Below are positions 1-64,000 of a stretch of DNA of 64,000 nt, piece after piece; the first letter of the stretch is position 1, and each line of letters starts with the position of its first letter. The notes under the pieces are model-generated. The model was given only the letters and a program-made list of their open reading frames with translations, searched no databases and was not told where the DNA came from. Location of the stretch: positions 2,480,001-2,544,000 of the forward strand of contig NZ_VFYP01000001.1 in the NCBI RefSeq assembly GCF_006443685.1, written 5' to 3'. The position numbers were made by a program, and so were the translations under genes. Source of the stretch: Rhizobium glycinendophyticum. GTDB lineage: Bacteria; Pseudomonadota; Alphaproteobacteria; Rhizobiales; Rhizobiaceae.

Positions 1-842
1 AGCCGAACCAGCGCAATATCGGCATGGTCTTCCAGGCCTATGCGCTGTTTCCCAACATGAACGTCGCCGACAACGTCGCCTTCGGCCTCAAGATCGCGGG
101 CATGCCCAAGGCCGACATCGACACCCGGGTCAAGGAAATGCTCGCGCTCATCCATCTGGAGCATCTCGCCGAACGCTACCCCTACCAGCTCTCCGGCGGC
201 CAGCAGCAGCGCGTGGCGCTCGCCCGCGCGCTTGCCCCGAAGCCCCAGGTTCTCCTCCTCGACGAGCCGCTCTCGGCCCTCGACGCCAAGATCCGCGTCT
301 CGTTGCGCGAAGAAATCCGCCAGATCCAGCAGAAGCTCGGCATCACCACCGTCTTTGTGACGCACGACCAGGAAGAGGCGCTGTCGATCTCCGACCGCAT
401 CGTCGTGATGAATGCCGGCAAGGCCGATCAGATCGGCACGCCTTTTGAAATCTACAACCGACCCACCACCCGCTTTGTTGCTTCCTTCGTCGGAACGCTG
501 AACGTGCTCGACGCCGTGGTCGCCGATCAGGGAGCGGGCCTCGTCCGGGTGGGAGACAAGACGCTGAAGATCAACGAGCAGATCCCCGCTGCCAACGGCG
601 CTGCCATACAGCTCGCCATGCGCCCGGAAGCGGGCTCTTTGGCCGATCCGGCAGAGGCCACCATCGCCGGCACGGTGACATCGAGCCAGTTCCTCGGTTC
701 GGTGATCCGCACCCGCGTGGATGTCGGCGGTAAGCCGGTCTCCTTCGACACATTCAACGATCCCGGCAGCACTCCGCCGACCGTCGGTGCGACAGTCGGC
801 GTCAAGATCGACCCCACTGCCTTGATCCTGCTCGCCGAATGA
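1..842 (+). CDS. ABC transporter ATP-binding protein, PotA/polyamine-type (5' truncated by window edge)
   Basis: This is the C-terminal part of an ABC ATPase that powers solute import at the inner membrane; the reading frame is open from base 3, so the start and Walker A lie before the window. Visible in order are the Q-loop region ([13 protein letters not shown]), the signature [15 protein letters not shown], Walker B with D-loop ([12 protein letters not shown]) and the switch histidine (VTHDQEEAL). A roughly 120-residue C-terminal TOBE-type domain follows. The long NMNVADNV and TOBE layout is typical of the spermidine/putrescine/iron/phosphonate importer group. A dehydrogenase and a PotD-like binding protein follow on the same strand, so a transport operon is likely. 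The substrate cannot be read from this part. Confidence 0.93.
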
Positions 843-893
843 GGACATAAGCAAACCGGCCATCGAAGCAGAGCCCAGACCAAGGAGAGACCC

Positions 894-1937
894 ATGCGCG
901 CCATGTACTACGAAACCTTTGGCGCGATGCCCGAGATTCGGACCTTGCCCGACCCGACACCGACGCCCGGTGGCGTCGTGATCGCGGTCAAGGCGACAGG
1001 GCTTTGCCGAAGCGACTGGCACGGCTGGATGGGGCACGACCCCGACATCAATCTGCCGCATGTGCCCGGCCACGAATTCGCCGGCACGATCGCAGCCGTC
1101 GGCCGCGAAGTGAAGCGCTTCAAGGTTGGCGAACGCGTGACTGTTCCCTTTGTCTCCGGCTGCGGCCATTGCCACGAGTGCCGCTCCGGCAACCAGCAGG
1201 TTTGCGAAGAACAGTTCCAGCCCGGCTTTACCCATTGGGGCTCGTTCGCCGAATATGTCGCGATCGATTACGCCGACCAGAACCTCGTCCACCTGCCCGA
1301 ACAAATCGCCTACGAGACCGCCGCCGGTCTCGGCTGCCGCTTTGCCACCTCCTTCCGCGCCGTCGTCGATCAGGGTCGATTGAAGGGCGGCGAATGGCTG
1401 GCCGTCCATGGCTGCGGCGGCGTCGGTCTCTCCGCGATCATGATCGGCAAGGCGCTCGGAGCCAATGTCGTGGCGATCGACATCGCCGAGGACAAACTGG
1501 CTCTGGCAAGAGAGCTCGGCGCGAGCACCGTCATCAACAGCCGGGCGGTGCAGGACACCGTCGAGGCCGTGCGTGACATAACTGGCGGCGGCGCGCATGT
1601 CTCGGTCGACGCACTTGGGCATCCCCAGACCTGCTGCAATTCCATCACCAATCTGCGCCGGCGCGGCCGCCATGTGCAGGTCGGGCTGATGCTCGGAGAG
1701 CATTCGACACCCGCCATTCCCATGGCCCGCGTGATTTCCCAGGAACTGGAGATCTACGGCAGCCACGGCATGCAATCCTGGCGCTATGACGCGATGATGC
1801 AGATGATCCTATCGAGCAGCCTGGATCCTGCCCGCCTGATCGGCAGGCGCCTGACCCTGACGGAGGCCGCGCCCGCCCTTACTGAAATGGATCGCTTCGC
1901 CGAAAGCGGCATCAGCATCATCGATCGGATGATCTGA
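894..1937 (+). CDS. Zinc-dependent alcohol dehydrogenase (MDR family)
   Basis: This 347-residue protein is a medium-chain dehydrogenase/reductase that should oxidise an alcohol with NAD(P). The catalytic zinc site is visible as [10 protein letters not shown] and GHEFAG near residues 37-68. The structural zinc cluster is [15 protein letters not shown] near 90-105. The nucleotide-binding glycine motif is [10 protein letters not shown] near 170. The start at 894 is preceded by a good AAGGAG site. It lies 51 bases after the ABC ATPase gene and 101 bases before a periplasmic binding-protein gene, so it may act on the imported compound. The specific substrate is not deducible. Confidence 0.9.
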
Positions 1938-2038
1938 AGATCGGCTTGGCTGCGATTTTTGCGGTGACTGCGGAGAAATCCCGTTAACGCCTTTGTGGTG
2001 AGATGACCCCATTGTGCAGTGTACGGGGTTTCAGGACC

Positions 2039-3184
2039 ATGGCGAACAAGCCCGCCGAGATCGATCGCCAAGACTTCTTGAAAGAATTCACGCGGTTGAA
2101 GAAAGGCTCGGTGACGCGTCGCCACTTTCTTTCGGTCACGGGGATTGCGGCAGCGACAGCGTTCTTAGGCGCCGGCTCAACCTTTACTGCCGCAGCCGAA
2201 GCGACGGGACTGGGCCGCAAGGTCACGCTTGCGACCTGGCCAAATTATCACGACCCGCAAACCTTTGAAGACTTCACCAACACGTACGGCGTCGAAGTCG
2301 CGATCTCCATCATCGGATCGAACGAGGGGATGATGCGGGCGCTGGAGCTTGGACGAGGCTGGGACATCATCGTCCCAACCCAATATGCCATAGCCCCTTA
2401 TGTCGAGCGCGGCATGCTGCAGCCGCTGGATCTCGCGCTCATTCCGAACTTCAACCCGGCGACGCATCTGCAGCGCCACCTGTCGCCCTCCATCATCAAT
2501 GGCGCCAGCTACGCGGTTCCAAAGAATGCCGGAACCACCGGCATGGCCTACAACAGAAGACAGCTATACCCGCTCTCCAGTTGGCGCGACTTCTTCGACG
2601 TGGCGATGAACGAAGCCTCGGGGCGCACCATCGTCCACGACTATCAGCTTACGGCCATTGGCAATGCGCTGGTTGCGCTCGGCCATGGCTTCAATTCCTG
2701 CGATCCCACCGAACTGGCAGCTGCGGAAGCTCTGCTGATGCAGGTGAAACCGCATCTGCATTCGATCGACAGCGATTATCAGCCGGCAATGCGCGCGGGC
2801 GAAGCCTGGCTCACCATGTGCTGGAGCAACGACGCCTATCAGATGGCCGAGGGAGGCGATATCGGGTTCAATCTCGGCTCGGACGGAGGTGAGATCTGGA
2901 CCGACTTCTTCGCCATTCCCTCCCAAGCCCAGAACCCTCGCGGCGCCCACGCGCTGATCAACCATTTGATGGATCCGAAAACGGCAGCGCAGGAGCACCT
3001 GTGCAATGGCGGAACCATCGTCGATAGCAGGGTCAAGGCCTATCTGCCGGAGGAAGTCCTTACCAATCACATTACCCAGCCGGACGAGGCAAGTCTCACG
3101 CCGCTCGAATTCGGCATTGCCCAGGTGCTGACCGACCCCATTCGCGCCGACATCATGAACCGGTTCCGCAGTGCCGGCGGCTGA
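2039..3184 (+). CDS. PotD-like extracellular solute-binding protein with twin-arginine signal
   Basis: This is a periplasmic substrate-binding protein of about 381 residues. The N-terminal part has a twin-arginine-type signal (TRRHFLSVTG followed by a hydrophobic run ending in AAAEA), so export by Tat is likely. The mature part opens with LATWPNYHDPQTFEDF, the pattern of spermidine/putrescine-type binding proteins, and contains VPKNAGTTGMAYNRRQL, which is typical of the same fold. An upstream in-frame ATG at 2003 exists, but the one at 2039 has better spacing to an AGG motif and gives a more normal signal. The gene shares direction with the upstream ABC ATPase. No permease gene is in view, so the partner is uncertain. 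Confidence 0.88.
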   Translation: MANKPAEIDRQDFLKEFTRLKKGSVTRRHFLSVTGIAAATAFLGAGSTFTAAAEATGLGRKVTLATWPNYHDPQTFEDFTNTYGVEVAISIIGSNEGMMRALELGRGWDIIVPTQYAIAPYVERGMLQPLDLALIPNFNPATHLQRHLSPSIINGASYAVPKNAGTTGMAYNRRQLYPLSSWRDFFDVAMNEASGRTIVHDYQLTAIGNALVALGHGFNSCDPTELAAAEALLMQVKPHLHSIDSDYQPAMRAGEAWLTMCWSNDAYQMAEGGDIGFNLGSDGGEIWTDFFAIPSQAQNPRGAHALINHLMDPKTAAQEHLCNGGTIVDSRVKAYLPEEVLTNHITQPDEASLTPLEFGIAQVLTDPIRADIMNRFRSAGG

Positions 3185-3258
3185 CGCCAGAGACTTCCCG
3201 TGACAGCCATTAAGAGGCAGCCCGAGCGCGCCTCGCCATGCCAACTGACGGATGCCCC

Positions 3259-4128
3259 ATGCCCCGCATTTCCATCATCGACACGATCTCCGACCCAGGA
3301 AAACAGGGCCGCGCCAACGAAGACAGGCTCGGCTACAACTCCCATTCCGCTTTCGTGCTGGATGGCGCGACGGGGCTCGGCGAGCGGCAGTTCATGGAGG
3401 GTTTTGGATCCGATGCCGCCTGGATCGCCGAGTTTGGGACCATCCGCCTTGCTGAGCGCCTGGATGCCATTTCTGCCCCGGCGACAGTGCTCCGGCAAAT
3501 TTCCGAGGAGGCCCACGCGGTCTTTACGGCGACAGCTGGCGATCAACCCCGTTACGCCTGGCCGCTCTGCAGCCTGACCGGACTGCAGGCAACGCCATCG
3601 GGTTTCCGTTGGTTCGGCCTCGGCGACAGCTGTATGTACATTCTGCATGACGACGGCCAGTCCGATTTCGTCATCCCCATTCCTGGTGCCTATGAATGGG
3701 AACAACAGCAGGCTGCCAAACACATCGCCCGCCTCGGCGGCATCGGTTCGGCCGGCGTCGCCAATGACGATCCGGAAACGCTGGAGGACCTGCGTCGCGG
3801 CCGCGCCCGCCAGAACACACCCGAGGGCACGACCTGGACATTCGGCATCGTGCCCGAGGCCGCCGATCACCTGGCCATCATCGACGTACCCGTCCATGGC
3901 GGCGGTGCGACCGCCATCCTCTGCTCGGACGGCGTGGCTGACCTGGTCGCGCTTTACAAGCTGTACGATCCCGCCACGCTGATCCAGCGGGCCGCGACCG
4001 CGGGGCTGAGATCACTGGTCACGGAGCTTCGCCACTACGAGCGAGAACTCGATCCGGATGGACTGAAATTCCCCCGCTACAAGCAGAGCGACGATGCAAC
4101 GGCGATTCTGCTCAGGCTGGAGGCGTAA
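3259..4128 (+). CDS. PP2C-like serine/threonine phosphatase
   Basis: This 289-residue cytoplasmic protein has the scattered metal-binding motifs of PP2C phosphatases: RANEDRLG near residue 20, FVLDGATG near 33, GLGDSCMY in the middle, LCSDGVADL near 215, and SDDATAILL at the C-terminus. These supply the acidic residues that bind the two catalytic metals. A start at 3238 is possible, but 3259 (MPRISIID) begins right at the domain. It follows the binding-protein gene by 74 bases. The protein it dephosphorylates is unknown; no kinase gene is adjacent. Confidence 0.82.
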   Translation: MPRISIIDTISDPGKQGRANEDRLGYNSHSAFVLDGATGLGERQFMEGFGSDAAWIAEFGTIRLAERLDAISAPATVLRQISEEAHAVFTATAGDQPRYAWPLCSLTGLQATPSGFRWFGLGDSCMYILHDDGQSDFVIPIPGAYEWEQQQAAKHIARLGGIGSAGVANDDPETLEDLRRGRARQNTPEGTTWTFGIVPEAADHLAIIDVPVHGGGATAILCSDGVADLVALYKLYDPATLIQRAATAGLRSLVTELRHYERELDPDGLKFPRYKQSDDATAILLRLEA

Positions 4129-4216
4129 AGGCAATTAGGAATCTGCCTCAATAACTTACTGCCGAATTCGGAATCGGTTTGTGAAGGAGTTTACGCAGAG
4201 GGTGAGCGTTTTGTTG

Positions 4217-4288
4217 GCCCCTCATCCGCCCCTTCGGGGCACCTTCTCCCCGTAAACGGGGAGAAGGTCCGGGCAGGGGATGAGGGGC
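4217..4288. repeat. RIME-like rhizobial intergenic palindrome
   Basis: The outer arms GCCCCTCATCC (4217-4227) and GGATGAGGGGC (4278-4288) are exact complements. Inside are CCCCTTCGGGG-type and CTTCTCCCCGTaaACGGGGAGAAG hairpins. The sequence matches the general pattern of RIME/REP-like intergenic elements known in Rhizobiaceae. It lies between the convergent phosphatase and metH genes, where it could also end transcription in both directions. Confidence 0.8.
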
Positions 4289-4307
4289 AAAAGCACCCAT
4301 TAACCGG

Positions 4308-7300
4308 TTACTCTGCCGCCTTAGGCACATAGTTCAACACCGGCCCTAGCCAGCGCTCGACTTCACGCACCTCCATACCCTTGCGGGTGGCATAGTCCTC
4401 GACCTGATCTCGCTCGACCTTGGCAACGCCGAAATAGTAGCTTTCGGGATGGCCGATATAGAGGCCTGACACGGACGAACCCGGCCACATGGCATAGCTC
4501 TCCGTCAGCGTCACCCCGGTCGCCTTGGTCGCGTCGAGCAGCGAGAACAGCGTCACCTTCTCCGTATGGTCGGGCTGCGCCGGATAGCCGGGCGCAGGGC
4601 GGATACCGCCATAGGTTTCCGAGATCAGCTCTTCGGGCGTCAAGGCCTCATCCGGCGCATAGCCCCAGAATTCGCGGCGCACCCGCTCATGCATGCGCTC
4701 GGCAAAAGCCTCGGCAAAACGGTCGGCCAGCGCCTTCACCAGGATCGAGGAATAATCATCATTCGCCCGCTCGAAGCGCTCGGCAATCGCCACCTCTTCG
4801 ATACCCGCTGTTACCACGAAGCCGCCGACATAATCCGGAACGCCGGTCTCCAGCGGCGCGACGAAATCGCTGAGCGCCACATTCGCCCTCCCTTCGCGCT
4901 TGGCGATCTGCTGGCGCAGCGTGAAGAAGGTCGCGAGTTCTTCCCGGCGGCTATCGTCCTTGAACAGCCGGATATCGTCACCCACGGCATTGGCCGGCCA
5001 GAAGCCGATCACGGCACGCGGACGGAACCAGCTCTCCGCGATGATCTTCTCGAGCATCGCCTGGGCGTCGGCATAGAGCTGCCGGGCCGCCTCGCCCTGC
5101 TTCTCGTCTTCCAGAATAGCCGGGAAACGCCCCTTCAGCTCCCAGGTCTGGAAGAAGGGCGTCCAGTCGATATAGCGGGCAAGCTCGGCCAGATCATATT
5201 GCTCGAAGACCTTGGTACCGGTGAAAGCAGGCTTCGTCGGCTTGTAGGCGCTCCAGTCCAGCTTGGCGGCATTCTCCCGGGCAGATGCCAGCGACTGGCG
5301 CTGCTTCTCGGCCTCGGCGCGCGCATGCGCTTCTGCCACCTTGGCATATTCGCCCCTGATGCCCTCGACATAAGCGTCGTTGCCGTCTTCTGCCAGCAGC
5401 GAGGAAACGACGCCGACAGCACGGCTGGCATCGGTGACATAGACCGCCTGCCCCGCCTTGTATTGCGGATGGATCTTCACGGCGGTATGCACCCGGCTCG
5501 TCGTCGCACCACCGATGAGCAGCGGAATGTTGAAGCCCTGCCGCTGCATCTCGGCGGCCACATGCACCATTTCGTCGAGCGACGGCGTGATCAGCCCGGA
5601 CAGGCCGATCACATCGACATTCTCCGCTTTCGCCACTTCCAGGATCTTGGTGGCCGGCACCATGACACCGAGATCGATGATCTCGTAATTGTTGCAGGCG
5701 AGAACGACGCCGACGATGTTCTTGCCGATGTCGTGCACATCGCCCTTCACCGTCGCCATCAGCACCTTGCCCGCCGCCTGACGCTCGCCGGTTCCACCGT
5801 TCAGCCGCTTTTCCTCTTCCATATAGGGCAGCAGCACGGCCACGGCCTGCTTCATCACGCGCGCCGATTTGACCACCTGCGGCAAGAACATTTTTCCCGC
5901 CCCAAAGAGGTCGCCGACGACATTCATCCCGGCCATCAGCGGCCCTTCGATGACATGCAGCGGACGCTCGGCCTGTTGCCGCGCCTCTTCCGTATCAACA
6001 TCGATGAATTCGGTAATGCCATTGACCAGCGCATGTTCGAGCCGCTTTTCGACCGGCCATTCGCGCCAGCTCATGTCCTGCGTCCGGGTCTTGGCCTCAC
6101 CGGTGCCGCGATAACGCTCGGCGATCTCCAGCAGCCGCTCGGTGCCGTCCTTGCGACGGTTCAGCACCACATCTTCGCAGGCCTCGCGCAGATCCGGATC
6201 GATGCTCTCATAGACCGCCAGCTGGCCGGCATTGACGATGCCCATGTCCATGCCCGCCTGGATGGCGTGGTAGAGGAAGACCGCATGCATGGCTTCGCGC
6301 ACCGGCTCATTACCGCGGAAGGAGAAGGAGAGGTTCGAGACACCGCCCGAAACATGCACCAGCGGCATTTCCTGCCTTATCGTCCGCGTCGCCTCAATGA
6401 AGTCGACGCCGTAATTGTCGTGTTCCTCGATCCCGGTTGCGACCGCAAAGATATTGGGATCGAAGATGATGTCCTCAGGCGCAAAGCCTGCCTCTTCCGT
6501 CAGGATGCGATAGGCGCGGCGGCAGATCTCCACCTTCCGCTCATAGGTATCCGCCTGACCCTTCTCGTCAAAGGCCATGACGACGACCGCGGCACCGTAA
6601 TTGCGGATGAGCTTCGCCTGCGCGATGAAATTCTCCTCGCCTTCCTTCAGCGAGATCGAGTTCACCACGGCCTTGCCCTGCACGCATTTGAGGCCAGCTT
6701 CGATGATCGGAAACTTCGACGAGTCGATCATGACCGGCACCTTGGCGATGTTGGGCTCCGCGGCAATCAGGTTGAGGAACTCCACCATGGCCTTTTCGGA
6801 ATCGATCAGGCCCTCGTCCATGTTGATGTCGATGATCTGCGCGCCGTTCTCCACCTGATCGCAAGCGACGGCGAGCGCTGCCGTATAGTCGCCCGCCGTG
6901 ATAAGCTTGCGGAACTTGGCCGAGCCGGTGACATTGGTGCGTTCGCCGACATTGACGAAGGGAATGTCCTTGGTGAGTTCGAACGGCTCGAGCCCCGACA
7001 ACGACATGAAGGGTCGATGCTCGACAGGCGCACGCGGCGCCCTGCCCTTCACGGCCTCGGCAATGGCGGCGATATGCGCAGGCGTAGAGCCACAGCAGCC
7101 ACCGACCACATTGACGATGCCCTCTTCGGCAAAGCCTGCAACGAGTTCCGCCATCTCTTCCGGACTCTGGTCATAGCGGCCGAATTCGTTCGGCAGGCCG
7201 GCATTCGGATAGGCAGAGATGAAGGTATCCGCGACGCCGGACAATTCCTGCAGATGCGGCCGCATGGCGTCTGCCCCGAGCGCGCAGTTGAGGCCCACCG

Positions 7301-8063
7301 CGAACGGCTTGGCATGGCGCACGGAATTCCAGAAGGCCGTCGGCGTCTGGCCCGACAACGTGCGGCCGGAAAGATCGGTAATCGTGCCAGAGATCATCAC
7401 TGGCAGGCGAATGCCCTTGGCGAGAAAACGCTCTTCGCAGGCAAAAATCGCCGCTTTGGCATTCAGCGTATCGAAGATCGTCTCAATCAGGATGAGATCG
7501 GCGCCACCATCGATCAAGCCGTCGATCTGCTCGCCATAGGCAATGCGCAGGTCGTCGAAGGAGACGGCGCGGTAGCCCGGATTGTTGACGTCAGGCGAGA
7601 TGGAGGCCGTTCGGTTGGTCGGCCCGATGGCACCGGCGACGAAACGGCGCTTGCCGTCCTCGCGCTCAGCCCGCCAGGCCGCCCGGCGCACGAGTTCGGC
7701 GCCATGACGGTTGAGGTCATAGACCGCCCCTTCCATCTCGTAGTCGGCCTGAGCGATGCGGGTCGACGAAAAGGTGTTGGTTTCGAGAATGTCGGCACCC
7801 GCCATCGCATAGCGGAAATGGATGTCCTCGATGGCGTTGGGCTGGGTGAGGATCAGAAGGTCGTTATTGCCCTGCTGATGGCAGGCGCAGCCGAGGAAGC
7901 GCTCGCCGCGGAAATCCTCTTCGGTAAGGCCGAGCCCCTGGATTTCGGTGCCCATCGCGCCGTCGAGGATCAGGATGCGTTCGCGCGCCGCCTGTTGCAG
8001 CGCCTTTAAGATCTCCGCTCCGTCCCGGGCAGCACCGTTACGGCCGAACAGTGAATCGAGCAT
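4308..8063 (-). CDS. metH: Cobalamin-dependent methionine synthase
   Basis: MetH transfers a methyl group from 5-methyltetrahydrofolate to homocysteine through cobalamin. At 1251 residues it is full length. Domains in order are the homocysteine-binding zinc domain (GLNCALG and GGCCGST supply the zinc cysteines, near 255-325), the pterin-binding domain ([13 protein letters not shown] near 370), the helical cap, the B12 domain with the DxHxxG lower ligand ([12 protein letters not shown] near 775), and the C-terminal AdoMet activation domain ([14 protein letters not shown] near 1165). An AGGAG site precedes the ATG. No B12 riboswitch is evident upstream; instead a perfect 9-bp inverted repeat lies 41 bases before the start, suggesting repressor control tied to methionine or SAM/SAH. 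Confidence 0.98.
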
Positions 8064-8103
8064 CTGCGAAGTCTCCTATTGTGTCTGCGACATTCGCCAA
8101 ATC

Positions 8104-8123
8104 ACATAAAGACATCTTTATGT
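8104..8123. promoter_or_regulatory. Inverted-repeat operator between metH and the epimerase gene
   Basis: ACATAAAGA and TCTTTATGT are perfect 9-bp arms separated by two bases. The site lies in the divergent intergenic region, 41 bases upstream of the metH start. ArsR-family regulators of the SAM/SAH cycle (SahR/SamR type) are known to control metH and related genes in Proteobacteria. The assignment to one of them is inference from position and symmetry. Confidence 0.65.
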
Positions 8124-8221
8124 CAACATGCGATCCATCTGTGCGTCACCGTAGACAGGCGGTGGCAGCGAGGAGGCCGATCGGCTATAGAAGCTGCAAC
8201 GATGCAGCCAGGGAGGAAGAA

Positions 8222-9478
8222 ATGTCGGAAAATCAATCACAGAAATCGCCATTGAGCCCCTGGAGCACCCGCCCCTATCATCGCAAATGGCTGCTGGCAC
8301 AGGCCGACGGCCTGTTCGATTTCTTCCAAGGTCCCGCGCTCAACCCGAAGGGCGGCTTCTACGACCTGTCGCGCGACGGCAAGCCGCTTTCGACCGACAA
8401 TCCCGCCCGCGGCATCCACGCCAGCGCCCGCATGGTCCATTGTTATGCCATCGGCCATCTGCTCGGCCGCCCCGGTTCTGCCGACATCGTCGACCACGGC
8501 ATGCGCTATCTCTGGCAGCGCCACCGCGATGAAAAGAACGGCGGCTATTTCTGGCAGGCAAACGACACCGGCGCTGCAGATGACAGCAAGCAGGGCTACG
8601 GCCATGCCTTCGTCCTTCTGGCAGCCTCCTCGGCCCAATGCGTCGGCCATCCGCTGGCAGACGCCATGCTCGCCGACATCACAGAGGTGATCGAGAAGAA
8701 ATTCTGGGAAGAAAGCCACGGCGCGATCGCCGAGGAATTCTCTGCCGATTGGCAGCCGGTCCCCGGCTATCGCGGCCAGAATTCCAACATGCACCTGACC
8801 GAAAGCCTCATGGCCGCTTTCGAGGCAACCGGCGAACGCCATTACCTTACCAAGGCCGAGCGCATCGCCGACATCATCATCAACCGCCGCGCCCGCGAAG
8901 AAGCCTTCCGTGTCGCTGAACATTTCGATGAAAACTGGATGGTCGACCGCAGTTATTACCATCCGAACGAAATGTTCCGCCCGGCAGGCACGACGCCTGG
9001 CCACTGGCTCGAATGGGCCCGCCTGATCCTGCAGCTCTGGGTCCTCGGCGGCAAGACACACGACTGGATGCCGGAAGCCGCGCGCGGCCTCTTCTTCCAA
9101 TCCATGGCGCTCGGCTGGGACAAGGACAAGGGCGGCTTCTTCTACACGCTCGACTGGGCAAATGCCCCCGACAAGCGCGCGAAACTCTGGTGGCCGCTCT
9201 GCGAAGGCGCCGCCGCTGCCCATTTCCTCAACCAGCACCAGGAAAGCGACTTCCACGAAGAAAGCTACCGCAAGATCTGGAATTATATCGCGGGCAACAA
9301 TCTCGACCGGGAGCACGGCGGCTGGTTCGAGGAACTGACCGAAGACGGCAAACCTTCGCACAGCCTATTCCCCGGCAAGGGCGACATCTACCACGCGCTC
9401 CAGGCCTGCCTCATCCCGCTGTTCCCGGCAGAGGGCAGCCTGACCAAGATGATCGCGGAGCACCCGCTCGACGTCTGA
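8222..9478 (+). CDS. AGE-family sugar epimerase/isomerase
   Basis: This 418-residue protein belongs to the N-acylglucosamine 2-epimerase family, (alpha/alpha)6-barrel enzymes that interconvert sugars such as mannose and glucose or their N-acyl forms. Family features seen are the WW-rich barrel repeats, RGIHASARMVHCYAIG near residue 65, NSNMHLTESLMAAFEATG near 190, DYHPNE-like SYYHPNEMFRP near 240, and GDIYHALQACLIPL at the C-terminus with conserved histidines. The start at 8222 has a GGGAGGAAG site; an open frame extends to 8051 but overlaps the metH operator. It is transcribed divergently from metH and ends at a strong terminator. The exact sugar is not predictable. Confidence 0.88.
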   Translation: MSENQSQKSPLSPWSTRPYHRKWLLAQADGLFDFFQGPALNPKGGFYDLSRDGKPLSTDNPARGIHASARMVHCYAIGHLLGRPGSADIVDHGMRYLWQRHRDEKNGGYFWQANDTGAADDSKQGYGHAFVLLAASSAQCVGHPLADAMLADITEVIEKKFWEESHGAIAEEFSADWQPVPGYRGQNSNMHLTESLMAAFEATGERHYLTKAERIADIIINRRAREEAFRVAEHFDENWMVDRSYYHPNEMFRPAGTTPGHWLEWARLILQLWVLGGKTHDWMPEAARGLFFQSMALGWDKDKGGFFYTLDWANAPDKRAKLWWPLCEGAAAAHFLNQHQESDFHEESYRKIWNYIAGNNLDREHGGWFEELTEDGKPSHSLFPGKGDIYHALQACLIPLFPAEGSLTKMIAEHPLDV

Positions 9479-9504
9479 ACATCAACAAGCCCAGCAAACG
9501 CAGA

Positions 9505-9535
9505 AAGGGCCGGAAAACCGGCCCTTCCTCTTTTT
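9505..9535 (+). terminator. Rho-independent terminator after the epimerase gene
   Basis: AAGGGCCGG, loop AAAA and CCGGCCCTT form a perfect 9-bp stem, followed by CCTCTTTTTC. It lies 26 bases after the epimerase stop codon. Confidence 0.9.
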
Positions 9536-9553
9536 CATGAGAACGCTGAGCGT

Positions 9554-10297
9554 TCACTGCTCTATGGCGTAAGTGATGTTGACGGTGACCGTATAGAGAT
9601 TTTCGCCGGACGCGATCGGCACTGACTCATCCGCCACCTTCGCCATCGGGGCGGCCGCATACATCTGCGGCATCGGGCGCGCGAAATTCTCGGAGATCTC
9701 CACGATCCGTCCGAGCTTCACGCCGGCTGCCTCCGTCAGCGTCTTGGCCTTTGCAGCGGCCTTTTCCACCGCCTGCTTGCGCGCCGCCTCGACGGTCGCT
9801 TCCGGATCGTCATTGGTGAAGCTGATGCCGCCACCCTGATTGACGCCGAGCTTCACCGACCGGTCGATGATCGCACCGAGCTTGGACAGATCCCGCACCC
9901 GCACCGTCAACCCGTTACTGACGGTATAGCCGATGATGACGGGCGCCTCGAAGGTTCCGTCCGGCTTGTTTTCCTGCCGATATTTGGGCTGGATGGAGAA
10001 GTCGGTGGTCTGCAGATCCTTGTCGGCAATTCCTTGGCCCTTGAGGTCGGCCAGCACCTCGGCCATGGCAGCACTGTTGGCAGACAATGCCTCTGCAGCC
10101 GTATCGGAGTCGCGCACGACGGAGAGCGAAATGACCGCCATATCGGGCGCGACCGTCGCCTCGCCTTCGCCCGACACCATGATTGTCGCCTCGCGACGCT
10201 CCGCCTCGGCGGCAAACACCGGCCCCACGAAACCGGCAGAGAGAACCGAACCGGAAAGCGCCGTGGCGATGACGAGGCCGCGTGTGAATTTCAGCAT
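9554..10297 (-). CDS. SIMPL-domain (DUF541) exported protein
   Basis: This 247-residue protein has a classic signal peptide (MLKFTRGLVIATALSG, with likely cleavage after PVFA or nearby) and should be periplasmic. The body shows SIMPL-domain features: ATIMVSGEGEATVAPDMAVISLSV at the start of the mature part (residues split across the motif), then TTDFSIQPKY and VSNGLTVRVRDLSKLG, and a C-terminal YTVTVNITYAIE strand. Family members such as BP26/OMP28 of Brucella form ring-shaped channels or oxidative-stress proteins; the function remains loosely defined. The start at 10297 follows an AAAGGA site; the frame opens earlier at 10333. It is convergent with the epimerase gene. Confidence 0.9.
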   Translation of the reverse strand: MLKFTRGLVIATALSGSVLSAGFVGPVFAAEAERREATIMVSGEGEATVAPDMAVISLSVVRDSDTAAEALSANSAAMAEVLADLKGQGIADKDLQTTDFSIQPKYRQENKPDGTFEAPVIIGYTVSNGLTVRVRDLSKLGAIIDRSVKLGVNQGGGISFTNDDPEATVEAARKQAVEKAAAKAKTLTEAAGVKLGRIVEISENFARPMPQMYAAAPMAKVADESVPIASGENLYTVTVNITYAIEQ

Positions 10298-10487
10298 GAA
10301 GTATTCCTTTGTCCCTCGAAGCCGGTGGACCATGTCGTCCCATCCGGCAGAATGCCCTTCCGCCAGAAGTGATGACGATGGATTGTGAAGCGATTACGGC
10401 AGAGGCTTGTCGCATACCGGAAATTGCGTTAGAGCCCGTGACCGGAGCGGGGTGACCATTACCCGCCCGACGGCGCTGCGCCGGGCT

Positions 10488-10563
10488 GGGCCTGTAGCTC
10501 AATGGTTAGAGCCGGCGGCTCATAACCGCTTGGTTGGGGGTTCGAGTCCCTCCGGGCCCACCA
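10488..10563 (+). tRNA. tRNA with CAT anticodon (likely tRNA-Ile2, otherwise tRNA-Met)
   Basis: A complete 76-base cloverleaf is present with encoded CCA. The acceptor GGGCCTG pairs with CGGGCCC with one G-U. The D-arm is GCTC/GAGC. The anticodon stem GGCGG/CCGCT encloses CTCATAA, and the T-arm is GGGGG/CCCTC with TTCGAGT. Overall it is closer to the lysidine-modified tRNA-Ile(CAT) type (compare TTAGCTCAGTGGTTAGAGC of E. coli ileX) than to elongator tRNA-Met. Its last 17 bases serve as the attachment site of the neighbouring island. Confidence 0.95.
10547..10563 (+). repeat. Island attachment site, left copy (tRNA 3' end)
   Basis: TCCCTCCGGGCCCACCA is repeated exactly at 26085-26101. This copy is part of the functional tRNA. 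Flanking bases on either side differ between the two copies, so the identity is 17 bp long. Confidence 0.92.
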
Positions 10564-10614
10564 ATCTCTGCAAACCATTGATTTAAAACGAGAATTTTCA
10601 AGGCATTTTTCCAC

Positions 10615-10645
10615 CGTACACGGCAAATTACACCGCTGCGTACAC
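10615..10645 (+). promoter_or_regulatory. Possible integrase arm-type sites (CGTACAC repeats)
   Basis: CGTACAC occurs at 10615-10621 and 10639-10645 just inside the left end, and again at 25992-25998 near the right end, all in the same orientation. Short direct repeats near both ends are where tyrosine recombinases bind with their N-terminal domain. This is positional inference only. Confidence 0.35.
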
Positions 10646-10672
10646 ATTTCGAGCCAGAATGAGAGGCTTGAA

Positions 10673-12358
10673 GTGTATTTATGGAAACGCGAAAATGGAT
10701 TCACTTATCAGCAAAGAATTCCCGTTAGCGTCGAATCTCGATTTGGGAAATCACCCATCCGCGTGAATTTGGGGCCACTTCCTGCCGCTGCGGCACGGAA
10801 AAGAGCAATTATTCTTTCGGGTGCGGCCATGCAATTGATGGACGATCCGACTATGACCAGAGAAACCCTCGTTCACAGCCTGCGTGCTCTGAATGCTGAG
10901 TTGCAAGCCCTGAAGCACAAGAACTTTCCTCTCGGCGCTCTTGTCGTAAGAGCACGTCAGGAAGCGGACGAACTTGAAGCTGAGGGGGCCGAAAGCGACG
11001 CCCGCACTTTACGAGAAAAAGCTCAGCGGATTGCCGTCGAAAAAGCGGGAATAGCCGATTTTCGAAAGAGGCTCGAAGCCATCGCTGATGCCCTTTCCAA
11101 GGACTCGATTGCCTGGGAGTCGGAACGGGAAACCTTTCAATCCGTGGTGCGGACTCTCGGTTCTTTGGGCGCGCCAGTCCAGTTGCCTCAAGTTCAGCGT
11201 GAGCAGCAGGTTCAGCCTCCTGAACCTCAACCCACCGAATATAGGGATGCGCGAACGGTGACAGCATCCACCAAGTTCAGCGTCGCAGGCCGTGTAGTGC
11301 TCGATGCTCGAAAGGAAGCACTGGACAATGGTGATAAAGATAGAGTTCGCTACGAGGAGCGACTTGAAAACACGTTCTCGGCGTTCCTGAACGTCGTCGG
11401 CGATCATCCACTCAGTTTCTATTTGCCTATACACCTTCAGGACTTTGCGACGGTTATGGCAAAAGTTCCCAAAAATCGGACGAAGCACCCAATCTTCGCC
11501 GGTCTGAATCTGAAGCAGATGGTCGAAAAGAATGACAAGTTGCCTGAAAAGGACCGCATAAACAGCTTGTCTCAGACGACTGTTAAAGAGCATGTCGCGC
11601 AGATCAAACTCATCTGGGAGAAGGCAACGGCTGGTGTTACCGGAATTCGTGACATCCGATCATTTAACGTCACTATGCCCGCCGCCGCCACACCTGCCAT
11701 TAATCGGGAAGGCCTGCCGCCACTTTCGTTGAACACATGGTTGGCGGACAGTGTCAGTGCCAGGATAATGAAAAAACCGCATAAGGCTTGGTTGCCGCTC
11801 GTCGGTCTTCTGACGGGCATGCGTCTTTCCGAAATTGTCTATCTTCAATCGTCGGACATTGTCACCATCGAAGGGAATGAGGTGTTCGACCTGCGACTGC
11901 CATTGATCATAGATGGCAAGAAAGTTGATCGACCGCTTAAGACTCGTACTTCTGTGCGAATTGTCGCAATCCACCCTCTGCTTCAAGAATGTGGGTTTAT
12001 CGATTTCGCCAAAAAGCAACGAGGGCGTGGGGGATATATCTTTCCCCATTATCATACTGCGCGAGACCCCGCTGACGCGGCTCAGAAGCAAATGTCGAAT
12101 TGGATGGGTGCGCTCGACATCCACGAGTCTCAGCGTCAAGTTTTCCATTCGTTGAGACACAACGCAAAATCATGGTTCCGAATAAATGTCGGCGATGGCC
12201 TTGCAGACAAGCAATGCGGACATGCTGCTTCAACGGTCGGAGCTAAGTATGGGTTTAAAACGCTCCTGCCGGAAGAGATTCAGAAGATAATGTCTATTCC
12301 TGCACCGCGCGGCGTGGACTTCTCACCATTCATCGAATGGCGGCGTCTGGCAGAGTAA
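10673..12358 (+). CDS. Tyrosine-type site-specific integrase
   Basis: This 561-residue recombinase should insert and excise the island at the tRNA 3' end. The N-terminus (YLWKRENGFTYQQRIPV) resembles the DUF6538 domain found on many rhizobial integrases. A charged helical stretch follows (residues about 60-170), then a SAM-like core-binding domain, and the catalytic domain from about 350. Catalytic residues are visible: Arg in LLTGMRLSEIVYL near 383, the His-x-x-Arg pair in FHSLRHNAK near 491, His in CGHAAST near 516, and the nucleophile Tyr in AKYGF near 525. It sits next to attL reading inward. The catalytic set is complete, so the enzyme may be active. Confidence 0.95.
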   Translation: MYLWKRENGFTYQQRIPVSVESRFGKSPIRVNLGPLPAAAARKRAIILSGAAMQLMDDPTMTRETLVHSLRALNAELQALKHKNFPLGALVVRARQEADELEAEGAESDARTLREKAQRIAVEKAGIADFRKRLEAIADALSKDSIAWESERETFQSVVRTLGSLGAPVQLPQVQREQQVQPPEPQPTEYRDARTVTASTKFSVAGRVVLDARKEALDNGDKDRVRYEERLENTFSAFLNVVGDHPLSFYLPIHLQDFATVMAKVPKNRTKHPIFAGLNLKQMVEKNDKLPEKDRINSLSQTTVKEHVAQIKLIWEKATAGVTGIRDIRSFNVTMPAAATPAINREGLPPLSLNTWLADSVSARIMKKPHKAWLPLVGLLTGMRLSEIVYLQSSDIVTIEGNEVFDLRLPLIIDGKKVDRPLKTRTSVRIVAIHPLLQECGFIDFAKKQRGRGGYIFPHYHTARDPADAAQKQMSNWMGALDIHESQRQVFHSLRHNAKSWFRINVGDGLADKQCGHAASTVGAKYGFKTLLPEEIQKIMSIPAPRGVDFSPFIEWRRLAE

Positions 12359-12430
12359 TTGCGAAGCCACCTTTTCGCGCTCAATGAAGCCATGAAATGT
12401 ACCGCCGTCATTTGGCATGGATTCGAAAAT

Positions 12431-12832
12431 TTAACTTTGCGTGGAATTCCGAGAGTCTTCGAGTTGATATTCCAATTCGATTATTCTATCGAGCAAACTG
12501 CGTTTACGATTGTCCGGGTCGGGTAATTTTCGGAACATATCCATCATTTCTTTATAAATATTCTCGACGTTGTCTTCGGTTTCCCCTAAATCCTCGGATA
12601 TATCCCAAGCAAAACTCCAAAGTGAATGTTCTGAAATTGGACCGTCAGGTGAACTGACATCAAGCCCCAAGACTTCGGAGCGCGTTCTGACTGGCCCGTG
12701 CCACTTGAACTGGGAGGTCCAAAAGTCTTCCTTTGGATTTGCGGAAACCAAACGGGAGGCAAGATCAATATCTATGCCGAGATTGTAGCCCCGAAATTTT
12801 GTCGTGATAAATAAACCTCTCGGTTCTGCCAT
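12431..12832 (-). CDS. Hypothetical protein (island)
   Basis: This 133-residue acidic, soluble protein has no motif I recognise. It begins MAEPRGLFITTKFRGYNLG and ends in a charged helical stretch (LLDRIIELEYQLEDSRN) that may form a coiled coil. It is convergent with the integrase gene. The AT-rich codon use fits the island. It could be a cargo or regulatory gene; its reality rests on length and a plausible composition only. Confidence 0.55.
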   Translation of the reverse strand: MAEPRGLFITTKFRGYNLGIDIDLASRLVSANPKEDFWTSQFKWHGPVRTRSEVLGLDVSSPDGPISEHSLWSFAWDISEDLGETEDNVENIYKEMMDMFRKLPDPDNRKRSLLDRIIELEYQLEDSRNSTQS

Positions 12833-12896
12833 GGGATTTGCCTGCGGCTAAAGTGATGCATAAATTTTGAGTGTGGGCGGCTCGGCTGTAAACACC

Positions 12897-13133
12897 TCAA
12901 GCCATCAACCGATGAAACGCTTGCAGGCCATCTTTCCTAATTTCTGCCCTCACTGCTTCTGCCGCGCCGGGTAGGCGGGATTTGCGAACCAACGTCTTTT
13001 TCGCGCTTCCATGAGGTTGGATATAGATCGCTGCGACGTAGCAGAGAATTCCGCCGTTTTTGTCCGATTGCGACACCTCGACAATCTCGACGTTAACCGT
13101 CAGACCTCGGATTTTGGTGATCTTGTGGCGCAT
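12897..13133 (-). CDS. Small hypothetical protein (island)
   Basis: This 78-residue basic protein (MRHKITKIRGLTVNVEIVEV at the start) is preceded by a clear GGAG site eight bases before its ATG. No domain is recognised. A perfect 7-bp inverted repeat (13185-13200) lies about 50 bases upstream and could be its operator. The position near the integrase and the small basic character would allow an excisionase or regulator role, but nothing in the sequence proves it. Confidence 0.6.
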   Translation of the reverse strand: MRHKITKIRGLTVNVEIVEVSQSDKNGGILCYVAAIYIQPHGSAKKTLVRKSRLPGAAEAVRAEIRKDGLQAFHRLMA

Positions 13134-13184
13134 TGAAATCTCCGCTTTCTGTTTGAATTTATTGGGAAAATATAACAGAAATCG

Positions 13185-13200
13185 GGATTCTTGAGAATCC
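13185..13200. promoter_or_regulatory. Perfect inverted repeat upstream of the 78-residue gene
   Basis: GGATTCT and AGAATCC are exact 7-bp arms separated by TG. The site lies 52 bases upstream of the minus-strand gene that starts at 13133 and could bind a dimeric regulator. Confidence 0.45.
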
Positions 13201-13634
13201 TCCGGGCGGATTTGATGTCGGCTTTGGGATAGCGTTGATTAACGGAGTTGGTTGGATTCTAACGACTTTTGCGGAGCGACTGCCTGCCTTGGTTTCGGGT
13301 GCCGAACGGAGCGGGAGGGTTGTCAAGGGGCCGCCCAGAGCCACGCACAGGCCGCAAGGCCGAGCATGGCGAGGACGGTGCGTAGCGAACCCTTGACTGA
13401 CCGGAGCGACAAATCCTACCGCAACCAGAGCAGGACAAGGAGGGCAAAGCCCGCAATGCCCTGCTCCGGACTAGCCCCCCGGCAATGAGGGTGGAGGCGG
13501 GCAAGGCCGCAGGCCGCGACAGGGGGCAAAGCCCCCGCGAGGTACGTCAGCAAATTTTTTTTGAGGCAGGTTTCGAGACCTGATTTCGAGGAAAATTTTC
13601 TGAAAACGGTTGTTTGTCAACGGAATAACAGAAA

Positions 13635-13657
13635 GCAAAATGCAACTTGCATTTTGC
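13635..13657. repeat. 23-bp palindrome (11-bp arms) in the origin zone
   Basis: GCAAAATGCAA and TTGCATTTTGC are perfect arms around a single C. The stem can be extended imperfectly by AAA/TTT-rich flanks. Its AT-rich make-up and lack of a U-run favour a cruciform or protein-binding site over a terminator. Confidence 0.7.
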
Positions 13658-13810
13658 ACTTTGCTTTGTTTTCATTGGCTTTTTTAATCCGCCTCTTGCG
13701 CTATTTTCGCTCTTCACCTACCTTTGTTTGCAGGAAAGCCGATCAGGGTTTTTTGTCACCCCTAGGGGGATTGGAATTAAAGTTCTCGGACTTTTATTCA
13801 GCTTGATCGG

Positions 13811-13821
13811 TCTTTCCTATC
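13811..13821 (+). other. Candidate rolling-circle nick site (pC194-like)
   Basis: TCTTTCCTATC matches 10 of 11 bases of TCTTTCTTATC, the remembered core nick region of pC194-family plasmids. The island Rep protein downstream has the HUH layout of that broad group. The comparison is from memory and the site is short, so it is only a candidate. Confidence 0.3.
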
Positions 13822-13865
13822 GCCTGGGTCCAAACTTGGCGTGGATTTGAACGAACGGACTTTCA

Positions 13866-14077
13866 CCGCCGTGCAGGTGGCTCTGAAAGTACATGCGGCC
13901 CTGAACCGGTCGTGTTTTTCCGCCGTATAGGCGGCTCTTATTCCCTGCGTCAGCAGGGATGTCCCGCTTCTGTCATCGACAGTGGCCTTTCTCTGCAAAC
14001 GCAGAGTCAGGGAGCGCATTCGTGCGCTCTCGCTTTCAACTATCATCAGCAACTCTGCTTCCCGTCTCAACGGGAAG
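13866..14077 (+). other. Array of seven short stem-loops upstream of a small-gene operon
   Basis: Seven separate perfect or near-perfect hairpins lie in 212 bases. They are CCGCC-GTGCA-GGTGG (13866), CCGCC-GTATA-GGCGG (13920), CCCTGC-GTCA-GCAGGG (13943), CTGTC-ATC-GACAG (13970), CTCTGC-AAAC-GCAGAG (13991), GAGCGCA-TTCG-TGCGCTC (14012) and CTTCCCGT-CTCA-ACGGGAAG (14058). The first two share flanks (both followed by CTCT) while a stem base pair changes from G-U to G-C and the loop differs. The last ends 35 bases before the next start codon. It could be a structured leader RNA, a separate ncRNA or a single-strand origin. Confidence 0.7.
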
Positions 14078-14112
14078 GGGCGAAGCTTTGCCAAAATTTG
14101 GAAAGGAAGACC

Positions 14113-14433
14113 ATGTTTCACCAGATTGCTACGAAGGTCGAGGAAATCGCGACCGGTACACCACTTGAGCAAATAAAGGGCTCGACCACCGTCCGCGTCG
14201 CTGTCGGTTTGATTGTTGGCAAGTGCCTCACCAACGTCGAGTTCTCTGATCGACAAGCCTGGGAGATGTTGGATGAGGTCCAAAAGAAGGCCGTCGTTCA
14301 TCATAGACCGAAATCCAAATATGCCAGATGGCTCGCCAAGGAAGAGGCTGAAGACAGACGCCTTACCGAGGAGCTGCGAAAAGAGGGACGCCTCACTGTG
14401 GTTCTCTCCGATGGGACTGTTCTGAATGGCTGA
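14113..14433 (+). CDS. Small hypothetical protein, paralogue of the 14608 gene
   Basis: This 106-residue protein starts at the ATG preceded by GGAAGG; the frame is open further upstream, but that part crosses the hairpin array. Its core (EIATGTPLEQIKGSTTVRVA then VGLIVGK and AWEMLDEVQKKAVVHH) aligns with the product of the gene at 14608. This shows the two are paralogues. No named domain is recognised. It is the first gene of a three-gene overlapping operon lying between the stem-loop array and the rep gene, so it probably belongs to the element's replication or maintenance module. Confidence 0.7.
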   Translation: MFHQIATKVEEIATGTPLEQIKGSTTVRVAVGLIVGKCLTNVEFSDRQAWEMLDEVQKKAVVHHRPKSKYARWLAKEEAEDRRLTEELRKEGRLTVVLSDGTVLNG

Positions 14434-14608
14434 GCTGGATTTCCTCAAACTACTTGAGCGCCACCGTACGGAACGACTGGCTGCGTTGGTGAAAGATCAG
14501 CCGCCCGAATTTTGGGCGGCTGTCGGCGAAAAGCTCGATAGCTCCCCTGACGAGACCATCACTATGGATGAACTTATGGGGCTGCTGCGTGAAAAGGATT
14601 TGGATTGA
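14426..14608 (+). CDS. Small hypothetical protein (60 aa) in three-gene operon
   Basis: This 60-residue acidic protein (MAELDFLKLLERHRTERLAA at the start) overlaps the end of the preceding gene by eight bases and the start of the next by one base. Such tight overlaps imply translational coupling. It looks helical and has no recognised domain. The conserved spacing with its neighbours is the main reason to accept it as real. Confidence 0.65.
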   Translation: MAELDFLKLLERHRTERLAALVKDQPPEFWAAVGEKLDSSPDETITMDELMGLLREKDLD

Positions 14609-14901
14609 TGTTCAGACAGCTTTCAAAGGATGACCGATCTATCCGTCACGACAGCGTATATTTGGAGATTGGGCAGTGCGTAGCCGCTGTGGCGCGTGGC
14701 ACGCCGATCCATGATCTTCAATGCTCATCCACTATCCATATGGCGGTTGCCTTCATTGTCGGGGCCAGGGTCTGGAACGCAAACTGGAGCGACGAGGCTA
14801 TCTGGAAGATGCTCGACAGATGGCAACGTCTCGCGGTCTTCGACCATGGAGTTCACCCGGCGTTCAAGGCCGTGGCGGTCGATGACACTCTTGGCGTTTG
14901 A
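14608..14901 (+). CDS. Small hypothetical protein, paralogue of the 14113 gene
   Basis: This 97-residue protein starts at the ATG inside the TGATG overlap with the preceding stop; a TTG three bases earlier is less likely. Its core (AVARGTPIHDLQCSSTIHMA, VAFIVGA, IWKMLDRWQRLAVFDH) matches the 14113 product position by position. The common pattern is a GTP-(L/I)-x3-x-ST start, a hydrophobic (V/A)xxIVG turn and a (A/I)WxMLD helix. A symmetric terminator follows 36 bases later. The function is unknown; it may be a plasmid-type maintenance protein. Confidence 0.7.
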   Translation: MFRQLSKDDRSIRHDSVYLEIGQCVAAVARGTPIHDLQCSSTIHMAVAFIVGARVWNANWSDEAIWKMLDRWQRLAVFDHGVHPAFKAVAVDDTLGV

Positions 14902-14937
14902 TCGATTGACGCCGAAAGTTTTTCCTCTGACCATAAA

Positions 14938-14978
14938 AAAACACCGCGTCACAGGGCTGGAACCCTCAGCGGTGTTTT
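14938..14978. terminator. Bidirectional-type intrinsic terminator
   Basis: AAAACACCGC and GCGGTGTTTT are exact 10-bp arms. The 21-base interval includes a second small stem, AGGG/CCCT. A and T runs on both sides allow it to stop transcription in either direction. It separates the small-gene operon from rep. Confidence 0.85.
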
Positions 14979-15041
14979 CGATCATTGTTTAATAAAGATG
15001 AACAAAGAAATGTTTATTGTAAAGCTCCAATTGACGATTAG

Positions 15042-16862
15042 GTGAGCGCCGGGCTGGCAAATAGCCCAGCCCCAGAACGACAGACAGACGATTTTCAAAA
15101 AAGAAATGTTGACATTAATCGGAAGCCAGAAGCTTCCGGTCGCCGCAGGTCAAATGACCGCGCCATTTCAAGGCTATTCGACGATCTCCCACCTGCACCT
15201 GAAATTAAATCGTTCTCCGACGGTGAACGGGCTGTTCGTGCTGTCGTTTCCAAGAATCTAGAGGCCGCCAAGGCAAGGCCGCAGGCCGCGCAGAACCGGG
15301 CCGAAAAGGCCCGTCTCGATAAAGGAGACGCTACGTTGACACCTTCAGGTGACGGCGTGGTGACTCCGCAAAAGGAAGAGACCGAACCAAGGACATCTAA
15401 CGACAGTCGACAAATCCAGAGGTGGAGACTGAAACACACCGTCGCCAATGTCCTCCGTGCCGCAACGCCAGCAGGAGGAAAAACTCCGGGGGTCTGCAAA
15501 TGTGGCACGGCGAAGCGTTGCGAAGACGGATCGGAAGCCCCGTTTGTAACTTTCTACAACCAGGATGGCAGACCGGGCATTCGGGGCGTCTTTTATTGCG
15601 ACAGCCCTTGGCTTTGCCCGACTTGCGCGCCCCGCTGCGCTGCTAAACGGGCTGAGAGCGTCCAGCGGGTTTTCGACGCAACGGAGAGGAAAGGCGGGCA
15701 AGTCGTTTTCATCACCTTGACGGTTCGGCACGGTCCAGAGGACGAGCTGAAGGATTTGAAAAAACTCGTGACCAACGCTTGTACAAAGGTGCGGCAGGGC
15801 AAGCCTTGGGCTTTGGCTGTCAAGCGTCACGATATCCAGGGTGTATTGGTTGGCCCGGAGGTGACGTGGAGTCTAAAGGCGGGATGGCATTTCCATCTTC
15901 ACCTGGCTATACCGATGATCGAGAAGGACGACGGCGTGTCGACCGCCGAAGAGCGTGCGAAAGCCGCTGGTGAATGGATCATCAATCGGTATTTGGCGTA
16001 TATCCAACGCGAAGGCGGTAACGTCCAGCGCCGGTACTATGGGGAAAAAGACGAACCTACCGCTCTTCGCGAAGCCCAGGACGTGCAGGTTGTTTGGCGT
16101 CGTGAAGACCTCGCCGACTATATTGCTAAGGGGTCCGGGGCATGGGAAGTCGCCGCCGCTGGAGCGACGAAGACCCGCACAAAAAATCGGCGGATCGGCG
16201 GCATGACCCCATGGGACTTGGCAGCGCGTGCTGGACGTGGCGACAAGATCGCTGCAGCACGGTTTGCCGAATATGCAAGCGTTATGCCCGGAACAAGGTC
16301 CTGCATCATCACAAAGGCCCTGGCCGACAAACTCGGCATTCAGCCAGATGCAGATGGAAAGGAAGGCGAAGGGGAGCCCGATGACGAGGACAACGGCACT
16401 ATCGTTGTCGGCAGTCTGGAAACGAAGCGTTGGCATCGGGTGCTGCGGATGGGCTATGCGCCTGATGTGTTACGAGCAGTTGGGCATTGCCAGCCCTGGC
16501 CAGAGATTGACGGGATGGTACGGCGTTTCCTTGGCGAGACTGAGGAGGAGCCGGTCAAGTCTCCGGAAACACAGCAAATGGAACGGGACTTCGAGCAGAT
16601 ACAGCGGGAGCCGTTGCCGTCGCATCCCGTGATGCTGCCGCCTAAGTTCCACGAGCCAACGCTGGGCGAACTGATCAGCGAGATTGAACAAGTAGCGGTG
16701 CTACAGTTTCGCGGCAGCAAAGGACGGGCGGTGCAGGCAGTGCTCGATGCGCACCGGGCCAAAGCCGATTCGATGGGCGCACCGGATGACAAGGGGCGTC
16801 CGAAAGGGTTGCCATGTGTGTTTCCGCCGTTTGCGGAAATCTGGCAAGCACTCGCGGCGTAG
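15042..16862 (+). CDS. Rolling-circle replication initiator (HUH Rep protein)
   Basis: This 606-residue protein should nick an origin and start rolling-circle replication. After a long, probably disordered N-terminus come a cysteine cluster (CPTCAPRCAAKRAES near residue 193), a VFITLTVRHG strand, the metal-binding GWHFHLHLAIP (HUH-type) near 281-289, and a catalytic Tyr-x-x-Lys-like LADYIAKGSGAWE near 360. RIGGMTPWDLAARAG follows, as in other Rep_1-like proteins. The only reasonable start is the GTG at 15042, with a weak ribosome site. It follows a terminator, so it should have its own promoter. Finding a Rep in an integrated element suggests the excised circle can replicate. Confidence 0.82.
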   Translation: MSAGLANSPAPERQTDDFQKRNVDINRKPEASGRRRSNDRAISRLFDDLPPAPEIKSFSDGERAVRAVVSKNLEAAKARPQAAQNRAEKARLDKGDATLTPSGDGVVTPQKEETEPRTSNDSRQIQRWRLKHTVANVLRAATPAGGKTPGVCKCGTAKRCEDGSEAPFVTFYNQDGRPGIRGVFYCDSPWLCPTCAPRCAAKRAESVQRVFDATERKGGQVVFITLTVRHGPEDELKDLKKLVTNACTKVRQGKPWALAVKRHDIQGVLVGPEVTWSLKAGWHFHLHLAIPMIEKDDGVSTAEERAKAAGEWIINRYLAYIQREGGNVQRRYYGEKDEPTALREAQDVQVVWRREDLADYIAKGSGAWEVAAAGATKTRTKNRRIGGMTPWDLAARAGRGDKIAAARFAEYASVMPGTRSCIITKALADKLGIQPDADGKEGEGEPDDEDNGTIVVGSLETKRWHRVLRMGYAPDVLRAVGHCQPWPEIDGMVRRFLGETEEEPVKSPETQQMERDFEQIQREPLPSHPVMLPPKFHEPTLGELISEIEQVAVLQFRGSKGRAVQAVLDAHRAKADSMGAPDDKGRPKGLPCVFPPFAEIWQALAA

Positions 16863-17019
16863 CCTCCCCGGATATAGAGGGGTCTGCCGGAAGGCTCTCG
16901 ATGAAGTCGTCCCTCGGAGGAGGCCCCCCGGCAAGGTCCGGCTGAAGGTCCCTCCATGGAATGGCCGACGCCTTCGAAGAATGCGTTAGTCGGTCACTAC
17001 AGCTTTGCTACCCCTGGAC

Positions 17020-17922
17020 TCAAACTTGGACCGCATCAGGAACGTCGTATGTGTTCCCGGAAAACCCTGAACGTAACCGATGATCGAGGAGAGCCGTTAA
17101 AATGTCTCGACATGTCTCCGGCGTCGGGACGATCTTCCCGTCAGCATCGAAGACAATGTTAAGCTCATACTCCGCGAACCGAAGCCGCAGATTACTCATG
17201 AACGCCGCATCTTTATAGAACGATTTCGAACGGATCGCAGACATGCGGCGCAGTTGAAGCCGATTTGTACCGACGAACTCGCTCAACGGTGCCAAGTCAG
17301 AAAAGACCTCGGCAAACTCTGTCTCCGCCTGCATTTCAGCAAAATCATTCTCATGAGCAGCTCGATAGTTCAATATTGTTTCAAAGTTTCGTTTGTCAGA
17401 AACAAGCAACTCGCCGTTGATGCAAAAGAAATCAAATGTTCTGTGGATTTTGAATCCGTCGTCTTCGGCAAGATCAAGCTCCCGATCTTTGTAGATAGCC
17501 GTTAAAACGCTGGTGGCTGCTTTGGTTCTCCACGATGGATCGGTTCTTCGCGCGGCGAATACCACCTGCCCATTTCGAACAAATCTAACAACATAGAATT
17601 TGGCGTTGCGCAGTGTTTTCACTGAGCGTGTCTTGCGTCCATTGGTAACCTGGCCAATCGCCTCAGCGATCACATGCACATCGGTCTCGTCCGAAGGAAG
17701 CGTCAGGACACTTTCTTCGTTGTTCTGGGCAAGAAGACTATAATCTTGCTCCTCTGAAAACCCTTGGAGCTGAGACAGAAAAACACGTTTTAGCTCTTGA
17801 TCGAGGTCGTCTGTCGTCTCGATCCAATGGCCATTGACTGCTGGAATCGTACCTTTGAACGTCCAAAGTGTTAAATCGGCTTCCTCAACATTGAACGCTT
17901 TGAGGTTCGCGAGTTCCGTCAT
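17020..17922 (-). CDS. kwaB: Kiwa anti-phage system protein KwaB (DUF4868)
   Basis: This 300-residue protein matches the DUF4868/KwaB pattern as I remember it: a mixed N-terminal half, a central strand (FYVVRFVRNGQVVFAARR), and the hallmark KIHRTFDFFCINGELLV with NFETILNYRAAHENDF. After these come FVGTNRLQLRRMSAIRSKSF, YKDAAF and a C-terminal LLDHRL. In Kiwa, KwaB works with the membrane protein KwaA to stop phage replication after phage attack is sensed at the envelope. The gene overlaps kwaA by four bases (ATGA), which is the expected order kwaA-kwaB on the minus strand. Codon use is AT-rich, consistent with recent acquisition. Confidence 0.88.
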   Translation of the reverse strand: MTELANLKAFNVEEADLTLWTFKGTIPAVNGHWIETTDDLDQELKRVFLSQLQGFSEEQDYSLLAQNNEESVLTLPSDETDVHVIAEAIGQVTNGRKTRSVKTLRNAKFYVVRFVRNGQVVFAARRTDPSWRTKAATSVLTAIYKDRELDLAEDDGFKIHRTFDFFCINGELLVSDKRNFETILNYRAAHENDFAEMQAETEFAEVFSDLAPLSEFVGTNRLQLRRMSAIRSKSFYKDAAFMSNLRLRFAEYELNIVFDADGKIVPTPETCRDILTALLDHRLRSGFSGNTYDVPDAVQV

Positions 17923-18530
17923 GAATCCCCCCCTTTCCGCCTTTCCTTTCGCACGACCATGACATCTTGAATCGCACCGTACCGGACTTCGTCCCCAGCA
18001 TTTAGTTCGCTGTCAGCTAAAACAAGACAATCGTGCTCCAAGCTTTCCCCATCATGCTTGAACGTCACATCGTACAATCTCCAGTCGAGAACTATCAAAA
18101 TTGGATTCATTATCAATTGACCGGATTTGTAGGTAATCCAGAAAATCCAAAATAGGAAAACAATCATTCCAACGAATTTACTTTGCTCTGAGTATCCAAC
18201 CCCCATAAAAGAAACGACATAAGGCAGCGTATAATTCATCAACTCCGTTGGTACGTATTTAGCTTTTATGACTTCTATTTTTCTCTTTGCTTTCGTCAGA
18301 CGAAATATCAATAAAGTTGCAAGCAAACTTAAAAGGCAAAAGACAAATATCGAAAGTGATATCTTCGGATTCGAAAACGGGAGGGTACAACGTCCGGGTT
18401 GGGTAAAAATTTCTACGCAGAACTCTTGTGATAGGTACTTGTATTCAAAATCCTGCGCCAACAAGATCAATGATAGCGGGAAGTAGGAACCAGCAAAGAT
18501 AACGATTGCCGCCCATAGCCTCAACTGCAT
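17919..18530 (-). CDS. kwaA: Kiwa anti-phage system membrane protein KwaA
   Basis: This 203-residue protein has about four membrane segments (around residues 5-25, 56-77, 98-112 and 118-134) and a soluble C-terminal beta-rich tail (YDVTFKHDGESLEHDCLVLA). Length, topology and direct coupling to kwaB fit KwaA, the envelope sensor of the Kiwa system. A strong GGGAGG site sits eight bases before the ATG. The gene is divergent from the relaxase gene. The membrane protein itself diverges fast, so the call depends partly on its partner. Confidence 0.8.
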   Translation of the reverse strand: MQLRLWAAIVIFAGSYFPLSLILLAQDFEYKYLSQEFCVEIFTQPGRCTLPFSNPKISLSIFVFCLLSLLATLLIFRLTKAKRKIEVIKAKYVPTELMNYTLPYVVSFMGVGYSEQSKFVGMIVFLFWIFWITYKSGQLIMNPILIVLDWRLYDVTFKHDGESLEHDCLVLADSELNAGDEVRYGAIQDVMVVRKERRKGGDS

Positions 18531-18551
18531 TGCCTATCCTCCCTATCGACC

Positions 18552-18563
18552 AGTTGCACAACT
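18552..18563. promoter_or_regulatory. Inverted repeat between kwaA and the relaxase gene
   Basis: AGTTG and CAACT are perfect 5-bp arms separated by CA. It lies 22 bases upstream of kwaA and 86 bases before the relaxase start. It could be an operator for the divergent promoters or part of an origin of transfer, which MobV systems usually carry just upstream of mob. Confidence 0.35.
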
Positions 18564-18648
18564 TCTAGCTATCTTCAAGTCCCGCCTTCGCTCAACGTGG
18601 TTTCTTGCAAGCAACGCCGCGATCCTTCTGCCATCAAAGGAGATGGCA

Positions 18649-19908
18649 ATGGGCTACCAGTTCGTACACCTCGAATCTTATTCCAGGAAACCCGATGCGA
18701 AGGGGCGGGGTACCGATTTCGTTTTTGCAGAGGCATCTCGCAAACCGGAGGCCTCTGTTCACGTTGCGAACCCTGCGCCTCCCATTGTCGTCTTTGGTAT
18801 CGGCATCGATCAGACACAGGAACTGCATGACACGTCCGTGGCGTCTACCTACATCACCGTGAAGGGGGGCAAACCGCGAAAAATACGGCTGGACCAGAAA
18901 ACGGTCCATACGGTGGTCGCCTCTCATCCCTACACTATGGACGAGGTCAGGGCCGACCCGACAAAGCGCCGAGAAGTTGAAGAGTGGGAGCGTCGGACGG
19001 TTGCGTGGTTGAGGGATCAATATGGCGGCGACCTGAAAAGCGTGATTAGGCACGAAGACGAAAGCCACTGGCACGTCCATGCCTATATCCTGCCGCTATC
19101 CGATCCCGCTCTTCGGGCAGCAAAGTATCATCCGGGGACGACCGCCAAACGTGCCGTTATGGACGCCGGTCCCATTGCCGGAGAGGACCAAAAAGCGCTC
19201 GGGAAGCGGGCTGACGCCCAATACAAATATGCGATGAGGCAGTGGCAGGATTCCTACCACGAAGCAGTTGCCGTCCCTTCCGGCCTTACCCGGCTTGGCC
19301 CGCAACGTCGTCGCCTGTCGAGAGACGAATGGCAGCGGGAACAAGTACAAGCCCAGGCACTGAAGAAAACAATTGAAAAGGCAAAGATCGTCAAAGCCAA
19401 CGGCGAAACCTTTATCGCCAAAACGAAAGCTGACGCAGCCACGGTCGCCGCCGATGCCGCTCGCCGACAGGAGGCTGCTCGTAAAGCTTCTGCCGCTGCG
19501 CTGGCTGCGCAGGATCGCGCACGAAAGGAGCAAGAGCAAGCGCGTGCCTCAATGGCCGATGCCGATAAATATAGCGGTTGGGCCGGTCGTCTCCGGGCGG
19601 TTTGGGATGGTCTGCGGAAATCAAAACTCGCTGAGAGAATACGCTATGAACTGAAGGGCGAAATCGACCGCTGGCGGGATGTTGCACAGATTGCTGAGCG
19701 CAGACAGCTTGAAGCTGAGCGCCAGCGCTTCGACGCAGAGCGGAAAGCGCGTGATGCGCAAGACGCGGCGATGCGCGCTGGAATCGAGCGCGACCGGCTG
19801 CGGTCGATTCTTTCTCCGACCTCCGATCCGGCTTCGCCGGACCTGTCACCCAGCCCGAGGCTCGTTTTGAAACCCAATTTTGCAAAAAAGGAAAAACGTG
19901 ATGCTTAA
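18649..19908 (+). CDS. MobV/Pre-family relaxase
   Basis: This 419-residue mobilization protein should nick the origin of transfer. The N-terminal half contains HEDESHWHVHAYILPL near residues 135-150, the HxDE-x-HxH metal-binding motif of MobV/Pre relaxases, plus an upstream AWLRDQYGG helix. The C-terminal half (about 220-400) is a long, highly charged coiled coil rich in Ala, Lys and Glu, usual for this family. ATG 18649 lies six bases after AAAGGAG, while the ATG at 18643 abuts it, so 18649 is preferred. It overlaps a short downstream frame at 19901. Confidence 0.85.
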   Translation: MGYQFVHLESYSRKPDAKGRGTDFVFAEASRKPEASVHVANPAPPIVVFGIGIDQTQELHDTSVASTYITVKGGKPRKIRLDQKTVHTVVASHPYTMDEVRADPTKRREVEEWERRTVAWLRDQYGGDLKSVIRHEDESHWHVHAYILPLSDPALRAAKYHPGTTAKRAVMDAGPIAGEDQKALGKRADAQYKYAMRQWQDSYHEAVAVPSGLTRLGPQRRRLSRDEWQREQVQAQALKKTIEKAKIVKANGETFIAKTKADAATVAADAARRQEAARKASAAALAAQDRARKEQEQARASMADADKYSGWAGRLRAVWDGLRKSKLAERIRYELKGEIDRWRDVAQIAERRQLEAERQRFDAERKARDAQDAAMRAGIERDRLRSILSPTSDPASPDLSPSPRLVLKPNFAKKEKRDA

Positions 19909-20008
19909 ACTCGGTGTCGCGGCGATCATGGGCAACCACAATATCACCGTCCGGACGACGAAGGGCGACTTTTCCGCAGATTTGGTGCTGTCAATCATGA
20001 TCTCCTAA
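19901..20008 (+). CDS. Possible 35-residue protein coupled to the relaxase gene
   Basis: An ATG at 19901 overlaps the relaxase stop by eight bases and opens a 35-codon frame (MLKLGVAAIMGNHNITVRTT, then KGDFSADLVLSIMIS). AAGGA lies at a workable distance upstream. Overlap and ribosome site favour translation, but the product is too short to judge by composition and resembles nothing I know. Confidence 0.35.
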   Translation: MLKLGVAAIMGNHNITVRTTKGDFSADLVLSIMIS

Positions 20009-20073
20009 ACGCTCTCTGGCTAAGAGCTTGAGGCGGGGGGACTAAAGGAGCAATCCCCCGCGCCGTCTGGGCC

Positions 20074-20334
20074 TTATTGCACGAGCAGCGGGCCGCCGTT
20101 CATGTGCCGCAGGAATGCCTCTTCCGCCCCTTTCCGCGCTTCCGCCTCGGTTTCAGCATGCCACTGGCCGACGCAGACGTCGTTCTCGTTGTTGTTCGGG
20201 TCTAGATCAAGCCGGTCGACAAAGTAGGCGTACCTACCCACAAAGGCATTGCTCACTTCAAGCAAGTATCCGACATCCTCCGACATTACTATTTCACAAA
20301 TTTTCCCATTCCAGTCGAAGCTCACTTCTCGCAT
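20074..20334 (-). CDS. Small hypothetical protein (island)
   Basis: This 86-residue acidic protein begins MREVSFDWNGKICEIVMSED after a clear CAGGAG site. The frame is open back to 20430 but without a ribosome site. It contains an N-terminal beta strand pair and a C-terminal helix (EAEARKGAEEAFLRHM). No family is recognised. The promoter region carries two TCGATGTA direct repeats (20400-20407 and 20412-20419), which could bind a regulator. Confidence 0.55.
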   Translation of the reverse strand: MREVSFDWNGKICEIVMSEDVGYLLEVSNAFVGRYAYFVDRLDLDPNNNENDVCVGQWHAETEAEARKGAEEAFLRHMNGGPLLVQ

Positions 20335-20484
20335 TTTCGTCTCCTGTTGTTGAGAATGCGGAGATGAACACGAAATAAAACTGCCGTCAATAAGTGAAAT
20401 CGATGTATTTTTCGATGTAAATGTCAACATATCCGGAATATTATTCGGATTTCAGTGCTAATTACTATTTTCAGCAGAACTCCT

Positions 20485-21252
20485 TTACTTGGGTTCTGGA
20501 ATTCCTTGCTCGCCGTCGTTCTTCCGGGACAATTCCTTTTCCCTTCGTGCTTCTTCGGCGTCGCGCAGCTTGCGGAATTGCCATCGGATTGCTGCAGACT
20601 GGAAATTCCTGATGATATCGGCGCTCGAATTTGCGCGGCACATCAACAAGTCGGCGGGGTCGGATGCGTAGGCTTCGTCTAAATATTGGTGCGTCTCGGC
20701 TGGCGACATGAGCTTGATCGCGGTTAGGGCATCATTCTGGTGGCGTGCGTCTGTCAGGTCGGACATGACCTCGCCAAGGTACGGGCGATAACCCCAATTT
20801 CTATAGCGGGGCGGAAAAAGCTCGTGATCTGGATCGGCTTCCCACGCCACTTTCATCTCGGCCTTCCGGCTGAGCTTGATACCGCGCTCATCCAGCATCC
20901 GCGTCCATTCCTTGCGGCTGTAACCGTCGCAATGGTCATCGTGGCCGGGTGCTGGGGCGAAGTCCCTGCTTGGGTCCGGCGTCCAGTCTGTCGGGTCTGC
21001 AATGGGATCGGGCCGATACGAAATAGAGCGTGTGAATGCTGCAAGGAGGGATTCCTGCATCGCGAGCACGGCCAGCAAGAAAAGAAGCAGCATGCGTCGG
21101 CGGCGCTTTCGAGCTTCCTCAATCTGGCGGCGCAGACGATCTGTGCGCCTACGATACTCGTCTGCCCTCCGCTCGCGTTTTCGGCGGCGACGTTCTTCCC
21201 GCTTCCTGACTTGTGTTTTTTGTCCTGGCGTAAGTCTCTGATGTAACTGCAT
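20485..21252 (-). CDS. Membrane-anchored basic protein of unknown function (island)
   Basis: This 255-residue protein has a highly basic N-terminal coiled-coil segment of about 45 residues (many RR/RK/ER repeats). One hydrophobic segment (MLLLFLLAVLAM) follows near residue 54, and then a soluble domain of about 180 residues with YSRKEWTRMLDERGIKLSRK. The ATG at 21252 follows an AAGGAGG site; the frame opens at 21300. Topology suggests a single-pass inner-membrane protein with a cytoplasmic positively charged arm. It lies between the mobilization genes and the restriction operon and reads away from the latter. Its role is unknown. Confidence 0.6.
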   Translation of the reverse strand: MQLHQRLTPGQKTQVRKREERRRRKRERRADEYRRRTDRLRRQIEEARKRRRRMLLLFLLAVLAMQESLLAAFTRSISYRPDPIADPTDWTPDPSRDFAPAPGHDDHCDGYSRKEWTRMLDERGIKLSRKAEMKVAWEADPDHELFPPRYRNWGYRPYLGEVMSDLTDARHQNDALTAIKLMSPAETHQYLDEAYASDPADLLMCRANSSADIIRNFQSAAIRWQFRKLRDAEEARREKELSRKNDGEQGIPEPK

Positions 21253-21478
21253 CGCAATCCTCCTTGAAACAAGGATCACGTTCGGCGGCGCATACAGCAA
21301 GGTGTCCGGATAGACGCAAGTTTCGGTTGCTATTTAGTCCCGATCAATTTGGCAGAAACCTGCCTATAACCCACTGATCGGGCGAAAAAAATGACTTTGG
21401 TCCATCGGAAATTGTTAGTGTCCCTCTTGAGGAATCGCATTTGTTCACGTAATGTTCCGGCGAATTTGGAGTTCTCTG

Positions 21479-22834
21479 ATGGCGCGTAATGTTAAAAAAA
21501 TAGATAAAAAACAACATTTTAAGCCAAAAGTTCTTGATTTGTTCTCAGGGGCTGGCGGAATCTCGTGGGGATTCCATTCTGCGGGTTTCAAGATAATCGG
21601 CGGCCTCGATTATTTTGGTGCCTCTATCGAATCCTTCGAGAAGAACATGCCCGAAGCTGTCGGCATGGTTCGAGATTTGCGTAAGCCAGGGTTCGATGAC
21701 GTTCGTGATGTGATCGGTACGGAGGATATCGATGTCATAGTCGGGGGGCCCTCATGCCAGGGCTTTTCTACAAGTGGCGGTTTAAGTCGCACTTCTGGTA
21801 GAGACGAATCCGACCCGAGAAATAGGCTTTTCATTAACTATCTCGACATGGTTGATGAATTCCGCCCCTCTTGGATCGTATTCGAAAACGTGCCGGGCTT
21901 GCTTCTGTATAATCAGGGCCGCGTCGCTATCGACATCGTTCGGGCATTCAAGGAGATTGGTTATTCGGTAGCGCCTATGATTCTGCTGGCGGCCGATTTT
22001 GGAGTGCCGCAGCTTCGCCGCCGCTTGTTTTTTGTCGGCAACCGTACTGGCGCTGACAATTGTTTTCCTGCTGCGACGCATGGGAATCCGGAACTTTGGA
22101 AAAATTACTCTCTGCCTTTCGCACACCTCTCTCGGATCGGCCACGGGGCAAATAGAGAAGTCGCGCCACATGTGAGTTTTGCAGACGCCTGTTCCGATCT
22201 TCCACCAATTGAGGAGGGCGAAGAACTCAACGGTGCTCAGTACCTTTGCGATCCTACTACACCCTATCAAGCGTTGATGCGGACACATTCGCAGACGGTT
22301 GAGCAACATGCCGCTGCGGACCTTCCTAGCCTAGACAGGCTCGCGGCTACGGTCCTTTTGGAGGGGCAGAACTGGCGAAATATGCCCGCCAATTCTCTCC
22401 CTGCCAGATTTAGCCGTATTCGCCCTTATGACGCGACGACGCTGCTCAAGCGTCTTTCGAGCGGACTGCCGTCCTACACGATCACGACAAAATTCAATGA
22501 AGCGACCACGGGCGCGTTTATCCATCCCACTCAAGCTAGAACGATCAGCTTGCGCGAAGCGGCGCGTTTGCAGTCGTTCCCGGATCATTTCCTGTTTTCG
22601 GGCACTGCGTCTCAAATAAGGCAGCAGATTGGGAATGCTGTACCGCCAATACTCGCACAAGCTATTGCGGAAGCGATCTATCCGAGCGTTGTCCGCGATG
22701 TCTTCAAAGAAAATGTCGAATCAACTAGAGATAGTGTTGTCGTCGAGAATAGTTTGACTGAAAGCGACATATTGAAGCTCAAAGCACCTAGAAGGGTTCG
22801 TGAGCAGGAAGAAATCACCTACGATCAGGTTTAA
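21479..22834 (+). CDS. DNA (cytosine-5) methyltransferase
   Basis: This 451-residue enzyme should methylate C5 of cytosine within a specific site using AdoMet. The ordered 5mC-methyltransferase motifs are all present: I (LDLFSGAGGIS near residue 20), IV with the catalytic cysteine (VGGPSCQGFS near 88), VI (FENVPG near 136), VIII (QLRRRLFFVG near 175), IX/X (LREAARLQSFPDHF and QIGNAVPP near 385). The target-recognition region lies between VIII and IX. ATG 21479 follows GGAG at the right distance. It is followed within five bases by a McrB-like gene, so it is most likely the protecting enzyme of a restriction system. Confidence 0.95.
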   Translation: MARNVKKIDKKQHFKPKVLDLFSGAGGISWGFHSAGFKIIGGLDYFGASIESFEKNMPEAVGMVRDLRKPGFDDVRDVIGTEDIDVIVGGPSCQGFSTSGGLSRTSGRDESDPRNRLFINYLDMVDEFRPSWIVFENVPGLLLYNQGRVAIDIVRAFKEIGYSVAPMILLAADFGVPQLRRRLFFVGNRTGADNCFPAATHGNPELWKNYSLPFAHLSRIGHGANREVAPHVSFADACSDLPPIEEGEELNGAQYLCDPTTPYQALMRTHSQTVEQHAAADLPSLDRLAATVLLEGQNWRNMPANSLPARFSRIRPYDATTLLKRLSSGLPSYTITTKFNEATTGAFIHPTQARTISLREAARLQSFPDHFLFSGTASQIRQQIGNAVPPILAQAIAEAIYPSVVRDVFKENVESTRDSVVVENSLTESDILKLKAPRRVREQEEITYDQV

Positions 22835-22839
22835 TTTCT

Positions 22840-24573
22840 ATGCCCTTCGTTTCGATAAAGCATATCGAATTATCTCTAGCATATATGTTCGAGCACACTC
22901 ATCCGACAACAATGAGCGTGCTCGCATTGGCGAGAGCTGGGGCACCTGTAGGCGACGATCCTTCGCGGGCAATCAAGTTTGGTGCCGGTACAGAGCGCGA
23001 GTTGATGGAGGACTATTTTAAACCTGTGGGCGGCAGCCCGGATCGGCCATACTACGTGCCGTTTGGTGACCCACAGGGAAAGACACGATGGCGTGAAAAG
23101 ACCTATCCGGGCCGCAGTCTCCAACGACAGCGCCAGGATAGGAAGGCGGTTTTCCGGCAACATCCCGATGATAAGACGAAGTGGGCATTTGCGGCTGGAG
23201 CCACTGAATGGATTGCGGCTAACGGACCTCATGTGATCGGGGACGTGCCGATCATTATAGCTTATCTTGCGGCTTGGCTTTATCGAGGTCAGCAGATTTC
23301 CTCCTGGGAAGAGGCGGTAGAGCAATTTGTCAGAGAGTTCAAACTCGCCGACCTAAGTCTACTTGGGGCAGCGTTTAGCACCGATATCCCTCAAGATTTA
23401 TCCGAGTTGCCGTTCGACGACGAGAAGATTGACGAAGCGGTCCTGCTTGAGCTTTTGCAGACTAAGGAGCCTGTGAAAACGAACGACGGTTCGGGGTCGG
23501 GGGGCGTTCACGACTTGGTTCCGCTCGTCGATCCCGGATTGGTTACCGCTCCGCTCCAGACAAGTGGAAGTTGGAAACTCGACATCGCAGACTTAGAAGA
23601 CCTAGATGGGTTGCAGGGAGTCTTAGAACCAGCGAGACGTGCAGTGGCAGCTTTAAGGGCGGGTATGCACGTCATCTTCACAGGCCCACCGGGAACAGGA
23701 AAAACGTCGCTCGCCCGGGCATTGTTGTCGAAGGCGGATTTCGCTTACGACATAGTGCCTGCAACGGACCAGTGGACAACATTTGATACTATCGGCGGAT
23801 ATTTTCCTCGGCCGCAGACAGACGGCACTGAACGGCTCGATTTTATGCCTGGCAAGATTGTTCAGGCCATCGAGAAAGGCGAGTGTCTAATCGTCGATGA
23901 AATAAATCGTGCTGATATCGACAAGGCCTTCGGAGAGCTGTTCACACTACTTACCGGCAATTTTGTGAGCCTGCCTTATCAGAGGCGCTGGGAGCCAGAA
24001 CCAGGCAAGACAGAGTTTCGGAATATTCGCTTGCAATTCGGCCCCGCAAAAGCCGATGACGCTGACGACGTAATACCAGTACCGATGTGGTGGCGGCTTA
24101 TTGGTTCGATGAACGACTCAGATAAAGCCAGCCTAAAGAAGCTTTCAATGGCGTTCGTACGCCGTTTCGCTTTCGTCCCAGTGGACCTACCTGACCAAGC
24201 CATTTTCGAGAGCCTTATTCGCGCATGGGTTGATAAGACTGAAGCGAAGAATGCGGGGCGAGAGCAAATGGTAGCTATAACGGATGCGCTGGTATCGCTC
24301 TTCGCTGATGCGGAAAATGGCTTTGCAAAAATCGGGATGCCTTTGGGTCCATCCTTTGCGAAGAGCGCCATCGAATATGCGGATAGTGAGTTCCATATCG
24401 ATGCCAGTCGTTCTGCTGAGGATGTGCTATTGTCGGCGTTCGAACTGCATATAATGCCGCAGTTTCAGGGGAGGCCAGATTTGCATGAGGCATGCCGCGA
24501 ACTGATCGGGCACTTTGTCGGTGGTGAGGATCGCGTTGACGCCCATTTAGCCGTTTGGACTGGCTATATATAA
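22840..24573 (+). CDS. McrB-like AAA+ NTPase of a restriction system
   Basis: This 577-residue protein has an unassigned N-terminal region of about 240 residues, likely for DNA recognition, and then an AAA+ domain. Walker A is TGPPGTGKTS near 281-289. The Walker B stretch LIVDEINRAD near 351-360 is the DEINRA signature of McrB proteins, and GSMNDSDKASL near 422 corresponds to the McrB sensor region. A helical lid closes the protein. McrB proteins use NTP to translocate and to drive a McrC nuclease. It lies five bases after the methyltransferase gene and directly abuts the nuclease gene. The N-terminus is not the usual McrB DUF3578 domain as far as I can tell. Confidence 0.85.
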   Translation: MPFVSIKHIELSLAYMFEHTHPTTMSVLALARAGAPVGDDPSRAIKFGAGTERELMEDYFKPVGGSPDRPYYVPFGDPQGKTRWREKTYPGRSLQRQRQDRKAVFRQHPDDKTKWAFAAGATEWIAANGPHVIGDVPIIIAYLAAWLYRGQQISSWEEAVEQFVREFKLADLSLLGAAFSTDIPQDLSELPFDDEKIDEAVLLELLQTKEPVKTNDGSGSGGVHDLVPLVDPGLVTAPLQTSGSWKLDIADLEDLDGLQGVLEPARRAVAALRAGMHVIFTGPPGTGKTSLARALLSKADFAYDIVPATDQWTTFDTIGGYFPRPQTDGTERLDFMPGKIVQAIEKGECLIVDEINRADIDKAFGELFTLLTGNFVSLPYQRRWEPEPGKTEFRNIRLQFGPAKADDADDVIPVPMWWRLIGSMNDSDKASLKKLSMAFVRRFAFVPVDLPDQAIFESLIRAWVDKTEAKNAGREQMVAITDALVSLFADAENGFAKIGMPLGPSFAKSAIEYADSEFHIDASRSAEDVLLSAFELHIMPQFQGRPDLHEACRELIGHFVGGEDRVDAHLAVWTGYI

Positions 24574-25839
24574 ATGTCGCGAGAAGCGTGGCGAGACTTC
24601 ATCTGCTCCGACGATCACGCTGGTCGGCATCTGTCCAGCATAGGAAGGGGCGTAATTGGGTCCACGCATTCTTCTATAGACCTGCACGCACTACAGGCTT
24701 TTCTGGAGAAGCTCAGCGGAGCAAACGCAGATATTAGCCTTCTTGCGACCGTAGTTGATCTATTGACCGGGGGCTATCTACAATTCCTTCGCAATGGTTT
24801 TCAAAGACTTCTCTTTGCGCTTTCAAACGAAAGGGTTGCACGCGAGGAGATCGTCGGCCCCGCTTTACGTGGAAACCCAAAATGGGGAGCCACAATGTTG
24901 CGCCGCCGTGTCGGTACGCTGTCTCGGGTGCATTACGTAACGCACACTGCTCATAGATCATTTGATTTGCCTGAAAACCAACTTCTTGCATGGTTTGTCA
25001 GCGACACTGCTCAGCGGATCAAATCTGTGGAGAAAAAGGTTGGCTTCAGGAACCTCCATCCCGATCTCCAGAGCATTTCTTTGGCTTGTAGAGAGGCGCT
25101 GAAGCATGAGTATTTCGCTGATATCCAGATACCGTCCCGTATAACGCATTCACTTATTCTGAGCGGGCAACGCCAAAAGCGACCGGAATATCGCGAAGCA
25201 GCAGCTCTCGCTCGGAGGTCGGAATTACTTTTGATGAACGACCCAGCAGCTTGGTGGTATAACGTTATTTCTTTGCTCGCGGTGAACTGGCTGGAGCCGG
25301 TCAACAGCGACGATCTTTTCGAACTTTACATCCTGGTGTTGACTATTGACGTGCTTGCAAAGGAATTAGGCTTCGGCGATCCTCTGGAGTATGGCTTGGT
25401 AAGTGCAAGGCGTGAACGCATCGCCCATTTCGCTACCGACGAACTGACAATTGATTTATTTTTCGATCAAACGCCAGCCGCGATGCTGAAAATTGCCACG
25501 GCTTATGGAAGCATTGTTAGCGACTACAAAGAGCTTAAGGGTGCGGAGCGCCGCCCTGACATCATGCTGAGTATCGAAAAAGACGGTGTAAGCAAGCTTA
25601 TCCTCATCGAAGTAAAAAAGACCAGCGACGACAAATACGCCAGCGATAGCGTCTATAAAATGTTCGGATACATCCATGACTTCAGTTCATTGAGTGGTCG
25701 TGACGTCTCTGGAATACTTATGTTACCAGGAATTGTTACCCAGCCAGCGACTCGTAGCGCCGATACAAAACTGCACATCGCGTCTGGCAATTCACGTGCT
25801 GATTTTGCGAACGTGCTTGAAGCAGCGATTAGATTCTAG
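24574..25839 (+). CDS. McrC-like PD-(D/E)xK nuclease of a restriction system
   Basis: This 421-residue protein starts on the base after the McrB-like stop codon. The C-terminal third holds a PD-(D/E)xK nuclease core: RRPDIMLSIEKD near 326 supplies the Asp, and LILIEVKKTSDD near 343 supplies Glu and Lys. The N-terminal helical part (LPENQLLAWFVSD near 130) resembles McrC/DUF2357-type adaptors that dock on McrB rings. Together the three genes fit a LlaJI-like arrangement in which a McrBC-type nuclease cuts unmodified DNA protected by its own methyltransferase. A classical type IV enzyme would instead cut methylated DNA and have no cognate methylase. Confidence 0.78.
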   Translation: MSREAWRDFICSDDHAGRHLSSIGRGVIGSTHSSIDLHALQAFLEKLSGANADISLLATVVDLLTGGYLQFLRNGFQRLLFALSNERVAREEIVGPALRGNPKWGATMLRRRVGTLSRVHYVTHTAHRSFDLPENQLLAWFVSDTAQRIKSVEKKVGFRNLHPDLQSISLACREALKHEYFADIQIPSRITHSLILSGQRQKRPEYREAAALARRSELLLMNDPAAWWYNVISLLAVNWLEPVNSDDLFELYILVLTIDVLAKELGFGDPLEYGLVSARRERIAHFATDELTIDLFFDQTPAAMLKIATAYGSIVSDYKELKGAERRPDIMLSIEKDGVSKLILIEVKKTSDDKYASDSVYKMFGYIHDFSSLSGRDVSGILMLPGIVTQPATRSADTKLHIASGNSRADFANVLEAAIRF

Positions 25840-25991
25840 TGTTCATGTCGGGTGGTGGTGCGTCCGCGCCTGATGTTCATTCCATCTCCGGTCAATCAGC
25901 TTGCGTTCGGCGACTGCCCGTTCAGCTAGGACGAAACCTAAACTCGACGATGTCTGTCGTCTGGGTGAATGTTGACATTTTCTGAAACAAG

Positions 25992-25998
25992 CGTACAC
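25992..25998 (+). promoter_or_regulatory. Possible right-end integrase arm-type site
   Basis: CGTACAC here matches two copies inside the left end. The stretch 25840-26084 between the nuclease gene and attR holds no convincing gene. Confidence 0.3.
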
Positions 25999-26084
25999 AG
26001 AAAGCAGCTCGAAAACGTATCCGAAAGCCCTGTAACCGTCTGTATTCGTTTCTAATCTAGGCTTGCGCCGGTATGCCCGCTTCC

Positions 26085-26101
26085 TCCCTCCGGGCCCACC
26101 A
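26085..26101 (+). repeat. Island attachment site, right copy
   Basis: TCCCTCCGGGCCCACCA is an exact copy of the tRNA 3' end at 10547-10563, without the rest of the tRNA. It marks the right boundary, after which ordinary chromosomal base composition returns. Confidence 0.92.
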
Positions 26102-26125
26102 TTTCTGTCTTCAGACGCTAGTCTC

Positions 26126-26497
26126 TCAGGCGTCCACTGTCTCCCGCACATCATCCATTAGAAAATGCACCACGACATAGCGCGTCGAATAAGCTCGGCC
26201 GCTGTCGGATATGCTTTCGACCGTGCCGCCGTCGGCGGGGTGCCACTGGCTGTAATGCGGATTGTTGACGATCAGCGTGATGGCCTTGCCTGTATGCGCC
26301 CCCTGCAGCCGATAGCGGGCCTCGGCGAGCGGCCAGATGCGCTCGTAATCGGCTTGGCTGATGCGGACCTTCAGAGCCTGGCGGTGGATAGCATCGCTAT
26401 GCGTGCCGTCCTCCCGCTGGCGTGCGGGGCTCTCGATGGTGACTTCCTCCGCCCCGTCGAGAATGAAGCTGAATTCCTCCGGCCACATGCGTCTCAT
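26126..26497 (-). CDS. Hypothetical protein
   Basis: This 123-residue soluble protein (MRRMWPEEFSFILDGAEEVT at the start) follows a strong GGAGGAG site; a TTG one codon earlier is less likely. It contains a DYERIWPLAEARYRLQGAH stretch and an acidic C-terminus, with no family recognised. It is the first chromosomal gene after the island, so it would have faced the tRNA 3' end before insertion. Confidence 0.7.
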   Translation of the reverse strand: MRRMWPEEFSFILDGAEEVTIESPARQREDGTHSDAIHRQALKVRISQADYERIWPLAEARYRLQGAHTGKAITLIVNNPHYSQWHPADGGTVESISDSGRAYSTRYVVVHFLMDDVRETVDA

Positions 26498-26706
26498 CAA
26501 ATTGCTCCTCCCCGAGCGGTTTCATGGTGACGCAAGGAGTGTAGCGCGTCTGGCTCGGGAAACAACGCTTCAATGTGTGTTCCACCGTCAAAGCCTGCAT
26601 GCACGCGCACCCGACGCCCCAGCTCGCGCCGCTCCACCGGGCTCAGAGGGAACAGCATCGGCGGTTGCCGGTTCGATCTGTTCAACGCGTTTGAAGGAGA
26701 AATCCC

Positions 26707-26931
26707 ATGCACAGCGAGACAAACCTGCACCGCCCCATAGACAGCGATGGCACCCGCATGATCGGCCCCGGCGCAACCGTTGCCGACGAAACGACCCGCA
26801 CGGAAATCCGTCGACATTATCCGGCATCGGCCTTTCACGGGCCTCTCTTCGAGGCGCGCGACAGGATCGCGCTTGCCATGGCCACGGTCATGCTGATCGG
26901 CCCGCTTGTCGCCCTACCGCTCGGTTTTTAA
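26707..26931 (+). CDS. Small protein with C-terminal membrane segment
   Basis: This 74-residue protein begins after a GAAGGAG site. The first 50 residues are polar; the last 20 (IALAMATVMLIGPLVALPLG) form one membrane helix, so it is probably tail-anchored in the inner membrane. No family is recognised. Confidence 0.65.
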   Translation: MHSETNLHRPIDSDGTRMIGPGATVADETTRTEIRRHYPASAFHGPLFEARDRIALAMATVMLIGPLVALPLGF

Positions 26932-26962
26932 ACGTGAGCCGCAGAAGACACCGGCTGAGGGA

Positions 26963-27298
26963 TCACTCGGTGCAGCCGGTGTCCTTCAGCGCCTGGGCGT
27001 GAAAGCGACGCAGCGCCCCGGCAATATCGCTCTTGCTCATGCCGTGACCTGCAGCATCGAGATCCTCGAACAGACGCGCAATCACATCACCATCGCCGGC
27101 CTCCGCATGGTCTGCCTCGTGCAGGTCGCTGGCATAGCGCCCAAGGTCTTCCCCCGAAAGCCCGATCAACGATCCGGCCCAATAGGCTGCAAGCAGATTG
27201 CGGCGCGCTCGGATACTGCCGAGCGACTCGTCCTCGTGGTGCCGGCGCGGCGAGCGACCCGTCGAATGCTGGCTCGGCAGGGGGCTGTGATGGGGCAT
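26963..27298 (-). CDS. ATPase inhibitor zeta-subunit-like protein (DUF1476)
   Basis: This 111-residue protein has the layout of the alphaproteobacterial F1-ATPase zeta inhibitor. RRNLLAAYWAGSLIGLSGED corresponds to the family's RRNKLLGLWAAEKLGL region, and LHEADHAEAGDGDVIARLFEDL to the ADFEEAGDEDV region. A helical C-terminus follows. The N-terminal inhibitory part, however, is replaced by a His/Arg-rich stretch (PRRHHEDES), so it may be a divergent paralogue rather than the true inhibitor. It lies 30 bases after a small gene on the same strand, with an AAGGAGG site in between. Confidence 0.65.
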   Translation of the reverse strand: MPHHSPLPSQHSTGRSPRRHHEDESLGSIRARRNLLAAYWAGSLIGLSGEDLGRYASDLHEADHAEAGDGDVIARLFEDLDAAGHGMSKSDIAGALRRFHAQALKDTGCTE

Positions 27299-27328
27299 GA
27301 GTTTAGTTCCTCCTTTTTTCGATATGGC

Positions 27329-27628
27329 TCAGTTGTCGGCCGATGCGGTGAGATAGGTGGCGATCGCACCGCAGGCCGGGTTCGCCGCGTCCAGAAGTTC
27401 GGCGAGGCCGATCTGGCCTGTGGTGACGGAAATCGTGGTTCCGACGGCCCACCAGGCATCCTTGCCTGCCCAGTCGAGCAAGGCTGAACCGGTTGTCTGC
27501 AGGCAATCATTCACCTGAGAGACGACGGCAACCGGCGCTTTTGCCTCATCGAGACGGAGGGCCACTTCGGCACCGATCGGATCGACGACGAAAACAGCAA
27601 ACAGCCAGGAAAAGAAATCGCCGATCAT
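27329..27628 (-). CDS. Hypothetical protein with N-terminal hydrophobic segment
   Basis: This 99-residue protein starts MIGDFFSWLFAVFVVDPIGA, a hydrophobic stretch that could be a membrane anchor or uncleaved signal, and has two cysteines further on. No family is recognised. It precedes the zeta-like gene by 30 bases on the same strand, so the two are probably co-transcribed. Confidence 0.6.
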   Translation of the reverse strand: MIGDFFSWLFAVFVVDPIGAEVALRLDEAKAPVAVVSQVNDCLQTTGSALLDWAGKDAWWAVGTTISVTTGQIGLAELLDAANPACGAIATYLTASADN

Positions 27629-28063
27629 CCGGTCACCTTCGTGTTTGCCTTCGGCTTTCCGTGAGCAAGGAGCGGAAGAACACGCGGGTTGGGATAACCG
27701 CGAGGTGACAACGTCTCGCCGGGCGACGCGAATCGTCCAGGGCCGATCAAAAGAGAATCGTGACGGGGCAACTGTCTGGTCCTTGGGCCGGCATGGATGT
27801 CGAAACGGTCCGACATCGCAAGAGCGCCGGCGGCTCTTACCAGAGGGGCCCGGACCAGCGGGTTGGAGCCAAGATGGACAATGATCTTGGCACCTTCAAG
27901 GCACAGAACCGAAGATACTGGAAAACGCAGTCGATCCAACCGCAGAACGGGTCAGGCCATGGGAGCGGGTCTTGTTGAGCCAGCAGTCCCATGGCCTGGG
28001 GGGCGCTACGATCGTACGGCGGACGATCCGACCGGGAGCACCCCCTATCCTCTTCTCGGCCTT
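27629..28063. other. Intergenic stretch without a convincing gene
   Basis: Several short open frames cross this stretch on both strands, but none has a ribosome site or recognisable product. I see no strong hairpin or repeat. Confidence 0.5.
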
Positions 28064-28444
28064 TTACCGACCAATCACCGGGCAGCCGCGCACATTGGCG
28101 AAGATGATCCGGTCGCGGTAACCGTGACGAACGCCTGCGACGACCACCCGACGGGGCGACACATCGGCGATGAAGGCGCGACGCAGTCCATTCCAGCGCG
28201 CCTTCTCAACGGCCTGGTTCGGATGGCACTGTCCACGGCGGTCGGGACGTCCCCAGCCAGGACGATGCCAGTCGGGACGGTGACGATCGTCATAACGCGG
28301 GCCGTCCCAGCCGCGGCCGTCGCGCGGACCTTCGATATAAATGCCCCAGCCGAAATCGTCGGCCGATGCCGTCGAGACAAGGCCGGTCGTCGCCATGATC
28401 GAGACCAGGGCGGCCATTCCAAGTTTGCGAAGCATGCCAGTCAT
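28064..28444 (-). CDS. Exported protein of unknown function
   Basis: This 126-residue protein has a signal peptide (LGMAALVSIMATTGLVSTASA) and should be periplasmic or secreted. The middle is rich in Asp, Arg, Trp, Pro and Gly (RPDWHRPGWGRPDRRG). The C-terminal 55 residues form a compact domain with two cysteines (GQCHPNQAVEKARWNGL and FANVRGCPVIG), a pattern I have seen on small exported rhizobial proteins but cannot name. An AGAGGAG site precedes the ATG. Confidence 0.75.
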   Translation of the reverse strand: MTGMLRKLGMAALVSIMATTGLVSTASADDFGWGIYIEGPRDGRGWDGPRYDDRHRPDWHRPGWGRPDRRGQCHPNQAVEKARWNGLRRAFIADVSPRRVVVAGVRHGYRDRIIFANVRGCPVIGR

Positions 28445-28608
28445 TGCGTGTCTCCTCTCAAAGACCCCGGGCGTTTCGCCCGTCTTGTGTGTCGCGCCCG
28501 CTCTTGCAAGCGATTGAGAGGAGATTAACGCCCGGCGGCTGAACGCAGTCCGAAGTTGCCATTCAGCCGCCGTTCAGGTGCTGCGCCAGGCGATCGGATG
28601 GACCGGAG

Positions 28609-29025
28609 TTAAAGGGATAGTATCACCTCGCGCCGGTGTGGACGGTCTCTATGCTCGACCAGATATATGCCCTGCCAGGTGCCGAGCAGCAGCCGTCCCC
28701 CTGCATAGGGAATGCCAAGTGATACGGGCAACAGGGCGGCCCTGATATGGGCCGGCATATCGTCGGGCCCTTCGTCCCGGTGGATGATGTAGCTCATCGA
28801 AGGATCTGTTGCGGGTGGCACAAGGCGTCGAAAGAAAGCTTGGAGATCGACCTTCACGGACGGATCTGCATTCTCCTGAATCAGCAGCGAACAGGAGGTA
28901 TGGCGCACAAAGACCGTCAGCACCCCGTCTTCCCCAGGCGCCTGACGGACAAGATCCTCAGCCTGTTCGGTGAATTCGTACAGCCCAGGCCCGCAGGTGT
29001 CGATCGTGATGCGTCGCTGTGCCAT
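28609..29025 (-). CDS. YjbQ family (UPF0047) protein
   Basis: This 138-residue protein has the usual length and motifs of the YjbQ/UPF0047 family: GLYEFTEQ near residue 14, VFVRHTSCSLLIQENADPS near 40-58, DDMPAHIRAALLP near 90, and LGTWQGIYLVEHRDRPHRRE near the end. Members can have thiamine-phosphate synthase activity in vitro, but the physiological role is open. ATG 29025 (MAQRR) follows GAGG, and the frame extends ten codons further to 29055. Conserved histidines are intact. Confidence 0.9.
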   Translation of the reverse strand: MAQRRITIDTCGPGLYEFTEQAEDLVRQAPGEDGVLTVFVRHTSCSLLIQENADPSVKVDLQAFFRRLVPPATDPSMSYIIHRDEGPDDMPAHIRAALLPVSLGIPYAGGRLLLGTWQGIYLVEHRDRPHRREVILSL

Positions 29026-29173
29026 GTCTCGATCCTCGTCCGACGGCTGTTGCATGATGCCCTCAAAATCGGGCGGAGTACCAGGAGGCCCCTAGCGGGC
29101 TTCCCAGGCAGTCTGTAGTGTCGCGTCCGACCCACTGCAAGACGCCAGTCCCCATGCGATAAAGGATGCCACG

Positions 29174-29635
29174 ATGAGCCTGATCGACACCATCGACAAA
29201 CAGGAAGCCCATCTTGTTTTCAAGGCTTTCGATGAACTTGCCGCTCTCGATCTCGGCCAGCGGCTCGTCACGCTTGCGCTGTCGCAGAAAGCCCCTGTCG
29301 TCATCGACATCCGCACGCCGGACCGCACGCTGTTCCATGCCGCCCTGCCCGGCGCCTCGCCGGACAACGACCACTGGGCCCGTCGCAAGAGCAATGTGGC
29401 ACTGCGTTTCCACAAGGCGTCTCTGCGGGTTGGCGAAACCAACAGGCTTCGCGACCGCGGGGTGACGCCGGACCTGGGGCTCGACCCGCTCGACTATGCC
29501 GATCACGGAGGCAGCTTCCCGATCCGTGTCGCCGGCACCGGCGTCGTTGCGGCGGTCACGGTGTCTGGCCTGAAATCCCAGGAGGATCACGACATGATCA
29601 TCGCCGTGCTTGAAGATATGCTCGGCAAGGCCTGA
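29174..29635 (+). CDS. UPF0303 / heme-degrading-domain (HbpS-like) protein
   Basis: This 153-residue protein matches the UPF0303/DUF336 family: APVVIDIRTPDRTLFHAALP near 40-59, DNDHWARRKSNVALRFHKAS near 64-83, and GSFPIRVAGTGVVAAVTVSG near 112-131. The family shares the fold of heme-binding HbpS proteins. The reaction in this subgroup is not established. It is divergent from the yjbQ-like gene and convergent with an NTF2-like gene. Confidence 0.88.
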   Translation: MSLIDTIDKQEAHLVFKAFDELAALDLGQRLVTLALSQKAPVVIDIRTPDRTLFHAALPGASPDNDHWARRKSNVALRFHKASLRVGETNRLRDRGVTPDLGLDPLDYADHGGSFPIRVAGTGVVAAVTVSGLKSQEDHDMIIAVLEDMLGKA

Positions 29636-29653
29636 GCGAAACCCCGTCGGCCC

Positions 29654-30034
29654 TTATGGCTGGACAGCACAGAACAGGCTGAGGCGGCTGAACAGATCCG
29701 CCTCCCGTTCCAGCACCATGACAGCCGGGAGCGCATAAGGTCCCGCTTCGCCGTCGGCTGCGGTGTCCACGCCCCGCCGGTTCTGGCCATTCAGCGTGCA
29801 TTCGACCGCGACACGAAATCCCGCTTCGTCCACCATAACCACGCCATCGGTGAGGGTCATTTCATGGCGCAACACATAGGCGGAAAGCGTATCGCGAAAC
29901 GAAGCCCGGCCTATGACCCGGATGCCGTCCGGCAGGTCCAGGATCGCGTCCTCGTCGAAACACGTTATCAGACCCGGAAAATCATGGTGGTTCAAAGCAT
30001 CAATGACGGCAAGCGCCTGATCTTTCACGGACAT
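29654..30034 (-). CDS. NTF2/SnoaL-like protein
   Basis: This 126-residue protein has the cone-shaped NTF2-like layout: an N-terminal helix (VIDALNHHDFPGLITCFDED), strand-turn (DLPDGIRVIGRASFRDTL), and a set of beta strands ending in LSLFCAVQP. Such proteins act as small-molecule isomerases, cyclases or binding modules. No catalytic residues can be assigned with confidence. It is convergent with the UPF0303 gene. Confidence 0.75.
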   Translation of the reverse strand: MSVKDQALAVIDALNHHDFPGLITCFDEDAILDLPDGIRVIGRASFRDTLSAYVLRHEMTLTDGVVMVDEAGFRVAVECTLNGQNRRGVDTAADGEAGPYALPAVMVLEREADLFSRLSLFCAVQP

Positions 30035-30124
30035 CGGCCTCTCCTCTTGTCCCGATGAAAGATAGGCCTCGATATCTGCCTGACAAGAGAGAACCAGGAG
30101 AGCGGCGGCAGGATCCGCTTTGGC

Positions 30125-31048
30125 TTAGGGTATCGGCCTCAAGGCACGTCGCGCCGCCTCCACCACCGCCTGCGTCACCGGCTGCATCAGCCGGAGAACC
30201 GAGCGGCTGACATGCCAGTAGAGCGGCACGTCGAGCGGGCAGTCGGCCTTCAGCACCCTCAACCGTCTTTCGGCGAGAGCTGGTGCTGCGAGAGCCTCGG
30301 GGTTCATGCCCCAGCCGAGGCCGGCTGCGGCTGCATCGACAAACGCCTGGCTGGAGGGTAGCCAGTGCGACGGACCGGCGAGGGACGTGCCAAACGCCTG
30401 CTCGGCCCAGCGGCTCTGCAGCCGATCCTTGGCGTTGAAAGTCAGCATCGGCGCCCGCTGCAGACCCGCCGGCGTCACCCCCTCTTCTCCGAACCAGCGC
30501 CGGCAGAAGTCTGGGCTGGCGGTCGCCAGATAACGCAAGGCCCCAAGCGGCAGACAATCGCATCCCTGGACGGGCCGCGAGGCACTGCTGATCGCCGCCC
30601 GCACCTCACCGCGTTTCAGCCAATCGGCGCTGTGATCCTGATCATCGACAACGAGATCAAACAAAAACTCGCCGGCCGCCAGGGCCGGCAGGAACCAGGT
30701 CGCCAGACTGTCGGCATTCACAGCAATCCGAACGGCTGGCCAAGCACGCGCATCCGCACCAGTCGTGCCCGATGCAAGAGCACCCGGTTCACGACCTATG
30801 CCAAGATCGGTGCGCAACTCCTGTTCGAGCAACCGCAGCTCTTCGGCATGACGAAAGACGCGCGCTCCAGCCTCGGTTGCCCGACACGGCTGTGAGCGAA
30901 TTATAAGAGGTGTACCGACCTGCTCTTCCAGCAGCCGAATGCGCTGGGAGACCGCCGATTGTGTCAGTCCCAGCAAGCGCGCCGCCCGCTCGAAGCTCCC
31001 ATTGCGCAAAATGGCAGAGAGGGCTGCCAATTGGGTCGGATCAAACAT
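30125..31048 (-). CDS. ArgP/LysG-like LysR-type regulator
   Basis: This 307-residue LysR-type regulator starts MFDPTQLAALSAILRNGSFE, with the helix-turn-helix GSFERAARLLGLTQSAVSQR near residues 17-36 and a substrate-binding domain after about residue 90. The short pre-HTH segment and the pattern ALRYLATASPDFCRRWF are typical of the ArgP/LysG group. This group senses lysine or arginine and activates a LysE/ArgO exporter. It is divergently transcribed from exactly such a gene, with 82 bases between the starts. The open frame continues to 31327, but that part overlaps the exporter. Confidence 0.9.
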   Translation of the reverse strand: MFDPTQLAALSAILRNGSFERAARLLGLTQSAVSQRIRLLEEQVGTPLIIRSQPCRATEAGARVFRHAEELRLLEQELRTDLGIGREPGALASGTTGADARAWPAVRIAVNADSLATWFLPALAAGEFLFDLVVDDQDHSADWLKRGEVRAAISSASRPVQGCDCLPLGALRYLATASPDFCRRWFGEEGVTPAGLQRAPMLTFNAKDRLQSRWAEQAFGTSLAGPSHWLPSSQAFVDAAAAGLGWGMNPEALAAPALAERRLRVLKADCPLDVPLYWHVSRSVLRLMQPVTQAVVEAARRALRPIP

Positions 31049-31130
31049 CGATGGCTCTAATGTGAGATTAAAAGATTGAATTTCTCTAATGCCCGAGAGC
31101 GCAGTAGTCAAAGCCGTACCACCAGAGACC

Positions 31131-31736
31131 ATGAAGATGCTTCCAGCCCTGACCGCCGGCTTCCTGCTTGGCCTGAGCCTGATCGTCGCGATCGGCGCGC
31201 AGAATGCCTTCATCCTGCGCCAGGGCTTGCGGCGTGAACATGTCCTGCCGCTTGTACTGACCTGCGCTGTGTCCGACGCGTTGCTCATCGTGCTCGGCGT
31301 CGGTGGCTTTGCCACCGTGCTGGCCAACGTCGTCTGGCTCGAACCTCTGATGCGTTATGCCGGCGCCGCCTTCCTGCTGGTCTATGCCTTCAGAAGCCTG
31401 AGGAGTGCGCTCACCGGCGGCAATGCCCTAACGGCAGACGCGGGCAGCGGAAGCAGTCTCAAAGCCGCGCTCCTGACCTGCCTCGCGCTCACCTGGCTGA
31501 ACCCGCACGTCTATCTCGACACGGTCGTTTTGCTGGGATCGATCTCCACCCGCTATCCCGGACAGGAGGCTGCATTCGCGTTTGGCGCGATGGCGGCGTC
31601 CTTCCTCTTTTTTTTCAGCCTCGGGTATGGCGCCCGGCTGCTGGCACCGCTGTTTGCCAAGCCCGTCGCCTGGAGACTGCTCGACGCCGTGATTGCGCTG
31701 GTGATGACGTCGATCGGTATAAGCCTGCTATGTTGA
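31131..31736 (+). CDS. LysE/ArgO-family amino-acid exporter
   Basis: This 201-residue inner-membrane protein has about six hydrophobic segments. The LysE hallmarks LIVAIGAQNAFILRQGLRRE near residues 17-36 and LALTWLNPHVYLDTVVLLG near 116-134 are present. It should export basic amino acids such as lysine or arginine. Starts at 31131 or 31137 fit best; the frame extends to 31089. The adjacent divergent LysR regulator is the expected control partner. Confidence 0.92.
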   Translation: MKMLPALTAGFLLGLSLIVAIGAQNAFILRQGLRREHVLPLVLTCAVSDALLIVLGVGGFATVLANVVWLEPLMRYAGAAFLLVYAFRSLRSALTGGNALTADAGSGSSLKAALLTCLALTWLNPHVYLDTVVLLGSISTRYPGQEAAFAFGAMAASFLFFFSLGYGARLLAPLFAKPVAWRLLDAVIALVMTSIGISLLC

Positions 31737-31765
31737 GGCCTAAATGCCGTTGCTCCACTGCAACG

Positions 31766-32851
31766 CTAGAAATCCAAAAAGCCGCGGGCGCGCCATTCCG
31801 ACTTGGGGACAGGCTTACCCACCGAAAGCGAGAATTTCAGCACTTGGGTCACATCATCGTCAACCTCACACCGCACGCCGATGTTGATCCAGTCTCCACC
31901 GATATCGCGAAATGCCGTGAGTGGTGCCTCAACGACATTCCCTTGCTTCAGAGGCAAAACCGGCAGCGCGAACGGGGTGAACGAGGGCTTACCCCTTCGC
32001 AGTTGCTGGCTCAACTCCGTACCACACAAAATGAAGCCACGCTCTTGGCGGTTGAGCCCGGCCATCCCCGTCGCGGCGGCCTCGTCGCCGGAAATCGCGT
32101 GGGAGAACAGCTTCTTCACCGTGCGCGGAACGAGCGCGGCCTCCTTGATCGGCTTTTCCTTCGCCTCCGCCGCAGCCTTCGCCTCGGCCGCCTTTTTCTC
32201 TTCCGCCGTCGGCTGGGGTGCGGCGGGCGGCGCAGCTTCGGCCCCTTCGCCTTCGGCGGCCTCGGCGGCCGCGTCCGGCATCGGCGCCTCCTCGGGCAAA
32301 GTGGCCTCGGGCAGATCGATGTCCGGCTGCGGCGTGGCGGCGGCCACGTCTTGCTCCGCCTCCTCCAACTCTGCGGCCGTCTCAGGGGTCAAGTCCGCTT
32401 CCGCCTCGGTCCCCTTCGAGATCTCCGGCCCGGAATCCTTCTCGGCAAACTTCACCACCGGCCGCAGGACCGGGATGGGCGCCTGACCGGCATCCGGCAG
32501 CTTGGGTTGCTCTTCGGCCTGCGGGGCGGCTGGCGGCGGCTCTGGAGGTGGCGGAGGCTCGGCCTCCGGCTTTTCCGGCTCCGGTGCAGGCGGTGGCTCT
32601 GGCGCCTTCGGCTCCTCGGCCGCGGGTTCCTCGGGTTTGGCCGCCTCGGCAGGCGGCTCTTCTGCCGCCGGCTCCGGCGGCGCAACCAGGCTCACCTCGA
32701 CCACCTGCTCTTCGGCCTGAGGCTCCGGCTGAAAAATGAGGGACAGCAGCAAAACGCCCGCCACGACCGCATGCAGCAGCAGCGAGATGGTAAGCCCGCT
32801 AACCGGGCGCCACCAGCGTTTCACACTCTCATCAACCATTGACAGATCCAT
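31766..32851 (-). CDS. TonB-like DUF930 domain protein
   Basis: This 361-residue protein has a single membrane segment near the N-terminus (GLTISLLLHAVVAGVLLLSL), like TonB and TolA. A Pro/Glu/Ala-rich periplasmic spacer of about 190 residues follows. The C-terminal DUF930 domain (GFILCGTELSQQLRRGKPSF and DIGGDWINIGVRCEVDDD) holds two cysteines. Such proteins are common in Rhizobiaceae, and the layout suggests a span across the periplasm. Partners ExbB/ExbD are not in view. A 54-bp imperfect palindrome lies directly upstream of the start. Confidence 0.87.
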   Translation of the reverse strand: MDLSMVDESVKRWWRPVSGLTISLLLHAVVAGVLLLSLIFQPEPQAEEQVVEVSLVAPPEPAAEEPPAEAAKPEEPAAEEPKAPEPPPAPEPEKPEAEPPPPPEPPPAAPQAEEQPKLPDAGQAPIPVLRPVVKFAEKDSGPEISKGTEAEADLTPETAAELEEAEQDVAAATPQPDIDLPEATLPEEAPMPDAAAEAAEGEGAEAAPPAAPQPTAEEKKAAEAKAAAEAKEKPIKEAALVPRTVKKLFSHAISGDEAAATGMAGLNRQERGFILCGTELSQQLRRGKPSFTPFALPVLPLKQGNVVEAPLTAFRDIGGDWINIGVRCEVDDDVTQVLKFSLSVGKPVPKSEWRARGFLDF

Positions 32852-32858
32852 ACCGAGG

Positions 32859-32912
32859 ATTGCGGCGAAAAGGGAGGCGCTATGTGATCACATGCGCCTC
32901 TTTCGCCGCAAT
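32859..32912. repeat. 54-bp imperfect palindrome
   Basis: ATTGCGGCGAAA (32859-32870) pairs with TTTCGCCGCAAT (32901-32912). GAGGCGC pairs with GCGCCTC, and ATGTGA with TCACAT, leaving only small bulges (AGG and T) and no loop. The 25-bp stem lies between the DUF930 start and the TA module and may be a cruciform or REP-like element. Confidence 0.75.
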
Positions 32913-32983
32913 GGCTCTCCGGGACTTTGGCGGAACGCCACTTCATGTTAGTATGACCAGAATTCTAGTCAGGAGGCGCTACC

Positions 32984-33217
32984 ATGACGACTGTCAATAT
33001 CGTAACCGCCAAGGCCCATCTCAGCGAGTTGGTAGGAAAAGCCGAGAATGGCGAAATCATCGAGATCGAGCGACACGGCAAGCCCGTAGCCCGCCTTGTC
33101 GCCGCTGAAGCGCCGAGGGAGCCGTTCGATTTCAACTGGTTGGAAGACGTGGCCCGAAGCATGCCGACGACTGAACCAGACGGCGTTCGTCGTCTGCGGG
33201 ACGAAGATCGCTATTGA
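32984..33217 (+). CDS. Phd/YefM-family antitoxin
   Basis: This 77-residue protein matches the Phd/YefM antitoxin pattern: VNIVTAKAHLSELVGKAENG near residues 4-23, followed by EIIEIERHGKPVARLV, which forms the DNA-binding fold. The acidic C-terminus should wrap the toxin. Its stop overlaps the ATG of a PIN-domain toxin by one base. The pair should be autoregulated through the antitoxin. Confidence 0.88.
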   Translation: MTTVNIVTAKAHLSELVGKAENGEIIEIERHGKPVARLVAAEAPREPFDFNWLEDVARSMPTTEPDGVRRLRDEDRY

Positions 33218-33639
33218 TGGTTTATCTCGACACGTCCGTCATCGTGGCACTTCTGACCAACGAACCGGCCGCTGGCCGTGTCACCGACTGGCTGAAGACG
33301 AAGCCAGTAGGCACGCTGTATATCTCGGGCTGGGTCATCACGGAATTCTCATCCGCCCTGGCGCAGAAAGTCCGCACCGGACAGATCAACCTCCAGCAGC
33401 GCGAAACGGCGCTGACAGCCTTCAACCGGCTCGTTTCGCGCTCCCTGATCACTCTCCCTGTGGGAAATGCCGACTACGCGGCTGCGGCACGCTTTTGCGA
33501 TAGGTTTGAACTGGGCCTGCGCGCCGCCGACAGCCTCCATCTCGTCGTCGCCCTCACTGCCGGCCTGCCCATGGCGACCCTCGACGTTATCCTTGCAAGG
33601 GCATGCAAAGCCGTCGGCCTGCCCGTTGAAACGCCATGA
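33217..33639 (+). CDS. VapC-type PIN-domain toxin
   Basis: This 140-residue protein is a PIN-domain ribonuclease. The acidic metal-binding residues are all visible: Asp in MVYLDTSVIVALL near 5, Glu in WVITEFSSAL near 43, Asp in GLRAADSLHLVVAL near 99, and Asp in MATLDVILARA near 118. The ATG at 33217 overlaps the antitoxin stop; a TTG codon earlier is unlikely. It forms a type II toxin-antitoxin pair with the Phd-like protein. Confidence 0.9.
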   Translation: MVYLDTSVIVALLTNEPAAGRVTDWLKTKPVGTLYISGWVITEFSSALAQKVRTGQINLQQRETALTAFNRLVSRSLITLPVGNADYAAAARFCDRFELGLRAADSLHLVVALTAGLPMATLDVILARACKAVGLPVETP

Positions 33640-33752
33640 CGCGAAATGCGATCGGCCTTTCGCGATCTCCCCATCTTGTGCCCGTGAATGCCGGGTCGCG
33701 CCGCAAGTATTGCAGATAATGCAAATTGACCTTATCTTGGAGATGAGGAGAA

Positions 33753-34028
33753 ATGATGATGGCCGAATTGAGCATAACGTCACGCGGACAGGTCACCTTT
33801 CGTAAGGAAGTCCTTCAGCATCTCGGCCTGAAGCCGGGAGACAAGATTGAAATCGATCTTTTGCCGGATGGCCGGGCAACACTCTCCGCTGCGCGGCCGA
33901 AGGGCACATTCCATGATGTGGCTGGCGTTTTACAGGGGCGGACCAACGATCGCGTCCTCTCCCTCGACGAGCTCGACCAAGCTATTTCCGAGGCAGGCGC
34001 TCGTGCGGGACTGGGTGACGACGCGTGA
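33753..34028 (+). CDS. AbrB/SpoVT-type antitoxin
   Basis: This 91-residue protein begins MMMAELSITSRGQVTFRKEV, the swapped-hairpin AbrB DNA-binding motif, with HLGLKPGDKIEIDLLPDGR following. The acidic C-terminal half should bind the toxin. Three consecutive ATGs make the exact start uncertain by two codons. It overlaps the following PIN-domain gene by four bases (GTGA). Confidence 0.87.
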   Translation: MMMAELSITSRGQVTFRKEVLQHLGLKPGDKIEIDLLPDGRATLSAARPKGTFHDVAGVLQGRTNDRVLSLDELDQAISEAGARAGLGDDA

Positions 34029-34423
34029 AAATCACGGCGGACACCAATGTGCTTCTTCGGGCCGTCGTGGGCGATGACCCGATCCAGGCCAAGGCAGCCG
34101 TCGAAGCGCTCGCCGAGGCGGAATTGGTGGCGATAACCCTACAGGCGCTGTGCGAACTTGTATGGGTCCTTGATCGTCACTACGGCGTCGCACGGAATGA
34201 CATCGCAGCTGTCATCGAACGTCTTCTGAATACGAGGAATGTCGTCGTCGATCGTGTCGCTGTGCAGGCGGGCCTGGCGTTGTTGAATGCAGGCGGCGAT
34301 TTCGCCGACGGCGTTATCGCCTTTACCGGGCGTATGATGGGCGCCGAACATTTCGTCTCTTTTGATCGCAAGGCTATCAGATTGCTGAATGCGACCGGCG
34401 AAGGGGCCGTGCTTCTTCCCTGA
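34025..34423 (+). CDS. VapC-type PIN-domain toxin (second module)
   Basis: This 132-residue PIN-domain protein starts with GTG inside the antitoxin's last codons. The expected acidic residues are in ITADTNVLLRAVVGDD near 5, LQALCELVWVLDR near 44, GGDFADGVIAFTG near 98, and VSFDRKAIRLL near 116. It is only distantly similar to the PIN toxin 400 bases upstream, so the two modules arrived or diverged separately rather than by recent duplication. Confidence 0.88.
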   Translation: MKITADTNVLLRAVVGDDPIQAKAAVEALAEAELVAITLQALCELVWVLDRHYGVARNDIAAVIERLLNTRNVVVDRVAVQAGLALLNAGGDFADGVIAFTGRMMGAEHFVSFDRKAIRLLNATGEGAVLLP

Positions 34424-34471
34424 TTGTCGACAGCCCTTCCTTCGTCCATCTCGTAGTCCAGCCGGCATCAA

Positions 34472-34501
34472 GTAGAAAAGCCGGAGCGTCTCCGCCCCGG
34501 C
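34472..34501 (-). terminator. Rho-independent terminator of rpoD
   Basis: Read on the minus strand, GCCGG-G-GCG-GAGA-CGC-T-CCGGC forms a stem with a GAGA loop and one internal mismatch, followed by TTTTCTACT. It lies 28 bases after the rpoD stop. Confidence 0.8.
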
Positions 34502-34529
34502 CCTCAATCTCTTCGTCCTTGCGAAAGCC

Positions 34530-36593
<2,064 letters not shown>

Positions 36594-37060
36594 TTATCTC
36601 GTCGCTTTCCCTGACGTCTGATCATGCTGCGAACTGCCGGACGGATGGGAGAGCCGACCACTCACCCGGGCATATCGCTTGTCACTGACCTAACGGAGTG
36701 TTGCTTAATTCCTGATTAACTATGGGCATTGCGGTCGCAGCGCCGAACCTTCGATTGTCTGCATGACCTGTCATCATACCAGAGACCCGTCAGAACCCAC
36801 GTCACCCTTGTGTGCTTGAATTGGTGATTCCCACAATTTTTCCTGGCGTCAAGCTCTTCTGCAGCAGATACGCGGAAAATCAACAAAACAAGCCGTTCAA
36901 CGGCGTCTTTATCACCGATCTTCGCACATGTAGGACATGCGCCCCTGGAAACAAGAGGGTCGGCACGGCGGGAACAGGAGATTCGGCACGACACCGAGTG
37001 CCGCCGCCCTCGTCCTTGCAGAAATTGAGTGCGAGGAGCCTTCGAACCGGGTTCCCGCCG
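36594..37060. other. dnaG-rpoD intergenic region
   Basis: These 467 bases hold no convincing gene. Being upstream of rpoD on the minus strand, they should contain the rpoD promoter and the dnaG end. I could not single out promoter elements or a clear terminator with confidence. Confidence 0.5.
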
Positions 37061-39061
37061 TCAGTGGTGTCCGGTGGCCGCTCCCTTCACCCGGCCGGAC
37101 ATCACGCCGAACCCATCGATGATCGCTTCCTGGTTTTCCATCCGCGCCACTTCGGACTGCACCTCGTGCAGCGCGCTGATCAACTGGTCGATGCGCTCGG
37201 CATCATCTGCTTCGGTCGCCTCCGCCACCTCGCGCTCAAGTTCTTTGCGCTGACGTTTCAAGGCCCGTGCCCGCTTGTAGAGCGACAATGCCTGACGATA
37301 GCCCTCCCGGGCATCTTCGGCGGCCGCAATCTCGGTCGCGGTCCACAGCCTCGCATTGCGGATCTGCTGGTCGAGCGTCCTGAGAAGCGTGCCGTGGCCA
37401 TGCACTTCCAGCTTGCCGATCAGGACCTCACGGCTGAGGCCATGATCGGCCTCTGCCACCGCCGTCAGCAGCGACGACCAGAGTTTCTGCAGGGCCGCAT
37501 TCTCGAATTCGATCGCGGCGATCTCGTCATATTCATCTTCGAGCAGGGTCGGATGGTTGACGATGGTGAGCGCCAGCACCGTCTCTCGAAGGGTTGGTTG
37601 ATCCTGATGTCCACGCACGAGACCGGAGCGCGCGAGCCGATCCGAAATCGCACCGCGCCCGGCTGCAACCGGCCCAGGCTGACGTCCGCCAAACCGTCCC
37701 TGTCCGCCCTGCCCCTGGCCGCGCCCATTGCCTTGAAAGTTGCCACGTTCACCGCGCTGCGGCTGGCTGCCTTGGAAGAAGGCATAGAGCCTGTCGCGAA
37801 TATCCTGCTGGTAATGCCGCCGCACATTTTCATCGCCAATGACCGCCACCACCTGCTTGAGCTTGGCCTCAAGTTCCGCGCGCTTTTCCGGCGTGTCGAA
37901 GACACCGCTCGACACTTCGCGCGCCCAGACCATGGCAGCGAGCGGCTGGGCTTCGGCCATGACCCGGTCGAAGGGCGCGCGGCCGTCATGTTTGACGAGA
38001 TCATCAGGATCCTTGCCATCTGGCAGCATGGCGAACCTCACCGATTGCCCAGGCTTCAGATGGGGGAGCGCGATGTCGACGGCGCGAAACGCCGCCCGCT
38101 GCCCTGCGCCGTCGCCATCGAAGCACAACACCGGCACCGGCGTCGTCTTCCACATCAACTGCAGCTGGTTTTCCGTCAGTGCCGTGCCGAGCGGAGCGAC
38201 CGCATTCTCGATCCCCGCCTGGTGAAGCGCGATCACGTCCATATAACCTTCCACGGCAATCAGCGTCTCGGCGCCATCGGCTCCCTGCAAAGCCCTGCGG
38301 GCGCGGGAAAAGTTGTAGAGTACATTGCCCTTGTGGAAGAGTTCCGTCTCATTGGAATTGAGATACTTCGCCATGGCATCCGGCGACATGGCGCGACCGC
38401 CGAAGGCAATCACCTTGTCGCGCGACGAAAGGATCGGAAACATGATCCGGTCGCGGAAGCGGTCATAGGATACAGGGATCTCCGGGCCGTGGACGACGAG
38501 CCCACAGGCCTCGATCTGCTCCTTCGGCACGCCCTTGCCTGCCAGATACTCCTTCAGCGCATTGCGACTTTCGGGCGCATAACCCAGGCGAAACGTCTCG
38601 ATCGTCCGACCGGTCAGCCCCCGCTCCCGCAAATAGGCCCGCGCCCTAGCGCCGCTTGCCGTCTGCAACTGGTCCTGAAAGAACTGCGTCGCCATTTCCA
38701 TGACGTCCTGCAGCGTCGTGCGCTCTTTCTCGCGCCGTTCCGCCTGTGGGTCCGGCTGCGGTATCGAAATGCCGGCCATGTCAGCCACCTGCTGCACCGC
38801 CTCAACGAAGCTCAACCCTTCTAGATCGGTGAGAAATCGGAAATGATCGCCCGAAACGCCGCAGCCGAAGCAGTGGTAACGCCCCTTGCGATCCTCACAG
38901 TGAAAGCTCGGGCTCTTCTCCCCATGAAACGGGCAGCAGGCCCAGTAATCCTGCCGAGAGACATTGGTCTTCTTGCGATCCCAGGTCACACGACGGCCCA
39001 CCACGGCCGAAATCGGCACGCGGTCACGGATCTCGTCGAGGAAGTCGTTGGAAAAGCGCAT
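37061..39061 (-). CDS. dnaG: DNA primase
   Basis: This 666-residue primase makes RNA primers at the replication fork. The N-terminal CHC2-type zinc finger is visible as DYWACCPFHGEKSPSFHCED followed by YHCFGCGVSGDHF near residues 38-72. The Toprim catalytic core has LIAVEGYMDVIALHQAG near 265 and VLCFDGDGAGQRAA near 310, with metal-binding Glu and Asp residues. A Gly/Gln/Arg-rich linker near 430-455 precedes the C-terminal helicase-binding domain. The size is normal. It is upstream of rpoD on the same strand. Confidence 0.98.
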   Translation of the reverse strand: MRFSNDFLDEIRDRVPISAVVGRRVTWDRKKTNVSRQDYWACCPFHGEKSPSFHCEDRKGRYHCFGCGVSGDHFRFLTDLEGLSFVEAVQQVADMAGISIPQPDPQAERREKERTTLQDVMEMATQFFQDQLQTASGARARAYLRERGLTGRTIETFRLGYAPESRNALKEYLAGKGVPKEQIEACGLVVHGPEIPVSYDRFRDRIMFPILSSRDKVIAFGGRAMSPDAMAKYLNSNETELFHKGNVLYNFSRARRALQGADGAETLIAVEGYMDVIALHQAGIENAVAPLGTALTENQLQLMWKTTPVPVLCFDGDGAGQRAAFRAVDIALPHLKPGQSVRFAMLPDGKDPDDLVKHDGRAPFDRVMAEAQPLAAMVWAREVSSGVFDTPEKRAELEAKLKQVVAVIGDENVRRHYQQDIRDRLYAFFQGSQPQRGERGNFQGNGRGQGQGGQGRFGGRQPGPVAAGRGAISDRLARSGLVRGHQDQPTLRETVLALTIVNHPTLLEDEYDEIAAIEFENAALQKLWSSLLTAVAEADHGLSREVLIGKLEVHGHGTLLRTLDQQIRNARLWTATEIAAAEDAREGYRQALSLYKRARALKRQRKELEREVAEATEADDAERIDQLISALHEVQSEVARMENQEAIIDGFGVMSGRVKGAATGHH

Positions 39062-39162
39062 CGGTCACCTGAATTCTGATCTTCATATAGGCAGGGACGG
39101 ACGGCGACGCCAAGGCTTTCGCGCGAGATGCCCACTATTCACAGCCGTTGATCTGGATGACA

Positions 39163-39176
39163 ATTGTATATACAAT
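39163..39176. promoter_or_regulatory. Palindrome in the brnTA promoter region
   Basis: ATTGTATATACAAT is a perfect 14-bp palindrome 30 bases upstream of the brnT remnant. BrnA-type antitoxins bind palindromes to repress their own operon, so this is the probable operator. Confidence 0.6.
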
Positions 39177-39206
39177 GGATCGGGTCAGTTTTACGGACCA
39201 CGGGCG

Positions 39207-39536
39207 ATGCGCAATCTGGACGACATCCCGCAAGATGAATGGGTTTTCGAGTGGGATGAAGTCAAGCGTCTAGCGAACGTCGAAAAGCACGGTATCGACT
39301 TTCCGCGTGCCGCCGATGCGCTGTAAGGACCGCGCCTCGACATGCGCTCCGAGAGAAATGGCGAACTGCGAACCCTCGCCATATGCCCTGACACTTTGAG
39401 ACTGATCGCAGTGGTCTTTATCATGCGCGGCGAGGTTTGCCGCATCATCTCAGCAAGAGCGGCTCACGACGATGAACAAAGAAGATATCGTCAGATATAC
39501 GATCAAAGAGATCGAGGAGATGATCGCCCGCGGTGA
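39207..39536 (+). pseudogene. brnT: BrnT-family toxin, broken by an in-frame stop codon
   Basis: The frame encodes a BrnT-like ribonuclease toxin in two halves separated by TAA at 39324-39326. The first half (EWVFEWDEVKRLANVEKHGI then DFPRAADAL) is the conserved N-terminus of BrnT. After the stop, the same frame continues with GPRLDMRSERNGELRTLAI, LIAVVFIMRGEVCRIISARA and a C-terminal RRYRQIY, the rest of the domain. No frameshift is needed to join the halves, so a single substitution probably killed the gene. The downstream antitoxin is intact. A sequencing error cannot be ruled out. Confidence 0.8.
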
Positions 39537-39801
39537 AAGCCAGACCGACTGGGCGCGCGTCGATGCGATGACCGACGAAGACATCAAGCGCGCCATGCGC
39601 GACGATCCCGACTGGCAGGACTTCATGGACATCGACTGGTCCAAGGCCAAGATGGTCATCCCTGACAGGAAAAAGGCGATCTCGATCCGCCTCGATCCAG
39701 ACATCGTCGATTTCTTCCAGGCGACCGGCAAGGGTTACCAGACCCGCATCAACGCGGTCCTGCGCCACTTCGTCGACGAGCAGAAGCGCGCGAAGGGCTG
39801 A
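39472..39801 (+). CDS. brnA: BrnA-family antitoxin
   Basis: This 109-residue protein matches BrnA: a helical N-terminus, DWARVDAMTDEDIKRAMRDD in the middle, and a ribbon-helix-helix DNA-binding C-terminus (ISIRLDPDIVDFFQATGKGY then QTRINAVLRHFV). It should bind the palindrome upstream of the toxin gene. It overlaps the last part of the broken brnT frame by 65 bases. With the toxin truncated it is effectively an orphan antitoxin. Confidence 0.9.
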   Translation: MNKEDIVRYTIKEIEEMIARGESQTDWARVDAMTDEDIKRAMRDDPDWQDFMDIDWSKAKMVIPDRKKAISIRLDPDIVDFFQATGKGYQTRINAVLRHFVDEQKRAKG

Positions 39802-39857
39802 AACGCAGGACGCCGCCCGAAGGCGGCGCCAAACAGAATGTGACGGAGAACGAGAGT

Positions 39858-40310
39858 CTACTTCAACAGGTCCTTGACCACACCGGACGCCTTGCCGAAA
39901 TCCATTTGACCGGCATAGCGCTCCTTCAGCGTGCTGATGCACTTGCCCATATCGCGCAGGCCTTGAGCCCCAGTCTCGTCGATCACAGCCTTGCAAAGCT
40001 CACGCACCTTCTCTTCCGGAATCTGCTCCGGCATGAAGGACTTGATGATCTCGATTTCCTCGAGTTCCTGGGCGGCCAACTCCGGACGGGCGTTTTCCGA
40101 ATAGATCCGGGCGGATTCGTCCCGCTGCTTGATCATCTTCATCAGGATTTGCATGATTTCGTCATCGGTCACCGGATCCTTGCCGGTGCCGCGATGGGCG
40201 ATGTCACGATCCTTGATCGCCGTTTGGATCAGACGTACCGTCGAGGTACGTCTGACATCCTTGGCCTTCAGGGACTCTTTCATCGCATTGGCGAGTATAT
40301 CGCGTAGCAT
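39858..40310 (-). CDS. GatB/YqeY domain protein
   Basis: This 150-residue protein is a stand-alone YqeY domain, related to the tRNA-binding tail of the GatB amidotransferase. The motifs are MLRDILANAMKESLKAKD at the start, RTSTVRLIQTAIKDRDIAHR near 21-40, and EEIEIIKSFMPEQIPEE near 84-100. Its cellular role is not well defined but likely involves tRNA. It is divergent from carA with about 320 bases between them. Confidence 0.92.
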   Translation of the reverse strand: MLRDILANAMKESLKAKDVRRTSTVRLIQTAIKDRDIAHRGTGKDPVTDDEIMQILMKMIKQRDESARIYSENARPELAAQELEEIEIIKSFMPEQIPEEKVRELCKAVIDETGAQGLRDMGKCISTLKERYAGQMDFGKASGVVKDLLK

Positions 40311-40469
40311 TGGTCTCTCCGCGGAAAAGCCGGGGCGGACGGTGGAAATTGTGGCTTTTCCTTGTTCGTTGTTGCCTTCTCATATCCAGACAGTTTCCGC
40401 AGTGCAAACGAATTGCACAAACCATTGAAATGGCTTGAGAGAAATCCGTGAGCCGAAGACACTGACGAA

Positions 40470-40498
40470 TTGACCTCGTCGACCGATCCGTCTATTGC
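40470..40498 (+). promoter_or_regulatory. Candidate carA promoter
   Basis: TTGACC, a 17-base spacer and TATTGC resemble the sigma-70 consensus used in alphaproteobacteria. The implied transcript start is about 125 bases before the carA ATG. No attenuator was identified in the leader. Confidence 0.5.
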
Positions 40499-40630
40499 TC
40501 GGCACCTGCACGCAAATTGTCATCAGGGCTTGAAATCGCGCGTCCTCGCGCGCCCTCGATCTGCAACATAGATGGCCCTGCGACCCTGCCTCGACAAGAG
40601 GGCCGGGGCGCGGGCGAACAAGGAACGACC

Positions 40631-41836
40631 ATGACCGCGACAGCTCCCTGGACAACCCGCAAGCCGACCGCCCTCCTCGTTCTCGCCGACGGCACGGTCA
40701 TCGAAGGCCATGGCATCGGCGCAACGGGCAAGGTCCAGGCGGAAGTTTGCTTCAACACGGCATTGACCGGCTACGAGGAAATCCTGACCGACCCCTCCTA
40801 TCTCGGCCAGATCGTCACCTTCACCTTCCCCCATATCGGCAATGTCGGCACCAACGACGAAGACATTGAAGATCTGACACCGGCAGCCCGTCACGGCGCG
40901 GTCGGCACGATCTTCAAGGCCGATATCACCGAGCCCTCGAACTACCGCGCCGCCTCGCATCTCGACGCCTGGCTCAAAAGCCGAGGCGTCATCGGCCTTT
41001 CGGGCGTCGACACACGTGCGCTCACCGCCTGGATCCGGGAAAATGGCGCGCCGAATGCCGTCATTGCGCACGATCCGAACGGCAATTTCGACATCGAGGC
41101 CCTGAAGGCCGAAGCCAAGGCCTGGACCGGCCTCGAAGGCCTCGACCTCGCCAAGGTCGCCTCCTCCGGTCAGTCCTCCGTCTGGAACGAGAAGGACTGG
41201 AGTTGGACCGAGGGCCACACGACGCTCGGCGCCGATGACGCCAAGTATCACATCGTCTGCGTCGACTTCGGCGTGAAGCGCAACATCCTGCGCCTCTTCG
41301 CCGGTCTCGACTGCAAGGTGACCGTCGTTCCCGCCACCTCGTCTGCCGAGGATATCCTGGCGCTGAACCCGGATGGTGTCTTCCTGTCGAACGGCCCTGG
41401 CGACCCGGCCGCAACCGGCGAATACGCCGTCCCCGCCATCCAGAACCTGATCAAGTCGGAAAAGCCGCTCTTCGGCATCTGCCTCGGTCACCAGATGCTG
41501 GGCCTGGCGCTCGGCGGCAAGACCGAGAAGATGCATCAGGGCCATCACGGCGCAAACCATCCCGTCAAGGACTTCACCACCGGCAAGGTCGAGATCGTCT
41601 CGATGAACCACGGCTTCGCAGTCGACTCGAAGTCCCTGCCGGAAAGCGTCGAAGAGACTCACATTTCTCTGTTCGACGGCACCAATTGCGGTCTGCGCCT
41701 CAAGGGCAAGCCGGTCTTCTCCGTCCAGCATCACCCGGAAGCCTCCCCCGGCCCGCAGGACAGCCACTATCTCTTCCGCCGCTTCATCAACATGGTGCGG
41801 GAGACCAAGGGCGAACCGGCACTAGCCGAACGCTGA
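40631..41836 (+). CDS. carA: Carbamoyl-phosphate synthase small subunit
   Basis: This 401-residue glutamine amidotransferase subunit releases ammonia from glutamine for carbamoyl-phosphate synthesis, feeding arginine and pyrimidine pathways. The N-terminal CarA domain has FNTALTGYEEILTDPSYLGQ near 37-56. The class I amidotransferase domain holds the nucleophile Cys in FGICLGHQMLGLALGG near 281 and the His-Glu pair in VQHHPEASPGPQDS near 366. The start follows AAGGAAC; the frame is open back to 40517 but without conservation. carB is about 10 kb downstream rather than adjacent, as is common in Rhizobiaceae. Confidence 0.98.
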   Translation: MTATAPWTTRKPTALLVLADGTVIEGHGIGATGKVQAEVCFNTALTGYEEILTDPSYLGQIVTFTFPHIGNVGTNDEDIEDLTPAARHGAVGTIFKADITEPSNYRAASHLDAWLKSRGVIGLSGVDTRALTAWIRENGAPNAVIAHDPNGNFDIEALKAEAKAWTGLEGLDLAKVASSGQSSVWNEKDWSWTEGHTTLGADDAKYHIVCVDFGVKRNILRLFAGLDCKVTVVPATSSAEDILALNPDGVFLSNGPGDPAATGEYAVPAIQNLIKSEKPLFGICLGHQMLGLALGGKTEKMHQGHHGANHPVKDFTTGKVEIVSMNHGFAVDSKSLPESVEETHISLFDGTNCGLRLKGKPVFSVQHHPEASPGPQDSHYLFRRFINMVRETKGEPALAER

Positions 41837-41861
41837 AAAGTATCAGGCAAAGCGCGATTGG

Positions 41862-41894
41862 CGGCCCGGGTTCATCCCCGGGCCGTTTGCATTT
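41862..41894. terminator. Intrinsic terminator between carA and the MATE gene
   Basis: CGGCCCGGG and CCCGGGCCG form a perfect 9-bp stem with a six-base loop, followed by TTTGCATTT on the plus strand. It overlaps the stop codon of the convergent MATE gene. Confidence 0.7.
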
Positions 41895-43284
41895 CATGCC
41901 GGACCTTGAGGTAAAAGCGCAGACACAGCATGAAGGCAGCGCTCGCCAGCCCGACGACAAAGCCGATCCAGATCCCGATACCGCCAACGCCGAGCGGAAA
42001 TGCCAACAGCCAGGCAAGCAGGAAGCCAATTGGCCAGTAGGCAACCAGCGCCATGATCATTGGCACGCGCGCATCCTTGAGCCCCCTGAGGAGCCCGCTT
42101 GCGATCGCCTGCAGGCCATCCACCAACTGAAAGATCCCGGCAATGCCAACCAGCGGCCCGGCATAAGCAAGTACATCAGTTGCATCCGGCGTATGCTCGT
42201 TCAAGAATGCACCGGCGAGCAGATGCGGGATTGCCATGAACAGAATGCCGCCCGTGAGAGACAGGATGGCCGCAATCCCCGTCACGGTGATCGCAGCGCG
42301 CACCAGCTCCGCATAATTGCCCCGCCCATGCGCGACCCCGACCCTGACGGTCGCAGCCTGTGACAGACCAAGCGGGATCATGAATGCGATCGAGGCCAGC
42401 TGCAGTGCGATGCCATGGGCCGCCAGCTCGATGGTACCAATCCGCCCCATCAAAAGCGAAGCGCCGGTGAATAGGCTCACCTCCGCCAGCACAGTCACAC
42501 TGATCGGCAAACCCAATTGCAGGACCTCGCGAAACGCCTGCCAATCCGGACGCCAGAAGCGGATGAACAGCTCATACCGCTTCGTTTCCTCCCGCGTCTG
42601 CAGATAGGCGACCATGGCAAGAAAGCTCACCCACTGGACGATGACGGCGACGATCGCCGCACCCGTCATGCCAAGCGCCGGAAAGCCGAAATGACCAAGC
42701 ACCAGGCAATAGGCGAGGATCGCGTTGAGAACCAGAATACCAAGGGTTACCCAGAGCACGATACGCGCCCGGCCGGTCGCGCTCACCAGCGCCCGCAAGA
42801 CGGCAAAGAGCAGCGCCGGCAAGAGGCCGAACTGGATGATCCGGACGTAGCCGGCAGCAAGCGCGGCCACTTCCGGCTTCTGGCCCAGCGACAAGAGCAG
42901 CGCCTCGGCATTGTAGAAGAGCGGCGCCGTCAGAAGCGTGTAGAGGATCGCCACCCACATGCCCATGCGGATCGAGCGCCGCACCGAGATCACGTCACTA
43001 CGTCCATAGGCTTGCGCGACCATCGGGATGACGGCCATCGAGAATCCCGAACCGAAGATGAAGATGGTGAAGAAGAACTGCCCCGCCAGCACCATTGCCG
43101 CAAGCGGCACGGCACCCAGTTGCCCCACGATCACCACATCGGTCGTATGAATGCCGAGCTGCGCCAGCTGCGCCCCTATCAGCGGCACCCCGAGCGACAT
43201 CGTCGCCCGGATATGGGAGACCCAGCTACCAGCGGCGGTAGGAGGATTAACTTCGGAAAAATTGGTGGCGTGCATGACAGGCAT
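41872..43284 (-). CDS. MATE-family multidrug efflux transporter (NorM-type)
   Basis: This 470-residue inner-membrane protein has about twelve hydrophobic segments in two halves, as in MATE pumps that exchange cationic drugs for Na+ or H+. Typical family stretches are PLIGAQLAQLGIHTTDVVIV near 36-55, VIPMVAQAYGRSD near 85, and QAATVRVGVAHGRG near 290. Starts at 43284 or 43275 are both possible; the frame continues to 43386. It is convergent with carA. The substrates are unknown. Confidence 0.92.
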   Translation of the reverse strand: MPVMHATNFSEVNPPTAAGSWVSHIRATMSLGVPLIGAQLAQLGIHTTDVVIVGQLGAVPLAAMVLAGQFFFTIFIFGSGFSMAVIPMVAQAYGRSDVISVRRSIRMGMWVAILYTLLTAPLFYNAEALLLSLGQKPEVAALAAGYVRIIQFGLLPALLFAVLRALVSATGRARIVLWVTLGILVLNAILAYCLVLGHFGFPALGMTGAAIVAVIVQWVSFLAMVAYLQTREETKRYELFIRFWRPDWQAFREVLQLGLPISVTVLAEVSLFTGASLLMGRIGTIELAAHGIALQLASIAFMIPLGLSQAATVRVGVAHGRGNYAELVRAAITVTGIAAILSLTGGILFMAIPHLLAGAFLNEHTPDATDVLAYAGPLVGIAGIFQLVDGLQAIASGLLRGLKDARVPMIMALVAYWPIGFLLAWLLAFPLGVGGIGIWIGFVVGLASAAFMLCLRFYLKVRHEMQTARG

Positions 43285-43564
43285 CCGAACGAAAAAAGCC
43301 GCTTCCAGACAGGGGCTGGTCGCGGCATGTGCAGGATGGATAGGAGAAGCCCCAACAACCGGCAAGCGGAATCCACCACTGTGCAATTTAATTCGTCAAG
43401 ACTTCACGGAATTTGATGAAATTTGAGGCAGACGCAGCTCTGCTCCTTCAATGCAGCGATGGTCATCACGTGGCTCTCAGTGGGAAAACACCAGAGCCTC
43501 TTTCCTGCGGACCCACCCTGCGCCTATGCTGCCGCCGACACTCCTCATGAGAATGGCTTCCCTT

Positions 43565-44044
43565 ATGTTTGAATTGATCTGGCGCGGCATGATCATCGGC
43601 GCGGGCGCGACGGTGGCGATGGACCTCTGGGCCATCCTGCTCAGCGCCCTCTTCGGCCAATCGAAAGCGAACTGGGCACCCGTCGGTCGCTGGTTCTATC
43701 ATCTGAAGAACGGCAAGGTGTTTCACGAGAGCATTGCCGAGGCGTTACCCTATCGGCACGAAATGGCGCTCGGCTGGGTCAGCCATTATGCCGTCGGCAT
43801 CCTCTATGGAGTGGTGCTCGTTCTGATCATGGGCCAGCAATGGTTGGCGCAACCGACCTTCCTGCCGGCCTGGATCTGGGCCATCATCACCGTGGCCGCT
43901 GGATGGTTCCTCCTTCAACCGGGTCTCGGCATCGGCTGGGCCGCCTCTAAAACGCCAAACCCGACCAAGGTCCGCGCCATGAACCTCATCGCCCACACCG
44001 TCTTCGGCCTCGGCCTCTGGCTGACGGCACTTCTGCTGCGCTGA
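43565..44044 (+). CDS. DUF2938 membrane protein
   Basis: This 159-residue inner-membrane protein has about four helices and begins MFELIWRGMIIGAGATVAMD, the typical start of DUF2938 proteins. Other family stretches are WAPVGRWFYHLKNGKVFHES and GIGWAASKTPNPTKVRAMNL. The function is unknown. The frame is open back to 43451, but 43565 gives the conserved N-terminus. It is divergent from the MATE gene and convergent with the metallopeptidase gene. Confidence 0.85.
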   Translation: MFELIWRGMIIGAGATVAMDLWAILLSALFGQSKANWAPVGRWFYHLKNGKVFHESIAEALPYRHEMALGWVSHYAVGILYGVVLVLIMGQQWLAQPTFLPAWIWAIITVAAGWFLLQPGLGIGWAASKTPNPTKVRAMNLIAHTVFGLGLWLTALLLR

Positions 44045-44092
44045 TCGCAAGGACCGCCGCTTTTACAAGCCGGCGGCCTCTTCTCTCAAGCC

Positions 44093-45016
44093 TCAGATGT
44101 TGCCCGAGAACGTATCGCAGGCGCTGACATTGCCGCTGTCATAACCGCGCTTGAACCATGTCATGCGCTGGGCCGATGTGCCATGGTTGAAGGCATCAGG
44201 CACGACATAGCCCTGGCTGCGCTTCTGCAGCGTATCGTCGCCAATCTGCTGGGCCGCATTGAGCGCCTCCTCCAGATCGCCGTCGGACAGGATACCCTCC
44301 TTGTCGGCGGATTTCGCCCAGATGCCGGCATAACAATCCGCCTGCAACTCCACCCGCACGGACATCTTGTTCGCCTCGCGCTCGCCCATCGCCTGACGCT
44401 GGCGGTTGAACTCCGGCAGCACGCCGGTCAGGTTCTGCACGTGATGGCCAACCTCATGCGCAATCACATAGGCCTGGGCAAAATCGCCGGCGGCGTTGAA
44501 CTGATCGGACAACTGCCGGAAAAAGGCGGTGTCGAGATAGACCTTTCGGTCACCAGGGCAATAGAAAGGACCAGTGGCGGACGAAGCCTTTCCGCAGGCC
44601 GATCGCGTCGTACCGTCGAACAGAACGAGCTTCGGCTCCTCGTAGGTCTCGCCGGACTGCTTGAAGATCCCGTTCCAGGTCGTCTCGGTCTCGGCCAGAA
44701 CCGTGCGGACAAAGGCCGTCATCTCGTCATTCGCCGGGCCGGCGGGTCGGCTGCCGACCTGTTGCTCATAGCCGGAGCCACCGGAGACATTGCCCTCCTC
44801 CAGCACCTGGAGCATGTCGATGCCCATGGCTTTCAGAACAAAGTAGATGACCGCGAGGAAGATGATGGTGCCGATGCTGAGCCCACCGCCCCGTCGCCCA
44901 CCCATGGGAATTTGAATGCCCGAACGACCGAAGGGATTGCGCCCGAAACCGCCCCCGGAGGATTGCCCGCGCCGATCCTCGATATTGTCCGACTGACGAC
45001 GGCCCTTCCATTCCAT
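44093..45016 (-). CDS. YpfJ-family neutral zinc metallopeptidase
   Basis: This 307-residue protein matches the YpfJ/zinc-metallopeptidase family. An Arg/Gly-rich N-terminus (MEWKGRRQSDNIEDRRGQS) is followed by one membrane segment near residue 60 and a periplasmic catalytic domain. AYVIAHEVGHHVQNLTGVLP near 185 gives the HExxH zinc motif, ELQADCYAGIWA near 225 the third ligand region, and FNHGTSAQRMTWFKRGYDSG near 280 the family end. Cysteines at 150-160 and near the C-terminus may form disulphides. The ATG at 45016 follows GAGGGGA. Confidence 0.93.
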   Translation of the reverse strand: MEWKGRRQSDNIEDRRGQSSGGGFGRNPFGRSGIQIPMGGRRGGGLSIGTIIFLAVIYFVLKAMGIDMLQVLEEGNVSGGSGYEQQVGSRPAGPANDEMTAFVRTVLAETETTWNGIFKQSGETYEEPKLVLFDGTTRSACGKASSATGPFYCPGDRKVYLDTAFFRQLSDQFNAAGDFAQAYVIAHEVGHHVQNLTGVLPEFNRQRQAMGEREANKMSVRVELQADCYAGIWAKSADKEGILSDGDLEEALNAAQQIGDDTLQKRSQGYVVPDAFNHGTSAQRMTWFKRGYDSGNVSACDTFSGNI

Positions 45017-45089
45017 GATGATCCCCTCTCCGGCTGTTGCCGTCCTCAACGCCATATCAGCTTAAAGCGTTCCGTCGCGTCATCAAGCT

Positions 45090-45758
45090 TTAGCTCGTGG
45101 AATAGCCGTATTCCCCGCCACGCGTCAGCGCCCGCTGATAGGCAGGCCGCGCGCGGATGCGCTCCATCCAGCCACGGAGCACCGTCGTATCCTGTCCCTT
45201 GTCGATCCGCGTCATGCCGGCCTCGACAGGGAAGCTCATGGCGATATCGGCCGCAGAGAAATTTGATCCTGCGAACCAGCCGTCCTCGCCGACTTCCGCA
45301 ATCCAGAGCGACAGGTGATCGGCCAACTGCGGATCGATCAACTTCGAGGCGACACCTCCGGAAATCATCTTCGCAACAGGCCTGATGAAGAAGGGTACCT
45401 GGCCCGGAATGCGCGCAAAGATCAGCTTCATCACCAGAAGCGGCATGGCCGACCCCTCGGCATAATGCATCCAGTAGCGGTAGCGCAGCCGCGCATCCGT
45501 GCCTTCCGGTGGACGCAGGCTCTCGCCGCCATAGGTCTCGATTAGATACTCCATGATCGCGCCGCTTTCGGCGATTATCCGGCCGCCATCCTCGATGACA
45601 GGCGACTTGCCGAGCGGATGGATCGCCTTCAATTCCTCAGGCGCCCGGTACTCTTTCGTCCGGTGATAGACCTTGACTTGGTAGTCGAGCCCCAGTTCCT
45701 CCAGGAGCCACAGGATGCGGTGCGCGCGGGAATTGTCGAGGTAATGCACTGTGATCAT
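45090..45758 (-). CDS. Glutathione S-transferase family protein
   Basis: This 222-residue cytosolic protein has the GST layout: a thioredoxin-like N-terminal domain (MITVHYLDNSRAHRILWLLE, then LGKSPVIEDGGRIIAESGAI near 51-70) and an all-helical C-terminal domain (YRYWMHYAEGSAMPLLVMKL and NFSAADIAMSFPVEAGM near 155-170). The SRAHRILW start and missing early Cys suggest the Ser/Tyr-active type, with Ser10 the likely catalytic residue. The open frame begins at 45884, but the domain starts at 45758. The substrate is unknown. Confidence 0.9.
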   Translation of the reverse strand: MITVHYLDNSRAHRILWLLEELGLDYQVKVYHRTKEYRAPEELKAIHPLGKSPVIEDGGRIIAESGAIMEYLIETYGGESLRPPEGTDARLRYRYWMHYAEGSAMPLLVMKLIFARIPGQVPFFIRPVAKMISGGVASKLIDPQLADHLSLWIAEVGEDGWFAGSNFSAADIAMSFPVEAGMTRIDKGQDTTVLRGWMERIRARPAYQRALTRGGEYGYSTS

Positions 45759-45928
45759 CGTAAACGTCCCATTGGCAGAGACTTTCCTATCTAGCGCCGG
45801 CAACCCTATCCGTCGACGGCAGGCGCCGCGAATTGCAACCTCCGCCTCCCTGAGATTTACGGGATTGGCATCGCTTTGTGCCACGTGCCAGTATCGCCCG
45901 GGGGCGATTCAATTTGGAGGAGAATGCA

Positions 45929-46954
45929 ATGAAAGCCATGCGGCTCGAGGGTGTCGGGCAGTTGTTCACGCGGGAAGTGGACAAGCCAGCGCCCGGACCG
46001 GAGGATCTGTTGGTGCGCGTTGAGGCCTGTGGCGTCTGCGGCACCGATCGTCACCTGTTCCACGGGGAATTTCCCTCGAAGCCCCCGGTAACGCTCGGGC
46101 ATGAGTTTTCCGGCATCATCGAGGCGATCGGCTCGCAGGTGACCGGCTTTGCCATCGGCGATCGCATTACCGGCGATCCGAACATCGCCTGTGGCCGCTG
46201 CAGCCATTGCGTCAACGGCCGGGTCAATCTTTGCCGCAATCTTCAGGCGATCGGCATCGCCCGCGATGGCGGTTTCGCCGACTACGTGGTCGTGCCGCAG
46301 AAACAGGCCTTCCTGCTGCCTCCAGATCTCGACCCGATGTTCGGCGCCTTCTGCGAACCGCTCGCCTGCTGCCTGCACGGCATCGACCTTTCCGAGATCA
46401 AAGCCGGATCCTCGGTCGTCGTGCTCGGCGGCGGCGTGATCGGCCTGTTGACCGTGCAGCTCGCACGACTTGCCGGCGCCAGCACCGTCATTTTGTCCAC
46501 CCGCCAGGCGTCGCGCCGCGAACTCGCGGAACAGCTCGGTGCGACCGCCAGTGTCGATCCCTCGGCATCGGATATCATCGAGGCCATAACTGGCGCCGCA
46601 GGCCTCGTTCCCGGCGGGGTGGACGTGGTGCTCGAATGTGCAGGCGTCGGCGAGACAGTGCAGCAGGCCGTGAAACTGGTCCGTCCCGGCGGCACAGTCG
46701 TCATCCTCGGTGTCATGGCGCAGGGCGAGAAGATCGAGATCGAGCCCTTCGACCTGCTCTTCCGCGAGGTGAAACTTGTCACCTCTTTCCTCAACCCCTT
46801 CACCCACCGCCGCGCCGCCGATCTGATCGCATCAGGCACGATCGAGGTCGAGCGGCTGATTTCCCGCAAGGTCTCGCTCGATGAGGCTCCGGCTGTTGTA
46901 TCCAACCCGCCGGGCCGAGGTGAGGTCAAGGTTCTGGTCGTCCCGAGCTTGTAA
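45929..46954 (+). CDS. Zinc-dependent MDR dehydrogenase (sorbitol/threonine dehydrogenase-like)
   Basis: This 341-residue medium-chain dehydrogenase has the catalytic zinc Cys and His-Glu in VEACGVCGTDRHLFHGE near residues 32-48 and VTLGHEFSGII near 55. The structural zinc cluster is CGRCSHCVNGRVNLC near 92-106, and the Rossmann motif is VVVLGGGVIGLLTVQLA near 168. It should oxidise a polyol or secondary alcohol with NAD. The ATG has an excellent GGAGGAG site. It is divergent from the GST gene and convergent with an amidase gene. It is not closely similar to the MDR enzyme at 894. Confidence 0.92.
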   Translation: MKAMRLEGVGQLFTREVDKPAPGPEDLLVRVEACGVCGTDRHLFHGEFPSKPPVTLGHEFSGIIEAIGSQVTGFAIGDRITGDPNIACGRCSHCVNGRVNLCRNLQAIGIARDGGFADYVVVPQKQAFLLPPDLDPMFGAFCEPLACCLHGIDLSEIKAGSSVVVLGGGVIGLLTVQLARLAGASTVILSTRQASRRELAEQLGATASVDPSASDIIEAITGAAGLVPGGVDVVLECAGVGETVQQAVKLVRPGGTVVILGVMAQGEKIEIEPFDLLFREVKLVTSFLNPFTHRRAADLIASGTIEVERLISRKVSLDEAPAVVSNPPGRGEVKVLVVPSL

Positions 46955-46981
46955 AGCGTGTAGCCGAAGGTGTGCCCGCGC

Positions 46982-48466
46982 TCACAGCACGGGCCGCCTG
47001 TCCTTCCAGGGCCGCGCCTGCTCCAACTGTCCGGCAAGCGAGAACAGCGTCTCCTCGTCGGCGAAGCGGCCAACAAACTGCATGCCGATCGGCAGCCCCT
47101 CCTTCGACCAGCCAATCGGCACCGACATCGCCGGCTGCCCGGTGACGTTGAAGACCGGCGTCCACGGAATGAATTCGAAGGTCTGCGCTGCCAACTGCTC
47201 GGCGATCCCGAGCTTCTTCAGCAGCCATCCACCGCCGACATGGCCAAGCACCTTCAGCAGCGCCTTTTCTGCCGAAGACGGCTGCAATGCCCCGATCTTA
47301 ACCGGCAGCGACGAGAGGACCGGCGTCATCAGCACTTCGTAGTCGTTGAAAAAGCCGAGCACGGAACGACTGGCGAGCTTCAAGTACCGATGTGCCGCAA
47401 CCAGTTCCGCCGCCGAGTAGCCATCGCCGAGCAGTCCCATGCCGAAGGACGAAGCATCGTAATCGCCGGGCCTTATCCGCACGCCGAATGTCTTTGCCGT
47501 GAACTCGATATCGGCCCGCAATTCCCCCGCCAGCGCTGTCAGGAATGCCATGGAAAAGGCCTCCCGGTCGACCGGCGGTGCGGCCTCCACCACCTGATGT
47601 CCGAGGTCCGTCAGCAAGGACACGGCCTCGTCGAAAGCCGTCACGACCTCCGGCGACACCGTCTTTCCGAGCATCGGCGCCTTCGATACGGCAATTTTCA
47701 GCCGCACCGGCGACCGGGAGACGGCCTCCAGATAGGAGCCGGCAAACACCGGCAGCGGATGCGGGGAGCCGATATCGGGCCCGTGCGTGGCATCGAGCAC
47801 CGCCGCACTGTCTCGCACCGAGCGGGTCAGCACATGTTCGATGGCAAAGCCGGACCAGGCCTCGCCGATGAAGGGACCGGCCGGAGTGCGGCCTCGCGTC
47901 GGCTTCATGCCGAAGACACCGCAAGCTGAAGCCGGGATGCGGATCGATCCGCCGCCATCGCCACCCGATGCGATCGGCACCATGCCGCTTGCAACAGCCG
48001 CCGCCGATCCACCCGACGAGCCGCCGGGCGTCCGGCTCACATCCCAGGGATTGCGTGCCGGCCCGCTGGCCTCGGCCTCTGTATAAGGTGTCAATCCGAA
48101 CTCCGGCGTGTTCGTCCGGCCTGCAATGACAAGGCCCGCCGCTTCCCATCGCCGAACCAGTTCGCTGTCGCCGCGCGCCACCGGCCCTGCCCACAACCGG
48201 TTGCCATTGCCTGTCGGCACGCCGTCGATCTGCGCCAGCAGATCCTTGACCAGAAACGGCACACCAAAAAGTGGTCCGTCGCCGACCCCGGCGTCCAGGC
48301 GATTACGGGCGCGCTCGAAGAGCGGCCGCACGACCGCGTTGAGCGAAGGATTGATCGCTTCGATCCGCGCAATCGCGGCCTCCAGCACCTCGCTCGCAGA
48401 CACGTCGCCGCGGCGGATCAGCTCTGCCAGTCCAAGCCCGTCATATTCAGCGTAATCCTGAAACAT
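46982..48466 (-). CDS. Amidase-signature family enzyme
   Basis: This 494-residue enzyme hydrolyses an amide bond using the amidase-signature Ser-cisSer-Lys triad. Lys is in [13 protein letters not shown] near residue 75, and the serines are in [19 protein letters not shown] near 148-166 with [16 protein letters not shown] following. Other amidase stretches are [17 protein letters not shown] near 445. Start choices are 48466 ([10 protein letters not shown]), 48484 and 48517-48520. The first is where homology usually begins, although its ribosome site is very close. The substrate (aliphatic, aryl or 6-aminohexanoate-type amides) is unknown. Confidence 0.93.
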
Positions 48467-48669
48467 CTCTCCCCCTGCCGTCATCTCCGTGGCGCCACCA
48501 TCGGGAGAAACCTTCATCATGACAAGGGCGCCGCCAACATAACCGTCCAGTCGAATATAAAGGACTGCTTAACCATCGAAGGGTAGATTCCAGCTTGGAC
48601 TCGGCTGCGAGCCGATACGGCGACGCCTGCCGTCGCCATGCTGAGAAAAGGCTAATAAGGGAACGGTCC

Positions 48670-51048
48670 ATGCTCTTCAAATCCGCCACGAGCCGGAACA
48701 TCTTTTCCACCGTCGGGCTCGGTGTCGTCACCACCATCGGCGTTGCCGCAACGCTGCTCGGCCTCACCTATGGCCACATCCGCAGCGCCAGCATCAACCA
48801 GATGCACATGGCCGCCTCGAATGCCGCAGCCGAAATCGAACAGAGTCTGCGCGTTGGCCACCAGATGGTCGAGGGCATGGAAACCGCGATCATGGCCCTG
48901 CGTGCCAACGGACAGGCCGATCGCGCGACCGTCATGGCCGTGATGCAGCAGGCATTGGAGGCCTATCCTGGCTCGATCGGCGTTTCCACGGGCTGGGAGC
49001 CTGACGCTTTCGACGGCAAGGATAAGGATTTTGTGGGCAAGCCGGCCCACGATCAGACTGGCCGCTTTGTGCCGTATATCTATCGCGCTGGTGGCGCCAT
49101 CAAGACCGACGTACTGCTCGACTACGACAAGCCCGGCGTTGGCGATTACTATCAGTTACCGGTCAAGACCGGCAAGCCGGCCCTGCTCGAGCCCTACGTC
49201 TATCCAGTGGACGGCAAGGACGTCCTCATGACCACCATTTCGGTTCCGGTCTTCGATGCGGGCAAGGCCGTCGGTTATGTCGGCGCCGACATCGATCTCG
49301 ACAAGACTGCGGCCGATCTAGCGTCGAACCGTCCGCTCGGCGATGGCTATATCGCCCTCCTCTCTTCTGCCAACGCTTTTGTCAGCCATCCCGAGAAGGA
49401 CGTCATGGGCAAGGCACTCAAGGACAGCGGGGTGGACGCCGCAGGTTGGCAAGCCGTCCTGAAAACCCCCGGCACGGTGGGGATGATCACGGACAAGGAC
49501 GGCGTCGAGCGCATGGCAATCGCCGTTCCGATCGAACCCTTCGAAGGGGCGACGTGGAAGGTCGTGGTCGCCGTCCCAAGCGCGACGGTGCTCGGCGCCC
49601 TCACCCAGACGGTCTGGACCTCCGTCCTCGTGATCGCCGGCGCCACCGTCTTCCTCGTTCTCGTCGGCTGGCTGCTCGCCCGCGGCTTCATCGGCCGCAT
49701 CAACCGTGTCATCGATCAGACAACCCGCATTGCCTCGGGTGATCTCAATGTCGAACTGACTGACAAGGAACGGGACGATGAGATCGGCGACCTCTCGCGC
49801 TCGCTCGGCATCCTGCTGGAGAGCAACCGCAAGAAAGTCGAACTGGAAGCCGAGGCCCAGGCCCGCTTCGAGCAGGAAGAAATCGAACGTGTCGAACGCT
49901 CCAAGGGACATAAGGCGCGAGAAGAGGAAATCCGCTTCGTCGTCGACGAACTGCGCGCCGGCCTCGCCCGCCTCTCCGACGGCGATATGACCGTTCGCCT
50001 GGAAAAACCCTTCTCGCCCGCCCTCGACGAGATCCGCAGCAACTTTAACGACTCGATCGAAAAGCTGCGCGCAGCTCTCGTCTCCTTCAGCGAGAATGCG
50101 ACAACCATCGAGACCGGCTCTAACGAGATCCGCGCCGCCGCAGACGATCTTGCCCGCCGCACCGAACAGCAGGCAGCCTCCGTCGAACAGACGTCGGCCG
50201 CACTGTCGCAGATCACCCGCTCGGTTAAGGAAAGCACGCAGCGCGCCGAAGAAGCCGGGCTGCAGGTCAGCCGCACGAAGGAAAGTGCCGAGCATTCTGG
50301 CGAGGTGGTGCGTTCTGCAATTGACGCCATGAGTGCGATCGAGCAGTCCTCGCAGTCGATCTCCAACATTATCGGCGTGATCGACGAAATCGCCTTCCAG
50401 ACAAACCTGCTCGCGCTCAATGCCGGCGTCGAAGCGGCCCGCGCCGGTGAAGCAGGCAAGGGATTTGCCGTCGTTGCTCAGGAAGTGCGTGAACTCGCCC
50501 AACGCTCGGCCAATGCCGCCAAGGAGATCAAGAGCCTGATCACCGCCTCCGGAGATCAGGTGAAGCATGGCGTCTCGCTGGTCGACCAGACGGGTGAAGC
50601 GCTGTCGGCCATCGTCGCCGAGGTCCAGCAGATCAACACCAATGTCCAGGCAATCGTCGAAGCCGCCCGCGAACAGTCGACCGGCCTCCACGAGATCAAC
50701 GCCGCCGTCAACATCATGGACCAGGGCACCCAGAAGAACGCGGCTATGGTCGAAGAGACCAATGCCGCATCCCACACACTGGTGTCGGAAGTGCAGTCCC
50801 TGTCTTCACGTCTCGCTCAGTTCAATCTAGGCCAGGCCTCCGCCAACCGACAAGCTGCCGCCTATTCCGGCGCGAACAGCGGCCCGTCGCGCCCGGCACC
50901 CACCCAGACGCCCGGTCCCGCACGCCCGGCACCCGTTGCCGCAACCGCGCGTCCGGTCGCATCTCCGGCGCGTGCTCTCGCCGGAAAGATAGCCTCCGCC
51001 ATAGGCGCCAAACCTGCCCCGAGCGGCGCGGAATGGGAAGAGTTTTAA
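48670..51048 (+). CDS. Methyl-accepting chemotaxis protein (dCache-HAMP-MA)
   Basis: This 792-residue chemoreceptor has a membrane helix near residues 14-36, a periplasmic dCache sensor ([20 protein letters not shown] and [20 protein letters not shown]) to about 300, and a second helix near 315-340. HAMP segments follow, then the methyl-accepting signalling hairpin tip ([20 protein letters not shown]) near 585. The C-terminal tail is Pro/Ala-rich and ends EWEEF, which matches the tethering pentapeptide that binds CheR/CheB. dCache sensors usually bind amino acids or organic acids. An intrinsic terminator follows. No other che genes are nearby. Confidence 0.95.
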
Positions 51049-51073
51049 GCAGCCTCAAGCGAAACCGACGACG

Positions 51074-51102
51074 AAAAATGGCGGGCTTCCCCGCCATTTT
51101 TT
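51074..51102 (+). terminator. Intrinsic terminator after the chemoreceptor gene
   Basis: AAAAATGGCGGG, loop CTTC and CCCGCCATTTTTT form a perfect 12-bp stem with a T-run. It lies 25 bases after the stop codon. Confidence 0.93.
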
Positions 51103-51135
51103 ATGCCGCCAGGAAGTGACCGGTCCGCCTGACGC

Positions 51136-51858
51136 CTAGGGCTGCGGTTCTAGGACCAGCAATTCCTCAAAATGGTTCATGTCCTCGAAGCTGCAAAAGG
51201 CCGGCGGCCTGAGCGAGAGGATCGCAACCCGCTGCCGGATCTCCGCAACCACCTCTGCCAGGAATGACTGCCAGATCAACATCGTCTCGTCGTCGAAGCG
51301 CTCAATCATGTAGGCAAAGGTGATGTGAAAGGCATAGGTGTCATGGTCCGGATGGCGATAACCGAGCAGATCAGCCAGGCGATCACGCCACGAGCGCAAG
51401 GCGACCCGATCCGCCTCTGTCACCCCCTCAAGCGTCAGCCCGTTCGGCGTTGCCTCTGCGACCTGCATCTGAAAGGCCGGTCCCGGCACAAATCCGGCAA
51501 GCCGATCAAGAAGGATCGCCGTCATGTCATCTACCGGCGTTTCCAGCGGCACATCTTCCGGCCAATAGGGCAATTGTCGCCTATATTCGATAATGCCCTG
51601 GAATATCGTCATGTGCAGGCTGGATTCGGCCGTGAAGGCGAGGTGCTGACCACCCGGCATCCCACGATAGCGCGCGCGGACCTCCTGCAGCACGCCCTCC
51701 GTCTCCGACCCTGCCTCCAGGTGGCAAACGAGCGTATTGCCCGGCTCCGGCAGAAAAATGCCGGCAGCATTGTAGCGGGTCCCCAGATGCGGAATTGGCT
51801 TCGGATTCAAGCTGCGGGAAAACGGTCTGAGGTGCGGCGAAAGCGTGGAGAGCGTCAT
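51136..51858 (-). CDS. DUF1868 protein, 2H-phosphoesterase-like
   Basis: This 240-residue protein contains two H-x-T motifs, SSLHMTIFQG near residue 82 and YAFHITFAYM near 178, the arrangement of the 2H phosphoesterase superfamily in which two histidines act on cyclic or RNA phosphates. KPIPHLGTRYNAAGIFLPEP near 20-39 and FEDMNHFEELLVL at the end fit the DUF1868 branch. The actual substrate is unknown. It lies between the chemoreceptor and carB genes on the opposite strand. Confidence 0.82.
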   Translation of the reverse strand: MTLSTLSPHLRPFSRSLNPKPIPHLGTRYNAAGIFLPEPGNTLVCHLEAGSETEGVLQEVRARYRGMPGGQHLAFTAESSLHMTIFQGIIEYRRQLPYWPEDVPLETPVDDMTAILLDRLAGFVPGPAFQMQVAEATPNGLTLEGVTEADRVALRSWRDRLADLLGYRHPDHDTYAFHITFAYMIERFDDETMLIWQSFLAEVVAEIRQRVAILSLRPPAFCSFEDMNHFEELLVLEPQP

Positions 51859-52119
51859 GGGGAGGTTCCGGTGGCATCTGAGCGGTGCCTAGAGCATCCT
51901 CACGAAACTCCTGTGACAGAGCGACCCAAATCGGCGCCATTCGCCGTCCGCCCCTCCCTCCCCAACTTTCCTGCCAAAGCCGGCAATTATGGGGTTGGTT
52001 TGCACGCCGACTTTCCCTATAAGCCGCTTCTAGCCTGAAAAGACCATCTCTCTGCGCCCGGCCGGTGACCTCCCTCACCCAGGCCGGTTTTTCGCGCAGG
52101 TCAAAGAACGGATAGAGCC

Positions 52120-55100
52120 ATGCCGAAGCGCCAAGATATCAAGTCCATCCTCATCATTGGCGCAGGGCCGATCGTCATCGGCCAGGCATGCGAGTTCGAC
52201 TATTCCGGCACCCAGGCGGTGAAGGCGCTGAAGGAGGAAGGGTACCGGGTTATCCTGGTCAACTCCAACCCGGCCACCATCATGACCGATCCGGGCCTCG
52301 CCGACGCCACTTACGTCGAGCCGATCACGCCTGAAGTCGTCGCCAAGATCATCGCCAAGGAGCGCCCGGATGCGCTGCTCCCGACCATGGGCGGCCAGAC
52401 GGCACTCAACACCGCGCTCTCCCTGAAGCGGATGGGCGTGCTTGACCGCTACAATGTCGAGATGATCGGCGCCAAGCCGGCTGCCATCGACATGGCCGAA
52501 GACCGCGCCCTCTTCCGCGAGGCCATGGCCCGCATCGGCCTTGAGACGCCGAAGTCGATGCTGGCCAATGCGACCGAGATCAAGGACGCCGACCGCAAGA
52601 CCCATGAAGCTGCCCGCAACGAACTGCGTGCAAAACTCTCCGGCGCCGAACTCGACAAGGCGCTCGACGAGCTGGAAAACCAGTGGAACCTGGGTGAGAC
52701 CGACCGCAAGCAGCGCTACATGGCCCATGCCATGGCGATCGCCGCCCAGGCGCTCGACCATGTCGGCCTGCCCGCCATCATCCGCCCGTCCTTCACCATG
52801 GGCGGCACCGGTGGCGGCATCGCCTACAACCGCTCGGAATTCTACGAGATCATCAATTCCGGCCTCGACGCCTCGCCGACGACGGAAGTCCTCATCGAGG
52901 AAAGCGTCCTCGGCTGGAAGGAATATGAAATGGAAGTCGTCCGCGACAAGGCGGACAACTGCATCATCATCTGCTCGATCGAAAACATCGACCCGATGGG
53001 CGTGCACACCGGTGACTCGATCACCGTTGCTCCGGCACTGACCCTGACGGACAAGGAATACCAGATCATGCGCAACGCCTCGATCGCGGTTCTCCGCGAG
53101 ATCGGCGTTGAAACCGGCGGCTCGAACGTCCAGTTCGCCGTCAATCCGAAGGACGGCCGCCTCGTCGTTATCGAAATGAACCCGCGCGTCTCGCGCTCGT
53201 CGGCGCTGGCCTCCAAGGCCACCGGCTTCCCGATCGCCAAAGTCGCCGCCAAGCTCGCCGTCGGCTATACGCTGGATGAACTCGACAACGACATCACCGG
53301 CGGCGCGACGCCGGCTTCGTTCGAACCGTCGATCGATTACGTCGTCACAAAAATCCCGCGCTTTGCCTTCGAGAAGTTCCCGGGCGCCGAGCCGACGCTG
53401 ACCACCGCTATGAAGTCGGTCGGCGAAGTCATGGCGATCGGCCGCACCTTTGCAGAATCGCTGCAGAAGGCCCTGCGCGGCCTCGAGACCGGCCTCACCG
53501 GCCTCGACGAAATCGAAATCCCCGGTCTCGGCTCGAACGGCGATGGCGGCGACGACAAGAACGCCATCCGCGCGGCCATCGGCACGCCGACGCCTGACCG
53601 CCTGCGCATGGTCGCCCAGGCGCTTCGCCTCGGCATGTCGCCGGAGGAAGTGCACGAAGGCTGCAAGATCGATCCGTGGTTCATCGCCCAGTTCAAAGCG
53701 ATCGTCGACATGGAAGCCCGCGTGCGCGAGCATGGTCTGCCGGAAGATGCCGAAAACCTGCGCGCGCTGAAGGCCATGGGCTTCTCCGATGCCCGCCTCG
53801 CCTCGCTCTCCGGCAAGCGCCCGAAGGAAGTAGCCGAACTGCGCAACGGGCTTGGCGTGCGCCCGGTCTTCAAGCGCATCGACACCTGCGCCGCTGAATT
53901 CGCCTCGCCGACCGCCTACATGTACTCGTCCTATGAGACGCCCTTCGTCGGCCAGCTCCGCTCCGAAGCCCAGGTCTCCGACCGCAAGAAGGTCGTCATC
54001 CTCGGCGGCGGCCCGAACCGCATCGGCCAGGGCATCGAATTCGACTATTGCTGCTGCCATGCCGCCTTCGCGCTGAAGGATGCGGGCTTCGAAGCCATCA
54101 TGGTCAACTGCAATCCGGAAACCGTCTCGACCGACTACGACACCTCAGACCGCCTCTATTTCGAGCCGCTGACGGCCGAAGACGTGATCGAGATCCTGCG
54201 CGCCGAGCAGGAAAAGGGCGAAGTCGTCGGCGTCATCGTCCAGTTCGGTGGCCAGACCCCGCTGAAGCTCGCCGAAGCGCTGGAAAAGAATGGCATCCCG
54301 ATCCTTGGCACCGCGCCCGACATGATCGACCTCGCCGAAGACCGCGACCGCTTCCAGAAGCTCCTGATGAAGCTCGACCTGACCCAGCCGAACAATGGCA
54401 TCGCCTACTCGGTCGAGCAGGCCCGCCTGGTCGCGACCGAAATCGGCTTCCCGCTGGTCGTTCGCCCGTCCTACGTGCTCGGCGGCCGCGCCATGCAGAT
54501 CATCCATTCGGAAGGTCAGCTGCAGTCCTACCTGCTCGACACCGTTCCGGGTCTCGTGCCCGAGGACATCAAGCAGCGCTACCCGAACGACAAGACCGGC
54601 CAGATCAACACCCTGCTCGGCAAGAACCCGCTGCTGTTCGACAGCTACCTCACCAATGCCATCGAAGTCGACGTCGATGCGCTTTGCGATGGCGAAACCG
54701 TCTTCGTCTCGGGGATCATGGAGCATATCGAGGAAGCCGGCATCCATTCGGGTGACTCGGCCTGCTCGCTGCCCTCTCGTTCGCTGTCCAAGGACATGCT
54801 GGACGAGTTGGAACGCCAGACGGCCGCCATGGCCAAGGCGCTCAATGTCGGCGGCCTGATGAACGTCCAGTACGCCATCAAGGACGACGTGATCTACGTG
54901 CTCGAAGTCAATCCGCGTGCCTCGCGCACCGTACCCTTCGTCGCCAAGACCATCGGCGCCCCGATCGCCAAGATCGCCGCCCGCATCATGACTGGCGAAA
55001 AGCTCGACGACGCGATCGCCGCCTATGGCACGAAGCCCGATCCGCGCAACCTCAAGCACATCGCCGTCAAGGAAGCCGTCTTCCCCTTCGCCCGCTTCCC

Positions 55101-55614
55101 CGGCGTCGACACGCTGCTCGGTCCGGAAATGCGCTCCACCGGCGAAGTGATGGGTCTCGACACCGACTTTGCGCTCGCCTTCGCCAAGAGCCAGCTCGGC
55201 GCCTCCGTCGAACTGCCGCGTGACGGCACGGTCTTCGTTTCGGTTCGCGACGAAGATAAGGCCCGCGTCCTGCCCGCGATCCTGCTTCTGACCGAAATCG
55301 GCTTCAAGGTCATGGCGACCGGCGGCACCCAGCGCTTCCTCGCCGAAAATGACATCCCGGCGATGAAGATCAACAAGGTGTTGGAAGGACGTCCGCATAT
55401 CGAGGACGCCATCCGCAACCGTCAGGTCCAGCTGGTCATCAACACGACCGACGGCAACAAGGCGATCTCGGACTCGAAGTCGCTCCGTCGCGCCGCCCTG
55501 ATGCAGAAGGTGCCTTACTACACCACCATGGCCGGAGCCCTCGCCGCGGCCGAAGCCATCCGGGCGCTGAAGGGCGGCCAGCTCGAAGTACGTCCGCTGC
55601 AGAGCTATTTCTGA
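52120..55614 (+). CDS. carB: Carbamoyl-phosphate synthase large subunit
   Basis: This 1164-residue enzyme makes carbamoyl phosphate from bicarbonate, ammonia and two ATP. It has the typical internal duplication: the first half opens [20 protein letters not shown] near residue 8 and the second [20 protein letters not shown] near 623. Each half has an ATP-grasp domain with [15 protein letters not shown] near 226 and [15 protein letters not shown] near 783. The allosteric MGS-like domain closes the protein ([20 protein letters not shown] near 1065). The length is slightly above that of E. coli (1073), as in other rhizobia. The partner carA is at 40631. A short TA-like pair follows at once. Confidence 0.98.
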
Positions 55615-55623
55615 GGCGGGTCA

Positions 55624-55878
55624 ATGAAGCCGCTCCATTTCACCCTCCACGCGGAAACGGTGATTTCGGAGCGGCAACTTGATCGATCAGGGATCGAATT
55701 GTCCGTCCGAGAGCCGGATTGGCACGAGGCGGATCCGGCAGGTCCGCCCACCGACCAGCGCTACCGGCGCATTCCGGAACGCGATGATCGGATCATGCGG
55801 GTAATCTGCTTGGCAACGACGACCGAAATCCCAATCATCACGGCATTCCTCGATCGCAAGGCACGGATGTCCAAATGA
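55624..55878 (+). CDS. DUF4258-type protein, putative toxin-like partner
   Basis: This 84-residue protein starts nine bases after carB. Its sequence (HFTLHAETVISERQLD, WHEADPAGPPTDQRYRRIPE, RIMRVICLATTTEIPIITAF) fits the small DUF4258 family, which is often paired with DUF2283 proteins and suspected to be RelE/BrnT-like. Its stop overlaps the next start by four bases. Whether it is a true toxin is unproven. Confidence 0.75.
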   Translation: MKPLHFTLHAETVISERQLDRSGIELSVREPDWHEADPAGPPTDQRYRRIPERDDRIMRVICLATTTEIPIITAFLDRKARMSK

Positions 55879-56069
55879 AGCCGAAGCTCGAATATGATGC
55901 CGCCGCCGATGCGGCCTATATCCGCTTCTCCACCGAGCCGGTGCTCGAGACCGAGGAAGCGTCGAAAGGCATCATGCTGGACTATGATCGCGACGGCAGG
56001 ATTGTCGGCCTCGAAGTTCCGAACGAAAGCACAAACCTGCCGGCAGCCGCACTTGAGGATGCCGCCTGA
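55875..56069 (+). CDS. DUF2283-type protein, putative antitoxin-like partner
   Basis: This 64-residue protein has the DUF2283 pattern: KLEYDAAADAAYIRFST near residues 4-20 and MLDYDRDGRIVGLEVPNES near 34-52. It overlaps the DUF4258 gene by four bases (ATGA), implying coupled translation and joint function. DUF2283 partners are thought to act as small antitoxins, but experimental support is limited. Confidence 0.82.
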   Translation: MKPKLEYDAAADAAYIRFSTEPVLETEEASKGIMLDYDRDGRIVGLEVPNESTNLPAAALEDAA

Positions 56070-56157
56070 ACGGCATGTCCAAAGTCTAGCCAGCGCATTT
56101 CAAAACAACAAAGAGGGCAACCCACCCTTGACGGCCCTTTGCTCATTCTTTATTTAT

Positions 56158-56189
56158 CCGATCAGTTAATTAACCGATCGGCTAATTTC
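56158..56189 (+). promoter_or_regulatory. Operator of the ArsR-SRPBCC operon
   Basis: Two 16-base direct repeats, CCGATCAGTTAATTAA and CCGATCGGCTAATTTC, abut each other and end on the base before the ArsR start codon. GATCAGTTAA-TTAACCGATC (56160-56179) is also a 20-bp palindrome with one mismatched pair. The position fits autorepression by ArsR. Confidence 0.65.
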
Positions 56190-56546
56190 ATGCCCGCTGA
56201 CCCTTTATCCGAAACCCTCTTTGCCCTCGCCGATCCAACGCGGCGTGCTATCCTGGCCCGTTTGTCCACCGGCGAAGCGACGGTCAACGAATTGGCCGAG
56301 CCGTTTGCCATGAGCCTGCCGGCCGTCTCCAAACATCTGAAGGTGTTGGAGAGGGCCAAGCTGATCTCGCGCAGTCGAAGCGCCCAGTGGCGCCCCTGCC
56401 GGCTGGAGCCGGAACCCTTGAAAGCGGTGGACAGATGGGTGGGCGACTATCGCAAGCTCTGGGACCAGCGGCTGGATAAACTGGAAGGCTATCTGGCTGA
56501 GATACAGGCTGGACGCCGAGAGAAGGAGGATAGGACCGATGACTGA
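56190..56546 (+). CDS. ArsR-family transcriptional regulator
   Basis: This 118-residue winged-helix repressor has LSETLFALADPTRRAILARL near residues 6-25 and the recognition helix in FAMSLPAVSKHLKVLERAKL near 38-57. The cysteine metal-binding motif of arsenic or cadmium sensors is absent, placing it in the group that controls SRPBCC and hydrolase genes. ATG 56190 directly follows palindromic repeats; the frame opens at 56139. It overlaps the next gene by eight bases, and three genes likely form one operon. Confidence 0.92.
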   Translation: MPADPLSETLFALADPTRRAILARLSTGEATVNELAEPFAMSLPAVSKHLKVLERAKLISRSRSAQWRPCRLEPEPLKAVDRWVGDYRKLWDQRLDKLEGYLAEIQAGRREKEDRTDD

Positions 56547-56979
56547 CAAGCTGGAAATCTTCAACGAGCGGCGATATCCGGTTGCCCCGGCCATCCTGTT
56601 CGACGCCTTCGCGGATCCTGACAAGCTTGCTCTCTGGTGGGGGCCGCATGGCTTCACCAACCGGATCGACGCCTTCGACTTCCAGGTGGGCGGCGACTGG
56701 CGGCTGACGATGACCTCCTCTGACGGCACTGATTTCGCCAACCGCTGGACCTTTCAGGAAATCGAACGCCCCGTTCGCATTGTCGCGCTCCACCATGAGC
56801 CGATGCATGTCTTCACACTCGAGATGACATTCGAACCGGCGGATGCCGGCACTTCTCTTAGGTGGCGCATGCTGTTTGAGCCGACCGATGAAAACCGCCA
56901 ACTGCAAAAGTTCATTCGCGCAGCCAATGAGCAGAACCTGGACCGCCTCGAACATCTCCTTGAACAGAAAGATCGATGA
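56539..56979 (+). CDS. SRPBCC (AHSA1-like) protein
   Basis: This 146-residue protein is of the START/Bet v1-like AHSA1 type. It begins DKLEIFNERRYPVAPAILFD, contains DKLALWWGPHGFTN near 31-44 and VGGDWRLTM near 52, and ends in a long C-terminal helix. Such proteins bind hydrophobic ligands. It overlaps the ArsR gene by eight bases and precedes a second SRPBCC gene by one base. The ligand is unknown. Confidence 0.9.
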   Translation: MTDKLEIFNERRYPVAPAILFDAFADPDKLALWWGPHGFTNRIDAFDFQVGGDWRLTMTSSDGTDFANRWTFQEIERPVRIVALHHEPMHVFTLEMTFEPADAGTSLRWRMLFEPTDENRQLQKFIRAANEQNLDRLEHLLEQKDR

Positions 56980-56980
56980 C

Positions 56981-57451
56981 ATGACGGAACAAATCGACCC
57001 CGCCCGCATCCTCGAAGTGGATCGCCTCGTCTCCGCCCCCATCGATCTCGTCTTCGAGATGTTCACCCAGCCACGGCACATCGATCAGTGGTGGGGACCG
57101 GACGGTTTCCGCAATGAGACCCACGAGATGGAGTTTTCCGTCGGCGGCCTGTGGCGCTACACGATGCACGGACCGGACGGCAAGGACTGGCCGAACTGGG
57201 TACGCTATCAGGACATCACGCCCCCGACCCGCATCGCCTATGAGCATGGTGGTGAAATGGGTGAGCCCGCGCATTTCGACGGCGTCATTACCCTTCAGCC
57301 GCAGGGCTCGGAAACCCGGGTGACGATCACGCTGATTTTTCCTTCAGCCGAAGCCCGCGACGCGACGCTTGAGTTCGGCGCCGTCGAAGGCGGTCGTCAA
57401 ACGCTTGCCCGCCTAGACGGGTTCGCCTCGAGCCAGATGCTCGGGAGTTGA
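56981..57451 (+). CDS. SRPBCC (AHSA1-like) protein, tandem paralogue
   Basis: This 156-residue protein resembles the preceding one: VSAPIDLVFEMFTQPRHIDQ, then WWGPDGFRNETHEMEFSVGG near 36-55, and LWRYTMHGPDG. The shared WWGP(H/D)GF core shows that the two genes arose by duplication. It is the last member of the ArsR operon. The MFS pump gene follows 112 bases later on the same strand. Confidence 0.9.
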   Translation: MTEQIDPARILEVDRLVSAPIDLVFEMFTQPRHIDQWWGPDGFRNETHEMEFSVGGLWRYTMHGPDGKDWPNWVRYQDITPPTRIAYEHGGEMGEPAHFDGVITLQPQGSETRVTITLIFPSAEARDATLEFGAVEGGRQTLARLDGFASSQMLGS

Positions 57452-57563
57452 CATCTCCGACATGTCCCGGCCCTTCATCGGCGAGAACATGTTCCATCAA
57501 ATAATGGCATTTGTCTAAAGCCGTACGCCAAGGCACTGTGCCGCCGTCTATCGGGAGGTTAGC

Positions 57564-59108
57564 ATGTCCGAGATCATCGAAACCGCCGCTACCAAAGCCA
57601 CCCGCCGCGAATGGATCGGCCTTCTGATCCTGTCCATCGCCTGCCTGATCTATTCGATGGATCTCTCCGTGCTCTTCCTCGCGATCCCGTCGATCGTTCG
57701 CGATCTTGATCCGTCCGCCACACAGCTCCTCTGGATCAATGATATCTACGGCTTCATGGTCGCAGGCTTCCTCGTGACCATGGGCACGCTCGGCGACAGG
57801 ATCGGCCGACGCAAGGTGCTGCTGATTGGCGCCTTCTTCTTTGCCGCCGCCTCAATCTTTGCTGCCTTCGCCCGAACCGCCGACATGCTGATCTTGGCGC
57901 GCGCGCTCCTTGGCATCGCCGGCGCCACCATCGCCCCCTCCACGCTCTCGCTCGTCGTCAACCTGTTTCGCGATGAAGGCGAGCGCAACCGTGCCATCAG
58001 CATCTGGGGCACCGCCTTCGCGCTCGGCGGCCTCATCGGTCCATTGATCGGTGGCGTATTGCTGCAATACTTCCACTGGGGCTCGGTCTTCCTGATCAAC
58101 GTGCCGATCATGGCGCTGCTCCTCGCGACAGCGCCCTTCCTGCTACCGGAATACAAGGACGACAATGCCGGTCGCCTCGATCTTTTGAGCGTCGCACTTT
58201 CGCTGCTGACGGTGCTCCCCGTTGTCTATGGCTTCAAGAAGATGGCCGCCGACGGCTTTTCCTCCGAACAGCTCCTGCCCATCGCCCTCGGTCTCGTCGT
58301 CGGCTGGATCTTCGTCAGGCGCCAGAAGACGCTGGAGCACCCAATGATCGATCTCGCCCTTTTCCGCATCCCCGCTTTCGCCGCTTCACTGCTGGTCAAT
58401 CTCGCCGGTGTCTTCTTCATCTTCGGAATTTTTCTCTTCCAGAACCTCTTCTTCCAGCTCGTCGTCGGCCTGACGCCGCTCGAAGCCGCGCTCTGGTCGA
58501 TACCCTCCTCATTGGTTTTCACCATCATGTCCTTCCAGGCCTGGCGCGTGACGAACCGGTTCGGTCCCGTCCGCACCGTGCTGGCTGGTCTCTTGGTGAA
58601 CGCGCTCGGCACCGGCCTGATGGCGATCGCCGCGTGGCATTCCAGCCTCGTCGGTGTCCTCGCATCCAGCATGATCATGGGCATCGGCTTCGTGCACGTG
58701 ATTCTGACAACCACGGGTCTGATCGTCGGCACCGCGCCGCCGGAACGGGCAGGCTCCGCCTCGGCCATCTCGGAGACCAGCGCGGAATTTGGCGGCGCGC
58801 TCGGTGTGGCAATTCTCGGCAGCTTGGCGACGGTCTTCTACCGCTTCGGCATGGCCAAAGCAGACCTGAACGGCCTTGCCCCAACCGACGCCGCAGCCGT
58901 CACCACGACGCTCGGCAGCGCCATCGACATCGCCCGCAAGACCGGCAACGAGGCCGCTCCATGGCTCGCCACGGCCCGCGACAGCTATGCCGGTGGCTTC
59001 GCAATTTGTTGTCTCCTCGCCTGTGTCACCCTCCTGGCGCTCGCCGCGATTGCCCAACGAGTTTACGCCCGCGCCCACATTGACGAGAGCCGCATGGGTC
59101 AGCACTAA
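57564..59108 (+). CDS. MFS multidrug transporter, 14-TM (DHA2-type)
   Basis: This 514-residue inner-membrane pump has about fourteen hydrophobic segments. Typical DHA2 stretches are YSMDLSVLFLAIPSIVRDL near 30-48, MGTLGDRIGRRKVLLIGAFF near 73-92 (the loop 2-3 motif), and ALGGLIGPLIGGVLLQYFHW near 153-172. Resemblance to SmvA/QacA-type pumps suggests export of cationic antiseptics or dyes with proton exchange. An AGGT-type site precedes the ATG. It follows the ArsR operon but with enough space for its own promoter. Confidence 0.93.
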   Translation: MSEIIETAATKATRREWIGLLILSIACLIYSMDLSVLFLAIPSIVRDLDPSATQLLWINDIYGFMVAGFLVTMGTLGDRIGRRKVLLIGAFFFAAASIFAAFARTADMLILARALLGIAGATIAPSTLSLVVNLFRDEGERNRAISIWGTAFALGGLIGPLIGGVLLQYFHWGSVFLINVPIMALLLATAPFLLPEYKDDNAGRLDLLSVALSLLTVLPVVYGFKKMAADGFSSEQLLPIALGLVVGWIFVRRQKTLEHPMIDLALFRIPAFAASLLVNLAGVFFIFGIFLFQNLFFQLVVGLTPLEAALWSIPSSLVFTIMSFQAWRVTNRFGPVRTVLAGLLVNALGTGLMAIAAWHSSLVGVLASSMIMGIGFVHVILTTTGLIVGTAPPERAGSASAISETSAEFGGALGVAILGSLATVFYRFGMAKADLNGLAPTDAAAVTTTLGSAIDIARKTGNEAAPWLATARDSYAGGFAICCLLACVTLLALAAIAQRVYARAHIDESRMGQH

Positions 59109-59218
59109 AGAGATCTTTCACTGAAGCTTTCCGGGCTTCTTCGTATCGGGAAAGCTCTAGCTCCCTGTCCTGGGAAATTCGAGACGCCCGACCGCTGCGC
59201 ACTTTTGCTGGAATTGCT

Positions 59219-60676
59219 TTAGACCTGCAGCGAAGCGCGCAAGCGAGCGACATCCGCCAGATCGGACCGGAAGACGGCAAGGCTGCGCACCTTTAGCGCC
59301 TCGTCCGGCATGCGCAGAATGGCAGCCGGGTGCGTGGTCACGAACAGGATCATCCCGTCTCGCATCGGGATAGGCATGCCGCGCACCTCGGCAATGGGTT
59401 TTGCCTCTCCCGTAAGCGCCAGATAGGCCGTCGCGCCCAGCGCCACCACGACCTTTGGCTTCACGACGTCCAATTCCTTCGCCAGCCACCAGCGGCAATG
59501 CGCCACCTCGCCGGCCTCGGGCCGCATGTGGATCCGGCGCTTGCCACGCCGCTCATGTTTGAAATGCTTCACTGCATTGGTCACGTAGACCTCGTCACGG
59601 TCGATCCCGGCCATGGAAATGGCCTCGTCGAAGACCCGGCCAGCGGGGCCCACGAATGGCCGCCCAGCCAGGTCTTCCGTGTCGCCCGGCTGCTCACCGA
59701 CAAACATCACCTCGGCATTCTCTGCTCCCTCGCCGAATACCGTCTGGGTCGCATGGCAATGCAGTGGACAAAGCGTGCAACCTGCCGCTTCACGGCGCAG
59801 CGTTTCGAGCGGCGTCAACGGCTCACGCCCCTCGTCTGCATCCTGCGCTCGCCAGGCCTCCTGCAAGCGCTCATGAAAGGCTGGCGGTTGGCTTGCCGCG
59901 CGGGCCGCCATCTCCGCCACTCGGCGCTCGGCTCCCGCGATCAGCCCCGGGATAAGCGCCGCCTCCGGCATGTTCTTCCAGTATTTCTTCGGCATCTCCG
60001 ATTGCATCGCCCGGATTTTCACCCGCGCCGGATTGAAGATGTTGGCGAAATAAGTCTGCCAGAGCCCATCCGTCTCGTCCTCTGCAACAGGCCTCTCCGC
60101 CGGCTCTGTCGAGACCTGCAGCACTTCCCCGTCCCAGGCCGCAGCGCCCTTCGGCGTTGCGATCAGCCAATCCATGTCGGTGAAGCGACGCTGGAAGAAG
60201 CCGGCCGTGCGCGCAACGATGAAATGATCAGGCTCGAACCAGGCGACGAAGCGACGCCGTCCCGTCTGCATAGCCGGCACCTCGCGAAAGCGCACAAAGG
60301 CCTTCATCTTGTGACTGTCTCGCCTGACATTCTTGATCATCGCCCGCAACAGGCTGACATCGGGATCCGAAGTCACCTCCAGCAGCGCGCGCTCTTTCTC
60401 GATCCGCCAGAGCAACCGGTAGAGAAGTCCGAAACGCGCGGGATCGCTGTGGCATATCGCGGCCTCGGCAGCCTCCAGAAACCCCTTCGGCACAGAAAAG
60501 ACGGCGGCAGCGCCTGCATAGCTTTCGACGGAGGCATTCAACCCGAACAGGTCCCCTCCGCCATCCGCTGATTGCCAGAGAACATCCTGCGGCGGAACAC
60601 CTCCGGCAAGAAGCGCCCGCGCGGCACTACGCCACTCGGCGAAATCCCCCCGCCCTTTCAGCATCACTTGGCGCAT
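59219..60676 (-). CDS. udgX: DUF4130-UdgX fusion, uracil-DNA binding/glycosylase protein
   Basis: This 485-residue protein joins an N-terminal DUF4130 domain (residues about 60-240, with YRLLWRIEKERALLEVTSDP and MKAFVRFREV) to a UdgX-type uracil-DNA glycosylase. The latter shows the Fe-S cysteines in EAAGCTLCPLHCHATQTVFG near 310-329, the active-site GEQPGDTEDLAGRPFVGPAG near 341-360, and the KRRIH loop (KHERRGKRRIHMRPE near 390) that forms a covalent bond with abasic DNA in UdgX. HPAAILR closes the active site. The ATG at 60676 overlaps the radical SAM stop by one base (TGATG), so the two are translated together. Confidence 0.92.
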   Translation of the reverse strand: MRQVMLKGRGDFAEWRSAARALLAGGVPPQDVLWQSADGGGDLFGLNASVESYAGAAAVFSVPKGFLEAAEAAICHSDPARFGLLYRLLWRIEKERALLEVTSDPDVSLLRAMIKNVRRDSHKMKAFVRFREVPAMQTGRRRFVAWFEPDHFIVARTAGFFQRRFTDMDWLIATPKGAAAWDGEVLQVSTEPAERPVAEDETDGLWQTYFANIFNPARVKIRAMQSEMPKKYWKNMPEAALIPGLIAGAERRVAEMAARAASQPPAFHERLQEAWRAQDADEGREPLTPLETLRREAAGCTLCPLHCHATQTVFGEGAENAEVMFVGEQPGDTEDLAGRPFVGPAGRVFDEAISMAGIDRDEVYVTNAVKHFKHERRGKRRIHMRPEAGEVAHCRWWLAKELDVVKPKVVVALGATAYLALTGEAKPIAEVRGMPIPMRDGMILFVTTHPAAILRMPDEALKVRSLAVFRSDLADVARLRASLQV

Positions 60677-61911
60677 CAGAACAGCTGCAACTGTTCCGGC
60701 GGCGGCGCAAAGGCCGCCCTCAGATCCGAGCGATCGAGGCTCTGATGCGGTGACCACCCCTCCGCCGTGATGAACGAGCGCACCTTCTTGAGCGATACGC
60801 CCAGCCGCGCAAGATCCTCAAGCCGCACCGTGCGATGACGCCGCGCCGAGATCAGCGCATTGACGGTCTTGGTGCCGAAGCCCGGCACGCGCAGCAAGGT
60901 TTCCTTGTCCGCCTTGTTCACATCAACCGGAAAACGGTCGCGATTGCCAAGCGCCCAGGCGAGCTTCGGGTCAAGCTCGAGATCGAGCATGCCGCCATGC
61001 CCAACCGACGAAATCTCTTCGACGGAAAAACCGTAGAAGCGATAAAGCCAGTCGGCCTGGTAGAGCCTGTGCTCGCGCATCAGCGGCGGCTTGATCAGCG
61101 GCAGGTTCTTCGAACTGTCCGGGATCGGGCTGAAGGCCGAATAATAGACGCGCTTCAGACCGTAGGAGCTGTAGAGCCGCGCACTCGACCCGAGGATCGT
61201 CGCGTCATTCGCCCCGTCGGCGCCCACGATCATCTGCGTGCTCTGCCCGCCAGGCACGAAGGTCTTGCGCTTACCCGTCATGGTCGGCTCACGCGCCTCC
61301 TCGATCTTCAACCTGAGATCCGCCATCGACCGACGGATATTCACCGGCCGCTTCTCGGGCGCATAACGCTCCAGGCCGTGATCGGTGGGCAGCTCGATAT
61401 TGATCGACAGACGGTCGGCATAAAGGCCCGCCTCTTCCACAAGATGGGCAGACGCCTCCGGGATGGTTTTGAGATGGATATAGCCGCGAAAGCCGTGCTT
61501 GACGCGCAGATCCCGGGCGATCTTCACCATCTCTGCCATCGTATCGTCAGAGGAGCGGATGATGCCGGAAGACAGGAACAGGCCTTCGATGTAGTTGCGC
61601 CTATAGAACTCGATCGTCAGCCACACGACCTCATCCGGCGTGAACCGCGCCCGCTCCACATTGCTGGACGAGCGATTGATGCAATAGGCACAGTCATAGA
61701 TGCAGAAATTGGTGAGCAGGATCTTCAACAGCGAGATGCAGCGACCGTCGGGCGCATAGGCATGGCAGATGCCCGAGCCTTCCGTGGACCCGAGCCCCCC
61801 ACTTGTCTTCGAATCCCGCTTTGTCGTTCCGCTCGAGGCGCAGGACGCATCATACTTGGCCGCATCAGAGAGAATGGCCAGTCGATCTTTCAGCGATTTC
61901 TTCATAATCAT
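60676..61911 (-). CDS. Radical SAM protein, predicted DNA modification/repair
   Basis: This 411-residue protein has the radical SAM cluster CIYDCAYC (with flanking KILLTNF and INRSSSN) near residue 75 and a C-terminal helix-hairpin-helix (NKADKETLLRVPGFGTKTVN near 333-352) for DNA binding. It matches the predicted DNA-repair radical SAM family that is habitually paired with the DUF4130-UdgX protein. The start at 61911 (MIMKKSLK) or 61905 is preferred: the longer frame from 61935 would read through a LexA box. The chemistry it performs on DNA is unknown. Confidence 0.9.
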   Translation of the reverse strand: MIMKKSLKDRLAILSDAAKYDASCASSGTTKRDSKTSGGLGSTEGSGICHAYAPDGRCISLLKILLTNFCIYDCAYCINRSSSNVERARFTPDEVVWLTIEFYRRNYIEGLFLSSGIIRSSDDTMAEMVKIARDLRVKHGFRGYIHLKTIPEASAHLVEEAGLYADRLSINIELPTDHGLERYAPEKRPVNIRRSMADLRLKIEEAREPTMTGKRKTFVPGGQSTQMIVGADGANDATILGSSARLYSSYGLKRVYYSAFSPIPDSSKNLPLIKPPLMREHRLYQADWLYRFYGFSVEEISSVGHGGMLDLELDPKLAWALGNRDRFPVDVNKADKETLLRVPGFGTKTVNALISARRHRTVRLEDLARLGVSLKKVRSFITAEGWSPHQSLDRSDLRAAFAPPPEQLQLF

Positions 61912-61926
61912 GTTCACTATATGTTC
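61912..61926. promoter_or_regulatory. LexA (SOS) box
   Basis: GTTC-ACTATAT-GTTC matches the alphaproteobacterial LexA site GTTC-N7-GTTC exactly (GAAC-N7-GAAC on the coding strand). It ends directly before the radical SAM start, so LexA binding would block this repair operon until DNA damage. Confidence 0.85.
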
Positions 61927-62089
61927 TTGTGACAATCGTCAACAATCCAGACTGCGACAAACCGTCTGGCGGCAACGCCTCTCAAAATTATGTCTGCCAT
62001 TTCATATAATTACACCGGTCTCCCCAAGGGGATGAAGAGACACGGGCATCCCTGTCCGAAAACTCTGGAAATTTCCGAAAGCATTCTGC

Positions 62090-62095
62090 TATAGT
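62090..62095 (+). promoter_or_regulatory. Candidate -10 element of greA
   Basis: TATAGT lies about 24 bases upstream of the leader hairpin. A clear -35 element is not visible at the usual distance; GGAAATTTCC, a 10-bp palindrome, occupies 62067-62076. This is tentative. Confidence 0.35.
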
Positions 62096-62118
62096 GTTTG
62101 CAACCTGATTTGTGACAC

Positions 62119-62154
62119 GGTTCCGCAGCTTTGCTTCGGAACCTGTTTTCTTTT
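62119..62154 (+). terminator. Terminator-like hairpin in the greA leader
   Basis: GGTTCCG and CGGAACC form a 7-bp stem, with AGC/GCT able to pair in the loop, followed by TGTTTTCTTTT. No plus-strand gene lies upstream that it could serve. It is 40 bases before the greA start and may attenuate greA or release a short RNA. Confidence 0.75.
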
Positions 62155-62193
62155 GTGCCCGCGCCTGCGGCCAAAGAGACGAAGGAAGAAGAC

Positions 62194-62670
62194 ATGGTAG
62201 AAAAGGTACCGATGACGCAGAACGGCTTTGCCAAGCTCAGCGAAGAGCTGCGCTGGCGCCAGCAGGAAGAGCGTCCGCGCATCATCGAGGCGATCGCCGA
62301 GGCGCGCGCCCATGGCGACCTCTCGGAAAATGCCGAATATCACGCCGCCAAGGAAGCCCAGAGCCATAACGAAGGCCGCGTCGGCGAGCTGGAAGACCTG
62401 ATCGCCCGCGCCGAAGTCATCGACCTCACCAAGATGTCCGGCTCGAAGATCAAGTTCGGCGCCACCGTGAAGCTGGTCGACGAGGACACCGACGAGGAAA
62501 AGACCTACCAGATCGTCGGCGACCAGGAAGCCGACGTGAAGGCCGGCCGCATCTCTATTTCGTCCCCGATCGCCCGCGCCCTGATCGGCAAGGAAGTCGG
62601 CGACAACATCGAAGTGGTGGCTCCCGGCGGCTCCAAGGCCTACGAAATCCTTGCGGTCAACTGGGGTTGA
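62194..62670 (+). CDS. greA: Transcription elongation factor GreA
   Basis: This 158-residue factor rescues backtracked RNA polymerase by stimulating transcript cleavage. The N-terminal coiled coil carries the acidic tip in [20 protein letters not shown] near residues 36-55 (the DLSENAEY motif). The C-terminal FKBP-like domain has [20 protein letters not shown] near 109-128 and ALIGKEVGD. The length is normal. The ATG at 62194 follows a GGAAG site. The leader carries a terminator-like hairpin. An LPS glycosyltransferase gene follows after 16 bases. Confidence 0.97.
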
Positions 62671-62686
62671 TGGGCGAAACTCCCTG

Positions 62687-63757
62687 ATGGCGAAAAGCGA
62701 GACGACATACGTGGATCCCGCCGGGGTCCACGTGATCGCGCCGAATTTCAAGATACGTCTGTCCGGCGTCACCTCGACGATCATCCAGCTCGTACCGGTC
62801 CAGAACCGGCTCGGCCAGAAAGTCGCCGTGCTGGGTCCGGGGCTTCCGGGTCATCTGCCTCATCTGCGGTATCGGGATCTCTGGAAGCTGTGGAAGCGTC
62901 CGGCGGGTGCTGCCCATCGCGTCTGGCACGCCCGCCGCAACATCGAGATGTTGCCAGGCATCATCATGCGCGACGTCATGCGCATGCCCTTGAAGCTCGT
63001 CTTCACCTCCGCCTCGCAGCGCAAGCATTCCGGTTGGACGAAATTTCTGATCCGCCAGATGGACGCGGTGATCGCAACCAGCGCCAAGACGTCGGCCTAT
63101 CTCGAAGTGCCGAACACGGTGATCATGCACGGCATCGACTGCGAAAAGTTCAAGCCGGCCGAAGACAAGGCCGCGGCCAAGCGCGCCTGCGGCCTTGATC
63201 CAGAGCAACGTTATATCGGCTGTTTCGGCCGCGTTCGTCACCAGAAGGGCACCGATCTCTTCGTCGACACGATGATCGCAGTATTGCCCCAGCATCCCGG
63301 CTGGGCCGCGATCGTCGCCGGCCGCGCCACCCCACAGCACCACGCTTTCGAGGAAGAACTCAAGGCAAGAGTGACGACCGCCGGCCTCGCCGACCGCATT
63401 CTCTTCGTCGGCGAACACAAGAACATCGCCGACTGGTACCGCACCCTCGACCTTTTCATCGCCCCACAACGCTGGGAAGGCTTCGGCCTGACCCCGCTGG
63501 AGGCCATGGCAACCGGCGTGCCGGTGGTGGCGACAGATGTGGGGGCGTTTGCGGAGTTGATTGCTGCGGGAGAAAGCACGGCGGGCCGGGTCATTGCACG
63601 GGATGATCTGCCCGCGATGCTGAAGGCAACGACTGACATGATGTCTGGTGCAACCGGTCCCGTGATCGCCGAAGACTGCCGTAACCACGTCTTCGAGAAC
63701 TTCCGCATCGAAACCGAAGCTTCCAGACTGGGGGCACTATACGGGCGCCCGGACTAA
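62687..63757 (+). CDS. lpsB: LPS core glycosyltransferase, LpsB/LpcC-like (GT4)
   Basis: This 356-residue GT-B enzyme belongs to glycosyltransferase family 4. The C-terminal nucleotide-sugar half has RYIGCFGRVRHQKGTDLFVD near 182-201 and PQRWEGFGLTPLEAMATGVP near 260-279, with the family's E-x7-E motif. In Sinorhizobium and Rhizobium, LpsB/LpcC is a mannosyltransferase of the LPS core encoded next to greA. Position and length agree, so the symbol is used on context. The start at 62687 avoids overlap with greA. It should act at the cytoplasmic face of the inner membrane. Confidence 0.85.
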   Translation: MAKSETTYVDPAGVHVIAPNFKIRLSGVTSTIIQLVPVQNRLGQKVAVLGPGLPGHLPHLRYRDLWKLWKRPAGAAHRVWHARRNIEMLPGIIMRDVMRMPLKLVFTSASQRKHSGWTKFLIRQMDAVIATSAKTSAYLEVPNTVIMHGIDCEKFKPAEDKAAAKRACGLDPEQRYIGCFGRVRHQKGTDLFVDTMIAVLPQHPGWAAIVAGRATPQHHAFEEELKARVTTAGLADRILFVGEHKNIADWYRTLDLFIAPQRWEGFGLTPLEAMATGVPVVATDVGAFAELIAAGESTAGRVIARDDLPAMLKATTDMMSGATGPVIAEDCRNHVFENFRIETEASRLGALYGRPD

Positions 63758-63765
63758 GCTGCTTT

Positions 63766-63793
63766 GCCTTGGAGTCCGCGCGTGCTCCAAGGC
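63766..63793. terminator. Hairpin between convergent glycosyltransferase genes
   Basis: GCCTTGGAG and CTCCAAGGC are perfect 9-bp arms with a ten-base loop. No T-run follows on either strand, so it may be a weak or factor-dependent terminator. Confidence 0.45.
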
Positions 63794-63808
63794 TCCTTGC
63801 CGCCGGAC

Positions 63809-64000
63809 TTAGGCTCGCGTCATTACCCCTCTATCGAATAGCCCGATATAGGCGGAGGCGACCGCCTCCTCGGAGAACTGCCCAATTAGCGTTGCATGCC
63901 CCCCCTCGCCCATCGCGGAAGCCAGAGCCGGTTGATCGAGCAGGGCTCGGATCGCAGTCGCGAAGCCATCGACACTGCCGATATCGACGAGAAGTCCGTT
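63809..64000 (-). CDS. Glycosyltransferase, C-terminal end (truncated by window edge)
   Basis: Only the last 63 codons are in view, read from the right edge to a TAA at 63809-63811. NGLLVDIGSVDGFATAIRAL followed by LDQPALASAMGEGGHATLIG is the C-terminal part of a GT4-type glycosyltransferase, where the NGLLV segment follows the nucleotide-sugar site. It is convergent with the LpsB-like gene, and by comparison with S. meliloti it may be another LPS core enzyme of the lps cluster. The specific gene cannot be named. Confidence 0.75.
   Translation of the reverse strand, partial: NGLLVDIGSVDGFATAIRALLDQPALASAMGEGGHATLIGQFSEEAVASAYIGLFDRGVMTRA

Follow-up and report, generated by a model that had tools for sequence, protein, structure and literature searches.

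A row of short hairpins on a predicted rhizobial mobile element, some resembling CRISPR repeats, as a possible RNA decoy

A predicted mobile element and its hairpin array

The window analysed here, the whole 64,000-nucleotide stretch of the 4.8 Mb Rhizobium glycinendophyticum genome (G000), contains a predicted integrated element of 15.5 kb (10547..26101), the ends of which are inferred from a 17-bp direct repeat present at 10547-10563, where it forms the 3' end of a tRNA-Met gene, and again at 26085-26101. The element encodes an integrase (10673-12358, with a Pfam match just under the cut-off), a small conserved gene that marks this family of elements (c78, 12897..13133, - strand), a Rep_1 protein (15042-16862), the Kiwa defence pair KwaA/KwaB (17020-18530, - strand) and a MobV-like relaxase (18643-19908, below both the Pfam and the NCBIfam cut-offs). 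Further to the right, the region 21452-25839 encodes a cytosine methyltransferase, an ORF with weak ATPase matches and an ORF without a match, which together may constitute a restriction-type defence module. A terC RNA element (27801-27861, - strand) lies 1.7 kb beyond the right end of the element.

Between c78 and the Rep_1 gene lies a row of hairpins. The first-pass annotation had described seven consecutive short stem-loops at 13866..14077, one with a UUCG loop, and these are indeed present: scanning with a minimum stem length of 5 bp recovers seven hairpins, their stems 5-9 bp long, within 212 nt. Reading along the + strand, h1 (13859..13890) has a core at 13861-13888 and a stem at 13866-13880 (CCGCC-GUGCA-GGUGG) and sits inside an outer helix of 7 bp, whilst h2 (13916..13943) has its stem at 13920-13934 (CCGCC-GUAUA-GGCGG); both resemble type I-F CRISPR repeats. 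The change of a stem pair from G-U in the first of these to G-C in the second (CCGCC/GGTGG versus CCGCC/GGCGG), pointed out in the annotation, is confirmed. Between them the predicted fold contains a further, weaker hairpin with G-U pairs (hx, 13893..13915). Next comes h3 (13938..13966, stem 13942-13959, UUCCCUGC-GUCA-GCAGGGAUGUCCCG), which resembles a type I-E repeat, then h4 (13966..13986, stem 13970-13982, CUGUC-AUC-GACAG with a short outer helix), h5 (13991..14006, CUCUGC-AAAC-GCAGAG), h6 (14010..14031, a 9-bp stem closed by the UUCG loop) and h7 (14058..14077, an 8-bp stem). The hairpin scan also picks up an additional small hairpin after h7, at 14079-14092.

The 220-nt stretch that holds the array has the highest hairpin score in the window (120, the next independent stretch scoring 98). 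Folded as RNA, the + strand of the 276-nt array reaches -111 kcal/mol, compared with -90.1 +/- 5.6 for shuffled sequences (z -3.73, with none of 200 shuffles as good); the corresponding figures for the - strand are z -3.22 and one of 200. An open frame spans part of the array. A coding gene was considered and rejected: the frame giving the longest peptide over the first hairpin contains a stop in the related genomes G234 and G295 (read by eye), and the loops vary among relatives. The GNRNA loops also prompted a boxB-like reading.

Immediately upstream lies a conserved stretch (13724..13858, + strand), the place where a promoter would be expected; the promoter-like site scan found none within it, the sole + strand site before the array in the window scan being at 13614-13641. 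Downstream, as the annotation had stated, the array directly precedes an operon of small genes, ending about 36 nt before the first ATG with no terminator between the two. The first ORF of the three (14113..14433, + strand) encodes a 106 amino acid protein of no accepted family, with no Pfam or NCBIfam match, a single PHROG match at E 0.06 and no hit in a search of the genome contigs; its predicted structure has a pLDDT of 72 and a pTM of 0.45. Some longer relatives of this protein carry a DUF7706 domain. The second ORF (14426..14608, + strand, 60 amino acids) has no Pfam, NCBIfam or PHROG family and the third (14605..14901, + strand, 97-98 amino acids) is a paralogue of the first (blastp 37.5% over 64 amino acids, E 1e-14) with one weak, sub-cut-off Pfam match, to DUF1923. 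A terminator-like hairpin evident in the sequence at 14941..14979 (+ strand), part of which (14956-14970) was caught by the scan, closes the operon. About 200 bases spanning this terminator and the first 30 or so rep codons (14897-15127) are 82% identical in G234 and G017, the rest of the window Rep protein having no match in either; the shared block could be a shared origin or a fused N-terminal tag.

Conservation of the array

Among 394 genomes of the family, the array DNA matches those of G234 (89%), G017 (83%) and G330 (79% over bases 25-93 of the 276-base query). Fifteen of the 394, the window's own genome included, match at E <=0.01, the others only over short lengths, and we take the short matches outside G234, G017, G330 and G265 to be due to chance. 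No match beyond the window's own was found in 27 genomes of the genus, and a pattern scan of 84,980 species genomes returned two records, a Rhizobiales isolate and Rhizobium skierniewicense, which are taken to be G234 and G017. The c78 gene is present in 18 of the 394 family genomes and arrays were found beside it in six of these (G000, G017, G234, G330, G295 and G107), a count that rests on stretches to both sides of c78 at most loci, some being shortened at contig ends.

Outside the family, a DNA search of plasmids and phages gave no matches. Viral contigs searched with the relaxase, a relative of the 106 amino acid protein and three hairpin patterns (which returned one, three and no stretches) yielded no accepted relative. 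The three viral stretches found with the h4 pattern were judged on their folds only. The sole viral hit to the I-F pattern (L123) lies inside a DNA polymerase-like ORF and is counted as chance despite scoring E 2.2e-5 with the I-F-like model described below.

When four segments of the element were compared across three genomes, the array proved the best conserved, with 92.6% identity between the window and G234 and 84.7% between the window and G017. The corresponding values are 70.7% and 74.1% for the integrase gene, 68.8% and 69.7% for c78, and 85.6% and 56.4% for the stretch from c78 to the array; a blastn block covering 13724-14108 is 79% identical in G017. From one element to another (window, G234, G017 and G330), the ORFs that follow the array are not alike. 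Both findings, the high conservation of the array and the lack of relation among these ORFs, are in keeping with an RNA working in trans.

Leaving h7 aside, 3 of 104 stem positions differ from the window in G234 and 10 of 104 in G017; for unpaired positions the counts are 4 and 14 out of 70. With the arms written out by hand, standard pairs are formed at 60 of 60 places in the window, 57 of 58 in G234 and 56 of 58 in G017, in which the second arm of the outer helix of h1 lies beyond the reach of the pair-check script. The stems are kept in two relatives, hx included (in G017 with one broken pair); h3 shows one compensatory pair change (G-C to A-U), the two arms of h7 change length in step, and hx, h4 and h6 show exchanges between Watson-Crick and G-U pairs on the + strand. 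Together these observations support the selection on structure that the annotation had proposed. The exchanges also bear on the strand: read on the other strand they would be A-C, so that the mRNA-sense strand is likely the one that folds.

This is relevant to another suggestion made in the annotation, a single-strand replication origin. In this reading the array would serve as an origin or promoter while the element is in single-stranded form, as it replicates by a rolling circle or is transferred by MobV. Rows of hairpins suit such sites, the element encodes both a Rep_1 and a MobV-like protein, and the array is conserved whilst the Rep proteins differ. In Frpo-type promoters, however, the folded strand is the template strand, contrary to what the G-U exchanges favour here, albeit from few informative pairs. 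Moreover, G107 has an array, between promoter-like and terminator-like sites, although a comparison over 5 kb yielded no match to MobV there, and an origin would leave the resemblance to CRISPR repeats, to which we now turn, unexplained. We regard it as decidedly improbable.

Resemblance to type I-F repeats

The annotation held that the array fits no known feature. This is not borne out, because h1 already matches, below the cut-off, the Rfam CRISPR repeat family CRISPR-DR4 (24.2 bits against a gathering score of 35; E 0.0063 in 521 bases). Searched for in the whole window the same match has E 0.78 and is third of all matches to 4,227 Rfam families, after a tRNA and terC. The second hairpin reaches 18.0 bits (E 0.5), also below the gathering score, and the G295 array 26.7 bits (E 8e-4), where there is also a weaker match at E 3; the G330 array has no CRISPR-DR4 match.

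A genuine type I-F locus for comparison is found in G505 (L116), where 28-nt repeats recur every 60 nt beside a match to Csy3 that passes its cut-off and less strong ones to Csy1 and Csy4. Of the 28 letters of this repeat, h1 and h2 share 21 and 18 in the window, 19 and 18 in G234, 20 and 18 in G017, and 22 and 21 in G295. In G330, hairpins with all five stem pairs reach at most 15 of 28. When 8,648 background hairpins with that geometry are scored in the same way, 18 is reached by only nine: G265 accounts for five, L057 and L058 share one sequence, counted twice, and L048 and another part of the window contribute one each. Both h1 and h2 keep the C6-G20 pair at the base of the stem; the outer helix of h1 is absent from the G505 repeat.

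The comparison also works in reverse. A model built from seven I-F-like array hairpins (the I-F-like model), searched against 714,506 bases without its source arrays, ranked the G505 CRISPR repeats first, with 17 places, of which 13 score 30.7 bits (E 1.6e-8), followed by places in G265 (7e-8 and 2.3e-6, with later ones at 2.3e-4 and 0.0025), L123, G107 (0.0016) and G330 (0.0017). The model had not been trained on G107, where the place at E 0.0016 lies near c78, and a further array was found in the next stretch of that genome at E 9.1e-8 (in 183,015 bases); in this search of further flanks the earlier G107 place scored E 4.1e-4 and the next best overall 0.15.

The G265 genome has no c78 match and an array DNA match of E 9.8e-4. 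It contains three I-F-like hairpins with GAACA loops, spaced 380-410 bp apart (L020, about 5270-6150, - strand), together with a terminator-like hairpin that directly follows at least one copy. The I-F-like site in this genome could be part of an alanine-rich ORF.

Resemblance to type I-E and I-C repeats

For type I-E, a model (R1) was made from nine repeats with 61-nt spacing taken from eight Cas1 loci of the family, Cas1 being present in 53 of the 394 genomes; the type was checked by cas genes for G330 only (Cse1, Cas7, Cas6e and Cas1e), the other loci being typed by likeness of their repeats. Over 588,554 bases without its source loci, the best distinct matches of R1 are both in arrays, in G295 (22.2 bits, E 2.5e-4) and at h3 of G017 (21.5 bits, E 4.2e-4), and are followed by three places outside arrays at E 0.026-0.027. 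The h3 hairpin of the window itself scores lower: that search lists it on the - strand only (10.4 bits, E 4.3), whilst an unfiltered search of the array alone gives 13.0 bits on the + strand (E 2.2e-4 in 281 bases, equivalent to E about 0.5 in the 588 kb search) and 10.4 bits on the - strand. One of the three places outside arrays is a hairpin in G009 (L046 2972-2998, E 0.026), 0.5 kb from c78, which is I-E-like and is possibly a solitary mimic.

Counted by letters, h3 is identical to an I-E repeat at 20 of 29 positions in the window and in G234 and at 19 in G017, and G295 has hairpins at 21 and 19; among 3,437 background hairpins of I-E geometry the best two reach 19 and none reaches 20. In G330, an I-E-like hairpin with one mismatched pair reaches 20 of 29 (p 0.0075), although R1 scores best there (14.7 bits) on the other strand of that array. 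The h5 stem is the same as that of the I-E-like hairpins of G295; the match in the window is not significant (R1 4.9 bits).

An I-C model, made from eleven repeats assigned to this type by likeness, finds no match in the window (best + strand score 2.0 bits). In relatives, a G330 hairpin followed by GATTGAAAC is the fourth distinct match of the model (E 0.44 in 630,878 bases) and a G107 hairpin followed by CGTGGATTGAAAC, which gives that array an I-C-like end, is the third (E 0.33 in 183,015 bases). With 12-nt flanks none of 400 shuffles is as good as either site; with 9-nt flanks the G330 site has p 0.05.

Shuffles that keep the structure were applied to 30 hairpins picked by eye from six arrays (G234 being left out, and G017 being not independent of the window), with five repeat groups in one run and three in the other. 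Against any type, p is at most 0.03 for sixteen of the 30; hairpin c of G330, when counted with longer flanks, makes a seventeenth (17 of 30). In the window these are h1 (p 0.0025, 0/400), h2 (0.03) and h3 (0.0025). For I-E alone h3 has p 0.005 (score 12); its best match in the panel is a repeat of the reverse transcriptase-Cas1 locus of G320 (score 15), the best panel match of its G017 counterpart being I-E. The G320 locus (L117 8610-10676, - strand) encodes a reverse transcriptase-Cas1 fusion beside several arrays with repeats of up to 37 nt. No match to the panel was obtained for the remaining window hairpins (hx p 0.34, h4 1.0, h5 0.90, h6 0.95, h7 0.71) or, in relatives, for h4 and h7 of G017, b3 of G295, a, k and z of G330, and e and a2 of G107.

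GC-rich hairpins in a GC-rich genome might come to look like repeats simply because many repeats are compared. Several repeat types were compared here, the single-window values are weak for h1 (E 0.78) and for h3, and the viral coding stretch L123, selected by pattern, scores well with the I-F-like model. Against this stand the reciprocal searches, the background of the same geometry and the conservation of the array, which already disfavour chance and leave it very improbable. Judged on sequence comparison, the mimicry of CRISPR repeats is likely real.

Leader or free-standing RNA

In G295 and G107 the array is closed by a strong hairpin with a T-rich stretch behind it (a simple scan flagged that of G107 and missed that of G295). 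The G107 array is preceded by promoter-like sites, including TTGACT-17-CATTAT just before it (two sites found against 0.7 expected by chance), and has one terminator-like site (against 0.6 expected). Both arrays have the appearance of independent RNA genes, a point in favour of action in trans. The window array, on the other hand, leads into an operon, so that a role as a leader may exist beside a role in trans or instead of it.

The main rival explanation is built on this second possibility: the array would be a structured, cis-acting 5' leader of the small-gene operon, controlling mRNA stability, antitermination or translation, and its resemblance to repeats would be incidental. The short, terminator-free distance to the first ATG agrees with this, as do the same-strand ORFs that follow the array in the window, G234, G017 and G330 and the five of eight window hairpins that match no repeat. 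The ORFs behind the array are, however, unrelated between elements, a strong hairpin and T-rich stretch separate the array from the next ORF in G330 as well as in G295 and G107, and the I-E search, the shuffles and the reciprocal I-F-like search make a chance resemblance to repeats unlikely. We consider a simple leader unlikely, though not negligible.

A variant keeps the resemblance and makes it functional in cis. Host Cas6 would cut or bind the mimics and thereby switch the operon, so that the array would sense CRISPR-Cas instead of acting as a decoy. In the window, G234, G017 and G330 the putative leader ahead of the small ORFs does contain repeat-like hairpins, but the arrays of G295 and G107 are closed by a terminator-like hairpin before any ORF, and this reading seems improbable.

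A decoy for CRISPR proteins

Our best guess as to function, which we hold to be somewhat probable, is that the array is a row of hairpins on a predicted mobile element whose predicted RNA serves as a decoy for CRISPR proteins of more than one type. The + strand would be transcribed, h1 and h2 would offer sites for Cas6f and h3 a site for Cas6e, and the RNA would probably hold Cas6, and proteins assembling on it, away from genuine crRNAs; the element would thereby be protected on entering cells equipped with CRISPR systems of these types. The other hairpins (hx and h4-h7) may space or stabilise the array, or they may be mimics that are worn or that copy repeats outside the panel. The earlier idea of an ncRNA that titrates something is supported by the three repeat-like hairpins of the eight, which would titrate Cas proteins. 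The combination of I-F-, I-E- and I-C-like hairpins varies from relative to relative, as would be anticipated for a set of decoys built from modules.

Candidate targets of the decoy can be sought among CRISPR systems in the family. Csy4 was found in none of five hosts checked (the window genome, G234, G017, G330 and G265), and of these only G330 has Cas1. The type I-F protein Csy3 is absent from all 394 family genomes, the window's included, and present in two of 385 genomes of the class, G505 among them; given this rarity, the most constant mimic, that of type I-F, has few known targets. In G330, a genome of the same genus, an array with an I-E-like hairpin coexists with Cse1, Cas7, Cas6e and Cas1 encoded elsewhere beside two repeat arrays.

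A comparison of 848 spacers with the elements gave 111 hits at E <=0.05, against 50 with reversed spacers, and no convincing protospacers among them with the exception of one type II-C spacer. This spacer, from G215, has a 27/29 protospacer-like match in a region of G069 (L048 8335-8363) located 6 kb from a c78 gene.

Comparison with known systems

Mobilizable elements are known to carry several hairpins before small ORFs in the form of Frpo promoters and single-strand origins, and the array is like them in all three respects; it differs in its strand preference and in its resemblance to CRISPR repeats.

Genuine CRISPR arrays, represented by the I-F array of G505 and the I-E array of G330, share with the row the hairpin, the loop size and parts of the flanks of single repeats. 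Their near-identical repeats follow each other at a regular 60-61 nt, however, whereas the hairpins here differ from one another, with stem starts 54 nt (h1 to h2) and 22 nt (h2 to h3) apart, and searches of the window genome for Cas1, Csy3 and Csy4 found none.

The closest likeness is to the Racrs, RNA anti-CRISPRs described as encoded in solitary repeat units, each a lone and nearly identical copy of one repeat (Camara-Wilpert et al. 2023, PMC10651486). The repeat mimic RacrIF1 engages Cas6f and Cas7f in an aberrant subcomplex, and its stem-base pair C6-G20 is essential; the published Racr finder retained only solitary matches of at least 90% identity, clustered ones being dropped (PMC10651486). 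A cluster of divergent mimics would be discarded by existing searches, because only solitary, near-identical repeats are kept. In the literature searched, which took in few subscription papers and no preprints, we found no report of clustered mimics of several subtypes.

A more speculative proposal, in which we have rather less confidence than in a decoy function as such, is that the arrays represent a poly-Racr, a swappable cassette of I-F, I-E and I-C mimics in a single transcript that would give mobile elements of the Rhizobiaceae a broad-spectrum RNA anti-CRISPR; where the cassette is linked to an operon, cleavage by host Cas6 would additionally release and switch the anti-defence genes behind it. 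If this is true, RNA-based evasion of CRISPR is commoner than the published search can see, protection against several subtypes fits into about 250 nt of an element, and there is a use for rows of hairpins that annotation leaves blank.

Set beside the Racrs, the array has in common with them CRISPR-repeat-like hairpins on a mobile element (here a predicted one, recognised by its integrase, 17-bp direct repeat, MobV-like relaxase and Rep_1 protein) away from cas genes, the C6-G20 pair kept at the base of the I-F-like stems and a place, seen at times for Racrs and predicted for the window array, in a single transcript with small genes. Likeness to a CRISPR repeat in both sequence and structure is found in h1, h2 and h3 and is lacking in hx and h4-h7. 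The array falls outside the published class of solitary mimics of at least 90% identity: its mimics are clustered, belong to several subtypes and are mixed with hairpins that match no repeat, and their identity to the repeats compared here is at most 79% (22 of 28, in G295; 21 of 28 at best in the window). On present comparisons it is best read as a putative clustered, multi-subtype relative of the Racrs.
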